Shown here: one piece after another, positions 1 to 44,033 of the stretch | How positions within the stretch are numbered: the stretch's first letter is position 1 | How the letters are laid out: each line of letters starts with the position of its first letter | NCBI GenBank assembly: GCA_027069135.1 | Contig: JALXFE010000440.1 | Coordinates: 1-44,033, forward strand | Length of the DNA stretch: 44,033 nucleotides | Source of the DNA: Thermoanaerobaculia bacterium | GTDB lineage: Bacteria; Acidobacteriota; Thermoanaerobaculia; Multivoradales; JAHZIX01 | Direction of reading: 5' to 3' | Notes under the pieces: model-generated | Told to the model about the DNA's origin: nothing | What the model saw: the letters and a program-made list of their open reading frames with translations, nothing else | Database searches by the model: none | Program-made: the position numbers and the translations under genes

Positions 1-1
1 G

Positions 2-1018
2 GGCCTGGACTTTCGCCGCCGTTTGCTGGTCCGTCCCTGGACCCTCTGGCGATATCAGGAGCTTCTCCCCCTGCGGGATTTCGCGGGCCGGATCGACCTC
101 GGGGAGGGAGGAACGCCGCTGGTGCTGCTGAGGCGAGCCAAGCCGGATGGCGTACGGGTGTTCCTCAAGGAGGAATCCTTCAACCCCACCGGGTCTTTCA
201 AGGCTCGAGGTCTCTCCTTGGCGGTGAATCGTGCCCGAGAGCTCGGGGCTTCGGGGGTCGAGATCCCCAGTGCCGGCAACGCGGCCCTGGCCGTCGCCGC
301 CTACGCCGCCGCCGCGGGCCTACCGTGTCGGGTGGCGATGCCCCAGGACACTCCGAAGCCCGTCCTGCGCCGCTGCCGGGAAATGGGGGCTCAGGTCCTC
401 ACCTCGCCCGGTACCTTGGTCGACGCTGCCGGCCGATTGGCGGAATTCGACGATGGACATTGGAATCTCTCGACTCTGAAAGAGCCCTACCGCGTCGAGG
501 GGAAAAAGACCATGGGCCTGGAATTGGCGGAACAATTCGGCTTCAAGCTGCCGGATTGGATCATCTATCCCACGGGCGGCGGCACCGGCATCGTCGGCAT
601 GCACAAGGCATTTCAGGAACTCGAGGACCTGGGCCTCATCGGGCCCCAACGTCCCCGCTTCGTAGTGGTTCAGATGGCCGGGTGTGCGCCCATCGTTCGG
701 GCCTTCGAGAAGGGGGCAGAATCCGCTGAACCGTGGCAGGACCCCCAACCGACCGCTGCCTTTGGCTTGCGGGTGCCCAAAGCCATCGGCGATTTCCTGA
801 TTCTCAAGGCCTTGCGAGACACCGACGGCCGAGCCGTGGCGGTAGAGGAGGAGCGCCTCGCCGCCATTTCCGACCAGGTCGCTCGCAAGGATGGTCAGCG
901 CATCGGCCCGGAAGGCGCCGCCTGCCTGGCGGCGGTCCAGGACCTGGCCGACGCCGGGATCCTCACCCCGGGAGAGACCGTGGTGGTCTTCCAGACCGGG
1001 AGCCCGGACAATTATTAG
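2..1018 (+). CDS. thrC: Threonine synthase-like PLP enzyme (5' end off window)
   Basis: A fold-type II PLP enzyme, most likely threonine synthase, which converts O-phosphohomoserine to threonine in the cytosol. The reading frame is open to the left edge (G-L-D-F-R-R-R before the first possible start, TTG at 23), so the N-terminus, which in this family often carries a small Cys-rich segment, is missing. Counting from 23, the LGEGGTPL motif lies at residues 26-33. The PLP lysine is K60 in PTGSFKARG. SAGNAALA follows, and a glycine-rich phosphate-binding loop (PTGGGTG) lies near residue 185. KARG instead of the more usual KDRG is closer to the archaeal/dehydratase-like branch, so a related beta-replacement enzyme such as cysteate synthase cannot be excluded. 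The gene ends at TAG, followed by a repeat-rich gap. It has no obvious functional link to the cluster. Confidence 0.82.
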   Translation, partial: GLDFRRRLLVRPWTLWRYQELLPLRDFAGRIDLGEGGTPLVLLRRAKPDGVRVFLKEESFNPTGSFKARGLSLAVNRARELGASGVEIPSAGNAALAVAAYAAAAGLPCRVAMPQDTPKPVLRRCREMGAQVLTSPGTLVDAAGRLAEFDDGHWNLSTLKEPYRVEGKKTMGLELAEQFGFKLPDWIIYPTGGGTGIVGMHKAFQELEDLGLIGPQRPRFVVVQMAGCAPIVRAFEKGAESAEPWQDPQPTAAFGLRVPKAIGDFLILKALRDTDGRAVAVEEERLAAISDQVARKDGQRIGPEGAACLAAVQDLADAGILTPGETVVVFQTGSPDNY

Positions 1019-1077
1019 GGACCGATTCGCCGGAGGGGCTTGGGACAGATAGCCTGGGTAGGCCTAGAGGAAGGGAC

Positions 1078-1290
1078 GGGCGAATGATGATTCGCCCCTA
1101 CGATCCTCGGACCATTCTTGCGGCGCGGGTACGGGGATCCGGGCGAATGATGATTCGCCCCTACGATCCTCGGACCATTCTTGTGGCGCGGGTACGGGGA
1201 TCCGGGCGAATGATGATTCGCCCCTACGATCCTCGGACCATTCTTGTGGCGCGGGTAGGGGGATCCGGGCGAATGATGATTCGCCCCTAC
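1078..1290. repeat. 63-bp tandem repeat array carrying REP-like hairpins
   Basis: Three complete 63-bp units (1078-1140, 1141-1203, 1204-1266) differ at only one or two bases. A partial fourth copy covers 1267-1290. Each unit begins with the perfect inverted repeat GGGCGAATGATGATTCGCCC (8-bp arms, 4-nt loop) at 1078, 1141, 1204 and 1267, followed by CTACG. The remaining ~40 bp of each unit is also conserved, so the array is a tandem amplification rather than scattered palindromes. The palindrome resembles REP/MITE-like dispersed palindromic sequences of bacterial intergenic regions. That it is dispersed elsewhere in this genome is an inference. Confidence 0.93.
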
Positions 1291-1380
1291 GCAGAGGGGA
1301 AGATCCCTGAGAGAATCCGGGCTACCCATGAAGATTTCTTCTCGGCGCGCCCCCTTGCGGGTGCCCTGGGTGGGAACCTC

Positions 1381-1405
1381 GTCCCCCCTTTCAAAAAGGG
1401 GGGAC
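1381..1405. repeat. Perfect 25-nt palindrome, possible bidirectional terminator
   Basis: Two 11-nt arms (GTCCCCCCTTT and AAAGGGGGGAC) flank a CAA loop and form a perfect hairpin. It sits between the 3' ends of convergent genes, where a bidirectional terminator would be expected. There is no clean T-tract outside the stem on either strand, so it may instead be a dispersed C-rich palindromic repeat. Confidence 0.6.
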
Positions 1406-1521
1406 GTCACCGCCCGCCCAAGAACAGGATCTCGGGCTTCCGGATCCATTTTCAGAGGTTGACAGCCAAGAGAGTATCGACACCCGGCAGTCAGGATCCT
1501 TGACCAGGAAAAGGTGTATCC

Positions 1522-2211
1522 CTAGCAGACCAGGGCGATGCCTGTCGACTCGGAGACGCCGTCCAGAAGTCCCCAATAGGCGTCGAGAGCCCGCTCGGCG
1601 GCGGAGAGGACCTGGGTTTCGGTCGCACCGGCTTCGAGGCAACGGGCGATGGCTTGACGCTCCCCGGCCCGGTGGCGGACGTCGGCTTCCTCGTGAACCG
1701 TGAAGTACTCGAGGGTCGCCGGGTCCTCGATGCCGTAGAACTCACAGAGGCCTTCGGCCTTGGTGTGCGCGACCTCCGGCTGCTGACTTTCGTAGCAGTA
1801 GAGGGCGGTGACGGCACTGACGGTGCTCTCGGCGCAAAGGGCCTCGAAAGCTTCGACGGTGGTGCGCGTTGCCGAGGTTGCCGGTGCCGACTTGACGGTG
1901 GCGGCATCCTGGCCGAGGCCCGCGGCAAAAGTGAGCCAGATTTCCGGATGGGCCCGGGGTTCCGATTCTTCTTCCCGGAGGTTATCCAGGAGCTCTGCCC
2001 GAATCACCTCGTCGCGGGCGCCGTCGATGGCACAGCGAAGGTAGGCCGGGAAGGCCTCAACGTGGGGGTAGTACTGTCGAGCGTAGACGGCGAGCTGTTC
2101 CTGAGAAAGCTCACCAGCGGTCCAGGCCTGATAAAACGGGTGCTGGAGGATAGAGCGCCGGGCGATCAGCTCGTCGAGCTGGCCGAGTACACGGGTGGTG
2201 GAATCAGTCAT
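1522..2211 (-). CDS. CADD-family protein, likely self-sacrificing p-aminobenzoate synthase
   Basis: A 229-residue protein of the TENA/PqqC heme-oxygenase-like fold, closest to the CADD family (Chlamydia protein associating with death domains). Members in Chlamydia and Nitrosomonas make p-aminobenzoate for folate from their own active-site tyrosine, using a dinuclear metal centre. The N-terminal LQHPFYQAW and ARQYYPHVEAFPAYLR segments are family hallmarks. The residues expected for function are all visible: the sacrificed tyrosine as Y27; metal ligands E81, H88, E141, H173, D177 and H180; and the conserved lysine K151. Offsets from the chlamydial numbering are 0 or -1. The ATG at 2211 has an AGAGGA ribosome-binding site. 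It is divergent from the thiolase gene. The family call is firm; the exact reaction is inferred from conserved residues. Confidence 0.85.
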   Translation of the reverse strand: MTDSTTRVLGQLDELIARRSILQHPFYQAWTAGELSQEQLAVYARQYYPHVEAFPAYLRCAIDGARDEVIRAELLDNLREEESEPRAHPEIWLTFAAGLGQDAATVKSAPATSATRTTVEAFEALCAESTVSAVTALYCYESQQPEVAHTKAEGLCEFYGIEDPATLEYFTVHEEADVRHRAGERQAIARCLEAGATETQVLSAAERALDAYWGLLDGVSESTGIALVC

Positions 2212-2330
2212 GAACGTCCTCTTGATAGTCTGTTTGAGTCAAGGTCTAGCCCACAGGGCGTACTGAGTATAACGGTCCGGCGCAGCGAGGCGAAGGCTTC
2301 AGTGCCGAAGAAGCATAGAGGAGAGGGCTC

Positions 2331-3518
2331 ATGGAAGTCGCAGATCTGGTTTTGGTGGATGGGGTACGTACCCCCATGGCGGAATTCAACGGTCCGTTCG
2401 AGGGCACCTCGGCCATCGAGCTCGGGGCTCACGCGGCGAAGGTCCTCCTCGAACGAGCGGGGGTCAACCCTGAGGAAATCGACCATACGATCGTCGGCAA
2501 CGCTCTCCAGACCTCTCCCGACGCCATCTACGGCGCTCGCCACGTGGCCTTGAAAGCCGGGGTTCCCCAGGAGCGCCCGGCGCTGACCGTCAACCGTCTC
2601 TGTGGGTCCGGGATTCAGGCCATCATCTCCGGCGCCCACCTGCTGCTGGTAGGGGAGGCGACGACGTGCCTGGTCGGGGGTATGGAGAATATGACGCAGG
2701 CTCCCCACGTGGTCTTCGGGGCTCGCAAAGGACTTCGCCTGGGCCACGGCAAGCTGGAAGATTGGTTGATGCTCTCCCTCATGGATACGCATTGCGGCTG
2801 CATGATGGCCCAGACCAGCGACAACCTGGCCCGGGATTTCGGGATCTCCCGCCAGGACCAGGACGAGTACTCAGCCATGAGCCAGACGCGAGCCGTAGCG
2901 GCAACGGATGCCGGACGTTTGGCAGAGGAAATCGTTCCCATTACCGTAGGCAAAGGCCGGCGCCAGCAGACGGTGGAACGAGATGAGCATCCTCGACCGG
3001 GGACTACCGTCGAGGGATTGGCGAAGTTACGCCCGGCCTTCGGCCCGGAGAGCTTCGTCACCGGCGGCAACGCCTCCGGCATCGTCGACGGCGCCGCCAT
3101 GATGCTCCTGACCACCGCCCAAAGGGCCCGGGAGAAAGGCTGGAAGACTCTGGGCCGCATTCGTTCCTGGGCCACGGTCGGTGTCGACCCGTCGCGCATG
3201 GGAATCGGACCGGCGCCGGCCATACGCGAGGCTCTGGGCAAGGCCGGGATGAGCCTCGGCGACTTGGATCTGATCGAGATCAACGAAGCCTTCGCCGGCC
3301 AGATCCTCGCCGTCATCAAGGATCTGGATCTCGATGTCGACAAGCTCAACGTCAACGGCGGAGCCATCGCCTTGGGCCACCCCCTGGGAGCCACCGGAAC
3401 CCGGATTACCCTGACCCTGCTCAAGGAGCTGCAACGCCGGGGCGGGGGAGTGGGGGTGGCATCGGCCTGTATCGGCGGAGGGCAGGGGATCGCCATGATC
3501 GTCGAGGCGGAAGGGTAG
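2331..3518 (+). CDS. Acetyl-CoA acetyltransferase / 3-ketoacyl-CoA thiolase
   Basis: A 395-residue thiolase, the usual length for the family. It interconverts acyl-CoA + acetyl-CoA and 3-ketoacyl-CoA in the cytosol. The acyl-accepting cysteine is C91 in NRLCGSG. The C-terminal catalytic pair is H350 in GHPLGATG and C380 in CIGGGQG, and the NEAFAGQ motif is also present. The start ATG follows GGAGAGGG. The FAD-oxidoreductase gene begins 6 nt after its stop, so the two are probably co-transcribed. Whether it works in the synthetic (acetoacetyl-CoA) or degradative direction cannot be read from sequence. A supply role for the downstream PKS is possible, but nothing specifically supports one. Confidence 0.92.
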   Translation: MEVADLVLVDGVRTPMAEFNGPFEGTSAIELGAHAAKVLLERAGVNPEEIDHTIVGNALQTSPDAIYGARHVALKAGVPQERPALTVNRLCGSGIQAIISGAHLLLVGEATTCLVGGMENMTQAPHVVFGARKGLRLGHGKLEDWLMLSLMDTHCGCMMAQTSDNLARDFGISRQDQDEYSAMSQTRAVAATDAGRLAEEIVPITVGKGRRQQTVERDEHPRPGTTVEGLAKLRPAFGPESFVTGGNASGIVDGAAMMLLTTAQRAREKGWKTLGRIRSWATVGVDPSRMGIGPAPAIREALGKAGMSLGDLDLIEINEAFAGQILAVIKDLDLDVDKLNVNGGAIALGHPLGATGTRITLTLLKELQRRGGGVGVASACIGGGQGIAMIVEAEG

Positions 3519-3524
3519 ACGGCG

Positions 3525-4736
3525 ATGAGTGCCGTGGCGAATGAGCTGGAAGGTCCTCCCTCCCTTTGGCTGCGCCGCCACCCGCGGCGCCGGGATGTCC
3601 CCTTCGCCATCGTCGGCGGCGGCCTGGTCGGTCTCTCCACCGCCTATTGGTTGAAGAAAGCCGGCGCCGCGCCCCTGGTCTTGGAGGCCGGGCCTATCGG
3701 TGGCCGGGCCAGTGGTCGAAACGCCGGATTCCTGCTCACCGGCTCGGCGGAGCCTTTCCGCCGTCTCGCCCAACAGATCGGTCGAGACCGGGCTCTGGCG
3801 TTCTGGAGGATGACCGCAGAGAACCGGGAATTGCTTCGCAAGGAGCTCCTCGATGGCGATCGGATCGATTGCGATTTTCTTCCCGAAGGCAGCTGGATTG
3901 CCGCCCTCGACACCCCGGAGTCGGTAGCGGAGCTTCGAGGGAGCACCGAAGATCTCAAGGCCGAGGGCCTGGACCTTCAATGGGTGGAAGGCGAAGCGTT
4001 GGCCGCGGCCAGTGGCTCCCGCCGTCTCGGAGGGGCCATCTTTCAACCTCGAGACGGCGGTCTGCATCCGGTGAAGCTCACCCAGGGGATCGTGGAAGCG
4101 GGGGACCTCGAAGTGCTCACCGGCGCTCGCGTCCGGGAGCTAGACTCAGACACCGGCGGGGTGTTGCTGCGCTGTGATTCCGGAGATGTGCGGGCCGAGC
4201 GAGCCTTAGTCGCCGTCAACGCCTACCTCCCCTCCCTGATTCCCCGATTGGCTGCCGAAGTCCGTCCCGTGCGGGGCCAGATGCTGGCGACGAAACCTCT
4301 TCCCCGGGCCTTGAAGGGCGTTTGGTATATCGACGACGGATTTCAATACCTACGCCAATTGGCGGACGGTACCGTGGTCCTGGGTGGTTGCCGCGACGAA
4401 GCCGTGGAAGAAGAGGTGGGCTACGCGGAAAGGCCCACCCAGCGCGTTCAAAAGGCTTTGGAGCGTTTCCTCGGGGAGTTCTTTCCAGCCTTCTCCGGAG
4501 CTTCGGTGGTCCACCGTTGGGCCGGAACCATGGGATTTTCCCAAGACGGCCTGCCCTGCATTGGAGAAGTTCCCGGCCTTTCCGCCGCCCTCTACGCCGC
4601 CGGGCTGACCGGCCACGGCCTGTCCTTGAGCTTCATTTTGGGACGCTACCTCGCCCAGCGCTTGATGGGAGAGATCTCCGAGCCCTTCCTGCCCGCTGTC
4701 GGCCAAGCTCCTCCCGACTCGGCCCCGGATCGATGA
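3525..4736 (+). CDS. FAD-dependent oxidoreductase, D-amino-acid oxidase (DAO) family
   Basis: A 403-residue flavoprotein of the glycine oxidase / D-amino-acid dehydrogenase superfamily. The N-terminal Rossmann dinucleotide-binding motif GGGLVG is at residues 31-36, with the ribose-binding acid E54 at the end of strand 2. SGRNAGFL at about 63-70 matches the FAD-contact segment of DAO-type enzymes. RWAGTMGFSQDGLPCIGEVPG and AAGLTGHGLSLS near the C-terminus form the second flavin-contacting region. No signal peptide or membrane segment is evident. It starts 6 nt after the thiolase. Its stop is only 2 nt from the stop of the convergent polymerase gene. The substrate is probably an amine or amino acid but cannot be specified. 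Confidence 0.88.
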   Translation: MSAVANELEGPPSLWLRRHPRRRDVPFAIVGGGLVGLSTAYWLKKAGAAPLVLEAGPIGGRASGRNAGFLLTGSAEPFRRLAQQIGRDRALAFWRMTAENRELLRKELLDGDRIDCDFLPEGSWIAALDTPESVAELRGSTEDLKAEGLDLQWVEGEALAAASGSRRLGGAIFQPRDGGLHPVKLTQGIVEAGDLEVLTGARVRELDSDTGGVLLRCDSGDVRAERALVAVNAYLPSLIPRLAAEVRPVRGQMLATKPLPRALKGVWYIDDGFQYLRQLADGTVVLGGCRDEAVEEEVGYAERPTQRVQKALERFLGEFFPAFSGASVVHRWAGTMGFSQDGLPCIGEVPGLSAALYAAGLTGHGLSLSFILGRYLAQRLMGEISEPFLPAVGQAPPDSAPDR

Positions 4737-4738
4737 AC

Positions 4739-7700
4739 TCATCGAAAATCATGGCTCGGCACCTTGACGACCTCCGCTAAAGGCCAGAGCTTTTCCGCCT
4801 TCACAGAGACGGAGCCGTCCCGCTGCTGCAGGATGCCCTCGATGACCAGGCCCGGGGAGCCCGCGACGACGCGGTGGTTTTCCTGCATCAGATGGCGGTG
4901 GACGATGGCCTGAGCCATGCCGGTTTCGTCCTCGACGGTGATGAAGAGGATCCCCTTGGCGGTACCCGGCCTTTGGCGGACGATGACCGAACCGGCGATC
5001 TTGACCCGCTGACCGTGGGGCACCCGTTCCACCACCGCCGCCGGCAGGACCCCCTGGCGGCGCAGCTGGCTCCGCAGATAAGCGAGGGGATGATTCCCGG
5101 TGGTGACACCGGTACCGTCGAAATCCGCCACCATCTCGTCGCTGACGGACATCTCCGGCAGGGGAGAGGAGCTCCTATCCGGCTCATCTTCGAAGAGTCT
5201 CCCGGCCGGACGCCCCAGGCGGGCCACCTGCCATTGAGCCTGGCGCCGACTGAGGTCGAAGGCGGAAAGGGCCCCCACCTGGGCCAGGGCGTCGAGCTCC
5301 TTGCTGCGCAGCCGACAGCGGCGGGCCAGGTCCTCCGGGTTGCGAAAAGGTTGCTCCCCCTCGATGACCTCACCGGATTCTTTGCGCAGGCCCCGGACGA
5401 AGCGCAGCCCGAGACGGATGGCCCCTTTGGGGCGGAGAGTCTCGCGTTCCCGATCCTCCCAACGACAACGCCAGCCGGAGCATTGGACGTCGATAGGCCG
5501 TACCTCCACCCCGTGCCGCTGGGCGTCCTTGATCAGGGTCGCCGGGTGGTAGAAGCCCATGGGCCAGGCGTTCAAAAGGCCGATGAGAAAGGCCGTCGGG
5601 TGGTGGGTCTTGAGGAACGCGCTGGCGTAGGCGATCAAAGCGAAGCTGGCGGCGTGGGACTCGGGGAAGCCGTAGAGGGCAAACGAAGTGATGGATTGGA
5701 CGATCTGATCCTGCACCGGGCCGGTGATGCCCTTCTTGGCCATGCCGCAGCGCAGCCGTTTCTCGATGGCCACCATGCGTTCCTGGGAACGCTTGAACCC
5801 CATGGCTCGGCGCAGCTCCTCCGCCTCGCCGCCGGTGAATCCGGAGGCTTCCATGGCGATGCGTAGGAGCTGTTCCTGGAAGAGGGGAATCCCCAGGGTG
5901 CGCTCCAGGATGGGCTCCAGGCAGGGATGGGGGTAGGTCACCGGCTCCCGCCCCTGGCGTCGCTCGAAATAGGGGTGGACCATGCCACCGACGATGGGAC
6001 CCGGCCGGATGATGGCCACCTGGATGACCAGGTCATAGAAGCGCTTTGGGTTATTGCGGGGCAGCGAGGCCATCTGAGCGCGGCTCTCCACCTGGAAGAC
6101 GCCGACGGTATCCGCCTTCTGCAGGGTCTTGAAGGTGGCGGGATCGTCCGGCGGCAGATGGGCCAGATCCAGATTCACCTTCTCCCGGGAACGCACCAGG
6201 GGGACGGCTTCCTCGAGGGCGTTGAGCATGCCTAACCCCAAGAGATCGACCTTGATGATCCCCAGGTCGGCGCAATCGTCTTTATCCCATTGGACGATGG
6301 TGCGCCCCTTCATGGATGCCGGTTCCAAAGGGACGACCTCGTCCAAGCGGCCGGCAGCGATGACCATGCCCCCGGAATGCTGTCCCAGATGACGGGGTAG
6401 ATTCTGGATGCGCTGCCACAGCTGGGTGAAGAGCTGAATGCGCTCTTCTCCCGGATCGAAACCGGCGCTGCGCAACTCCTCTTCCAGGTTTTTGTCGTCC
6501 CCGCGGGAGAGATCGTAGCCCCAGCGACCCAGCTGCTTGGAGAGCTTATCTACCTGATCCGGAGAATAGCCGAGAGCCTTGCCTACCTCCCGGGCGGCGG
6601 AGCGGTCCCGGTAGGTGATGACGTTGGCGGTCATGGCGGCGCCGTGGGGACCGAACCGTTGATAGACGTATTGGATAACCTTTTCCCGGGGCTCACCGGA
6701 GGGCAGATCGAGATCGATATCCGGCCATTCCCCCCGTTCTTCCGAAAGAAATCGCTCGAAGAGCAATCCCATCTTCACCGGATCCACCGCCGTGATGGAG
6801 AGGGCGTAACAGACGGCGCTATTGGCGGCAGAGCCCCGGCCCTGGGCCATGATCCCCTGCTGCTGACAGAAGCGGACGATGTCCCAGACGATGAGGAAAT
6901 ACCCCGCCAGCTCCAATTTTTCGATCAGGGCAAGCTCTTTCTCGATCTGGGCCTGGGCTCGGGCGGTCAGCGGCCGGAAACGGGCACGGGCACCGTTCCA
7001 GGCGACGTGGCGCAGGTAGGAGCTCAGGGTTTCTCCGGGGGGGAGGGGATAGTCCGGAAAGCGGTAGCCCAAGTCCGCTAGGGTGAAGTCGAGCTCCTGG
7101 GCCAGGTCGTGGCTGTGTCCCACCGCGGCCGGTAGATCCGGGAAGAGGGCGGCCATTTCCCCGGCGCTTTTGAGATGCCGTTGCCGATGGGCGGCGAGGA
7201 TACGGCCGGCGGCATCCAGGTGGGTGTGGTGGCGCAGGGCCGTCAGAATGTCGTGGAGGGGTTTGTCCCGGGGCCGGGCATAGGTCACCCCGTTGGTGGC
7301 CAACAGGGGTAGGCGCAACCGGCGGGCGAGATCCGCCAGGGCCCGGTTGCGGTGCTCCTGCCGCCGGCAACCATGGCGTTGAAGCTCGACGTGAAGGCGT
7401 TTCGGGAAGAGGGCTCGGAGCCGTTCCAGGAGCCGCCGGGCCGCCGCCGGGCCCCGCTCCTGCAGCTGCCAAAGCAGAGGGCTTTCGGCACCGCCGGTGA
7501 GACAGTGGAGACCTCCCGAGTGAGCGGCGATCATCTCCCAATCCGCCCGCGCCTCGCCTTTCGGCCCTCGGCGGGCGGCGGCGGTGAGCAATCGGCAGAG
7601 GTTTCGGTAGCCGGCCCGGCTGCCTACCATCAGAGTCAGGCGCGGGCGGGCGTCGTGGAAGCGCAAGGGATGGCGGGAGGCTTCCCGGGAAGGAAGAGTT

Positions 7701-8185
7701 TTAGGTAGCAGACCCCGGGGGCCGCTCCCCGCCGCCGGCATGGGCTCTTTGGGGTCGAGCACCACCTGTGCCCCCACCAGGGCCTTGATCCCCGCTTCCC
7801 GGGCCGCCTTGTAAAAGCGGGGTGCCCCATAGACCCCGTTGACGTCGATCAACGCCGCCGCCGGCAGCCCCAGCTCCGCCGCCCGAGCGACCAGATCCTC
7901 CGGTAGGGAGGAGCCGTTCAAGAAAGTGAAGGCGGAAGCGATACGTAGCTCGGCGTACTTTGGCCCCGGACCCTTGGCCTCCCGCCGCCGCGGCGTGTAC
8001 TCCCGCTGCCGAACCTTTTCCTTGCGCGCCCCCGGTGAGGTTTTGAGCCACTCCATCGGGTAGCCGAAGCTCCGCGCCGGGGATCCCGGCAGGGGGGCTT
8101 CATCGGCGCCCCTGCTCGAACCTGCGTCCGGGGTTCCGCCGGCATTTCCACCAACGCTCTCGCCGGTCCTTCTATTTTGGGTCAT
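4739..8185 (-). CDS. dnaE2: Error-prone DNA polymerase III alpha subunit (DnaE2-like)
   Basis: A 1148-residue C-family polymerase most like DnaE2, the alpha subunit used for mutagenic translesion synthesis with ImuA/ImuB. Residues 1-75 are a poorly conserved, Gly/Pro/Arg-rich extension. A PHP-like domain begins at about 78. The palm signature PDIDLD carries the catalytic D489 and D491, preceded by GRGSAANSAVCYALS. A C-terminal OB-fold segment (VKIAGSVIVRQR... AIVHRHLM) ends the protein. The PHP metal site is lost: the usual LHCHS and FLDG are LRIAS and FLNG, and DHDGLYG is DVNGVYG. No imuA or imuB is next to it. The ATG at 8185 has GGAGAG 6 nt upstream and a sigma70-like promoter behind it, so I keep this start. 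An internal ATG at residue 44 is an alternative. Confidence 0.9.
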   Translation of the reverse strand: MTQNRRTGESVGGNAGGTPDAGSSRGADEAPLPGSPARSFGYPMEWLKTSPGARKEKVRQREYTPRRREAKGPGPKYAELRIASAFTFLNGSSLPEDLVARAAELGLPAAALIDVNGVYGAPRFYKAAREAGIKALVGAQVVLDPKEPMPAAGSGPRGLLPKTLPSREASRHPLRFHDARPRLTLMVGSRAGYRNLCRLLTAAARRGPKGEARADWEMIAAHSGGLHCLTGGAESPLLWQLQERGPAAARRLLERLRALFPKRLHVELQRHGCRRQEHRNRALADLARRLRLPLLATNGVTYARPRDKPLHDILTALRHHTHLDAAGRILAAHRQRHLKSAGEMAALFPDLPAAVGHSHDLAQELDFTLADLGYRFPDYPLPPGETLSSYLRHVAWNGARARFRPLTARAQAQIEKELALIEKLELAGYFLIVWDIVRFCQQQGIMAQGRGSAANSAVCYALSITAVDPVKMGLLFERFLSEERGEWPDIDLDLPSGEPREKVIQYVYQRFGPHGAAMTANVITYRDRSAAREVGKALGYSPDQVDKLSKQLGRWGYDLSRGDDKNLEEELRSAGFDPGEERIQLFTQLWQRIQNLPRHLGQHSGGMVIAAGRLDEVVPLEPASMKGRTIVQWDKDDCADLGIIKVDLLGLGMLNALEEAVPLVRSREKVNLDLAHLPPDDPATFKTLQKADTVGVFQVESRAQMASLPRNNPKRFYDLVIQVAIIRPGPIVGGMVHPYFERRQGREPVTYPHPCLEPILERTLGIPLFQEQLLRIAMEASGFTGGEAEELRRAMGFKRSQERMVAIEKRLRCGMAKKGITGPVQDQIVQSITSFALYGFPESHAASFALIAYASAFLKTHHPTAFLIGLLNAWPMGFYHPATLIKDAQRHGVEVRPIDVQCSGWRCRWEDRERETLRPKGAIRLGLRFVRGLRKESGEVIEGEQPFRNPEDLARRCRLRSKELDALAQVGALSAFDLSRRQAQWQVARLGRPAGRLFEDEPDRSSSPLPEMSVSDEMVADFDGTGVTTGNHPLAYLRSQLRRQGVLPAAVVERVPHGQRVKIAGSVIVRQRPGTAKGILFITVEDETGMAQAIVHRHLMQENHRVVAGSPGLVIEGILQQRDGSVSVKAEKLWPLAEVVKVPSHDFR

Positions 8186-8710
8186 GGAAGCTCTCCATGT
8201 CCCGCCCGAAGTGAATCTATAGCGTTAACGAGGCGTAAGTCAAATAGGAGAAACAAGGCGATTCCGACTGGTCAACACGGTAGAAACCTATCTAGAATTG
8301 AAGGGAGATGACATGGGCGGACAGACTTAGTCCCTGGCTGAGATGGGGCTGGAATAAGTCTCCAAGCTTCGAAGCTTCTCGTTATCCATAAGTCGGCTCG
8401 TGGCTGCGAAATCGCCAACTTTGTCGGCGGTGGGGGATGATGGTCTCTCGTAAGCTCGCTGGAATGGGGCCGAGCGACCGCCCACATTTCTGACAGCCGT
8501 TAACTCTCCAGAAAAGGCAATTCTCCTCGACGGCCTAGAGGAGGAACTCTCCTCGTAGTTCCTTCCATATCGACGGGCTAATTATTCGTTCAGGGGATAT
8601 TTTCCTGTTCCGACCTCTTCAATCTTTGGCATCTTCCTTGCTCTTTCTCATCCTCCGAGGTACCCACGACAACGCCAGCAGCTCCCCGCTGGCCTCAAGG
8701 AGGTTTCGCC
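8186..8710. other. Intergenic region between divergent dnaE2 and protease-nuclease genes
   Basis: The left end carries the dnaE2 promoter. The right end carries a perfect AAGGAGG ribosome-binding site (8697-8703), 7 nt before the protease-nuclease ATG. A small hairpin (GAGGAG/CTCCTC, 8538-8554) lies between. The base composition is more AT-rich around 8570-8640, as expected of a promoter, but I cannot place one convincingly. The short minus-strand frame at 8272-8487 has no ribosome-binding site or protein-like features, and I see no gene. Confidence 0.6.
8216..8243 (-). promoter_or_regulatory. Candidate sigma70-type promoter of dnaE2
   Basis: Read on the minus strand, TTGACT (8243-8238) and TATAGA (8221-8216) are separated by 16 nt, close to the -35/-10 consensus. 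They lie about 30 nt upstream of the dnaE2 start codon. I did not recognise a LexA-type operator overlapping them. Confidence 0.5.
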
Positions 8711-10570
8711 ATGGAGAAGATGCTTCCCATCCAGTCGACCCAGGCAGATCATGAGATTTGGGCAGAAGTTCAAGAGCTTCTCGGGAGTCGCAAGCGATTT
8801 CCGAGACTCGCGGGGACGGAGCTACCGAAAGCGAACCTACGCTCCTTCGTCGAATCGTGCTCCTTAGAGAGCCCGACTCAGAAATTTTCCCCGGATCGGC
8901 TGGAGGAGGCCATCGTCCTGGCCTTTGGTCGGCCGGTTCTTCTGGTGCAAGACAATAGCTTCGAGGAACCGGATTCCCAGGTCTGGAAGGATCGGCTGGA
9001 GCCCCATCGGTCTCGTCTGGAGGCTCTCCTTCCTTCCGTCGGTCGCGTGGAGCTCCATAGGCATCCGGATTTCGAATGGGTGGGTACCGGTTGGGTCATC
9101 GCTGCGAACGTCCTGGTCACCAACCGTCATGTAGCGGAGACCTTCGTGGAGCGGGCGGGCCGGGAATTGCGCTTTCGCCGAAATCTCTTCGGCCGGCCGA
9201 TCTCCGCTCGGGTCGATTTTCGAGAAGAGTTTCAACGGGGGCAGGAGTTCGAGGCCAACGTGGAGGAGGTGCTCTTCTTAGCGGAGCCGGGGATTCAGAA
9301 CCCGGATATCGCGTTTCTTCGACTCGCTACCGGCCACGATCTGCCCACACCCCTCACCCTCGCCGCGCGGGACCCGGAACCGGATCAGTTGATCTCCGTG
9401 GTCGGCTACCCGGCTCGGGACAGCCGTAACGGAACCACGGAGATGGAGCGCATCTTCGGGGATGTCTTCAACGTCAAGCGCCTGGCCCCGGGCTTCGTGA
9501 CGAGTACTGGGCATCCGATGTTCCAACAGCACGATTGCTCGACGTTGGGGGGCAACTCCGGCTCACCGTTGATCTCTCCGGAGACCGGAGATGCCGTCGG
9601 TTTGCACTTCGCCGGCCGCTTTTTGGAATCGAACTTCGCCTTGAAGCCCAGCGCCATCCGCAACGTCCTCTCCCGTCTGGAGCCCCCGGTATTCCCTGGG
9701 GTGGACCCGGCGGAAGACGAGGACGATCCGGCCCCGGGCCTCGACGACCGGGAGGGATATAGCGAGGCCTTCCTGGGGGAGGATCGGGAACACTATGTCC
9801 CTCTGCCCCGATTGAGCGACGCCCTGCAGGCCGACGTTTCCCGCCGTCCCGGGCGCCGTGGCGAGTGCGGCTATGTCCTGGACTACACCCATTTCTCCGT
9901 CGTCCAGAACAAGGCCCGCAAGCTGCCGATGTTCACCGCGGTCAATATCGACGGGGAACGTCTGGTCTCCGTGCGCCGTCGGGGGACTCGTTGGCGCCTC
10001 GATCCACGGATTCCCGCAGGGCATCAAAGCGGCAACGAGCTGTACCGTAGCAATGACCTGGATCGAGGCCACCTGGTCCGGCGCCTGGATCCGGTGTGGG
10101 GAGCTTCCCAGGAGGCGGAGCAGGCCAACCACGATACATTCCACTACACCAACGCGGCGCCTCAGCACGCCCGGCTCAACCAACGCACCTGGTTGGAGTT
10201 GGAAGACCATCTGCTCGACAACGCCGGGGCCCACGATCTGAAGATCTCCGTTTTCACCGGTCCGGTCTTCGGTGAGCACGACCGCCTCTACCGCGGGGTC
10301 CAGCTGCCGGAGGAATTCTGGAAGGTCGTCGCCATGGTCCGGGAAGACGGCAGCCTCCACGCCACCGCCTACCTACTCACCCAAGCGGACCTCCTCACCG
10401 ACTTCGAGTTCGCCTTCGGCCAGTTCAAGACGTTTCAGGTGCCCCTGGCAAGGGTCGAAGAGCTGACCGATCTATCCTTTGGCCGCCTCCCAGACCACGA
10501 CCCTCTGGCCGCCATCGAAGGGGTCGGGGCTCTGAGGCTCCTTCGCCGGCCGCAAGACGTGCTGATCTAG
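8711..10570 (+). CDS. Trypsin-like protease fused to DRGH-type non-specific endonuclease
   Basis: A 619-residue two-enzyme fusion. Residues 1-100 are an uncharacterised, mostly helical N-terminal domain. Residues ~105-325 are a trypsin-like serine protease with a full triad: H140 in TNRHVA, D199 in NPDIAFLRL and S283 in GGNSGSP. An acidic linker (333-346) follows. Residues ~385-600 are a DNA/RNA non-specific endonuclease (NUC1/Serratia type) with the DRGH motif at 451-454 (H454 the general base) and a metal-binding asparagine at N490 in ARLNQRTW. There is no signal peptide or membrane segment, so the protein appears to be cytosolic, unlike secreted nucleases of this family. The start is well supported by AAGGAGG. 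Such fusions are known from predicted bacterial conflict or cell-suicide effectors, and the N-terminal domain would be the sensing or adaptor part. That role is inference. Confidence 0.85.
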   Translation: MEKMLPIQSTQADHEIWAEVQELLGSRKRFPRLAGTELPKANLRSFVESCSLESPTQKFSPDRLEEAIVLAFGRPVLLVQDNSFEEPDSQVWKDRLEPHRSRLEALLPSVGRVELHRHPDFEWVGTGWVIAANVLVTNRHVAETFVERAGRELRFRRNLFGRPISARVDFREEFQRGQEFEANVEEVLFLAEPGIQNPDIAFLRLATGHDLPTPLTLAARDPEPDQLISVVGYPARDSRNGTTEMERIFGDVFNVKRLAPGFVTSTGHPMFQQHDCSTLGGNSGSPLISPETGDAVGLHFAGRFLESNFALKPSAIRNVLSRLEPPVFPGVDPAEDEDDPAPGLDDREGYSEAFLGEDREHYVPLPRLSDALQADVSRRPGRRGECGYVLDYTHFSVVQNKARKLPMFTAVNIDGERLVSVRRRGTRWRLDPRIPAGHQSGNELYRSNDLDRGHLVRRLDPVWGASQEAEQANHDTFHYTNAAPQHARLNQRTWLELEDHLLDNAGAHDLKISVFTGPVFGEHDRLYRGVQLPEEFWKVVAMVREDGSLHATAYLLTQADLLTDFEFAFGQFKTFQVPLARVEELTDLSFGRLPDHDPLAAIEGVGALRLLRRPQDVLI

Positions 10571-10779
10571 GCCGAATAAGGTCTTCTCGACATGGATGCC
10601 TCCCGTCGGATTTCCGGCGGGAAGTTCCGCGTTTGCGGTCCCGGTTTTTCGGTCCACGACCCGGTTTTCGGAGCCTCGCGAGGAGTTGCTTCTGGAGACC
10701 GGATCGTCGGGTCCAAAGGAAATAGTCTGCGGACGTCAGGGAGCTGTCACGGTTATGTAACACGCCGCACATAGATGGT

Positions 10780-10785
10780 TATATT
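10780..10785 (+). promoter_or_regulatory. Candidate -10 element for the biosynthetic operon
   Basis: TATATT lies in the most AT-rich patch of the leader region (10740-10795). No good -35 hexamer sits 16-18 nt upstream (GTAACA at 17 nt; TTATGT only at 21 nt), so an activator or alternative sigma factor may be required. The assignment is weak. Confidence 0.3.
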
Positions 10786-10797
10786 GATTTAGGGTTA

Positions 10798-10814
10798 AGG
10801 AGACGATGTCTCCT
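10798..10814. promoter_or_regulatory. 17-bp dyad overlapping a ribosome-binding site and ATG
   Basis: AGGAGACGATGTCTCCT is a perfect 7-bp inverted repeat around GAT. It contains the Shine-Dalgarno sequence and start codon of a 21-codon frame. It lies about 13 nt downstream of the candidate -10 element. It could be a repressor operator or an RNA hairpin that hides the ribosome-binding site. Confidence 0.4.
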
Positions 10815-10871
10815 GACCTTGAGATCTTTTTCTTTGTTTGGGACCTTCCAGCCTTCGATCCACTTACTTAG
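10806..10871 (+). CDS. Possible 21-residue leader peptide
   Basis: A short frame that starts with ATG right after TAAGGAGA, a stronger ribosome-binding site than that of the PKS gene itself, and ends in TAG. The product is hydrophobic and aromatic (contains EIFFFVWDLP), with no run of a single regulatory amino acid. It could be a leader peptide controlling the operon, a small peptide, or chance. No family is recognised. Confidence 0.25.
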   Translation: MSPDLEIFFFVWDLPAFDPLT

Positions 10872-11018
10872 CAGAGTAGAGACGGCTCTTCTTCAGGCCT
10901 TTCGCTGGAGAGCCTCTAGCCTTGAATTGCGGAAACTCCGGAGCACCCCCAGGTCGGGCCGGTAGATCGCCCTTCCCGGTCGCTCCTAGGCGGTCGGCGA
11001 GCGAAAAAATCCGTACGA

Positions 11019-11049
11019 CTCAGCCCCGCTCTTGATAGCTCCGGCTGAG
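11019..11049 (+). promoter_or_regulatory. Hairpin in the 5' leader of the PKS gene
   Basis: CTCAGCC (11019-11025) pairs perfectly with GGCTGAG (11043-11049) around a 17-nt loop, ending 24 nt before the PKS ribosome-binding site (11074-11080). A neighbouring 6-bp stem, TCGCTC/GAGCGA (10980-11004), is followed by six A residues, so neither is a classical intrinsic terminator on the plus strand. Confidence 0.3.
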
Positions 11050-11089
11050 CTCGAAACAACCGGCAAGCTTCGCGAGGTGAGTGTTCGAA

Positions 11090-14000
11090 ATGGGGACTAC
11101 GTACGACGGGTCTGAGATCGCCATTGTGGGAATGGCATGCCGATTCCCAGGAGCTGATACTCCTGAGGCTTTCTGGCGAAACCTCGCGGAGGGCGTTGAA
11201 TCTCTCAGCGTGCTCTCGGATGAAGAACTGGCAGCTTCGGGGGTCCGGCCGGAGGATTTTCGGCAGGAGAACTTCGTGCGCCGTGCGTCGGTTCTAGCCG
11301 ACATCGACCGTTTCGATGCGGGTTTTTTCGGCTACACAGGCTTGGACGCCCGCCTCATGGATCCCCAGCAGCGGCTATTTCTCGAATGTGCTTGGGAAGC
11401 ATTCGAGGCTGCTGGTTACAACCCGGAGGCGATAGAAGATCCGGTCGGCGTCTTCACCGGGGCCAAGACCAACACCTACCTCTTCCAGCTTTTCTCCAAC
11501 CAGGAGGTCTTCAAGAACCTCGATCGATTCCAGATCGCTCTCGGCAATGATCTGGCGAGCATGGCGACCCGGATCTCCTACAAATTCGACCTCCGAGGTC
11601 CCAGCTACGCCATTCACACCGCTTGCTCAACCTCGCTGGTGGCGGTCCATTTGGCGTGTCAGAGCCTACTGCTGGACGAATGCCGGATGGCCCTGGCCGG
11701 TGGGGCCTCGATCAATATTCCTCAACGCACTGGGTACCGATTCCAGAAGGGTGGACTGCTTTCCCCGGACGGCAGTTGCCGTACCTTCGACGCTAGCGCC
11801 GAAGGTAGCAATTTTGGCAATGGTGTCGGTGCCGTGCTCCTCAAGAGGCTGGAAGACGCCACCGAGGACGGCGACCATATCTATGCGCTGATCCGAGGCT
11901 CCGCTACCAACAATGACGGTGCCGCCAAGGCCAGCTATACGGCTCCGGGCGTCGACGGCCAGACTGCCGTGCTCCTCGAAGCGTTGGCGGTCGCTGGCGT
12001 CGAGGCCCGGAGTATTTCCTACGTCGAAGCGCACGGCACCGCTACGGACCTGGGCGACTCCATCGAAATGCTGGCCCTCAACAATGCATACCGAGCCGGG
12101 ACCGCGGACCGGGGCTTTTGCGCTGTCGGCTCGGTGAAGACCAATGTCGGCCACCTGGAGACAGCAGCCGGGGTGGCAGGCCTGATCAAGACGGCGATGG
12201 CCCTCGAACATCGCCAACTGCCCGCGAGTCTTCACTTTAGGGAGCCCAATCCCAAAATCGATTTCGCCGAGAGTCCCTTCTTTGTCAACTCCGAGCTGCG
12301 GGATTGGACCCCGGCGGAGGGCTACCCACGGCGAGCTGGCCTCAGCTCCTTCGGCATCGGCAGCACCAACTGCCACATGATCCTGGAAGAGGCGCCGGAG
12401 CCGGCCGTGGCCCCGGGAAGCGAGGGAGTGCAGCTTCTTCTCCTATCGGCCCGCAGCGAGACGGCTTTGGACGAGATGGGCGACCGACTGGCACGGCACC
12501 TCGGTGTGGAAGAGCCCCCTCCTCTGGCAGATGTGGCCTACACGCTCCAGGTGGGGCGCAAGAGCTTCGCCTACCGTCGGGCCCTGGTGGCCACAGGACC
12601 GAAGGAAGCCCGGGATCTACTGAAAAAGGGGGACGCGGAGCGGGTTTTAGAGGCCTTCGACGAAGGCGCCCCGCGGTCGGTGGCGTTTCTCTTCCCCGGT
12701 CTTGGGGAACATTATCCGGGGATGGCCCGAGGGCTCTACGACGGGGGAGGCAGGTTTCGAGAGGTCTTGGACCGTTGCGCAAGCCTGGCCTCGGATCTCG
12801 GTTGTGACTTTCTCCCGGCCCTCTTTCCGGCCACGGAAGCCGTTCGGGAGGCGGGACGATCCCCGGATCTTCGCGCGATGCTCGGTCGGGGCGCTTCCCG
12901 GCCTGCGGGAGAGCTCGATGCGACTCGGTTTGCTCAGCCGGCTCTTTTCGCCGTCGAGTATGCCTTGGCCCAGCAATGGCAAGAGTGGGGGATCCGGCCC
13001 AAGGCCCTCCTGGGCTATAGCCTTGGGGAATACGTCGCCGCCTGTGTGGCCGGTGTTCTCTCCCTGGAAGATGCCATTCAGTTGGTGGTCGGTCGGGCAA
13101 GACTCATAGAAGGTCTGCCGGCTGGGGGGATGATCGCGGTTCCTGTGGACGAGGGTCGGGGCAAGGAGCTCGGTGAGCGCTTTGGGCTCTCGGTGGCCGG
13201 CATCAATGGTCCCCACCTCTGCGTGCTGGCCGGGCCGATACCCGCCATTGAGGATCTCGAGACGGAGCTCAAGAAAGAAGAGACGGTCTGCCGCCGACTT
13301 CCCACCACCCACGCCTTTCATTCGGAGATGATGAGCTCGGCGACCGAAGAGCTCATCGAGTTAGCTCGAGGTTTGACCCTTCACCCTCCGGAGATTCCCT
13401 ACATCTCCAACGTCACCGGAGATTGGATCAAGGACGAAGAGGCCACCGATCCCGAGTATTGGGCTCGCCATCTCTGTCAGCCGGTGCGTTTCTCCCAGGG
13501 GGGCCGCCTCCTGGCCTCCGATCGCGCCCGGGTTCTCCTGGAAGTGGGACCCGGCCAGGGCCTGGTCTCCTTCCTCAAGCAGCTTCCGGATCTCGAGCCC
13601 TCTGCCACGGACGTGGCCCTGACATCGTTGCAGAACGTCTTCGGCCGCCGGCCGGATTCGGAATACCTCTTGGGATCCCTGGGCAAGCTGTGGTTGGCGG
13701 GCCAGTCCATCGATTGGCGGGCCTTTCATCAAGGAGACCGGCGCCGGCGGGTCCCGTTGCCGACCTATCCCTTCGACCGCGAAAGCCATTGGATCAGCGC
13801 TGGTGGAGACCAGGACCGGGGGCTCTCCACGGCTTCGGCCCAGCGAGCCGGGCAGGTCACGCTGGCCAAGCGACAGGACCCTTCGGAGTGGCTGTACCGC
13901 CCTTCTTGGCGCCCTGCACCGAGGGGTTCGAAAGCCTCCGAGGCCGGGAAAGATAACCCGACGGGCGCCGAGCGCTGGCTGGTCTTCACCACGGGGACTC

Positions 14001-17000
14001 CGGAGGAAGACGGCCTTCTCGCGGCTCTCCGGGAGAGTCGAGGGGAAGGGGTGGAGCTCGTCCGTGTTCTGCCCGGGGCCGCCTTCGAAGAGCGTGATCC
14101 GGGAACCTTCACCCTGCGTCCCGGGGAGCTCGAAGACTACGAGGCTCTGTTTCGGGCCCTCGGATCCCCCGTACCGACCCGGATCCTGCACCTTTTCGCC
14201 GCCCCGGTGGTGCCGCCGGTGTCTTTCGAAGGTGAAAGCTTCGGGGAGCTCCAGGATTTGGGCTTCTACAGCCTGCTCTTCCTCGCCCGGTCGCTGGCGA
14301 GGACGGCCCGGGGAACTGCGGCGCAGATCGACGTCGTCGTTTCCCAGGTGCTGCGGGTCGATGCCGAGGAGGATCCCAGGGAACTCCGGCCGGCGAAGGC
14401 CACTCTTCTGGGGCCGGCGAAGGTCATTCCCCAGGAGTTCTCCCACCTGAGCTGCCGGGTTCTGGAGGTCGATCGTGCTCTCCTGGCGGAGCATCCCGGA
14501 GAGTTGGTCGAAGAGCTGGCGAGTCCCCTGACGGATGAGCTCGTGGCGTTGCGTCCGGGACGGCGGTTTCTGCCGGCATTCGACGCGACGCCCCTGCCGG
14601 AACCGCAAGAGACGCCGGATCTCCTTCGACCGGCAGGGGTGTACCTCATCACCGGCGGCCTCGGTGGATTGGGCCTCGAGGTGGCGGCCTTCCTTGCCCA
14701 AGAGGTAGGTGCGCGGCTGGTCCTCACGGCCCGCAGGTCCCTGCCGCCCCGGGAAGATTGGGATCGCTGGCTCAAAGACCATCCTGCCGAGGACTTCGCC
14801 GCGAAGAAGATTCGGCGTCTCCGAAGTCTCGAAGAGGCCGGGGCCCAGCTCCTGATCTTGTCAGCGGACGCAACGGACCGGGAAGCCATGGCGGAGGTAG
14901 TGCAACTGACTCGGGAACGCTTCGGATCCCTAGACGGTGTTTTCCATCTAGCCGGAGTTCCCGGCGGCGGGATGATGCAGCTCAAATCCCGGGCCATGGC
15001 CGAAGAAATTCTCGCCCCCAAGGTGATGGGGGCGCGGATCCTGGTGGATTTGCTCCAGGACGAGAAGACCGCGTTTCTCTTGCTCTTTTCATCCATCGCT
15101 TCGGTGCTGGGGGAGTTCGGTCAGGCGGATTATTGCGGTGCCAACGCCTTCCTGGACACTCTGGCTCTTTGCCCCAGGGGGCAGGGGGGGCCGGCGGTGA
15201 TGGCGGTCAACTGGGATATCTGGCAAGAGGTCGGCCTGGCCGTGGAGACGGAGGTACCGGATCACCTCAAGGCCTGGCGCCAGGAGATGTTGGACAAGGC
15301 GATGACGCCGGCAGAGGGCGTTTCGGTGCTGCGCCGAGCTCTCGAGGCACGCCTTCCCCGGATGGTGGTCTCGACCCAGGATCTTCCGGGGCGGATCGAG
15401 TTGGGAAAATCCTTTACCGGCGAGCGTTTTTTGGAAGAGCTGCAGAAGGCCCAAGGATCGTCGTCGTCCCCGCAAGGCTCCAAGCCTTTCCGGCGGCGGC
15501 CCCCTCGGGCAGAAGGAGGGGTGGCGGCACAGATCGCGGAAATCTGGCGGCAGCTTCTCGGTCGGGAGGTCGTGGGCCTCGACGACAATTTCTTCGATCT
15601 CGGCGGCAACAGTCTCATGGGGCTTCAACTCGTTACAGAGATGAGCCGCGAGTTGGAGATCGAGATCGAGCCCATCACCCTCTTTGAGGCCCCAACGGTA
15701 CGTGCCCTCGCCCGCCAGCTCCAGTCGGAGCTGGGCGAGGCGCCGGCGGAGCTCTCGGCCCCCGCCGGAGACGTAGATCCCAAGGCCGCCATCGCCATCG
15801 TTTCCATCGCCGGCCGGTTTCCCGGAGCGAACACTGTAGAAGCCATGTGGAGCAACCTCTGCGATGGGATGGAGTCCATCACCTTTTTCTCCGATGAGGA
15901 GTTGCTGGCAGCAGGGGTTCCCGCGGAGCTGGTGGGCGACCCCAAGTACGTCAAGGCCGGTGCCCTGGTGGACGGTGTGGAGCTCTTCGACGCGGCGCTT
16001 TTCGGCTACTCCCCCCGGGAAGCGGAGGTCATGGACCCTCAGCATCGGCTCTTCCTGGAGGTGGCCTCGGAGGCCTTCGAGAGGGCCGGGTACGACACCT
16101 CCCGTTACCCAGGCTCCATCGGCGTGTTCGCCGGCTCCAATCTCAGCACCTATCTTCTGCGGATGCACGCGGACGAGAAGGTGCGCCGGTCGGTCAACAT
16201 GCTGCAGGCGATTCTCGGCAATGACAAGGATTCCCTCACCACGACGGTCTCCTACAAGCTCGATCTCCGAGGGCCCAGCGTAGCGGTCCAGACCTTCTGC
16301 TCGACTTCGTTAGTGGCCGTTCACATGGCGGTCCGGAGCTTGCGCCAGGGGGAATGCGACATGGCCCTGGCCGGAGGGGTTCGGTTGGTGGCGCCGAGCG
16401 TCCGGGGCTATCTCTACGAAGAGGGGGGCATCGCGCCGCCGGACGGTCATTCCCGTTCCTTCGACGCCGGGGCCAATGGCAGCGTGTTGGGCAACGGGGT
16501 CGCCGCCGTGCTCCTCAAGCGCCTGGACGAGGCCCTGCGAGACGGCGACCAGGTGCTGGCGGTGATCAAGGGTTCGGCGATCAACAACGACGGCTCCTTG
16601 AAGGCGGGCTACACGGCGCCGAGCATCGCCGGTCAGGCGGAAGCGGTGGCAGCGGCCTATCAGGATGCCGGCGTCGACCCGGCGACGGTGAGCTATGTCG
16701 AGGCCCACGGCAGCGCCACGGAGCTCGGCGACCCCATCGAAATCGCCGCCTTGACCAAGGCCTTTCGCCGGTGGACGGATGAGAAGGGTTTCTGTGGCAT
16801 CGGCTCGGTGAAATCGAATTTCGGCCATCTGGATCGGGCCGCGGGAGCTACCGGCTTGATCAAGACGGTGCTGGCCTTGGGCCATGAAGAGCTTCCTCCC
16901 TCGATCAATTTCAGCGAGCCCAACCCCAAGATCGATTTCGAGGCCAGTCCCTTCGAGGTCGTGACCGAGCGGCGTCCCTGGAAGTCCACCGAAGGACCCC

Positions 17001-20000
17001 GGCGGGCCGCCGTAAATTCGTTGGGTATGGGAGGCACCAACGTCCATGTGGTGTTGGAGGAGGCGCCGCCTCGGGAGCCCACCGGCCCCTCCCGGCCCTG
17101 GCAGCTTCTTCCCGTCTCCGCTCATACGGAAAGTGCGTTGGAGGCGAATACCTCACGCCTCGCGGATTTTTTCAAAGAGCATCCGGAGATCTCCCTCGCC
17201 GACGCTGCCTTCACCTTGCAACAGGGGCGCCGGGGCCGGCGCTACCGGCGCATGGTGGTGGCCCGGGATCCCGCGGACGCGGTTCTCGCATTGGCCGGCG
17301 ACGATCCTCGACGTCGCTTGAGCGGCTTCTGCGAGGACCGGGAACGGCGGGTGATCTTTCTTTTTCCGGGGCTCGGAGGCCAGTACGCCGGTATGGCTCA
17401 GGGGCTCTACGAGGGGGAGGCGAGTTTTCGCGAGACCATCGATCATTGCGCCGAGTTGCTCCAGGGGAGTCTCGATCTGGACTTGCGGGAGATCCTGTTT
17501 CCCGCGGCCCCTTCCGGGGACGAAGAACCCTCCTCCGCCACGGCGGACCCCTCCGCACCAGTGGACTTTCGCGCCATGTTGCGGCGGGGTCCGGCGGAAG
17601 CCGACAAACCCCCGGCGGAAGAGGGGTTCCGCCGCACCCTCCACGCTCAGCCGGCTCTTTTCGTCATCGAATACGCCCTGGCCAAATTGTGGATGAATTG
17701 GGGAATCCAGCCGGACGGGATGGTCGGCTACAGCCTCGGGGAATACGTCGCCGCCTGTCTGTCGGGGGTCCTGAGCCTGGAGGACGCCTTGAAATGGGTG
17801 GTCCGGCGAGCCCGGCTCATCGAGGAGAGCCCCGGCGGTGCGATGGTCGCCGTGGCCCTGGCCCGGGAGGACCTGGAGCCCCTCCTCGGGGACGAGCTTT
17901 CGATCTCCGGGGTCAACGGTCCGGAGCAGACCGTGGTGGCAGGCCCCCGAGACGCCGTCGCCGCCCTCGAGGCGGAGCTCGAAGCTCAGGGGGTGAGCAG
18001 CCGTCGCTTGCAGACCTCCCACGCCTTTCATTCCAAGATGATGGAGCCCCTCTACGAGTCTATGGTGGCGTCAGCCTCGGGTTTGAAGCTCTCGGCGCCA
18101 CAGATCCCCTATCTATCCAACGTCACCGGCCATTGGCTGAGCGAGGAAGACGCGACGGATCCAACGTATTGGGGCCGCCACCTCTGTCAGCCGGTGCTCT
18201 TCGGCCGGGCCATCGAAGAGTTGATGAAAGAACCGGGGACCCTATTCCTGGAGATCGGTCCGGGGCAGACTTTGAGCAGCCTGGTGTTGCAGCATCCGGC
18301 GGCGGAGGCTGGACAACCCCACGTTCTGGCTTCCTTGCGGCATGCCTACGAGAATCAGCCCGATCTGGCCTTCGCCCTGGGAACCCTCGGAAAGTTCTGG
18401 GTGCTCGGGCGGTCCCTGGAGGGCTCAGCTTTCTGGGCCGAGGAAGACCGGCGCCGGGTACTGCTGCCGACCTACGCCTTCGACCACCGGCGCTATTGGA
18501 TAGAGACCTCCGACAGCACCCACTCCTCTATTCCTCGGGCCGCCGAGGGGGTCTACGGGCTGACCTGGAAGCCTGTGCCCCGAACCCTGTCGATACCCTC
18601 CGAGCTGCCGGAGAATCTCCGGCGATGGTGGGTCTTGGCGGAGCCCGGGGAACCGGGAGGGCTCGGCGAGACCCTCGTGAGTGAATGGCTCCTGCGGGGC
18701 GCGGGGGTGACCCGGCTGCAGCCCGCGGACGCCTACCGGGCTCTCTCGGGAGAGGTCTTCGAGGTCCGGCCGGACGCGACGGAAGACTTCTCGAAAGTCC
18801 TCGGTGAGGGTGGCGAGGAGCCCCAGGGGGTGATCGTTCTCTGGGGATGGGAAACGGAGGCTCCCGGGTCTCCCTCGAGGGCGGCTCAGGCGATCCATTC
18901 CCTTTCTTTGGTCCTGGGAGAGGATCGTGACACTCCCCTCCATTTCCTGTTCGTGACCCGCAATTCCTTCCAGATCAGTGGTGGAGACTCCCTGGATCTG
19001 GACCGGGTGCCGAGTCTGGCGGCCATGAAACGCCTCTCTCTGGACCGGCCGGGTTGGGCGTCTCAGGTCGTGGAGATCGAGCCGACGGATCCGGCGGCTG
19101 CCGGGGCCGTGCTTCTGGAAGCGACGGTGGGACGAGGGGGGATCGTGGCCTATCGCGGGCGGCGCCGTTGGCAAGGTGCCCTGGAGGCTCTCGACGACCC
19201 TCCTGCGGTCCCGCCGCCTTCGAAGGGAGGAGTCGTTCTCTTCGACGGCCTGGGAGATCGCTGCTTTCTCCTCACCCGATCCCTGGGGTTGCGTCGAGGG
19301 CATCCCTTGGTGAGCCTGGAGCCGGCGGGCTTTCCCGCCGCCGATGAGTGGGACGCCTGGTTGCGCAGCGACCTCGAATGCGGGCACTTGAGTCAGCGCA
19401 TCCTTCGAGCCCGGGAGCTCGAAGAGGCGGGAGTCAATCTTCTTGTCTTGAGCGTCGACCGCACGGTGCCGGAGGATCTCGAAACAGCTTTGCGGAAAGC
19501 AAAGCAGCACCTGGGGAAGGTGCGGGGCTTAGTCTACGCCACCGAGCCGCCGGTGAACGAGGACTCCGCGGCCCCGAGCCGGGAGCGTTGCGAAGCCGGT
19601 TTGCGAGGTCTCGAGGACTGCGTCCAAGGAGGTGTTCTGCCGGCTGCCGAAATGGAATGGGCTCTGCTGCTCGCCTCTCCCCGGGCGCCGGCGATCTCAG
19701 GCCTAGATCCCCTGGCCGCAGATCTTTTCCTGGCTTCCATGGCGGAACGCCCCGGCGTCGATGCGGAGATTCCCTGGCGGTGTGTGTGGTGGGATCCGCC
19801 GGTGGAGGAGTCGGTTCGGGATTCGGCTCTGGAGAAAGTTCTCGCCACGGCCTGGGTCCAGGTGGTGGTGGTGCCCCAAATTCCGGACGCCCCATGGCAT
19901 CCCTTTTTAGACCTCGTGATCTCCGAATCTTCCCCCGAGCCGGAAGGAGTCGCCTTCTACGACCGCCCGGAGTTACGGGTGGAATTCATCGCTCCTCGAG

Positions 20001-20335
20001 ACCCTGAGGAGGAAGCCGTCGCCGAGGTCTGGCGGGAATTGCTCGGCGTCGACCGGGTCGGCATCCACGACAACTTCCTGGAATTGGGGGGGGACTCGCT
20101 CCTGGCCTCCCGCCTGGTCACCCGCCTGCGCCAGATCTTTGCCGTCGAGCTACCGATCCGATTGCTCTTCGAAGCCTCCACGGTGGCGGAGCTGGCGTCT
20201 CGCATCCGGGAGATCCAGAGGGAGGAAGAAGACCGGGAGCTGGAAGCGATGCTGGCCCAGGTCAAGGAGCTGTCCGACGAGGATCTGGAGAAAGAAATCG
20301 AGCGCCGTGAAGCGGCCCTGGAAGTAGAGGACTAG
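11090..20335 (+). CDS. Type I PKS, two modules: KS-AT-KR-ACP-KS-AT-KR0-ACP
   Basis: First megasynthase of the operon (3081 residues). It performs two malonyl extensions. Module 1: KS 9-437 (C179 in TACSTSL; EAHGTAT and NVGH histidines present), AT 528-900 (S644 in GYSLGEY; HAFH 741-744, a malonyl-CoA signature), KR 933-1437 (TGGLGGLG 1188-1195, Y1348, N1352) and ACP with S1508. Module 2: KS 1566-1993 (C1737), AT 2085-2470 (S2215, HAFH), a KR-like domain 2486-2945 without nucleotide-binding or catalytic motifs, and ACP with S3003. No DH, ER, methyltransferase or loading module is visible, and the first KS has a normal cysteine, so the starter must arrive in trans. The acidic, helical tail 3043-3081 looks like a docking segment for the next protein. 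I chose ATG 11090 (GAGGTGA 9 nt upstream) over GTG 11081, which abuts that site. Confidence 0.93.
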   Translation: MGTTYDGSEIAIVGMACRFPGADTPEAFWRNLAEGVESLSVLSDEELAASGVRPEDFRQENFVRRASVLADIDRFDAGFFGYTGLDARLMDPQQRLFLECAWEAFEAAGYNPEAIEDPVGVFTGAKTNTYLFQLFSNQEVFKNLDRFQIALGNDLASMATRISYKFDLRGPSYAIHTACSTSLVAVHLACQSLLLDECRMALAGGASINIPQRTGYRFQKGGLLSPDGSCRTFDASAEGSNFGNGVGAVLLKRLEDATEDGDHIYALIRGSATNNDGAAKASYTAPGVDGQTAVLLEALAVAGVEARSISYVEAHGTATDLGDSIEMLALNNAYRAGTADRGFCAVGSVKTNVGHLETAAGVAGLIKTAMALEHRQLPASLHFREPNPKIDFAESPFFVNSELRDWTPAEGYPRRAGLSSFGIGSTNCHMILEEAPEPAVAPGSEGVQLLLLSARSETALDEMGDRLARHLGVEEPPPLADVAYTLQVGRKSFAYRRALVATGPKEARDLLKKGDAERVLEAFDEGAPRSVAFLFPGLGEHYPGMARGLYDGGGRFREVLDRCASLASDLGCDFLPALFPATEAVREAGRSPDLRAMLGRGASRPAGELDATRFAQPALFAVEYALAQQWQEWGIRPKALLGYSLGEYVAACVAGVLSLEDAIQLVVGRARLIEGLPAGGMIAVPVDEGRGKELGERFGLSVAGINGPHLCVLAGPIPAIEDLETELKKEETVCRRLPTTHAFHSEMMSSATEELIELARGLTLHPPEIPYISNVTGDWIKDEEATDPEYWARHLCQPVRFSQGGRLLASDRARVLLEVGPGQGLVSFLKQLPDLEPSATDVALTSLQNVFGRRPDSEYLLGSLGKLWLAGQSIDWRAFHQGDRRRRVPLPTYPFDRESHWISAGGDQDRGLSTASAQRAGQVTLAKRQDPSEWLYRPSWRPAPRGSKASEAGKDNPTGAERWLVFTTGTPEEDGLLAALRESRGEGVELVRVLPGAAFEERDPGTFTLRPGELEDYEALFRALGSPVPTRILHLFAAPVVPPVSFEGESFGELQDLGFYSLLFLARSLARTARGTAAQIDVVVSQVLRVDAEEDPRELRPAKATLLGPAKVIPQEFSHLSCRVLEVDRALLAEHPGELVEELASPLTDELVALRPGRRFLPAFDATPLPEPQETPDLLRPAGVYLITGGLGGLGLEVAAFLAQEVGARLVLTARRSLPPREDWDRWLKDHPAEDFAAKKIRRLRSLEEAGAQLLILSADATDREAMAEVVQLTRERFGSLDGVFHLAGVPGGGMMQLKSRAMAEEILAPKVMGARILVDLLQDEKTAFLLLFSSIASVLGEFGQADYCGANAFLDTLALCPRGQGGPAVMAVNWDIWQEVGLAVETEVPDHLKAWRQEMLDKAMTPAEGVSVLRRALEARLPRMVVSTQDLPGRIELGKSFTGERFLEELQKAQGSSSSPQGSKPFRRRPPRAEGGVAAQIAEIWRQLLGREVVGLDDNFFDLGGNSLMGLQLVTEMSRELEIEIEPITLFEAPTVRALARQLQSELGEAPAELSAPAGDVDPKAAIAIVSIAGRFPGANTVEAMWSNLCDGMESITFFSDEELLAAGVPAELVGDPKYVKAGALVDGVELFDAALFGYSPREAEVMDPQHRLFLEVASEAFERAGYDTSRYPGSIGVFAGSNLSTYLLRMHADEKVRRSVNMLQAILGNDKDSLTTTVSYKLDLRGPSVAVQTFCSTSLVAVHMAVRSLRQGECDMALAGGVRLVAPSVRGYLYEEGGIAPPDGHSRSFDAGANGSVLGNGVAAVLLKRLDEALRDGDQVLAVIKGSAINNDGSLKAGYTAPSIAGQAEAVAAAYQDAGVDPATVSYVEAHGSATELGDPIEIAALTKAFRRWTDEKGFCGIGSVKSNFGHLDRAAGATGLIKTVLALGHEELPPSINFSEPNPKIDFEASPFEVVTERRPWKSTEGPRRAAVNSLGMGGTNVHVVLEEAPPREPTGPSRPWQLLPVSAHTESALEANTSRLADFFKEHPEISLADAAFTLQQGRRGRRYRRMVVARDPADAVLALAGDDPRRRLSGFCEDRERRVIFLFPGLGGQYAGMAQGLYEGEASFRETIDHCAELLQGSLDLDLREILFPAAPSGDEEPSSATADPSAPVDFRAMLRRGPAEADKPPAEEGFRRTLHAQPALFVIEYALAKLWMNWGIQPDGMVGYSLGEYVAACLSGVLSLEDALKWVVRRARLIEESPGGAMVAVALAREDLEPLLGDELSISGVNGPEQTVVAGPRDAVAALEAELEAQGVSSRRLQTSHAFHSKMMEPLYESMVASASGLKLSAPQIPYLSNVTGHWLSEEDATDPTYWGRHLCQPVLFGRAIEELMKEPGTLFLEIGPGQTLSSLVLQHPAAEAGQPHVLASLRHAYENQPDLAFALGTLGKFWVLGRSLEGSAFWAEEDRRRVLLPTYAFDHRRYWIETSDSTHSSIPRAAEGVYGLTWKPVPRTLSIPSELPENLRRWWVLAEPGEPGGLGETLVSEWLLRGAGVTRLQPADAYRALSGEVFEVRPDATEDFSKVLGEGGEEPQGVIVLWGWETEAPGSPSRAAQAIHSLSLVLGEDRDTPLHFLFVTRNSFQISGGDSLDLDRVPSLAAMKRLSLDRPGWASQVVEIEPTDPAAAGAVLLEATVGRGGIVAYRGRRRWQGALEALDDPPAVPPPSKGGVVLFDGLGDRCFLLTRSLGLRRGHPLVSLEPAGFPAADEWDAWLRSDLECGHLSQRILRARELEEAGVNLLVLSVDRTVPEDLETALRKAKQHLGKVRGLVYATEPPVNEDSAAPSRERCEAGLRGLEDCVQGGVLPAAEMEWALLLASPRAPAISGLDPLAADLFLASMAERPGVDAEIPWRCVWWDPPVEESVRDSALEKVLATAWVQVVVVPQIPDAPWHPFLDLVISESSPEPEGVAFYDRPELRVEFIAPRDPEEEAVAEVWRELLGVDRVGIHDNFLELGGDSLLASRLVTRLRQIFAVELPIRLLFEASTVAELASRIREIQREEEDRELEAMLAQVKELSDEDLEKEIERREAALEVED

Positions 20336-20341
20336 AAGGTT

Positions 20342-23300
20342 ATGGACCGACCACCTGCCAAGAACCTCGAGAATCTATCCGACCGTCAACGCCGACTGCT
20401 GGAGCTATTGCTCAAGGAGAAGGGCTCCGCCGATGGCGGCAAGGAATCCAGGACGGCCATCACCGCCCGTTCCGGGTCCGGCCCGGCACCCCTTTCCTTC
20501 GCCCAGCAGAGGCTGTGGTTCATCGACCAGCTGCAACCGGGCACGGCGGCTTACAACATCCCTTCCGGCGTGCGTTTGAAGGGACCTCTCAACGCCGGGC
20601 TCTTCGGTCAGGCGTTGAAGCGCACGGTGGCCCGCCACGAGACCCTGCGGTCTACGTTCGAGCTTCGGGAAGGCCAGCCCGTGCAACCGGTCGCCGCACG
20701 GGCCACGGCGGTGTTGCCTCTGCTGGACCTTCGGGCTCTGCCGAGGGGAGACCGGGATACCGAGGCGCAGAAGGTCGTGGACGGCCTGGCCCGTCGCCCT
20801 ATGTCCCTGGCGAGCTCTCCACCGTGGCGGGCTCTCCTGGTGCGGGTCGAGGAGTCCGACCACGTCTTCATGACGGTGATGCATCACATCATTTCGGACA
20901 CCTGGACCACCGGGGTGTTCTTCCGGGAGATGGTGGGGCATTACAAGGCCTTGTTGGAGGGGGGGGAGGCGAAAGTTCCGGACCTGCCGGTGCAATATGG
21001 GGATTATTCCACCTGGCAGCGGAAGGCCCTGGAAGGTGGCTCCCTGAGCGGGCAGCTGGACTATTGGATCCGGCAATTCCAAGACGCGCCGCCCCTCTTG
21101 AGCCTGCCGACGGATCGGCCCCGGCCGGCGGTACAGACCTTTCGTGGGGGGCGCATCAATCTGGTACTCCCCAACACCTTGACGGATCGCCTCAAGGAGC
21201 TCAGCGCCCAACAGGAAGCGACCTTCTTCATGACCCTCATGGCGGGCTACCAGATCTTGCTCTATCGCTATACCCACGAGCCGGACCTCCTGGTGGGGAC
21301 CCCCATGGCCAATCGGGACCGGGTGGAGCTCGAGAACCTCATCGGTCTTTTCGTCAACACCCTGGTGCTGCGCACCGGGTTCCACGGCCGGCCGACCTTC
21401 CGTCAACTGTTGGATCAGGTGCGGGCGACGACCCTGGAAGGCCTCTCCAACCACGACGTACCCTTCGAACGCGTCGTGGAGGAGCTGACCCTGGAGCGGG
21501 ATACGAGCCGAAATCCCCTCTTTCAGGTTCTTTTCGCCTTCCAGAACGTCCCCATCCCCGAGTTGGTGGCCGAAGGCCTCACCTTGGAGCGCTACGAGTT
21601 CCGGGAGACCACCGCCCGCCTCGAGGTGGAGCTCGATCTGCAGGAAATGCCCTATGGCTTCGTGGGCTGGTTGGGCTACAACGCGGATCTCTTCGACGAG
21701 GCCACCGTCGAGCGTATGGCCCGGAACTTTCGGGTGCTCCTCGAGGGGATCGCCGAGAACCCGGATCGTGCGGTAGGTCAGCTGCCGCTGCTGAGCGAGA
21801 ACGAACGCCGGGAGGTGACCGCGGAATGGAATCAGACCACGGCGCCTTACGATAAGGAAGCGACCCTCCACGGTCTCTTTGAGGCGCAGGCTCGGCAAAG
21901 GCCGGAAGCCCTGGCCGTGGTTTGTGGTGCCCGGAACCTGACCTACGGTGAGCTCGAGGCCCGGGCCAACCGGCTGGCAAATCTGCTCCTCAAAGCGGGG
22001 GTCGGGCCCACCACGCCGGTGGGGATCTATCTGCGCCGGGGCCTGGATAGCGTAGTCAGCGTCCTGGCGGTGCTCAAGGCTGGAGGCAATTACATCCCGT
22101 TGGACCTGGCCTTCCCGGTGGCTCGCATGAAGACCATCGTGGAATCCGCCGGAGCCCGGCATCTCCTGACTCAAAGCAGCCTCTATGAGGACCTGGAGGA
22201 TCTGCGACCCTGCCTGGAGCATGTCGTGCTCCTGGATGCATCCTGGGAAGGAGAGTCTGCCGAAGGCCTGCGGATCTGGTCCCCGGAGGAGCTCGAGGCC
22301 CAGAGTCCCACCGCTCCCCCGATTCTCGTTCCTGCCGAGGCCTGGGCTTACACGATCTTCACCTCCGGCTCCACCGGAGTTCCCAAAGGGGTCATGGTCC
22401 AACACCGGCCGGTGAGCAATCTCATCGAGTGGGTGGCCCAGACTTTCGACTTCGGTCCCCGGGACCAGGTGCTCTTCATCACCTCTCTGAGCTTCGATCT
22501 TTCGATCTTCGACGTCTTCGGCCTGCTGGCCGTCGGCGGCTCGATCCGCGTGGCGACGGACGAGGAGAAACGCGACCCCGCAGCCCTGCTCTCGATCCTC
22601 GAGGCGGAGCCCATCACTTTCTGGGACTCGGCGCCCGCAGCGCTCCAGCAGCTGGCGCCCCTCTTCGAGGCGGGAGCGGTGGCCGACGCCGCTCTACGGC
22701 TGGCCTTCCTGAGTGGAGATTGGATTCCCGTGGGCCTGCCCGGCGAAGTGGTCAAGGCCTTCCCGGGATCCCGGGTGATCAGCCTCGGGGGAGCGACGGA
22801 AGCCACCGTCTGGTCCAACTTCTTTCCCGTTCGAGAGCTGCCGGAACATTGGGTCAGCATCCCTTACGGCCGCCCGATCCGGAACGCTCGCTACTACGTC
22901 CTGGGGGACGGCCTCGATCCGGAGCCGGTCAACGCTTCCGGGGATCTGTTCATCGCCGGGGAGTGTCTCTCCTTCGGCTACCTGGCCTCACCGGCCCTCA
23001 CCGCCTGGAAATTCGTGCCGGATCCCTTCTCCCAATCCGGAGGGCGCCTCTACCGCACGGGAGACCGGGCCCGGTTCTGGAAGGACGGAAACCTCGAGTT
23101 CCTCGGGCGACTGGACCATCAGGTCAAGATTCGTGGCTACCGCATCGAGCTGGGAGAGATCGCCGCCGCATTGACCGAGCATGAGGACCTGAGGGATGCG
23201 GTTGTGCTGGTGCGGGAGGACACCCCCGGGGATCGTCGGCTGGTGGCCTACGTCGTAGCCTCCGAGGGGGAGGCGCCGGGGTTCGCGGAGTTGCGGGCGT

Positions 23301-26300
23301 TTCTCCTGCGTCGCCTACCGGAATATATGGTCCCCACCCTCTTCTTGCCCATCGAGGGGATCCCCACCACGGCCAACGGCAAATTGGACCGGCAGGCCTT
23401 GCCGGCGCCGGAGCTGGAGCGTCCGGATCTGGGAGAGGCCTACGTCGACCCGGAAGGGGAGATGGAGGAGACCATCGCCGGGATCTGGAGGCGGGTGTTG
23501 CAGGTCGACCGGGTCGGCCGGCAAGATAATTTCTTTACCCTCGGCGGTCACTCCCTTCTCCTGACACAGATCCATGGCGAGTTGAAGGAGAAGCTCTCCG
23601 CGGACCTGTCGTTGGTAGATCTCTTCACCTACCCGACGGTGGGGTCGCTGGCGGAGTTTCTCACCACCAGCCACGATGCCCAGGAGGAAGTCGCGGCCAG
23701 TCTCACTCGGGCGGCGGCTCGCAAGGGGGCCTCGGCCTCCTCCCAGGAGGAAGGTGTAGCGATCATCGGCATGGCTCTGCGCTACCCCCGATCCCGGGAC
23801 GTGGACGAGTTCTGGCACAACCTGCGCAACGGCATCGAGTGCATCGACTTCTTTAGCGAGGAGGAGGTTCTGGCTGCCGGAGTGGACCCGGAGCTGGTCC
23901 AACATCCGGATTACGTGCGGGCGGAAGGCACGGTCTCCGACGTAGACAAATTCGATTGGCGCTTCTTCGGCTACGGCACGCCGGAGGAAGTGGAGCTCGT
24001 CGATCCTCAGCAACGGATTTTCATGGAGATCGCCTGGGAATGCTTCGAGAGGGCCGGCTACAACCCCTTCACGGCCCAGGAGAGCATCGGGGTCTTCGGT
24101 GGGGTGAATATCTCCAGCTACATGTTCAACACCCTCTACGACTACGATCCTTTCAAGGTCATGTCGAGCTTCCTGACCCGCATCGGTCTCCTGGTGGGAA
24201 ATCAGAATGACTACCTCTGCACCCGCCTGGCCTACCACTTCAACCTGCGGGGACCGGCCCTGACGGTGCAGACGGCGTGCTCGACGGCCACCGTGGCCAC
24301 ACACCTGGCGACTCAGAGCCTGCTGCGCAACGAATGCGATCTCTGCCTCGCCGGCGGGGTGCAGATTCGGGTGCCCCAGAACATGGGCTACCTCTACCAG
24401 GAGGGGGGCTTTCCCTCCCCGGACGGCCATTGCCGCTCTTTCGACGCCAAGGCCAAGGGCAATGTCCATGGCAACGGCGCCGGGATCTTGCTTCTCAAGC
24501 GTCTCTCCGAAGCCGTGCGGGACGGGGACCGGATCCACGCCGTGATTCGCGGCACGGCGGTGGCCAACGATGGCAGTGTCAAGGTGGGTTTCACCGCCCC
24601 GGGGGTGAGCGGTCAGGCGAGAGTGGCGGCGGAAGCCATGGCCGTGGCGGGCCTGAGCCCGGAGGATATCGGCTATCTCGAGGCCACCGGCACCGGCACC
24701 GAGTTGGGGGATCCCATCGAGGTGGAGGCCCTCACCAAGGCCTACCGTCTCAGCACCGACAAGGTGGGGTTCTGCCCCATCGGTTCCGTCAAGAGCAATA
24801 TCGGCCACACCGACGCCGCCAGCGGTGCCGCGGCGTTGATCAAGACCGCCCTGGCTCTCGAGAACGAGGAGATTCCTCCCAGTCTGCACTTCGAGGAACC
24901 GAACCCCCGCATCGATTTCGCCTCCAGCCCCTTCGAGGTCAACACCGAGCTCAAGGCCTGGCCTCGCGATGGCAAGACCCGCAGAGCGGCGGTCCATACC
25001 TACGCCGTGGGAGGCACCAACACCCACATCATCTTGGAGGAGGCGCCCCGGGTGCGGGCCTCGAGCCCCAGCCGTCCGTGGCAGCTCCTTCCCCTCTCGG
25101 CCCTCACCTCGACGGCCTTGCATCAGGCGACGGAGAACCTGGCGCAGTACCTGGAAGGCAGCGGCGAGGACCTGGCCGATGTCGCCTTCACCCTGCAGGT
25201 GGGGCGGCGGGATTTATCTCTACGCCGAGCCGTTCTGTGCACCGACCGGGGCGAAGCCGCGACCCTTCTTCGTTCCCTCGAACCCGAGCGGGTCGTGACC
25301 GGGACGGGAGTCCGGGAAGCGCCCACGGTGACGCTCTTTCTCTCCGAGGACGAAGGCCTGAAGGTCTCCGCTTTCGCCGAGATCTACCGTGCCGAGCCCC
25401 TCTTCCGTGACGCCGTGGACGAGATCTCCTCGGATCTGGAGGGCTTCCTCGGCGGATCTCTCAGCGAGAGCCTGCTGGCGAGTGAGGAGGCCTTGGCCGA
25501 GGAGCTCCGGGCACCGATCCACTTCGCGGTGCTCTACGCCCTGGGACGACTCTGGCGCAGCTGGGGGGTTGAGCCCCGGCGCATCGGTGGCAGCGGCGTC
25601 GGTGAGCTGGCGGCGGCCTGCCTCGCTGGCGTTCTGGCACCCTCGGCGGCGGCGCGGTTGGCGGCGGAGGAGGGGAAGATCTTGGCCGCTTCCCCTTTGA
25701 GTCCGTGCCTCGAGGTCCACGGTGATCTGTCGGCGTTGGAGGAGCTTCTTCCGGAAACCCTGCGCATCAGCTCCATCTCGGGGGAGGAGACCTGCACCCT
25801 CATGGGGCCGGAGCCGGAGGTCGAAGCTTTCCGAGACGTTCTCGAAGGGGAGGGATTCGCCGCCTTCATCTTGGGCAAGAAGCGATGTCCGCCCCTCCCC
25901 GGGACTCCGGAGCTGGGGACTTACCGTCTCATCCTCGAGGGATTGGTGAGCGCACCGGCGGAGATCGGTTGGTTGTCCTCGGTGCGGGGTGGGGCCATGA
26001 CCCCGGAGCAAGCTCAGGATCCGTCGTATTGGGAGACCAGGCTCTCGGCGACGGTTCGCACGGCGAAGGTCCTGCGCTCGGTGCTCTCGGACCCCCGTCA
26101 GATCCTTCTGGAGGTCGTTTCGAGCGGCCTCGGGGTCTCGGATCTGTCCGGTTCCGGCGGCGATCTCAGCCGGAGGGTCGCAAGCCTAGGGGATGGCTCG
26201 CGACCGCCCCAAGGCGCCTTGCTCCGAGCCCTGGGGGAGCTCTGGACCGCCGGGGTTGCGGTGGATTGGGCAGGCTTTTCGAGTCGCGAGGAGCGGTGTC

Positions 26301-28273
26301 GGATTCCCTTGCCTACCTATCCCTTCGAGAGGGAGCGGATCTGGGCGGAGCCGGAGATGGACCGCCAAGAGGCCTTCGGGCGACTGGGAGCGCGGGGGGA
26401 GCGAAAGCCCCTGGAGGATTGGTTCTACGCCCCCACCTGGAGCCGCCGGGAGAGCCTTTCGAAGACCCCCGCGGCGCCGGAAGGCGGTGCCGAGACCTGG
26501 TGGGTCTTCGCCGATGCCGGCTCGCCGCCGGCGGCGGCAGCCCACCTGTTGCAGGCCGGGGGTCGCTCCGTCGTGGTGATCGAGGCTGGCGAGGCCTACC
26601 AGGCCCCGGAGAACGGAAGATGCCGTCTGCGGCGGGGTCGGTTCGAGGACTATCAGCGGTTGTTGGAGACCCTGGGCACGGAGTCCCTGGGTTCGGGGAC
26701 CCTGGCAGGGGTCGTCTTCGGCTGGGCGCTACCCGCGGATTCCGGGGCATCGGAGAGTCTCGATACCCGAGGACTCTGGGATCTGGTGTTGTTGGCCCGG
26801 GCTCTCGGATCCCGGCCCCAGGGGCTCACCCTCGACATCGTCACCGCCGGTGGCCAGGAAGTCCTGGGGGATGAAGAGCTCGTCCCCGACCAGGGGGCGA
26901 TTTCGGGTCTCGCCAAGGTCATTCCTCAGGAGTATCCGCAGTTGCGCTGCCGCACCGTCGATCTATCTGTGGAGCTTCTGCGCCGCGGCGACGGCCCTCC
27001 GAAGCAGCGCGCCTTGGAAGCTCTGGTCCGGGAGTGGCTCGAGGAGCCTTCCAGCACCGCGGTGGCCGTGCGCGGGGCGCGCCGGTGGCAACAAGGCTTC
27101 GAGGCTTTGCCGGTGGCTGCCGCCGGAGCTCCGGCTCTACGCCGGGACGCGGTGGTGCTGCTCGCCGGTGGGGTCCACCCCTTCACCTTGATGGTGGGCG
27201 AGGCCCTGGCTTCCCAAGGGCCGGTGCGCCTGGCCTTCCTTGGCGAGTCCGGCCTGCCCCCTCGGGAGGATTGGCCGGCCTGGATCGAATCCGCTGCTGA
27301 GGACGAGACCTGCCGGAATCTGAGGAGCCTCCTGGCCCTCGAAGAGCAGGGAGCTTCGGTGCTGGTGCTGCCGGCGGAGCTTCACCGCCCGGACCAGGCC
27401 GCCGCGGCGGTGGATCAGGTCCTGGAGCTGTGGGGTGCGATTCACGGGGTCCTCTTCACCTCCGGCGAGCTGGCGCCGGAGTACGTGCGGGGGCTGGCGG
27501 AGCTCGACGGGGAGTTTCTGGCCTACCGCATGGGCCAGCGGTTGCGATCGCTCGAAGCCCTGGAGTCGGCCCTGGGGGATCGCCCTCTGGACTTCTTCTG
27601 GCTCTCGTCTACCGTTGCCGCGGTACTGGGCGGTCTGGCCGTCGGCGTCGAAGCGGCAGCGGATTCCTTCCTCGACACTCTGGCCCGCCAGCGTTGTCAG
27701 GAAGGCCGATCCTATTTGAGCATCGGCTGGGATGCCTTCCGGTTCGGCCATGAAGACGCCGAGACCTCAGCTCGATTGCCCCGGGCAGCCCTGACCCCGT
27801 CCGAAAGTGGGGAGGTCGTTCATCGGCTGCTGGCCGCCGGCCTGACCTCCCACGTGGTGATTTCCACCACCGACCTTCCCGCTCGGGTCCGGGGGGCTCT
27901 CGGAAGGGTCTCGGAGGAAGGGACGAGCAGTCTCCGGCAACGACCAGCCGACTTGGCCCAGGAGTATCTGGCGCCGCGCAACGAGGTGGAAGAAGAGGTA
28001 GCCCAGATCTGGTCCGAAGTGCTGGGGATAGATCCCATCGGCGTGGAAGACAACTACTTCGATCTAGGGGGAAACTCCCTTCTCGCCACCCAATTGGTGT
28101 CCCGCCTACGGGGTCGTTTCCAGGTGGAGCTGGCCCTCCAGGGCTTTTTCGAAGGAGCCACGGTCAGCAACGTCGCCCGCAGCATCGACATGGCCCGATG
28201 GGCCGGTGAACAACAGGCCGAGGCTCAGGAGCCTGTCCTGGTTGCCAGTGGTGAAGAAGTCGGCGAGATCTGA
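20342..28273 (+). CDS. Hybrid NRPS-PKS: C-A-PCP followed by a catalytically dead KS-AT-KR-ACP
   Basis: 2643 residues, starting 6 nt after the PKS. Residues 1-35 form a charged N-terminal docking helix. C domain 45-486: HHIISD intact (H181, H182, D186), but HHxxxDG has T for G. A domain 513-1030: TSGSTG at 674; specificity positions read D-L-F-D-F-S-L-V-W-K, nearest to cysteine-type codes such as DLYNLSLIWK. PCP: S1071. The PKS part looks inactive. KS 1138-1570 keeps C1313 and H1489, but EAHGTGT is EATGTGT (T1449 replaces His). AT 1660-2000 reads GGSGVGE with Gly at the catalytic Ser position (1752) and has no HAFH. KR 2023-2520 lacks the glycine-rich motif and the catalytic Tyr/Asn. ACP keeps S2579. 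The tail ends in EEVGEI, like a ligand for TubC_N docking domains. It probably adds one amino acid to the polyketide chain and passes it on. Confidence 0.92.
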   Translation: MDRPPAKNLENLSDRQRRLLELLLKEKGSADGGKESRTAITARSGSGPAPLSFAQQRLWFIDQLQPGTAAYNIPSGVRLKGPLNAGLFGQALKRTVARHETLRSTFELREGQPVQPVAARATAVLPLLDLRALPRGDRDTEAQKVVDGLARRPMSLASSPPWRALLVRVEESDHVFMTVMHHIISDTWTTGVFFREMVGHYKALLEGGEAKVPDLPVQYGDYSTWQRKALEGGSLSGQLDYWIRQFQDAPPLLSLPTDRPRPAVQTFRGGRINLVLPNTLTDRLKELSAQQEATFFMTLMAGYQILLYRYTHEPDLLVGTPMANRDRVELENLIGLFVNTLVLRTGFHGRPTFRQLLDQVRATTLEGLSNHDVPFERVVEELTLERDTSRNPLFQVLFAFQNVPIPELVAEGLTLERYEFRETTARLEVELDLQEMPYGFVGWLGYNADLFDEATVERMARNFRVLLEGIAENPDRAVGQLPLLSENERREVTAEWNQTTAPYDKEATLHGLFEAQARQRPEALAVVCGARNLTYGELEARANRLANLLLKAGVGPTTPVGIYLRRGLDSVVSVLAVLKAGGNYIPLDLAFPVARMKTIVESAGARHLLTQSSLYEDLEDLRPCLEHVVLLDASWEGESAEGLRIWSPEELEAQSPTAPPILVPAEAWAYTIFTSGSTGVPKGVMVQHRPVSNLIEWVAQTFDFGPRDQVLFITSLSFDLSIFDVFGLLAVGGSIRVATDEEKRDPAALLSILEAEPITFWDSAPAALQQLAPLFEAGAVADAALRLAFLSGDWIPVGLPGEVVKAFPGSRVISLGGATEATVWSNFFPVRELPEHWVSIPYGRPIRNARYYVLGDGLDPEPVNASGDLFIAGECLSFGYLASPALTAWKFVPDPFSQSGGRLYRTGDRARFWKDGNLEFLGRLDHQVKIRGYRIELGEIAAALTEHEDLRDAVVLVREDTPGDRRLVAYVVASEGEAPGFAELRAFLLRRLPEYMVPTLFLPIEGIPTTANGKLDRQALPAPELERPDLGEAYVDPEGEMEETIAGIWRRVLQVDRVGRQDNFFTLGGHSLLLTQIHGELKEKLSADLSLVDLFTYPTVGSLAEFLTTSHDAQEEVAASLTRAAARKGASASSQEEGVAIIGMALRYPRSRDVDEFWHNLRNGIECIDFFSEEEVLAAGVDPELVQHPDYVRAEGTVSDVDKFDWRFFGYGTPEEVELVDPQQRIFMEIAWECFERAGYNPFTAQESIGVFGGVNISSYMFNTLYDYDPFKVMSSFLTRIGLLVGNQNDYLCTRLAYHFNLRGPALTVQTACSTATVATHLATQSLLRNECDLCLAGGVQIRVPQNMGYLYQEGGFPSPDGHCRSFDAKAKGNVHGNGAGILLLKRLSEAVRDGDRIHAVIRGTAVANDGSVKVGFTAPGVSGQARVAAEAMAVAGLSPEDIGYLEATGTGTELGDPIEVEALTKAYRLSTDKVGFCPIGSVKSNIGHTDAASGAAALIKTALALENEEIPPSLHFEEPNPRIDFASSPFEVNTELKAWPRDGKTRRAAVHTYAVGGTNTHIILEEAPRVRASSPSRPWQLLPLSALTSTALHQATENLAQYLEGSGEDLADVAFTLQVGRRDLSLRRAVLCTDRGEAATLLRSLEPERVVTGTGVREAPTVTLFLSEDEGLKVSAFAEIYRAEPLFRDAVDEISSDLEGFLGGSLSESLLASEEALAEELRAPIHFAVLYALGRLWRSWGVEPRRIGGSGVGELAAACLAGVLAPSAAARLAAEEGKILAASPLSPCLEVHGDLSALEELLPETLRISSISGEETCTLMGPEPEVEAFRDVLEGEGFAAFILGKKRCPPLPGTPELGTYRLILEGLVSAPAEIGWLSSVRGGAMTPEQAQDPSYWETRLSATVRTAKVLRSVLSDPRQILLEVVSSGLGVSDLSGSGGDLSRRVASLGDGSRPPQGALLRALGELWTAGVAVDWAGFSSREERCRIPLPTYPFERERIWAEPEMDRQEAFGRLGARGERKPLEDWFYAPTWSRRESLSKTPAAPEGGAETWWVFADAGSPPAAAAHLLQAGGRSVVVIEAGEAYQAPENGRCRLRRGRFEDYQRLLETLGTESLGSGTLAGVVFGWALPADSGASESLDTRGLWDLVLLARALGSRPQGLTLDIVTAGGQEVLGDEELVPDQGAISGLAKVIPQEYPQLRCRTVDLSVELLRRGDGPPKQRALEALVREWLEEPSSTAVAVRGARRWQQGFEALPVAAAGAPALRRDAVVLLAGGVHPFTLMVGEALASQGPVRLAFLGESGLPPREDWPAWIESAAEDETCRNLRSLLALEEQGASVLVLPAELHRPDQAAAAVDQVLELWGAIHGVLFTSGELAPEYVRGLAELDGEFLAYRMGQRLRSLEALESALGDRPLDFFWLSSTVAAVLGGLAVGVEAAADSFLDTLARQRCQEGRSYLSIGWDAFRFGHEDAETSARLPRAALTPSESGEVVHRLLAAGLTSHVVISTTDLPARVRGALGRVSEEGTSSLRQRPADLAQEYLAPRNEVEEEVAQIWSEVLGIDPIGVEDNYFDLGGNSLLATQLVSRLRGRFQVELALQGFFEGATVSNVARSIDMARWAGEQQAEAQEPVLVASGEEVGEI

Positions 28274-28286
28274 GGGCTCGAGAGAT

Positions 28287-30410
28287 ATGGCGAGCAGAAC
28301 GTTACAAGTCGCCGAGTTGGTGAGCTTTGTGCGAGACCGGGCGGTGGAGCTCCAGGTGAAGGGGGAGTGCCTGACCTTTCGAGGAGCCATGGGAGACCTG
28401 CCGCCCCAGGTGCGCCGGGATCTGGTCGAGCGGAAAGGCGAGATCCTGCGTTTCCTCGCTGCGCCTCCGGACGGCGGAGCCTCGAATCCTCTGGCTCCGC
28501 TTCTGCAACCCTTGAGGATCGGATCTCTCGAAATCTCGAACCGACTGGTGCTCTCTCCCATGGAAGTGGACCTCGGCGAGGTGGACGGCAGGGTCTCTCC
28601 CCGGGTGGTGGATTATTACGCCGCCCGAGCCCGGGGCGGCGTCGGTCTGGTCATCGTCGAGGCGACCTGCGTCGACGCGCCGGTGGGACGCCTCGCCCCG
28701 ACGCAGCTGGTAGCCGATCATGATGGAGCGATTCCGGGTCTTCAGCGGCTGGCACGGGCTATTCAGCGGGGAGGGGCCCGGGCGGCGCTACAACTACAAC
28801 ATGCCGGGCGCAAGACCAGCGCTGCGCTCACCGGTGTGCGACCGGTAGCACCGTCGCCGGTACCCAATCATCTGGGAGAGACGCCCCGGGAGCTCGAGCC
28901 GGAGGAGATTCATGCTCTGGCCCGGCGGTTTGGAGATGCTGCCGCCCGTGCCCAGATGGCGGGCTTCGATGCGGTGGAGATTCACGCCGGTCACGGCTAC
29001 CTTCAGGCGCAATTCCTTTCCCCTACCTACAACCAGCGTTCCGACGAGTACGGCGGAAGCGCGAAAAACCGTGGACGGTTCCTGTTGGAAACCGTCCGGG
29101 AAGTGCGGCGCCGGGTGGGGCGAGGCTTTCCCGTCCTCTGTCGCCTGAGCGCCTTGGAGCTGGAGGTCGAAGGGGGATTGCGGCCCCTCGCCGGAGGGTT
29201 GTCTTTCGAGGAAACCCGACGCCTCGCTCCTCTTCTCGAAGCTGCCGGTGTGGCCGCCATCGACCTCTCCGCGACCCTGGTGGGACCGGCCTTGCTCCAT
29301 CCCATGGCCTGGCCGGAGGCTGCCTTGGCGGAATACGGTCGAGGGCTCAAGGAGACGGTGTCGATCCCCGTCAGCCTCACGTCTCGGATCCCCGTGGCCT
29401 GGGCGGCGGAGCAGATCGCTGCCGGCGCCTTGGACATGGTGCGCCTGGGCCGGCCCCTGTTGGCGGATCCGGAGCTACCCCGGAAGCTGAGATCGCCGGC
29501 GGTTGGAGAGATCCGGCCCTGCATCTACTGCTCCGAATGTCTGGACGGACCTCGCCGGGAGCCGGCTGCAGTATGCGCTGTCAACCCGCGTCTGGGCCGG
29601 GAAGGGGAGGCGGAGACCGACGCCATCGAGGCTCGCACGGTGGTGGTTGCCGGGGGCGGGCCGGCGGGGATGGAAGCCGCTTGCGCCGCCGCTCGCCGGG
29701 GGCATCGGGTCCACCTCTTCGAGCGGGGAGAGGAGCTTGGAGGACAGCTCCTTCTCTCTTCCAAGCCGGACTCCGCCGCCATCACCTACGGTGCCTTCCT
29801 GCGCTTTCTTCAGGCCGAGGTCGAACGCTCGGAGGTACGAGTTCACCTGGGAGAAGAGCTCGGACCGGAGGCTTTGGAGGCCTTGGGGGCTCAGGTCTTG
29901 GTCCTCGCCACGGGAGCCAAAGCCATCTCGACCCTCCCTGCCGGAGCCGATGGAGCGATCACCGCCATCGATGTCCTCAAAGGGGCACCGACGGGGGAGC
30001 GGGTGGCGGTCGTCGGCGGCGGATTGGTCGGTTGCGAGACGGCCCTGAAGCTGGCGGCCCGGGGCCACCAGGTGACCTTGATGCACCGCGGCGCGGGCCT
30101 CGCCGAGAGGGTTCCGGCGGAGGTGCGCACATGGCTTCTATGGGCCTTGGAACAAGAGGGCCTGGAGCTTCGCCGCCGATGCGAGGCCCGGCAGGAAAGC
30201 GCCGGTGAGCTCATCTTGCTCCAGGACGGACGAGAGGTCGCGGAGCGATTCGACACGGTGGTCCTGGCCGTGGGGGCTGAGCCGGATCTCGGGCCCTGGC
30301 AGGAGTTTTCCGGTGAGGGCCTGGAGATTGTGGTGTTGGGGGATTGCCGAAAGCCCCGGGACCTGCGCCACGCGGTTCATGACGGGTATTGGTCGGCACA
30401 GGATTTCTGA
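28287..30410 (+). CDS. TubC_N docking domain fused to Old-Yellow-Enzyme / dienoyl-CoA reductase-like flavoenzyme
   Basis: 707 residues, 13 nt after the hybrid gene. Residues 5-56 are a TubC_N-type NRPS docking domain (VAELVSFVRD... LQVKGECLTFRGAMGDLPPQVRRDLVERKGEILRFL). Residues ~68-400 are an FMN-binding TIM barrel of the Old Yellow Enzyme family, with QHAGRKTS, EIHAGHGYLQAQFLSP and DEYGGSAKNR motifs. C412, C415, C418 and C430 can hold a [4Fe-4S] cluster. From ~449 to the end are the two Rossmann segments (VAGGGPAGMEA and VVGGGLVGCE) of NAD(P)H:flavin reductases such as FadH. It should pass electrons from NAD(P)H via FAD, Fe-S and FMN to reduce an activated C=C or similar bond. The docking domain implies an assembly-line-bound substrate. 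Spacing CxxCxxC is one residue shorter than in FadH. ATG 28287 is used; an earlier in-frame start would overlap the upstream gene. Confidence 0.9.
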   Translation: MASRTLQVAELVSFVRDRAVELQVKGECLTFRGAMGDLPPQVRRDLVERKGEILRFLAAPPDGGASNPLAPLLQPLRIGSLEISNRLVLSPMEVDLGEVDGRVSPRVVDYYAARARGGVGLVIVEATCVDAPVGRLAPTQLVADHDGAIPGLQRLARAIQRGGARAALQLQHAGRKTSAALTGVRPVAPSPVPNHLGETPRELEPEEIHALARRFGDAAARAQMAGFDAVEIHAGHGYLQAQFLSPTYNQRSDEYGGSAKNRGRFLLETVREVRRRVGRGFPVLCRLSALELEVEGGLRPLAGGLSFEETRRLAPLLEAAGVAAIDLSATLVGPALLHPMAWPEAALAEYGRGLKETVSIPVSLTSRIPVAWAAEQIAAGALDMVRLGRPLLADPELPRKLRSPAVGEIRPCIYCSECLDGPRREPAAVCAVNPRLGREGEAETDAIEARTVVVAGGGPAGMEAACAAARRGHRVHLFERGEELGGQLLLSSKPDSAAITYGAFLRFLQAEVERSEVRVHLGEELGPEALEALGAQVLVLATGAKAISTLPAGADGAITAIDVLKGAPTGERVAVVGGGLVGCETALKLAARGHQVTLMHRGAGLAERVPAEVRTWLLWALEQEGLELRRRCEARQESAGELILLQDGREVAERFDTVVLAVGAEPDLGPWQEFSGEGLEIVVLGDCRKPRDLRHAVHDGYWSAQDF

Positions 30411-30476
30411 TGGTTGGTTTCTTCTCCCTGGGCCTCGACGGGCAGGGAGGCGGCTTCAGAGGAGGAGCCGGCAGAG

Positions 30477-33400
30477 ATGAACGTTTCCGTGATGCAGCAG
30501 CGGGCCGACGCCCGCGGTCTCTCGATCCCGGCTTTGGAGCGGCTCCTGGAACAGTGGGGTCTGGGGGGAGCTCGGTGGACCCTGGTGGGGGATGGGGTCA
30601 ACAAGACGCTGGAGGTGAAGCCCTCTTCCCCGGCCTTCGGTGGCGAGGATCGACTGGCGTTGCGCCTCTATTCGGGAGCCCAATACGACCCTCTGACGAT
30701 CCGATCCGAGCTCTCGTGGCTCGAATCCCTCAAGGGGGCGGGTCTGCGGGTGCCGGTGGGGCTCCCCGGACGGGATGGGACCTCCATCGTGGCGGCTCGG
30801 GAGGTCGTGGGCGAGGTCGGCAGCTCGGCGGTGCTCTTCAGCTGGTTGGAGGGGAGCCCCGTTCCGGAGCCCCTGTCTCCAGCTACCGCCCGAAGGCTGG
30901 GAGAGTTCATGGCGAGGCTCCACCGCCATTCGCAGACCTTTGCGGCGGGGCTCGACTTCAAACGACCCCGCTACGGCTTAGAACGCCTCCTAGGAGACGG
31001 AAAATCCGCCGGTGGGAAGGGTGCCGTGCCCTTCTGGACCGACGAGGTCAGGGCTTTGGCCCGAAGGGCCGGGGAGGTTCTTCGGCAGGAGTTGGGAAGA
31101 TTACGACAGGAGCCCGGCGAGGCCGCCTCCGGTGGTTGGGGTTTGATTCATGGAGACCTGCAGATCACCAACTTTCTCCTCCAGGAGGGAGAGCTCGGGG
31201 CCATAGATTTTGCCGATTTCGGTTGGGGCTTTTTCCTCTACGACGTGGCGGCATCCCTGCTGCCGGTGCGGCATAGCTCGGAGTTTCCAGCCCTGCGGGA
31301 CGCCTTCCTTCGAGGCTACACCGGGGTCCGGCCGCTGATGCCCTCCGCCAAGGATCTCTTGGAGCCGTTCTTCGCTGCCCGGGCCCTCTTCATTCTGCGC
31401 TGGACCGGGGAGTTCTGGCACCTGCCTTCGGTGCGCGAGACGGCGAAGACGACCTTGCCCTTTCTCAAAGGGGAGCTCCGGCGATTCCTCGGCGAAGACG
31501 CTCCCGGAGCCCCGGGAGGGGATGGGGTCGTCGAGCTCTTGAGCCGGCTCCGAGCTTCGGGGATCAAGCTTTGGGAAGAGGAAGGCCGGCTGCGCTTCAA
31601 AGCTCCTGAAGGGACGATGACTTCGCAGCTCCGGCAACGGCTGGCCGAGAAGAAGGGACAGCTTCTCCTCTTCCTCGTGCGGCACCGACAGGCCGGCCAG
31701 AAGACCCAGGAACCGGCGTTGGAGCCCCTCCCCCGGCGGAAGCATATGCCGCTGTCTTTCGCCCAGGAACGCCTGTGGATCCTTCATCGACTGGAGCCGG
31801 AGAGCCCGGCCTACAACATTTCCCAGGGGATTCGCCTCGAGGGGAGGTTGGTCCCCTCCGCGCTGCGCAAGACTCTGCAGGAGATCGTGCGACGCCACGA
31901 GATCCTGCGGACCTCCTTCGGCCTTTCGGATGCGGACGAACCGGCCCAGATCATCGCTCCTGCCTTGGAGCTCGAGATCCCCACCGTCGACTTTCGGGGC
32001 CTCGCCGCGGGGGCCGGTGCGGGGAAGGTAGAGGCCCTGACCTCCCGGCTGGCCAACCAACTGGCTTCAATGCCCTTCGACCTCAGCCGGATCCCTCTGC
32101 TGCGTTTCGTTCTCCTTCGCACCGGCGAAGCCCGGCACCTCCTGTTGCTCAGTCTGCACCACATCATTTCCGATGGCTGGTCCAGCGGCATCCTGATGCG
32201 GGAGATGGCGACCCTCTATGGAGATTTCCTGAACGGCGCAGAGCCGTCCTTGGGGGAGTTGGGGCTGCAATACGCGGATTTCAGCGGCTGGCAGCGGCGC
32301 TGGCTTCAAGGGGAGGTGCTAGAGGGGCAGCTGGAGTATTGGCGTCAACATCTGGCGGGGGCCCCGGGTCTCCTGGAGCTTCCCGCGGACCGCCCCCGGC
32401 CGCCGGTCCAGAGTTTTCGTGGTGGCCGCCGGGAGGTGGCGTTGGATGGGCAGCTTTCATCCCGCCTCAAGAGCCTGGGGCAGCAGAGCGGGGCGACTCT
32501 CTTCATGAGCCTGGTAGCGATCTATGGAGCCCTCCTCTTTCGCTACTCCGGCCAGCGGGATCTGCTCCTGGGCTATCCCATCGCCAACCGCAACCGGGTG
32601 GAGATCGAGCCCCTCATGGGGTTCTTCGTCAACACTCTGGTGCTGCGGGCTCGGTTCTCCCCGGGGCAGACCTACAGAGAGCTCCAGGAGCAGATGCGGC
32701 GGATCACCGTCGATGCCTACAACCATCAGGACCTGCCCTTCGAACGGCTGGTGGAAGAGCTCCACCCGGAGCGGGACGTGAGCCACACGCCCCTGTTCCA
32801 GGTCATGTTCACCCTCCAGAACGCCCCCCTGCCGAAGCTCGCGATGCCGGGGCTGGAGCTCGGGTTCGTCCGGCCGGAAAAGGCCGCCGTGCAGCTGGAC
32901 CTGGACATGACCCTGCGGGATGGGGAGGACGGTCTCCGGGGTGTGTTGGCCTACAGCCTGGATCTCTTCGACCCGACCACCGCCGAACGCTTGACAGAGC
33001 ATTTCGCGGCCCTGGCAGCAGCGGCGATGGCGCAGCCGGACCTTGCCCTGGAGCGCCTCTCCCTGCTGCCCCCGGCCCAGCAGCATCAATTGCTCCTGGA
33101 GTGGAACGACACCGCAACGAGCTACCCTCTCCAGCGTTCCTTCCCGGAGCTCTTCGGGCGGTCCGTCGAAGAATTCTCGGAGCGGATAGCGGTGCGCTGC
33201 GGGGACGAGGTCTGGACCTACGGCGAGCTCGGGGCCCGATGCGCCGGGCTGGCTGCTCGGTTCCGGGAGAAAGGCCTGATCCCCGGCGGGGTGGTCGCCG
33301 TGTTGGCCCACCGAGGGCCGGATCTCCTGGCCGCCATAGTGGCCGTCCTCCAGGCCGGGGGTGCCTACCTGCCCCTCGATCCCCTCCACCCATCGCGGCG

Positions 33401-34985
33401 TCTGGCAGCCACTCTGGAACGCAGCGGGGCAGATCTGTTGGTGGTGGAGCCGGGAACCGAGGGCCTTTGGGCGCCGATCCTGGAAGCGCTGGACGATGAC
33501 GCGGGGCCGACCCTCGTCGAGTTGAACCCCGTGGCCCAGGGGGCGTCGGCGCCGCCGGTGCCGATTCACCCGGAGGGTCTGGCCTATGTCATCTTCACCT
33601 CCGGCTCTACCGGCGTTCCCAAAGGAGCTATGGTCCATCAGGGCGGCCTGGTCAACCACCTCCTGTTGATGATCGACAGGCTGGACCTGGGCCCGGAGGA
33701 CGCACTCGCCCAGACCGCCTGCCAATGCTTCGATATTTCCGTCTGGCAATTCTTGACGCCGCTTCTGGTCGGCGGGCGGGTGGAGATTCTGCCGGACGCC
33801 GTGGCCCACGACCCCCTCTCCCTGGTCCGGGCGGTGGAGGAGCGGCGGATCACCCTGCTCCAGACCGTGCCGTCCATGCTGGGCCAGATGCTTCAGCTCC
33901 TCGAGGATGAGGGCGGGGCGGCGCTGCGGGGCCTTCGCTGGATGATTCCTACCGGGGAGGCCCTACCGGTCTCCCTCTGGCAGCGTTGGCACGAAGCCTT
34001 TCCGAAAATTCCCTTGCTCAACGCCTACGGCCCCGCCGAATGCTCCGACGACGTCACCCTGGAGCGCCTCCACGGGGCGCCGGTTTCGACGGCGGTTCCC
34101 ATCGGCCGGCCGGTGGCGAACCTCCAAACCCTCGTGGTCAACGAAGACTTCTCTTTCGCTCCCCCGGGAGTCCCCGGCGAAATCGCCATCGGTGGCGTCG
34201 GGGTGGGTTGGGGATATTTGGGAGATCCCGGCCGCACGGCGGAGGTCTTCGTTCCCAACCCTCATTCGGCAGCGCCGGGGGAACGCCTCTATCTCACCCG
34301 GGACCTGGGCCGTTGGAGCGGCGAGGGGGTGCTGGAGTTTACCGGCCGGCGGGATTATCAGGTCAAGATCCGGGGTTTCCGCATCGAGCTCGGCGAGGTG
34401 GAGGCGGCCCTCGAGACCCACGAGCTCATCGGGCAGGCAGTGGCCGTCGCGGAGGCCTCCGAGGAGGGAGCGGAGCAGTTCCTGGCGGCTTATCTGGAGT
34501 GCTCCCGGGGGGGCGTTCCGGACGTCGAATCCCTCCGCGCCCACGTCAAGACTTGCCTGCCTCGGTATATGGTGCCGTCCCTCTTCATCCTGCTGGACGA
34601 GTTGCCCCGCAACGCCAACGGCAAGGTGGACCGTCAGGCCCTCGGCAAGGCCGGAGGCACCGTTCTCGAGTTGGCCACCGCCTACGAACCTCCGGCCACG
34701 CCGTCGGAGACCGAGATGGAGGAGATCTGGAAAGAGCTCCTGGATCGGGATCGGGTCGGAGTCCACGACAGCTTCTTCGATCTGGGGGGGAACTCCCTCA
34801 TGGCCACCCAGCTCCTGGCCCGGGTACGGCAACGATTTGCCGTGGAGCTGCCGCTGGCGGTGCTCTTCGAGACGCCGACGGTGCGGGCTCTGGCGAGGGC
34901 CATCGACGTCGTCTCCGGGGCCGAGGCGGCCCGCCTCCGGCGTGGGTCCGATGGGACCGAAGACCGGGAAGAAGGGGAGCTCTGA
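30477..34985 (+). CDS. Kinase-NRPS fusion: APH-like phosphotransferase-TubC_N-C-A-PCP
   Basis: 1502 residues. Residues ~15-335 resemble the aminoglycoside phosphotransferase / homoserine kinase II fold: catalytic loop HGDLQITN (H225, D227, N232) and Mg-binding D244 in IDFADFGWG. TubC_N lies internally at 349-402. C domain ~424-865 has HHIISDG (H561, H562). A domain ~890-1390 has TSGSTG at 1041, and specificity positions read approximately D-I-W-Q-I-T-A-D-D-K, which I cannot assign. PCP has S1440. The tail ends in EEGEL, a likely ligand for the next protein's TubC_N domain. It adds one amino acid; the kinase may phosphorylate a hydroxyl of the bound chain, of the product, or of a precursor. 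The start ATG has GGAGGAG about 9 nt upstream; the frame is open a little further (TTG 30414), but that part is not protein-like. Confidence 0.9.
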   Translation: MNVSVMQQRADARGLSIPALERLLEQWGLGGARWTLVGDGVNKTLEVKPSSPAFGGEDRLALRLYSGAQYDPLTIRSELSWLESLKGAGLRVPVGLPGRDGTSIVAAREVVGEVGSSAVLFSWLEGSPVPEPLSPATARRLGEFMARLHRHSQTFAAGLDFKRPRYGLERLLGDGKSAGGKGAVPFWTDEVRALARRAGEVLRQELGRLRQEPGEAASGGWGLIHGDLQITNFLLQEGELGAIDFADFGWGFFLYDVAASLLPVRHSSEFPALRDAFLRGYTGVRPLMPSAKDLLEPFFAARALFILRWTGEFWHLPSVRETAKTTLPFLKGELRRFLGEDAPGAPGGDGVVELLSRLRASGIKLWEEEGRLRFKAPEGTMTSQLRQRLAEKKGQLLLFLVRHRQAGQKTQEPALEPLPRRKHMPLSFAQERLWILHRLEPESPAYNISQGIRLEGRLVPSALRKTLQEIVRRHEILRTSFGLSDADEPAQIIAPALELEIPTVDFRGLAAGAGAGKVEALTSRLANQLASMPFDLSRIPLLRFVLLRTGEARHLLLLSLHHIISDGWSSGILMREMATLYGDFLNGAEPSLGELGLQYADFSGWQRRWLQGEVLEGQLEYWRQHLAGAPGLLELPADRPRPPVQSFRGGRREVALDGQLSSRLKSLGQQSGATLFMSLVAIYGALLFRYSGQRDLLLGYPIANRNRVEIEPLMGFFVNTLVLRARFSPGQTYRELQEQMRRITVDAYNHQDLPFERLVEELHPERDVSHTPLFQVMFTLQNAPLPKLAMPGLELGFVRPEKAAVQLDLDMTLRDGEDGLRGVLAYSLDLFDPTTAERLTEHFAALAAAAMAQPDLALERLSLLPPAQQHQLLLEWNDTATSYPLQRSFPELFGRSVEEFSERIAVRCGDEVWTYGELGARCAGLAARFREKGLIPGGVVAVLAHRGPDLLAAIVAVLQAGGAYLPLDPLHPSRRLAATLERSGADLLVVEPGTEGLWAPILEALDDDAGPTLVELNPVAQGASAPPVPIHPEGLAYVIFTSGSTGVPKGAMVHQGGLVNHLLLMIDRLDLGPEDALAQTACQCFDISVWQFLTPLLVGGRVEILPDAVAHDPLSLVRAVEERRITLLQTVPSMLGQMLQLLEDEGGAALRGLRWMIPTGEALPVSLWQRWHEAFPKIPLLNAYGPAECSDDVTLERLHGAPVSTAVPIGRPVANLQTLVVNEDFSFAPPGVPGEIAIGGVGVGWGYLGDPGRTAEVFVPNPHSAAPGERLYLTRDLGRWSGEGVLEFTGRRDYQVKIRGFRIELGEVEAALETHELIGQAVAVAEASEEGAEQFLAAYLECSRGGVPDVESLRAHVKTCLPRYMVPSLFILLDELPRNANGKVDRQALGKAGGTVLELATAYEPPATPSETEMEEIWKELLDRDRVGVHDSFFDLGGNSLMATQLLARVRQRFAVELPLAVLFETPTVRALARAIDVVSGAEAARLRRGSDGTEDREEGEL

Positions 34986-35017
34986 GGCATGGCGAGAAAC
35001 CTCATGGAGTGTGCGCC

Positions 35018-38000
35018 TTGAGCGATAGCAATGCCACTCTCGTGCCTCCGGCCCCGCCGGAGCTGCTCGTCGAGGTGGGCGAGGAAGAGACCACGGTGGA
35101 GTTCCTTGCCCGTCTCCAGGCCCGCGATATCGATCTTTGGGCCGAGGGCGAGAAATTGCGGTTCAACGCGCCCAAGGGCGCGCTGACGCCGGCTCTGCGG
35201 GAAGAAATCCTACGCCGGAAGCCCTCCCTCCTGAGTTTCTTGCAGCAGGTAGCGGATTCCGGCAAGGCACCGCCGCCACCGATCCCCCGGCGGGATCTTT
35301 CGACTCCCCACCGTCTCTCCTTCGCTCAGGAACGGCTGTGGTTCTTCTCCCAATGGGAGTCGGAGAGTGCAGCCTACAACCTCTCTCCCGCCTTCCTGCT
35401 TCGGGGCGAGCTGCGGATTTCTGACCTGGCGAGAGCTCTGGCCGGAGTCGTCGAACGCCATGCCGTCTTGCGGACCCGCTATTCGGAGGCTGACGGGGAG
35501 CCCCGACAGCACGTGGAGAGCAACGTGGCGTTGCCCCTGCCGCTGGTCGATCTCTCCTCCCTGGCGCAGGCCGAGGTGCGAGATCTCGGGCAGAGGCTCT
35601 TGGATCGTGGATCTCAGAAGGCCTTCGACCTGCGCCAGGCTCCGCCGCTGCGGGTACTGCTGCTTCGCCGTGGGCCCCGAGAGCATGTGTTGCTCATCGT
35701 CGTTCATCACATCGCCTTCGATGGCTGGTCCAGCGCGGTGATGATGAGGGAAGTCGTCGAGGCCTACCAGGCCTTGGGCCAGGGGCGCGCGGTACACCTG
35801 TCGGCACCGCCAATTCAATACGCGGAATTCGCCCACTGGCAGCGGGAGTGGCTCGAGAGCGGTGTCTTGGAGGATCAGCTGGCCTTCTGGACGAGCCACC
35901 TCGAAGGGGCCCCCCAGGTTCTGCAGATGCCGACGGACCGTCCCCGGTCCCGGGAGGGATCGGCTGCTGGTGGCCGCGTGGAAGGATGGGTGCCGGGCTC
36001 CTTGTGGAAGGAGATCCAGGGCCGCTGCCAGCGATGGGATGTGACTCCCTTCATGTTCCTCAGCTCTGTATTCGGCTACGTCCTCTCCCTTTGGTGCGGG
36101 CAGAGGGATTTGCTCTTCGGCTCTCCCATCGGTACCCGCAATCGGGTCGAGTTGGAAGGCTTGATCGGTTTCTTCGTCAATACTCTGGTATTTCGGACAC
36201 TCATCCGCCGGGACGACACCGTCGAAGATCTCCTGCGGCGAAGCCGGCAAGGAACTCTCGAGGCCCTGGCGCACCAGGATCTACCCTTCGAACGGCTGGT
36301 GGATGAGCTCCAGCCCACCCGGGACCTTCAACTGACCCCTCTCTTTCAGGTCATGTTTGCCTTTGAGAATGTCGGTGGCGGGATGATCGCTACCGAAGGC
36401 CTGGAGGTCGAGGCCGTCCCTACCCATAGCGGCGCGGTGGCCTTCGACCTGAGCACGGTGATGCGCGAGGAGGGAGATCGGCTCTTCCTGGGACTGCGGT
36501 TCCGCAAGGCCCTCTTCGATACCACCACCATGGAGCGCCTGCACCGGCGCTTGCGGGGTTTTCTCCAGGAGTTTCTGGGGAATCCGAAACGGCGGCTCTC
36601 CCAGTTGCCGACGATGAGTACCACTGAACGCCACCAGCTTTTGTGGGAGTGGAGCGATACGGCGCGTCTCTATCCACCGAGGACCGTCCCCGGACAGATC
36701 CTCAAGGCAGCGGCGGAGATTCCGGAAGCACCGGCGGTGACCCTCGACGGAGGAGAGACCTTACGCTACGGCGAGTTGATGGCCTGGGCCAGCACCCTCA
36801 GTCTGGAGCTCCTCCGAGGGGGCGTTCGCCCGGGCAGCCCCGTGGCGGTATGCCTGGATCGCTCCCTGGAACAAGTCGTGGCGCTCTTGGCGGTGCATCT
36901 GGCGGGCGCTGCCTACCTCCCCCTGGATCCCTCCTACCCGGCCTTGCGGTTGCGGTATCTCCTCGAGGACGCTCTGGGTGGCGAACCCGGAGCCGTTCTG
37001 CTGGCGGGGCCCGAGGGGGCACCGGCGGAGCTCGAAGCCTGCTGCCACGACCTGGCGATCACCGTGCTCTCCGTGGCATCGGAGGGACGAGACGGGGATG
37101 CCGTGGGCTTCGTCGCGGACGAACCGGATCCTCAAAGCCCGGCCTACCTGCTCTACACCTCCGGCTCCACGGGTCGTCCCAAGGGGGTGGTGATCTCTCA
37201 CGGGGCCCTCGCCAATCACATGAGCTGGATGGGGGAGATCCTGGGGATCGGAGCCTCCGACGTGGTGCTGCAGAAGACCCCCATGAGCTTCGACGCTTCG
37301 GTCTGGGAGTATTGGGCGCCGCTCCTGGCCGGCGGGCGCCTGGTGGTCGCAGAGCCGGACGGTCATCGGGATCCCCGGTACCTGCTGGAGGTCATCCGCC
37401 GCCATGGGGTGACCGTGCTCCAGGCGGTGCCCTCCCTGTGGCAGGCCCTGGTAGAAGAAGACGGGTGGAGTGAGGGTGATTCTCTGCGCCTCATCTGCAG
37501 TGGTGGCGAGCCCTTGTCGCCCCGTCTGGCGGAAGATCTGCAGGCTCGTAGCGGCGTACGGGTGGTGAACCTCTACGGCCCCACAGAGGCGACCATCGAT
37601 GCCACCTGGTGGGAGGTCCCTGGGGAAGGCCCCGGCACTGTCGTACCGGTGGGGAGGCCGGTCGCCAACCTTCTCGCTCGGATTCTGGATGGGGCCGGGC
37701 GACCGGTGGCCCTGGGATCGGCGGGGGAGCTCTCCCTTTCCGGAATGGGCTTGGCCCAGGGCTACCACCGGCGTCCGGGGTTGACGGCCTCGGTCTTCGT
37801 ACCGGATCCCCATGGCCAACGCCCCGGGGAGCGGCGCTACCGTACCGGGGACCGGGCCCGTTGGCGACGGGATGGTCTATTGGAAGTGTTGGGGCGTTTC
37901 GACCAGCAGGTCAAGGTGCGGGGATTCCGCATTGAAGTCGGCGAGGTGGAATCGGCCTTGGGAGCTGTCGCCGGAATCAAGGAGAGGGCCGTGGTCGTCC

Positions 38001-41000
38001 GGGAGGATGGCGGCTCCCCGCAGCTGGTGGCTTACGTGACGGCAAGCCCCGAGCTCGAAAAGGCGCCGGAAGCGGTCCAAGAGCACCTTCGCCGGGAGCT
38101 GCGCCGGAGCCTTCCGGAGCATATGGTTCCCGCCACCTTCCTGGTGCTCGAATCCCTTCCCCTGACCCCCAACGGGAAGGTGGACCGACGGGCCCTACCG
38201 GCACCACCGGCAGCTGGCGGCCAGGGCGATGCGGGGCGACCGCCGCGGACCGTCGAGGAGGAGCTCCTGGCGGGGATCTGGCAAGAGGTCCTCGCCGTGG
38301 AGTCGGTAGATCTGTCCACCTCCTTCTTCGATCTCGGAGGTCATTCCCTGCTGGCGACCCAGGTGGTGTCCCGAGTCCGGCAGGCGCTGGGGGGAGACGT
38401 GGGCCTGCGCTCCTTCTTTGAGTTCCCGACCATCGAAGGTTTCGCTGGGGTCCTCCGGAAGAATCGCCAGGGGCTCTCGTCCCCAGCTCCCGCACTGGAG
38501 AAACGGCCGGCGGGCGTCCCGCTTCCCCTGAGCTTCGCCCAGCAGCGTCTTTGGTTCCTGGACCAGCTCGATGGCGAGGGCGATGTCTACAACATGCCTC
38601 TGGGCCTGCATCTCAGGGGGGCATTGCAGCCGGCATCCCTGGCGAAGGCGGTCTTCCGGGTGGTCCATCGGCATGAGGTGTTGCGGACAGTCTTCCGGCC
38701 GGGAATCGACGGCCCTCGTCAGCTCGTGGGCCTGCCCGGGCCGGCGGCGAAGCTCAGCCTCCTCGACCTTTCCGGCCTCTCCGCCGATCTGCGGGAACAC
38801 GAAGCCCAGGTCCTGGCTCGCCGGGAGGCCAAGTCCCCCTTCGACCTCTCGACCGGACCCCTGCTGCGAGCCCGAGTATTGCGGCTGACCCGAGAGCACC
38901 ACCTCTTCCTTCTCACCCTCCACCACATCGTGGCGGATGGTTGGTCCTTGGGAATTCTGGTGCGGGATTTCACGGCTGCCTATGCGGCGGAGCTGGCCGG
39001 GGAAGGCCGGGCGCTACCGCCTCTCGAAGTCGAGTACGGGGACTTCGCCCTGTGGCAGCGGGAGTGGTTCCAGGGCGAGGTTCTGGAACGGGAGGTGGAG
39101 TTCTGGCACCGGCAATTGGACGGGGCTCCGCCTCGCCTCGAGCTGCCCACGGATCGCCCGCGGCCGCCGGTGCTGACCTACGACGGTGCCACCCTTGGGC
39201 TGGAGCTCCCGGCCCGGCCGGTGCAGAAGCTGGTGGAGATAGGTCGCCGGCGGGGAGCCACTCGCTTCATGGCTCTGGCGGCCATTTTCGTCGGTTGGCT
39301 GGCAAAGATTTCCGGCCGGCTGGATCTTGTCATCGGCACCCCCATCGCCGGGAGGGACCAGAGACAGACGGAGGATCTCATCGGCTTCTTCGTCAACACC
39401 TTGGCCCTTCGCTTCGAGCTTCCCGGGGCTCCGAGCTTCTTGACCCTCCTCGAAGGGGTGCGGGAGCGGGCCCTGGGAGCCTATGAGCACCAGCATCTCC
39501 CCTTTGAACGGCTGGTGGAGGAGCTGGCACCGACCCGGGATCCGGGCTCCCATCCGATTTTTCAGGTGATGTTCTCCCTGCAGAATGCTCCGCAATTGTC
39601 CGCCGAGATTCCGGACCTCGACCTCGAGCCCCTGGCTCTGGGAGGGACGACGGCGAAGTTTGACCTTACCCTGAACCTCTCCGAATCCCCCGAGGGCTTT
39701 CAAGGATCCCTCGAATACAGGACCGACCTCTTCGACGAGACCACGATTCTGCGGTGGCGGGGGCAGCTCCTGCGGGCGGTGGAGGAAGCCACGGCGGATC
39801 CCGCTCGATCGGTTTCTTCCTGGTCCCTGTGGTCTCCCGGAGAACGTCACCAGGTCCTGGCCGAGTGGAACGATTCGGCGCGCAGCTATGACTCCGGGGG
39901 CCGTCGGAGCGTACCCGGGCGAATCCTGGACCGCGCCACCCGGGCGCCGGAGGATCCGGCGGTCATCCTCGATGGCGGCGGAACCCTCTCGTATGGCGAG
40001 CTCGCCTCCTGGGCCAGCGCCGTGGCTCGGGAGCTGCAAACGGCGGGGGTCGGCCCGGGCCGGCTGGTGGCTGTCTGCCTGGAAAGGTCCCTGGAGCAGG
40101 TCGTCGCCCTGCTGGCGGTGCATCTGGCCGGCGGGGCCTACCTGCCGCTGGATCCCGACTATCCCCTGGAGCGGCTGACCTACCTGCTGGAGGATGCCTC
40201 GAGGGGAGAACCTGTCCGCGTGCTGTTGGTGGCATCGGGGAGAGAGCCAGGGCAGCTCGAGGAGCGCGCCGCCCCTCTGGGGGTCGCGGTCATGGCGGTC
40301 CCGGGCCGGCGAGAAGGGGATCTGCCCGGTGGCGCCGGCATCGGTTTCACCTTCCAGGAACCGGATCCCGAGAGCCCCGCCTACCTGCTCTACACCTCCG
40401 GTTCCACGGGCCTTCCCAAGGGGGTGGTGATCTCCCACGGGGCTCTGGCCAATCACCAGAGCTGGACCGCCGAAGCCCTGAAGGTCAGCTCGTCGGACGT
40501 GGTGCTGCAGCACACCTCCATTAGCTTCGACGCCTCGGTTCCCGAGGTTTGGGCTGCCCTCCTGGCGGGGGGGCGATCGGTGCTGGCCCAGCCCGGCGGC
40601 CACAGGGATCCTCAATACCTGGGAGAGTTGATCGAGAGCCAAGGGGTCACCCTGGTTCAGGCCGTCCCCTCTCTTCTGCAGGCCTTGGTGGAGGAGGGTT
40701 GTCTGGAACGTCGTCCCTCCCTGCGTCTGCTTTGCAGCGGAGGCGAGGCCTTGTCGCCGGGTCTGGCGGCGGCTCTGCAGGCCCACACCGGAGCCCGGGT
40801 GATGAATCTCTACGGCCCGACGGAGGCCACCGTCGATGCCACTTGGTGGACCGTTCCCGACAAGGGCCCGGGGCCGGTGGTTCCGGTGGGCCGGCCGGTG
40901 GCGAATCTCAGCGCCCAGGTCCTGGACACGGCGGGACGGCCGGTGCCTTTGGGAGCGGTGGGGGAGCTCTTTCTCGCTGGCACCGGTCTGGCCCAGGGCT

Positions 41001-44000
41001 ACCACCGGCGAGCCCGGCTGACCGCTGCCGCCTTCGTGCCGGATGATCTGTCCGGACGCCCCGGGGAGCGCCGTTACCGCACCGGAGACCGAGCCCGGTG
41101 GCGTCGGGAAGGGGCCCTGGAGGTCCTGGGCCGGCTGGATCAACAGGTCAAGGTGCGGGGCTTCCGCATCGAGTTGGGAGAGGTGGAGTCGGCGTTGTGT
41201 GCCGTGGCCGGGGTGAAGGAAGGGGTGGTGATCCTTCGGGAGGACGGCGGAGCCTCCCGGTTGGTGGCCTATGTGACGGTAGAGGCCGAAGTGGACCAGA
41301 CCAGATTGCGCCAAGAGCTCCGGGGACGGCTCCCGGAGCATATGGTGCCCTCGATTTTCGAGGTCTTGGAATCCTTTCCTCTGACGCCTAGCGGCAAGTT
41401 GGATCGTCGGGCCTTGCCGGAGCCAGCGACGGGGCATCCGGATGGCCAGGGAGGGAGTCGGCTGCCGCGGACGATGGAAGAGGAGGTCCTGGCAGGTATC
41501 TGGGCCGAGGTTTTGGGGGAGAGGGTGGTCGGGACCGGGGCGGTAGATCTTTCAGCCTCCTTCTTCGACCTGGGCGGTCATTCCCTGCTGGCGACGCAGG
41601 TGGTATCCCGGGTGCGGAGGGCCTTGGGTGTGGAGGCGAGCCTCCGCTCTTTCTTTGAATTCCCCACGGTGGAGGGGTTCGCGGAGCTCCTCCAGCGGCA
41701 GCGGGGGGCTTCAGGCGAGCTCTCCTCCTCGGTTCCTCCCCTCGAGAAGCGGCCCTCCGGCGTCCCCCTTCCCCTGAGTTTCGCCCAGCAGCGTCTCTGG
41801 TTCCTGGACCGCATGGAAGGCTCCAATAGCGTCTACAACATGCCCCTGGCCCTGCGTCTCTCCGGCGCCTTGGATGCGGAGATTCTGGGCCTCGCGTTTC
41901 GGCGGGTGGTGGAACGCCACGAGGCCCTGAGGACTGTTTTCGAAGAGACCCCGGAGGGTCCGCGGCAGGTTCTCCTGCCGGTGGACGCCGCCACCACCTT
42001 CGATCTCATGTCCATCGACCTTCGGGCGGTCTCCGCCCCGGAGCGGGAGACCCTGGCCCGGGAGCTGGCGCGGCGGGAGAGTCAGCTTCCCTTCGATCTG
42101 CGCCGTGGCCCCCTCGTACGGGGCAGGATCCTCGTCTTGGGGCCTGAGGAGCATCTGTTGTTGCTCAATCTCCATCACATCGTGGGGGACGGCTGGTCCA
42201 TGGGAATTCTCCACCGGGAGGTGGGCTTCCTCTATGGCGCCCTTCTCGAGGGTAGGGAGGCGAGGCTGCCGGAGCTTCCCATTCAATACCCGGACTATGG
42301 CCTCTGGCAGCGGGGCTGGCTCCAGGGGGATTTCCTGGAACGGGAGATAGAGTTCTGGCGCTCCACCCTCGGCGGTGCACCGGCGATCCTCGAGCTACCC
42401 ACCGACCGGCCGCGGCCGCTGGCGATGACCTACCGCGGTGGGAGCTACACCCGGCCCCTGCCGCCTCCCCTGGTCCACGGCCTGACGCGCATTGCCCGGC
42501 GAGAGGGGGCCACGCGGTTCATGGCGTTGCTCGCCCTCTTCGGGGTCTGGCTTCAGCGGCTCTCGGGGCAGAGGGACATGGTGGTCGGCACTCCCGTGGC
42601 AGGGCGCGGGCACCCGGAAGTCGAGGGGCTCATCGGCTTCTTCGTCAATACCCTGGCTCTGAGGTTGGAGCTCGGTCGGGATGCCGCGTTCCTGGATCTT
42701 CTGGATCTAGCTCGGACCCGCTCCCTGGCGGCCTACGATCACCAGGAGCTGCCCTTCGAACGGCTGGTAGAGGAGCTCTCACCGAAACGAGACCCCGGGA
42801 GCCATCCCATTTTCCAGGTCGTCCTGGCTTTGCAGAATCTTCCCGGTGGGGCCGATCCTCTTCCGGGACTCGAGCTCGAGGTCCTGGGGCAAGGCGGGAC
42901 GACGTCGAAATTTGATCTCAGCCTGGTCCTGGCGGGGGATGGAGAAGAGCTCACCGCCTCCTTCGAGTATCGGACCGACCTCTTCGACGCCGCTACGGTC
43001 CAGCGTTGGACCGGCCATTTTCTCGCCTTGCTGGAGGCGGTGGTGGACGCTCCGACCCGATCCCTTGGGGAGATTTCCTGGTGGAACCCGGCCCAGCGTC
43101 ATCAGTTGATGGTGGAGTGGGCGGGGCGACCGACCGGATTTCCCGACACCCGGACGGTGCCGGAACTCTTCCGGGAGATGGTGCGAGCGGATCCCCAGGC
43201 TCCGGCCCTCCTCTTCGGCGAAAAGACCCTCTCCTACGGCGAATTGGACCATCGCTCAGGGGCGTGGGAGACAGGTCTGCGCGGCCTCGGAGCCTCCCTA
43301 GACCAGGTGGTCGGGGTCGCCATGGAGCCCTCCGCCGAGCGCATCGTCGCCCTGCTGGCGATCCTCAAGGCCGGGGGTGCCTATCTCCCCTTGGACGCCT
43401 CCTATCCGGAGGATCGCCTCGCCTTCATGATGGCCGACAGCCAGGTTTCGCTGGTGCTGGTGGACCCTTCGACCTGCGGCCGCTTCGCCACCCTCCTGGA
43501 AGGTTCAGCCATCTCGCCTCCTCCGATCCTGGTGGACCCCTCGACCTTTGAATCCGAGGATTCGCCGGGGGCTTCGGGGACGCCTCCAGGGGCAGGATTT
43601 CCCTGCAGGCCCGAGAACTTGGCCTATCTAAACTACACCTCGGGCTCCACCGGGAAGCCCAAGGGAGTCGGGGTTTCCCATCGGGCCATCGCCCGGACGG
43701 TGCGGAATACGAATTATCTCGAGGTTTCCTTCGGGGATCGCTTCCCCCAGATCTCCAACGCCAACTTCGACGCCTTCACCTACGAGGTATGGGGGGCGCT
43801 CCTCAACGGTGCTTCCCTCGTGGGCCTGGAGCGTTCAGAGGTCTTGTCTCCGGATGATTTTGCCCGCGGTCTACGACAGCATGGGGTCACCCAGGTGGTC
43901 CTCGCCACGGCCTTGTTCAACCAGATCGCCGGCAAGCGCCCGGACGCCTTCAACGGCCTTCGAGACGTGATGGTGGGGGGCGAAGCCTTCGACCCGGGGG

Positions 44001-44033
44001 CCGGGGCGAGGACCACCTGGGTGACCCCATGCT
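35018..44033 (+). CDS. Multimodular NRPS: TubC_N-C-A-PCP-C-A-PCP-C-A (3' end off window)
   Basis: At least 3005 residues with no stop before the right edge. TubC_N docking domain at 26-77. Module 1: C with H230/H231 (HHIAFDG), A with TSGSTG at 714, PCP S1110. Module 2: C H1302 (HHIVADG), A TSGSTG at 1793, PCP S2189. Module 3: C H2386 (HHIVGDG), A from about 2713 with TSGSTG at 2874, cut in its middle. Specificity positions read D-A-W-Q-C-G-L-I-D for A1 and D-A-P-Q-C-G-L-V-D for A2, both nearest to Gln/Glu-type codes; A3 begins D-A-Y. No epimerase, methyltransferase or thioesterase is seen so far, and all C motifs are intact. Modules 1 and 2 share long near-identical A and PCP stretches, which suggests module duplication. 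The start is TTG 35018 with GGAG 8 nt upstream; GTG 35009 overlaps that site, and GTG 35042 is possible. The gene follows the kinase-NRPS by 32 nt. Confidence 0.92.
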   Translation, partial: MSDSNATLVPPAPPELLVEVGEEETTVEFLARLQARDIDLWAEGEKLRFNAPKGALTPALREEILRRKPSLLSFLQQVADSGKAPPPPIPRRDLSTPHRLSFAQERLWFFSQWESESAAYNLSPAFLLRGELRISDLARALAGVVERHAVLRTRYSEADGEPRQHVESNVALPLPLVDLSSLAQAEVRDLGQRLLDRGSQKAFDLRQAPPLRVLLLRRGPREHVLLIVVHHIAFDGWSSAVMMREVVEAYQALGQGRAVHLSAPPIQYAEFAHWQREWLESGVLEDQLAFWTSHLEGAPQVLQMPTDRPRSREGSAAGGRVEGWVPGSLWKEIQGRCQRWDVTPFMFLSSVFGYVLSLWCGQRDLLFGSPIGTRNRVELEGLIGFFVNTLVFRTLIRRDDTVEDLLRRSRQGTLEALAHQDLPFERLVDELQPTRDLQLTPLFQVMFAFENVGGGMIATEGLEVEAVPTHSGAVAFDLSTVMREEGDRLFLGLRFRKALFDTTTMERLHRRLRGFLQEFLGNPKRRLSQLPTMSTTERHQLLWEWSDTARLYPPRTVPGQILKAAAEIPEAPAVTLDGGETLRYGELMAWASTLSLELLRGGVRPGSPVAVCLDRSLEQVVALLAVHLAGAAYLPLDPSYPALRLRYLLEDALGGEPGAVLLAGPEGAPAELEACCHDLAITVLSVASEGRDGDAVGFVADEPDPQSPAYLLYTSGSTGRPKGVVISHGALANHMSWMGEILGIGASDVVLQKTPMSFDASVWEYWAPLLAGGRLVVAEPDGHRDPRYLLEVIRRHGVTVLQAVPSLWQALVEEDGWSEGDSLRLICSGGEPLSPRLAEDLQARSGVRVVNLYGPTEATIDATWWEVPGEGPGTVVPVGRPVANLLARILDGAGRPVALGSAGELSLSGMGLAQGYHRRPGLTASVFVPDPHGQRPGERRYRTGDRARWRRDGLLEVLGRFDQQVKVRGFRIEVGEVESALGAVAGIKERAVVVREDGGSPQLVAYVTASPELEKAPEAVQEHLRRELRRSLPEHMVPATFLVLESLPLTPNGKVDRRALPAPPAAGGQGDAGRPPRTVEEELLAGIWQEVLAVESVDLSTSFFDLGGHSLLATQVVSRVRQALGGDVGLRSFFEFPTIEGFAGVLRKNRQGLSSPAPALEKRPAGVPLPLSFAQQRLWFLDQLDGEGDVYNMPLGLHLRGALQPASLAKAVFRVVHRHEVLRTVFRPGIDGPRQLVGLPGPAAKLSLLDLSGLSADLREHEAQVLARREAKSPFDLSTGPLLRARVLRLTREHHLFLLTLHHIVADGWSLGILVRDFTAAYAAELAGEGRALPPLEVEYGDFALWQREWFQGEVLEREVEFWHRQLDGAPPRLELPTDRPRPPVLTYDGATLGLELPARPVQKLVEIGRRRGATRFMALAAIFVGWLAKISGRLDLVIGTPIAGRDQRQTEDLIGFFVNTLALRFELPGAPSFLTLLEGVRERALGAYEHQHLPFERLVEELAPTRDPGSHPIFQVMFSLQNAPQLSAEIPDLDLEPLALGGTTAKFDLTLNLSESPEGFQGSLEYRTDLFDETTILRWRGQLLRAVEEATADPARSVSSWSLWSPGERHQVLAEWNDSARSYDSGGRRSVPGRILDRATRAPEDPAVILDGGGTLSYGELASWASAVARELQTAGVGPGRLVAVCLERSLEQVVALLAVHLAGGAYLPLDPDYPLERLTYLLEDASRGEPVRVLLVASGREPGQLEERAAPLGVAVMAVPGRREGDLPGGAGIGFTFQEPDPESPAYLLYTSGSTGLPKGVVISHGALANHQSWTAEALKVSSSDVVLQHTSISFDASVPEVWAALLAGGRSVLAQPGGHRDPQYLGELIESQGVTLVQAVPSLLQALVEEGCLERRPSLRLLCSGGEALSPGLAAALQAHTGARVMNLYGPTEATVDATWWTVPDKGPGPVVPVGRPVANLSAQVLDTAGRPVPLGAVGELFLAGTGLAQGYHRRARLTAAAFVPDDLSGRPGERRYRTGDRARWRREGALEVLGRLDQQVKVRGFRIELGEVESALCAVAGVKEGVVILREDGGASRLVAYVTVEAEVDQTRLRQELRGRLPEHMVPSIFEVLESFPLTPSGKLDRRALPEPATGHPDGQGGSRLPRTMEEEVLAGIWAEVLGERVVGTGAVDLSASFFDLGGHSLLATQVVSRVRRALGVEASLRSFFEFPTVEGFAELLQRQRGASGELSSSVPPLEKRPSGVPLPLSFAQQRLWFLDRMEGSNSVYNMPLALRLSGALDAEILGLAFRRVVERHEALRTVFEETPEGPRQVLLPVDAATTFDLMSIDLRAVSAPERETLARELARRESQLPFDLRRGPLVRGRILVLGPEEHLLLLNLHHIVGDGWSMGILHREVGFLYGALLEGREARLPELPIQYPDYGLWQRGWLQGDFLEREIEFWRSTLGGAPAILELPTDRPRPLAMTYRGGSYTRPLPPPLVHGLTRIARREGATRFMALLALFGVWLQRLSGQRDMVVGTPVAGRGHPEVEGLIGFFVNTLALRLELGRDAAFLDLLDLARTRSLAAYDHQELPFERLVEELSPKRDPGSHPIFQVVLALQNLPGGADPLPGLELEVLGQGGTTSKFDLSLVLAGDGEELTASFEYRTDLFDAATVQRWTGHFLALLEAVVDAPTRSLGEISWWNPAQRHQLMVEWAGRPTGFPDTRTVPELFREMVRADPQAPALLFGEKTLSYGELDHRSGAWETGLRGLGASLDQVVGVAMEPSAERIVALLAILKAGGAYLPLDASYPEDRLAFMMADSQVSLVLVDPSTCGRFATLLEGSAISPPPILVDPSTFESEDSPGASGTPPGAGFPCRPENLAYLNYTSGSTGKPKGVGVSHRAIARTVRNTNYLEVSFGDRFPQISNANFDAFTYEVWGALLNGASLVGLERSEVLSPDDFARGLRQHGVTQVVLATALFNQIAGKRPDAFNGLRDVMVGGEAFDPGAGARTTWVTPC

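Follow-up and report, generated by a model that had tools for sequence, protein, structure and literature searches.

A probably non-elongating KS0-type module with dead AT and KR domains in a cis-AT NRPS-PKS line of Thermoanaerobaculia

Introduction

The described systems closest to the locus reported here come from cis-AT and trans-AT assembly lines. In CalA3, from the cis-AT calcimycin line, the AT nucleophile Ser has become Gly, the AT His and Arg are lost and the KR is dead, while the KS has been turned to amidation and the other domains are thought to be structural; an H332A substitution abolishes amidation (PMC10006239). In the trans-AT mupirocin line, the KS0 of MmpE moves the chain to the module's own ACP, where it is epoxidised by an oxidoreductase (PMC7619045). 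In the trans-AT KS0 domains Art14KS4, OzmH-KS8 and BaeKS3, the first His of Cys-His-His is substituted, and transthiolation is proposed for them (PMC8302727). The pairing of SLiM tails with TubC docking domains is established in other systems (PMC13324335).

Literature searches for a fully dead cis-AT module yielded none among the papers listed, and CalA3 itself surfaced through structure matches. Here we describe a module of an NRPS-PKS hybrid protein that has lost catalytic residues in its KS, AT and KR, and compare it with these systems.

Results

Gene organization of the locus

The window, meaning the whole stretch of DNA analysed (44,033 nucleotides), is an entire contig (C440) of a 7.17-Mb assembly in 626 contigs (genome G000); all genome comparisons below are based on draft genomes. 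An operon-like run of plus-strand genes starts at 11081 and consists of P0002, P0001, P0003, P0004 and then P0005, an NRPS gene running off the contig. Domain limits are those of Pfam, and residue calls rest on alignment to active modules of the same cluster and of relatives. The features are as follows.

11081..20335, + strand: P0002, PKS protein KS-AT-KR-ACP-KS-AT-KR(dead)-ACP, the upstream donor (Pfam, motif table, KR2 alignment)
20342..28273, + strand: P0001, hybrid C-A-PCP-KS0-AT0-KR0-ACP (Pfam)
20486..21814, + strand: P0001 C domain, HHxxxD present by eye (Pfam)
21875..23401, + strand: P0001 A domain (Pfam)
23462..23668, + strand: P0001 PCP (Pfam)
23750..25051, + strand: P0001 KS0 (Pfam, alignment, tree)
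25304..26131, + strand: P0001 AT0 (Pfam, alignment, predicted structure)
26492..27931, + strand: P0001 KR0, structural and catalytic halves (Pfam, alignment, predicted structure)
27983..28189, + strand: P0001 ACP, with Ser2579 at 28076-28078 (Pfam, alignment)
28190..28270, + strand: P0001 acidic C-terminal tail ending in EEVGEI, a putative SLiM for TubC/beta-hairpin docking domains
28287..30410, + strand: P0003, oxidoreductase of the OYE/2,4-dienoyl-CoA-reductase type carrying an N-terminal TubC_N docking domain (about 28308-28457) (Pfam, structure search)
30414..34985, + strand: P0004, APH-type kinase domain, TubC_N (about 31527-31676) and C-A-PCP, the next NRPS protein; start codon provisional
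35093..44033, + strand: P0005, TubC-C-A-PCP-C-A-PCP-C-A..., off the contig end; start provisional

By the motif table and the KR2 alignment, catalytic residues are intact in both KS and both AT domains of P0002, and its second KR is dead. This second KR (18581-19960) lacks the glycine motif and the Tyr, and its homologues in loci L097 and L099 are dead too; L097 (G002:C166, 859-5610) also encodes an additional KS-AT-KR-ACP protein ahead of the G002 homologue of P0002. The P0001 frame is open throughout 20336-28270, in agreement with the intact frame described in the sequence-only reading. Its A-domain substrate code, tentatively read by hand as DLFDFSLVW, resembles the Cys code. In P0004, the APH-type phosphotransferase domain (30648-31334) precedes TubC-C-A-PCP, and the same fusion occurs in genomes G002, G003 and G044.

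Upstream of the cluster, 8711-10570 encodes by eye a fusion of trypsin-type protease-like and DNA/RNA non-specific endonuclease-like (DRGH motif) parts, and 4739-8185 (- strand) resembles by eye an error-prone DNA polymerase III alpha of the DnaE2/ImuC type. An ORF at 733-1503 contains a repeated peptide (GSGRMMIRPYDPRTIL...) at about 1050-1300, suggesting a short DNA tandem repeat.

Residue losses in the KS, AT and KR domains

The sequence-only reading had described the KS, AT and KR centres of the P0001 module as decayed, and alignment to active homologues bears this out, with no functional first KS His, AT Ser or KR Tyr at the expected positions. In KS0, Cys1313 (24278-24280, in TACSTAT) is intact and Thr1449 (24686-24688) replaces the first His, giving EATGTGT for EAHGTGT, both as previously claimed. 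His1489 (NIGH) is also intact, as is the active-site lysine region in the invariant columns of alignment A1, so that the further statement that only the ACP serine survives was too strong. In AT0, GSGVGEL aligns with GYSLGEY, so Gly1752 (25595-25597) occupies the nucleophile site; Lys (EEGKILA) replaces the Arg of GRARLIE, and the HAFH region reads RCPPLP. The Pfam score of AT0 is 34.3 bits (cut-off 32.7), versus 307.2 for the two P0002 ATs together. In KR0, the glycine motif is lost (AGGVHPFT versus TGGLGGLG), Tyr and Asn are replaced by E2437 and D2441, and the tetrad region keeps its Ser and has lost its Lys. Ser2579 of the ACP (GGNS) is intact.

Across 66 distinct KS domains, which were gathered by similarity to the query and so represent near relatives rather than a random draw, the first His is present in 62/62 other KSs and in 0/4 KS0s (Thr, Thr, Thr and Ser). 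Counted by locus, it is kept at 27 of 30, the exceptions being the KS0s of G000, G002 and G003. All four KS0 members combine the nucleophilic Cys, in TACSTA[TL], with a replaced first His of HGTGT. As judged by these residues, the domain fits the KS0 class, here within a cis-AT setting; loss of one His alone is no proof that KS0 cannot condense. A KS with the converse pattern, Cys replaced by Ser (SASSTSL) and His kept, was seen in a relative (L067, G015:C1245).

Related modules with the same losses

A search for related clusters that share the losses recovered modules in G002, G003 and G303. Among 147 relatives, the best AT-KR match (G002:C31, 41% identity) has EATGTAT and GWGSGEL, no HAFH and a dead KR. 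In 72 genomes of the order, KSs close to KS0 were found in G002 (79%) and G003 (80%) only, and the next closest KS is 58% identical with its His present; the class-level search (148 genomes) added no further KS0. Both genomes belong to the same family (f1) as G000. G003 is fragmented, with C-A-PCP-KS0 on C464 and the KR0 end, ACP, OYE and P0004 homologue on C521; its AT was not seen, and its genotype matches P0001 for the parts that its contigs hold. Neither a close KS0 nor a TubC-OYE occurs in G001, which belongs to the window's genus.

The fourth member comes from a phylum sample of 396 genomes. In G303, of another class, the KS is 67% identical with EASGTGT, the KR is dead and the ACP is kept, and the AT is deleted except for the linker, with no PF00698 match. 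With regard to the AT, which trans-AT modules lack, P0001 has an AT remnant and G303 has none. Among 149 relatives of G303, no other genome has a KS0 module. The KS0 gene of G303 is preceded by an aminotransferase-like ORF (L111, 8067-9368, - strand) that looks by eye like a diaminobutyrate aminotransferase. The four KS0s group together as a single clade (SH-aLRT 100) in a quick tree built without a trans-AT reference set. A related-locus search found nothing in viral contigs, and one locus (40% over 43 residues) in genome contigs.

Constraint and predicted fold of the individual domains

Between the window and G002, no compared domain is better conserved than KS0 (79%, versus 75% and 76% for the active KS1 and KS2); the ACP stands at 71% and the PCP at 70%. 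AT0 shows 38% identity versus 61% and 54% for the active ATs, and the structural and catalytic halves of KR0 show 36% and 47% versus 55% for the active KR1 and 35% for the dead KR2 of P0002. The dN/dS values (NG86) between G002 and G003 are 0.11 for KS0, 0.06 for the ACP, 0.22 for KR0 and 0.30 for the OYE; these are safer than the G000-G002 values (e.g. AT0 0.74), whose high divergence makes them suitable for ranking only. KS0 and ACP are thus as strictly maintained as working domains, with some constraint on KR0 and little on AT0. Taken together with the AT deletion in G303, the high identity of KS0 and ACP and the low identity of AT0 indicate that selection keeps KS0 and ACP and that the AT is dispensable; G303 further suggests that an AT is not structurally indispensable in such modules. 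The earlier proposal of selection on the module is supported, but equal selection across its roughly 4.4 kb is not, since AT0 has drifted to 38% and been deleted in one member.

Modelling, which the sequence-only reading had called for, gave confident folds for KS0-AT0 (pLDDT 90, pTM 0.91; nearest Foldseek matches ClbI and other KS-AT structures) and for KR0-ACP (pLDDT 84, pTM 0.82; nearest matches PKS KRs). The predicted AT0 and KR0 folds are thus retained, and fold carries no information on activity. Absence from the Foldseek and VIA lists excludes no family.

A docking domain fused to a flavoenzyme

The in-frame ATG of P0003 at 28287 lies 13 nt past the P0001 stop. The nearest solved structures of P0003 are 2,4-dienoyl-CoA reductase (1ps9) and other OYEs, and it matches NCBIfam models such as BaiCD far below their cut-offs. 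Its N-terminus scores 34.1 bits for TubC_N (PF18563, cut-off 26), and each of the three f1 genomes has an OYE whose TubC_N scores above this threshold (34.1, 41.9 and 46.1 bits), where TubC-OYE is the adjacent downstream gene of the module (G000, G002 and G003). OYE matches at E<=1e-60 occur in 18 of 147 genomes, and in 15 of these 18 the match begins at query residue 38 or later, TubC being residues 8-57. As a single inherited unit, the f1 clusters of the three genomes amount to about one event of co-occurrence of module and OYE; a Fisher test of this co-occurrence was set aside because three genomes of one family provide no independent evidence.

A module serving the OYE alone is made less likely by G303, where TubC-C directly follows the KS0 protein. 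An OYE without TubC lies there on another contig, beyond a PKS end and with a transposase-like ORF between, and in the OYE tree it does not group specifically with the TubC-OYEs. This arrangement indicates that the OYE is not a constant or obligatory partner of the module, though linked to it in f1. The homologous cluster of G044, a genome from another family, (P0002-like, C-A-PCP-C-A-PCP, APH-TubC-C-A) has neither a KS0 module nor an OYE between the P0002-like and P0004-like genes.

The P0001 tail EEVGEI resembles the EEGEL, EEGDL and EEGEF tails found in these clusters ahead of proteins with a TubC, and similar tails end the modules of G002, G003 and G303. Relative to the described TubC/beta-hairpin docking domains (PMC13324335), the difference is that the fusion partner of one TubC is here a flavoenzyme and not a C/Cy domain. 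A literature search found no paper joining 'old yellow enzyme' with a docking domain in a nonribosomal peptide or polyketide synthase context.

Comparison with described systems

Like CalA3 (PMC10006239), P0001 contains a complete cis-AT module in which the AT nucleophile, His and Arg are lost and the KR is dead, and in which the KS probably does not elongate. CalA3, however, keeps Cys-His-His, has a dead DH and no ACP, and releases its chain, whereas P0001 has Thr1449 in place of the first His, no DH, an ACP with Ser2579 and NRPS genes downstream. The lost His, the retained ACP and the downstream genes indicate that this is not a CalA3-type release module. CalA3 nevertheless provides a cis-AT precedent for a repurposed KS accompanied by dead AT and KR domains, and the earlier remark on how unusual such a cassette would be in a cis-AT hybrid, though fair, needs this qualification.

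MmpE would be a functional analogue, in which KS0 transfers the chain to its own ACP and an oxidoreductase acts on it there on line, as we propose for P0001; it differs in being trans-AT, in having its oxidoreductase fused in cis and in making an epoxide, and no AT0 or KR0 is mentioned for it (PMC7619045). With Art14KS4, OzmH-KS8 and BaeKS3, the P0001 KS0 shares the replaced first His, but those belong to trans-AT lines (PMC8302727), and the P0001 domain lies behind a PCP and is accompanied by the remnant of a cis AT.

Discussion

Proposed role of the module and alternatives

We think it probable that the PKS module of P0001, set in a cis-AT NRPS-PKS line, is of the non-elongating KS0 type and that the chain on the PCP is passed to the module's own ACP without elongation. 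By transthioesterification, KS0 would load Cys1313 with the N-acylated aminoacyl chain carried by the preceding PCP and hand it to the ACP, with no malonyl unit loaded or added, while AT0 and KR0 would be at most structural. The ACP and its acidic tail would then present the chain to TubC-docked partners. In f1, the P0003 flavoenzyme may come first as an optional step, its TubC using the same dock ahead of that of P0004 and its OYE domain perhaps oxidising or reducing the ACP-bound chain beside a carbonyl; the TubC-C domain of P0004 would subsequently take the chain for the next condensation, and peptide synthesis would continue. Since the relatives keep the transfer and carrier parts, the module probably hands the growing molecule on. 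The sequence-only reading had suggested a transfer bridge or a platform for tailoring, and one or both roles gain support from the losses shared by G002, G003 and G303, the dN/dS values and the adjacent docking-domain flavoenzyme.

It is also possible, though we consider it unlikely, that KS0 has been repurposed and carries out new chemistry on the chain received from the PCP before passing it to the ACP, whether amidation, hydrolysis or the intramolecular aldol or cyclisation of an N-(beta-ketoacyl)aminoacyl thioester. The KS0 clade has residues that are absent or rare in other KSs, namely His1552 (0/61 others), Tyr1554 (0/61) and Ala1555 (2/61), which share one loop, and Gln1341 (0/62); F1357, H1376 and H1299 are likewise absent or rare among the 61-62 others, and the usual Asn is lost at 1408. 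These residues may, however, merely reshape the pocket. Because the window, G002 and G044 all have a dead KR in the upstream module, the NRPS part probably receives a beta-ketone, and the substrate of KS0 should be a beta-ketoacyl-aminoacyl thioester. SalC, a KS-fold bicyclase reported to cyclise an N-(beta-ketoacyl)aminoacyl-type substrate, stands at rank 9 of the structure list. The KS of CalA3 forms C-N bonds within a module of dead AT, DH and KR, but it requires H332, the same kind of residue as is lost here (PMC10006239); furthermore, the retained ACP and downstream NRPS genes argue that the chain goes on. A specific form of this reading, to which we give a low probability, is an on-line cyclase: the KS, with Thr1449 and the new His1552 and Tyr1554, would close a ring by an aldol/Knoevenagel step as in SalC with the thioester kept, the lactam would pass to the ACP, and the TubC-docked flavoenzyme would reduce or oxidise the new enone before peptide synthesis resumes.

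We judge it less probable still that the module continues to elongate, with a trans-acting AT loading the ACP and KS0 condensing despite Thr1449. The KS Cys, second His and ACP are intact, the G303 module has no AT, and dead ATs with trans loading are known, as in colibactin modules. However, the His present in 62/62 other KSs is missing in all four KS0s, and published KS0 domains show substitutions of this kind (PMC8302727). Least probable, and very unlikely in our view, is direct passage of the chain from the PCP to the next C domain, with KS0-AT0-KR0 as a skipped relic serving as a long linker. The low identity (38%) of AT0, its deletion in G303 and the position of the docking tail at the protein end would suit this, but KS0 is the best conserved domain relative to G002, with a dN/dS of 0.11, and the ACP serine is present in all four modules.

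Transfer to the module's own ACP without elongation therefore remains our preferred explanation, with two qualifications. The clade-specific His1552 and Tyr1554 hint at more than plain transfer, and the purifying selection on KR0 (dN/dS 0.22) exceeds what a mere relic needs and counts against this explanation.

Implications

The loci form a natural series, in which the AT is dead (G000, G002), the AT is deleted (G303), or module and flavoenzyme are both absent (G044). This series allows one to ask what a PKS module still requires once elongation is abandoned, and it also bears on the possible loan of a docking domain to a tailoring enzyme. Should the TubC-OYE indeed dock to the P0001 ACP, docking tags could serve to bring redox enzymes to selected carriers of engineered lines. 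For the product of this cluster, predictions based on counting modules would add a false C2 unit at the P0001 module.

Follow-up and report, generated by a model that had tools for sequence, protein, structure and literature searches.

By profile search and structure prediction, the N-terminus of a 707-residue flavoenzyme encoded in a hybrid synthetase cluster is confirmed as a genuine NRPS docking domain of the TubC_N type, carried by a stand-alone FMN/Fe-S/FAD enzyme. The reading we favor, at a probability of roughly 0.55, is that the protein is an enzyme of the ene-reductase type that has acquired its docking domain and would act in trans on a chain parked at the last ACP of the adjacent hybrid synthetase, in a PKS module that appears dead for elongation. 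Its gene occupies nt 28287-30410 of the window, the whole stretch of 44,033 nucleotides that was analyzed and that is one whole contig of a 7.2 Mb genome (G000); the ATG start lies 13 nt downstream of the stop codon of the hybrid synthetase gene. Coordinates are on the forward strand unless marked (-). G002 and G003, two species that belong to the same family but to another genus, encode orthologues with the same N-terminus, and these provide most of the comparisons made below.

The docking domain of the flavoenzyme

The TubC_N (beta-hairpin docking domain) profile PF18563 matches residues 8-57 (nt 28308-28457) at 34.1 bits (E 2.9e-8) when the whole protein is searched, at 39.3 bits (E 7.1e-10) with the excised N-terminus and at 38.9 bits when the whole genome is scanned; the curated cut-off is 26 bits, and searches with this profile at E <= 0.01 or stricter returned no matches in 14 control genomes. 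The earlier note on this DNA, made from the sequence alone, had assigned the first 56 or so residues to TubC_N, and that assignment is borne out with the whole protein and with the excised domain alike. The domains of the orthologues also score above the cut-off (51.0 bits in G003, 44.8 bits in G002).

AlphaFold models the 68-residue N-terminus (mean pLDDT 76.7, from an alignment of only three sequences) with a helix at residues 8-17, strands at 21-25 and 28-32, and helices at 40-48 and 50-58, and the same elements recur in the full-length model. This is the published alpha-beta-beta-alpha-alpha docking fold; the earlier note was right in expecting a docking fold, but the alpha-alpha-beta-beta-alpha-alpha order that it gave is wrong for the model and for the published fold. 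The best ten PDB rows from Foldseek were all NRPS docking domains (EpoB, enacyloxin Bamb_5915, TubC, Kj12A/B/C and AerJ), and after VIA realignment docking-domain entries filled ranks 1-8 with Z of 5.7-7.8, unrelated chains reaching 2.5 at most, although TubC's own dimeric structure (2jug) realigned at only Z 2.3. The AerJ halogenase provided a top fold match and also the best PDB sequence match, with an E-value of 0.19 for the domain alone and 6.8e-18 with a 15-domain profile. Since Foldseek E-values are weak for so small a domain (0.017 at best), the main weight falls on the PF18563 match. Among the three TubC_N domains of the window, that of the flavoenzyme is the weakest scoring and most divergent, and it lacks the usual Trp of strand 1. 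It is followed by an Old Yellow Enzyme (OYE) barrel, and not by the C, Cy or other assembly-line domain that would mark a synthetase subunit.

TubC_N also occurs on small proteins of mobile islands, and the fold alone is thus no proof of NRPS docking. Such proteins, in frames of about 150-210 aa with TubC_N above the Pfam cut-off, were seen at L009 (~9325-9477, (-)), L011 (~5682-5825, (-)), L042, L073 and L077; L009 and L011, both from the window's genome, are islands with primase-like and integrase genes and not NRPS genes. Two different C-terminal halves recur among these proteins, which had no match in a phage collection and matched plasmids in their TubC_N part only.

A PKS module that appears retained without elongation

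The hybrid synthetase (nt 20342-28273, 2643 aa) was resolved by domain search as C-A-PCP-KS-AT-KR-ACP, and each catalytic domain of its PKS module carries disabling replacements. The KS (nt 23750-24895) keeps its Cys (TACST) and second His, with the first His, that of HGTGT, replaced by Thr (EATGTGT at nt 24680-24700; EATGTAT in G002). The AT (nt 25379-26095) has lost its HAFH motif and the serine of GxSxG, reading GSGVGE at nt 25589-25606 and GWGSGE in place of GxSxGE in G002, and the KR (nt 27149-27739) has lost the NADPH motif and catalytic Tyr in G000 and likewise in G002. In G003 the hybrid is represented by a fragment that starts inside the KR, where the catalytic-Tyr region is lost too and the ACP is intact. 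The last ACP of the window's hybrid (nt 27995-28180; PF00550), the proposed platform for the flavoenzyme, retains an intact LGGNSL, and it is intact in G002 as well, the Ser being kept in both. A KS devoid of the HGTGT His together with an intact carrier protein, as found in G000 and G002, is what distinguishes a non-elongating KS0 module. Judged by these motifs the module is dead for elongation, in a manner conserved across two genera, and conserved loss of elongation alongside a conserved Cys and ACP fits a module that only transfers. The earlier note had overlooked this state, which changes the range of possible carrier-bound substrates.

The modules of the first synthase are KS-AT-KR-ACP and KS-AT-KR0-ACP. 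At the other side the cluster is incomplete in the window, the contig breaking off within the last NRPS. Upstream of the synthase genes, and probably near the cluster edge, lies a gene for an error-prone DNA polymerase of the DnaE2 type (window 4739-8185, (-)). A homologous line in a genome from another family (G044) has the same two-module PKS and the same APH-TubC_N-NRPS; there C-A-PCP-C-A-PCP replaces the hybrid, and the line lacks both the dead PKS module and the flavoenzyme. This comparison, in which a single family is weighed against a single cluster located near a contig end, fits an arrival of the dead module and the flavoenzyme together; it is a single comparison and not a correlation.

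Tails and docking partners

The hybrid synthetase ends in the short linear motif GEEVGEI (nt 28250-28270), identical in G002 and GEEMGEI in G003. In rhabdopeptide synthetases, for which the x-x-G-E-I form of tail was measured by ITC/NMR, only the last five tail residues (L-R-G-E-I) form the bound strand, and these contact strand 2 of the docking domain at positions 24, 27 and 28 (PMC6195595). The suggestion of the earlier note that the tail EEVGEI could be the ligand of the flavoenzyme agrees with this published pattern and with the conservation of the motif in both relatives. The only other docking-peptide-like synthetase tail in the cluster, EEGEL (nt 34968-34982; EEGDL in G002 and G003), belongs to the product of the gene that follows the flavoenzyme, an APH-like kinase-TubC_N-C-A-PCP subunit (APH-NRPS; nt 30414-34985) with orthologues in G002, G003 and G044. 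The tail of the first synthase is helical-looking and free of a docking-peptide motif.

Two further TubC_N domains, both overlooked by the earlier note, bear on the choice between these tails. The second lies inside the APH-NRPS (nt 31527-31676; 61.6-67.6 bits), scores higher than that of the flavoenzyme and is the proposed competitor for the same tail; the third forms the N-terminus of the following NRPS (nt 35096-35248; 69-76 bits). With a TubC_N on the next synthetase, two domains probably share the one hybrid tail, and there is precedent for a single tail that may recruit more than one subunit (PMC9113145). At docking position 28, numbered by an alignment that recovered Lys28 of Kj12B correctly, the three flavoenzymes have R/R/K, the three APH-NRPS proteins K/K/K and the next NRPS N/S/S. 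Since both have K/R28, the flavoenzyme falls, on few sequences, in the same class as the domain that would receive the hybrid's chain.

One plausible alternative is that the flavoenzyme docks in the same way to the APH-NRPS tail, or indiscriminately to both tails, and acts on a PCP-bound peptide one module later. The published charge rule (PMC6195595), taken literally, favors this assignment, in that K/R28 would form a salt bridge with the Glu at the fourth-last residue of the acidic EEGEL/EEGDL, and the APH-NRPS tail is itself kept in G002 and G003. However, the flavoenzyme gene lies directly behind that of the hybrid, the APH-NRPS domain that would have to accept the hybrid's chain has the same K/R28, and the domain expected to receive EEGEL has N/S28. 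The G044 line shows this last pairing class, its APH-NRPS having S28 and the tail there being EEGEF, yet it has no OYE. Docking to the APH-NRPS tail is therefore considered unlikely, although it is the strongest of the competing explanations, and because of the charge rule the assignment to the hybrid tail (EEVGEI, EEVGEI and EEMGEI in the three species) is held as likely only.

Catalytic domains and the probable reaction

The attached redox enzyme has the FMN, Fe-S and FAD modules that were originally read from the sequence. An FMN-binding OYE barrel (residues 72-402, nt 28500-29492; PF00724, 207 bits) contains His233-x-x-His236-x-Tyr238 (nt 28983-29003), both His and the Tyr being kept in G002 and G003; it is followed by a probable 4Fe-4S site, C412-x2-C415-x2-C418-x11-C430 (nt 29520-29576), recognized in motif alignments, and by an FAD/NAD(P)H-binding part with two GxGxxG-type (Rossmann) motifs (nt 29637-30365; PF07992). 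With barrel, four-Cys cluster, and FAD and NAD(P)H domains all present, the protein belongs to the 2,4-dienoyl-CoA reductase/OYE-FeS-FAD superfamily. Its nearest solved relatives, at 230-237 bits, are the 2,4-dienoyl-CoA reductase FadH (1ps9), which is the best, and NCR (6qkg); these and the BaiCD-type Fe-S flavoenzymes share the order FMN barrel, Fe-S, FAD/NAD(P)H, to which the flavoenzyme adds a docking domain. It is not FadH proper, as the alignments reveal CxxCxxC where 1ps9 and 6qkg have CxxCxxxC, and in place of the FadH active-site residues it has HxxHxY as in class-III OYEs, 1ps9 carrying other residues there. The exact reaction is not readable from the family, because the scores of 372, 363 and 352 bits fall short of the NCBIfam equivalog cut-offs (793, 825 and 750 bits).

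The earlier note had seen no dehydratase in the PKS, and domain searches agree: neither of the two synthases has a DH domain, and the PKS DH domains of the genome are on other contigs, which removes a PKS dehydratase as a source of the double bond and leaves the C=C to be reduced unexplained. The same finding is an argument for a second alternative, in which the docking domain does tether the enzyme, and the action is oxidative (desaturation or another FAD/FMN oxidation) or falls on a carrier-bound unit delivered elsewhere, the enzyme not being an ene-reductase. Related Fe-S flavoenzymes include the trimethylamine and histamine dehydrogenases, both oxidative, and the CxxCxxC spacing is one that we take to be of the trimethylamine dehydrogenase type. 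Set against this, both the FAD and the NAD(P) motifs are complete, the His-x-x-His-x-Tyr found in NAD(P)H-dependent OYEs is kept, and the best solved relative is a 2,4-dienoyl-CoA reductase; oxidative action is judged still less probable than docking to the APH-NRPS tail. For a reductive enzyme, one guess at the substrate comes from the hybrid A domain, with a specificity code, read by hand, of D-L-F-D-F-S-L-V-W in a sequence context that is presumably associated with Cys/Ser/Thr-type domains; a domain of that type would permit a dehydroamino acid.

Conservation and origin of the fusion

The TubC_N-OYE fusions of G003 and G002 are 55% (residues 7-703) and 54% (residues 8-704) identical to the window protein. 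The gene order hybrid, OYE, APH-TubC_N-C-A-PCP, TubC_N-NRPS is the same in G000, G002 and G003, and the shared fusion and gene order rule out an assembly chimera as the source of the fusion. A match to the OYE at E <= 1e-60 was found in 81 of the 396 genomes of a phylum sample; outside the family the alignments in this sample begin at residue 48 or later, with one exception at 38, and these homologues are therefore taken to be without the docking domain. A scan of genome contigs with the whole protein recovered only OYE relatives without docking domain, mostly from Clostridia, and neither the whole protein nor its N-terminus found a convincing TubC_N-OYE fusion among plasmids; a 31% plasmid match in Desulfosarcina, under a Tn3 transposase, was taken as chance. 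In the docking-domain tree the domains of the three OYE proteins group in a single clade (support 0.855, a weak figure on only about 52 columns), which points to a single fusion event. A few of the frames in the OYE tree were antisense and had been picked in error (L015, L017, L051, L058 and L060), and the tree was used only for the fusion clade and the motif table.

In a comparison of G002 with G003 the docking domain has 68% identity and a dN/dS of about 0.47, compared with 66% and about 0.34 for the Fe-S/FAD part and 79% and about 0.24 for the barrel, values by which the TubC_N of this pair is under purifying selection comparable to that on the Fe-S/FAD part. It is improbable that the N-terminal domain is a role-less remnant, left by a gene fusion or by a C domain since lost, on an enzyme that uses a free precursor, for although the domain diverges more quickly than the barrel does (42-44% against 59-62% identity between genera) and has lost the strand 1 Trp, it stays above the Pfam cut-off in three species of two genera, its dN/dS in the G002/G003 pair is below 1, and its length is constant where that of the linker behind it varies.

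A model for docking at the hybrid synthetase

We infer the binding, the sharing of a tail, the order of events, the chemistry and the substrate from sequence features and their conservation, and in the favored reading they would combine as follows. The KS0 would most likely take over the chain carried by the upstream PCP and load it, with no carbons added, onto the hybrid's last ACP. The docking domain of the flavoenzyme would grip the tail of this ACP, G-E-E-V/M-G-E-I, as an additional beta strand, and the docked enzyme would process the chain on this ACP, probably by reduction of an activated C=C, with electrons passing from NAD(P)H to FAD, Fe-S and FMN. It would then leave, allowing the TubC_N of the APH-NRPS to bind the same tail and its C domain to take the chain. 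A more specific version, offered tentatively and with somewhat less than even confidence, is that a cis-AT PKS module disabled three times over (KS, AT and KR) survives solely as a place to park the chain, and that its one tail is time-shared by the OYE reductase, which modifies, and the next synthetase, to which the chain is handed over, with docking affinity setting the order.

Relation to known systems

That tailoring enzymes outside the synthetases can carry docking domains is known, which the earlier note had overlooked: such domains have been recognized by bioinformatics on halogenases, methyltransferases and thioester reductases (PMC9113145), and the one on the AerJ halogenase has been solved by crystallography (8aqq/8aqr). 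AerJ, from the aeruginosin pathway, is likewise a free-standing tailoring enzyme that serves an NRPS line and begins with a beta-hairpin docking domain, although its catalytic part is a halogenase and not an OYE/Fe-S/FAD reductase, and its docking domain falls on a separate branch of the docking-domain tree. TubC, EpoB, Kj12A-C and Bamb_5917/5915 (SLiM/beta-hairpin pairs, PF18563) share the fold and the x-x-G-E-I-type tail on an upstream carrier protein; the domains of TubC, EpoB, Kj12A-C and Bamb_5915 precede C or Cy domains and hand the chain on, whereas here the domain is on a tailoring enzyme and a second domain is expected on the same tail. In logic the proven analogue is mupirocin MmpE, a KS0-ACP-oxidoreductase module attached by docking, whose KS0, itself non-elongating, delivers the chain to an ACP for on-line action of the oxidoreductase (PMC7619045). 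The MmpE oxidoreductase is in cis and docking is by a four-helix bundle at the KS0, in contrast to the separate flavoenzyme with its own docking domain described here, and unlike MmpE the present KS0 module is cis-AT derived with AT and KR dead. Within the papers, PDB entries and genome and plasmid collections searched, no description was found of an OYE-type enzyme in this role, of its position beside a PKS module dead in three domains, or of the duplicate acceptor, and a literature search on OYE with NRPS gave nothing relevant among the papers listed.

Several observations from the surroundings stand apart from this argument. Within the same bacterial class another stand-alone flavoenzyme, resembling acyl-CoA dehydrogenase/HsaA-like monooxygenases, carries a TubC_N of 65.9 bits (L088:11113-12912, (-), on G022:C52), and its gene is divergent from a large NRPS gene. 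The fusion of an APH-type kinase before TubC_N-C-A-PCP is found in G002, G003 and, in another family, G044 as well as in the window; the APH domain brings to mind ComG, the self-resistance kinase of corramycin (PMC10996006), a resemblance only; ComG stands alone, and the present kinase is part of an assembly-line subunit. In the related cluster of G002, the gene at C31, 27408-30188 of the reverse-complemented stretch, downstream of the NRPS, reads from its sequence as penicillin-acylase-like and could fit prodrug removal. No link of the cluster to a named product was established.

Should the proposed arrangement hold, small portable docking pairs would, beyond ordering subunits, also call a large redox enzyme to one carrier protein, and a degenerate PKS module could be a functional platform. 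It would provide a testable natural design for equipping engineered assembly lines with an ene-reductase at the step of choice, and trans-acting tailoring enzymes would be findable by their docking tags.

Follow-up and report, generated by a model that had tools for sequence, protein, structure and literature searches.

The 44,033-nucleotide stretch of DNA analyzed here (the window) encodes a kinase that is covalently joined, through a TubC_N docking domain, to an NRPS module. We consider that this kinase is probably a tailoring domain at a subunit junction, where it would phosphorylate the carrier-bound chain on the assembly line. Underlying this reading are the architecture of the protein, its catalytic residues, and the conservation of the junction, together with the predicted fold of the kinase.

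The kinase-NRPS gene (30477-34985, + strand) starts with an ATG at 30477, with the ribosome-binding site AGAGGAGGAG shortly before it, and encodes 1502 aa in one uninterrupted frame that runs from the kinase through TubC_N to C-A-PCP, with no internal stop between any of these parts. Codon-position GC does not change its coding pattern at the kinase/TubC_N/C junction. Pfam places APH (PF01636) at residues 58-287 (77.7 bits versus a cut-off of 23.2), TubC_N (PF18563) at 351-400 (61.6 bits versus a cut-off of 26), Condensation at 421-873, AMP-binding at 895-1248, AMP-binding_C at 1307-1383, and PP-binding at 1416-1476. The first-pass annotation of this DNA had described a kinase with HGDLQITN and IDFADFG motifs in front of a buried TubC_N domain, and had raised a hidden stop between the two as a possible flaw; the motifs and the internal position of TubC_N are confirmed, and the frame is free of such a stop.

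30519-31490, + strand: APH-fold kinase domain, residues about 15-338 (PF01636; fold matches 6ef6, 6sui, and 2ppq)
31149-31172, + strand: catalytic loop HGDLQITN, kinase residues 225-232
31203-31223, + strand: IDFADFG, kinase residues 243-249
31527-31676, + strand: internal TubC_N, a β-hairpin docking domain (PF18563, 61.6 bits; predicted structure)
31737-34904, + strand: C-A-PCP module with A-domain code DIWQITADDK (Pfam and code reading)
34968-34982, + strand: C-terminal docking motif EEGEL (sequence)

The internal TubC_N is predicted to adopt an α-β-β-α-α arrangement and matches chains of AerJ, TubC, and EpoB in a PDB search. Judged by published codes, the A-domain code DIWQITADDK is probably Dab-like; all A-domain codes were read using a GrsA fragment and a code table.

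We compared the locus with genomes G002 and G003, of the same family as the window genome (G000), G044, of the same order, and G234, of another family; several of the compared genomes are fragmented MAGs. Two subunits, P1 and P2, are encoded upstream of the kinase-NRPS gene, and the second ends in a PKS module that appears unable to elongate a chain.

11081-20335, + strand: P1, a PKS with KS-AT-KR-ACP followed by KS-AT-(KR remnant)-ACP (Pfam)
20342-28273, + strand: P2, with C-A-PCP, then a degenerate PKS module, and a docking peptide at its C-terminus (Pfam and alignment)
23750-28180, + strand: non-elongating module KS0-AT0-KR0-ACP of P2 (alignment with intact modules and with the G002, G003, and G234 orthologues)
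24272-24289, + strand: KS Cys, retained in the dead module
24680-24700, + strand: KS0, reading EATGTGT versus EAHGTGT (His to Thr)
25583-25609, + strand: Ser site of AT0, with Gly in place of the catalytic Ser; the AT His is also gone
27158-27184 and 27605-27658, + strand: KR0, with NADPH motif and Tyr lost
28064-28081, + strand: ACP Ser, retained in the dead module
28250-28270, + strand: GEEVGEI, a short linear docking motif at the C-terminus of P2 (sequence; orthologues have similar tails)

In P1 module 2, the KR has neither the NADPH motif nor YxxxN. In P2 and its counterparts, the KS reads EATGTGT, EATGTAT, or EASGTGT with TACSTA retained, the mark of a KS0, in the window genome, G002, G003, and G234. 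The degeneration is common to G002 and the contig-covered part of G003, and in G234, where the KS reads EASGTGT, the AT is deleted entirely. Conservation of the dead module in four genomes suggests that it is kept for a role other than chain extension. Just upstream of the gene for a P2-like protein whose dead module has no AT (L082, G234:C1056) lies a class III aminotransferase-like gene. Elsewhere in the window, we noticed a trypsin-like protease fused with a DNA/RNA non-specific endonuclease (8711-10570, + strand) and a haem-oxygenase-like iron-containing redox enzyme (1522-2211, - strand) with a thiolase and a DAO-type oxidoreductase nearby.

The genes on either side of the kinase-NRPS gene also encode proteins with TubC_N domains.

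28287-30410, + strand: TubC_N joined to a 2,4-dienoyl-CoA reductase/BaiCD/OYE-type flavoenzyme (Pfam, NCBIfam, and PDB search)
28308-28457, + strand: TubC_N of the OYE-type protein
29520-29576, + strand: CxxCxxC..C iron-sulfur motif of the OYE-type protein
34982-44033, + strand: P5, TubC_N-C-A-PCP-C-A-PCP-C-A..., continuing past the window end; start codon provisional
35096-35248, + strand: TubC_N of P5

The flavoenzyme combines Oxidored_FMN, Pyr_redox, and [4Fe-4S] cysteines, as in the 2,4-dienoyl-CoA reductase/OYE family; its docking domain has diverged, with a low score of 34 bits. The TubC_N-OYE fusion also occurs in G002. In G234, which likewise encodes a docking-linked kinase, an OYE without a docking domain adjoins the PKS end. 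Among further TubC_N proteins of G044, G018, G002, and G022 examined for a docking-linked OYE, those inspected by eye are NRPSs. The order dead module, TubC_N-OYE, APH-TubC_N-NRPS, TubC_N-NRPS is kept on one G002 contig, and in G003 the matching genes and order are split over two contigs. The first-pass annotation had recognized the fusion but missed the TubC_N-ene-reductase neighbor and the conserved dead PKS module, both of which alter the picture of the locus. We also noticed that the strand opposite the G002 cluster encodes a LanM-type enzyme (DUF4135 and LANC_like; L037:142-3834, + strand) at the cluster's 3' end, and that, downstream of the cluster on G044 contig C233, MacB-type and MFS transporters flank an acylase of the penicillin-amidase family (L039:2948-5476, + strand), which could act in prodrug deacylation.

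Acidic docking-type motifs are found at the C-termini of upstream proteins (GEEVGEI, EEMGEI, DDLEEGEF, and WEEIEI), so that a predicted short linear motif, the expected partner of TubC_N, is present at the end of the upstream subunit. β-Hairpin docking domains bind short charged C-terminal tails, and one tail can recruit several partners (PMC9113145). In the hand-over model that we infer, the docking pairing, the substrate, and the timing would be as follows. The upstream subunit would park its chain on the ACP of the dead, non-elongating module, and the P2 tail GEEVGEI would act as a docking peptide that binds TubC_N domains. The ene-reductase would be recruited through its own TubC_N and act in trans. 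The TubC_N of the kinase-NRPS would dock too, bringing the kinase and the next C domain to the same ACP; since one tail can recruit several partners, the P2 tail may bring both proteins to the one parked chain in turn, the reductase first and the kinase-NRPS second. Using ATP, the kinase would then phosphorylate a hydroxyl on the ACP-bound chain, either before the chain moves to the C domain or during that transfer.

Because a short linker ties the kinase to the domain that would hold the tail, the carrier-bound chain is the likeliest substrate. Phosphorylation of the growing peptide accordingly appears to be the best supported of the options offered by the first-pass annotation, as the kinase is located at the docking interface, where the upstream chain would arrive. 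The acceptor in the window is predicted to be the free hydroxyl produced by the KR in module 1 of P1. On G044 contig C713, the residue added just before the kinase protein is specified by the exact Thr code, DFWNIGMVHK; on C233, the residue at this point has a Val-like code, which means that no single, universal acceptor fits all cases. The OYE step is not general either, since the G044 clusters contain the kinase and, in the available sequence, neither a dead module nor an OYE.

As for its purpose, the phosphate could serve either as a leaving group or for self-protection; sequence alone is compatible with both. Built-in self-protection, in which a lasting phosphate added during assembly would keep the product inactive until a phosphatase acts, as with AmiN (amicoumacin) and ComG (corramycin), is possible, if doubtful. 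AmiN is the second-best match of the kinase by both fold and profile. In the amicoumacin precedent, AmiN is reported to be a self-resistance kinase and AmiO an activating phosphatase (PMC7235827), and ComG, which confers resistance, phosphorylates a hydroxyl of PKS origin in a hybrid peptide (PMC10996006). The self-resistance kinases known so far are, however, separate proteins acting on the free product. In addition, no phosphatase, such as an AmiO counterpart, was found among the 3' genes scanned in the flanks of the G002 and G044 C233 clusters, which weakly disfavors self-protection; generic phosphatases could substitute, and the sequence of the window cluster stops at 44033, inside P5.

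In amino-alcohol metabolism, kinase/class III aminotransferase-fold pairs use the phosphate as a leaving group, and the nearest solved relative, 6ef6, and the stand-alone relatives found next to class III aminotransferases belong to such routes. The OYE neighbor in the window, G002, and G003 fits such a role, as a β-phosphoryloxy ketone that loses its phosphate becomes an enone, a typical OYE-family substrate. A tentative and rather improbable extension is that the dead module is kept only for its ACP and docking peptide and forms a tailoring station, at which the kinase and the ene-reductase would replace the missing DH/ER by phosphate chemistry: a hydroxyl would be phosphorylated, the phosphate would leave, and the resulting alkene would be reduced. 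For the window, and more speculatively, a β-hydroxy-ketone, expected because PKS module 1 reduces and module 2 does not, would be phosphorylated and lose its phosphate to give an enone for reduction by the OYE-type enzyme. No phospho-lyase gene was found in the kinase-fusion clusters.

A different target, the amino acid of the kinase's own module, seems unlikely. The kinase is covalently linked to that module and could in principle supply a phosphorylated precursor, an option raised by the first-pass annotation, for loading by the following A domain. However, the own-module A code varies among relatives (Dab-like, an unassigned code, Leu) although the kinase is conserved; the downstream codes read DIWQITADDK versus DIFHFGLILK versus DAWFLGNVVK. 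The kinase of G234, moreover, has a docking domain but no module. Both points disfavor a precursor-supplying role and leave phosphorylation of the upstream, carrier-bound chain as our preferred reading.

Foldseek matches of the kinase include 6ef6, 6sui, 2ppq, and 1nd4. The best are 6ef6, whose title names it a microcompartment-associated aminopropanol kinase, the amicoumacin kinase AmiN, and 2ppq, a homoserine kinase. The earlier "APH/homoserine-kinase-like" label calls for a minor correction, as the subfamily lies nearer to aminopropanol kinase (6ef6); membership in homoserine kinase (ThrB type II) was rejected because the NCBIfam equivalog cut-offs were missed (45.8 versus 271 and 29.8 versus 255.9 bits). 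Close stand-alone relatives of the kinase adjoin class III aminotransferases, whose closest models are PRK06148/06149; proteins of this type are long, and the stand-alone kinase also matches their N-terminal part.

The docking-linked kinases differ from these relatives at a diagnostic position after the catalytic region: DFAD is present in all six docking-linked kinases, versus DFDD in all seven stand-alone relatives examined. This split indicates that the docking-linked kinases are a putative specialized subfamily. Our guess is that the second Asp of DFDD could anchor small substrates by their free amine, a group absent from a peptidyl chain. The same substitution, seen in every docking-linked member, together with an N-lobe Arg in place of Lys, could instead point to a degenerate, non-catalytic fold that serves only for docking or scaffolding. 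We regard this as very unlikely: HxDxxxxN and the Mg-binding DFG-type Asp are invariant across the kinase relatives, so that the catalytic His, Asp, and Asn, whose loss had been raised as a possible objection, are all in place, and the N-lobe Arg is shared with 6ef6, deposited as a kinase, and with all stand-alone relatives examined.

The kinase-TubC_N-NRPS fusion also occurs in G003, in G002, and twice in G044, with 33-44% identity to the window copy. A kinase fused to a docking domain is therefore present in five NRPS proteins from four genomes and in a sixth protein without NRPS, that of G234 (contig JANQFM010000604), which consists of kinase and TubC_N only (400 aa, ending at a stop codon of its own, without an NRPS downstream). 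The window genome assembly comprises 626 contigs, but we give almost no credence to an assembly or sequencing artefact that fused two separate genes, and reject it, given four homologous fusions in three further Acidobacteriota genomes, separately named isolates among them.

A profile search (E 1e-70) found the fusion in 4 of 149 genomes of the class; among 396 evenly drawn genomes of the phylum, only the window genome and G234 had matches that covered TubC_N. A whole-collection scan of GTDB genome contigs detected the fusion only in Acidobacteriota MAGs; its peptide patterns were strict, however, and DFAD formed part of one of them. Plasmid records contained only stand-alone kinase relatives, none covering 80% of the kinase plus TubC_N query. 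Searches of the open-licence literature gave no report of a kinase joined to a docking domain of an NRPS, which does not in itself prove that there is none. The kinase-linked C domains do not form a single clade in a C-domain tree of modest support. Overall, the fusion of kinase, docking domain, and NRPS looks real, conserved, and rare, in keeping with the earlier claims of a true fusion and of the rarity of a built-in phosphotransferase. TubC_N-type domains were also seen in prophage-like DNA, at L055:9007-9645 (- strand) and G000:C432:5682-5825 (- strand) in the window genome; the one on C177 adjoins a DUF3631 protein, and no neighboring NRPS was seen.

Kinases in natural-product clusters have so far been known as separate resistance enzymes. 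If phosphorylation occurs at the junction as we propose, it would be an assembly-line step at a defined position, which would help account for the conservation of the dead PKS module. The kinase and docking domain, once found alone, would then constitute a portable tailoring unit for pathway engineering.

The window kinase belongs to the same APH subfamily as aminopropanol kinase 6ef6 and the kinases of kinase-phospho-lyase pairs, by sequence, profile, and fold, and shares their catalytic motifs. Enzymes of the 6ef6 type are stand-alone, carry DFDD, and are expected to act on free amino alcohols, whereas the window kinase is fused and carries DFAD. Kinase/class III aminotransferase pairs have an aminotransferase neighbor, whereas no class III aminotransferase-fold gene (PF00202) was seen among the scanned window proteins. 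AmiN, ComG, and the capreomycin kinase Cph are likewise APH-fold kinases from NRPS/PKS clusters with peptide-type products, but they are separate enzymes that act on finished products and have no docking or NRPS fusion. In the hybrid PKS-NRPS cluster of FK228, the dehydrogenase and phosphotransferase DepF/DepG are discrete enzymes acting in trans. The window junction, with TubC_N and an acidic C-terminal peptide, resembles the SLiM/β-hairpin docking pairs of NRPS and PKS-NRPS lines. The attachments listed for TubC_N place it in front of C, E, Cy, TE, MT, thioester reductase, or halogenase domains, on their N-terminal side (PMC9113145); in the window, by contrast, one TubC_N lies behind a kinase and another is carried by an ene-reductase.
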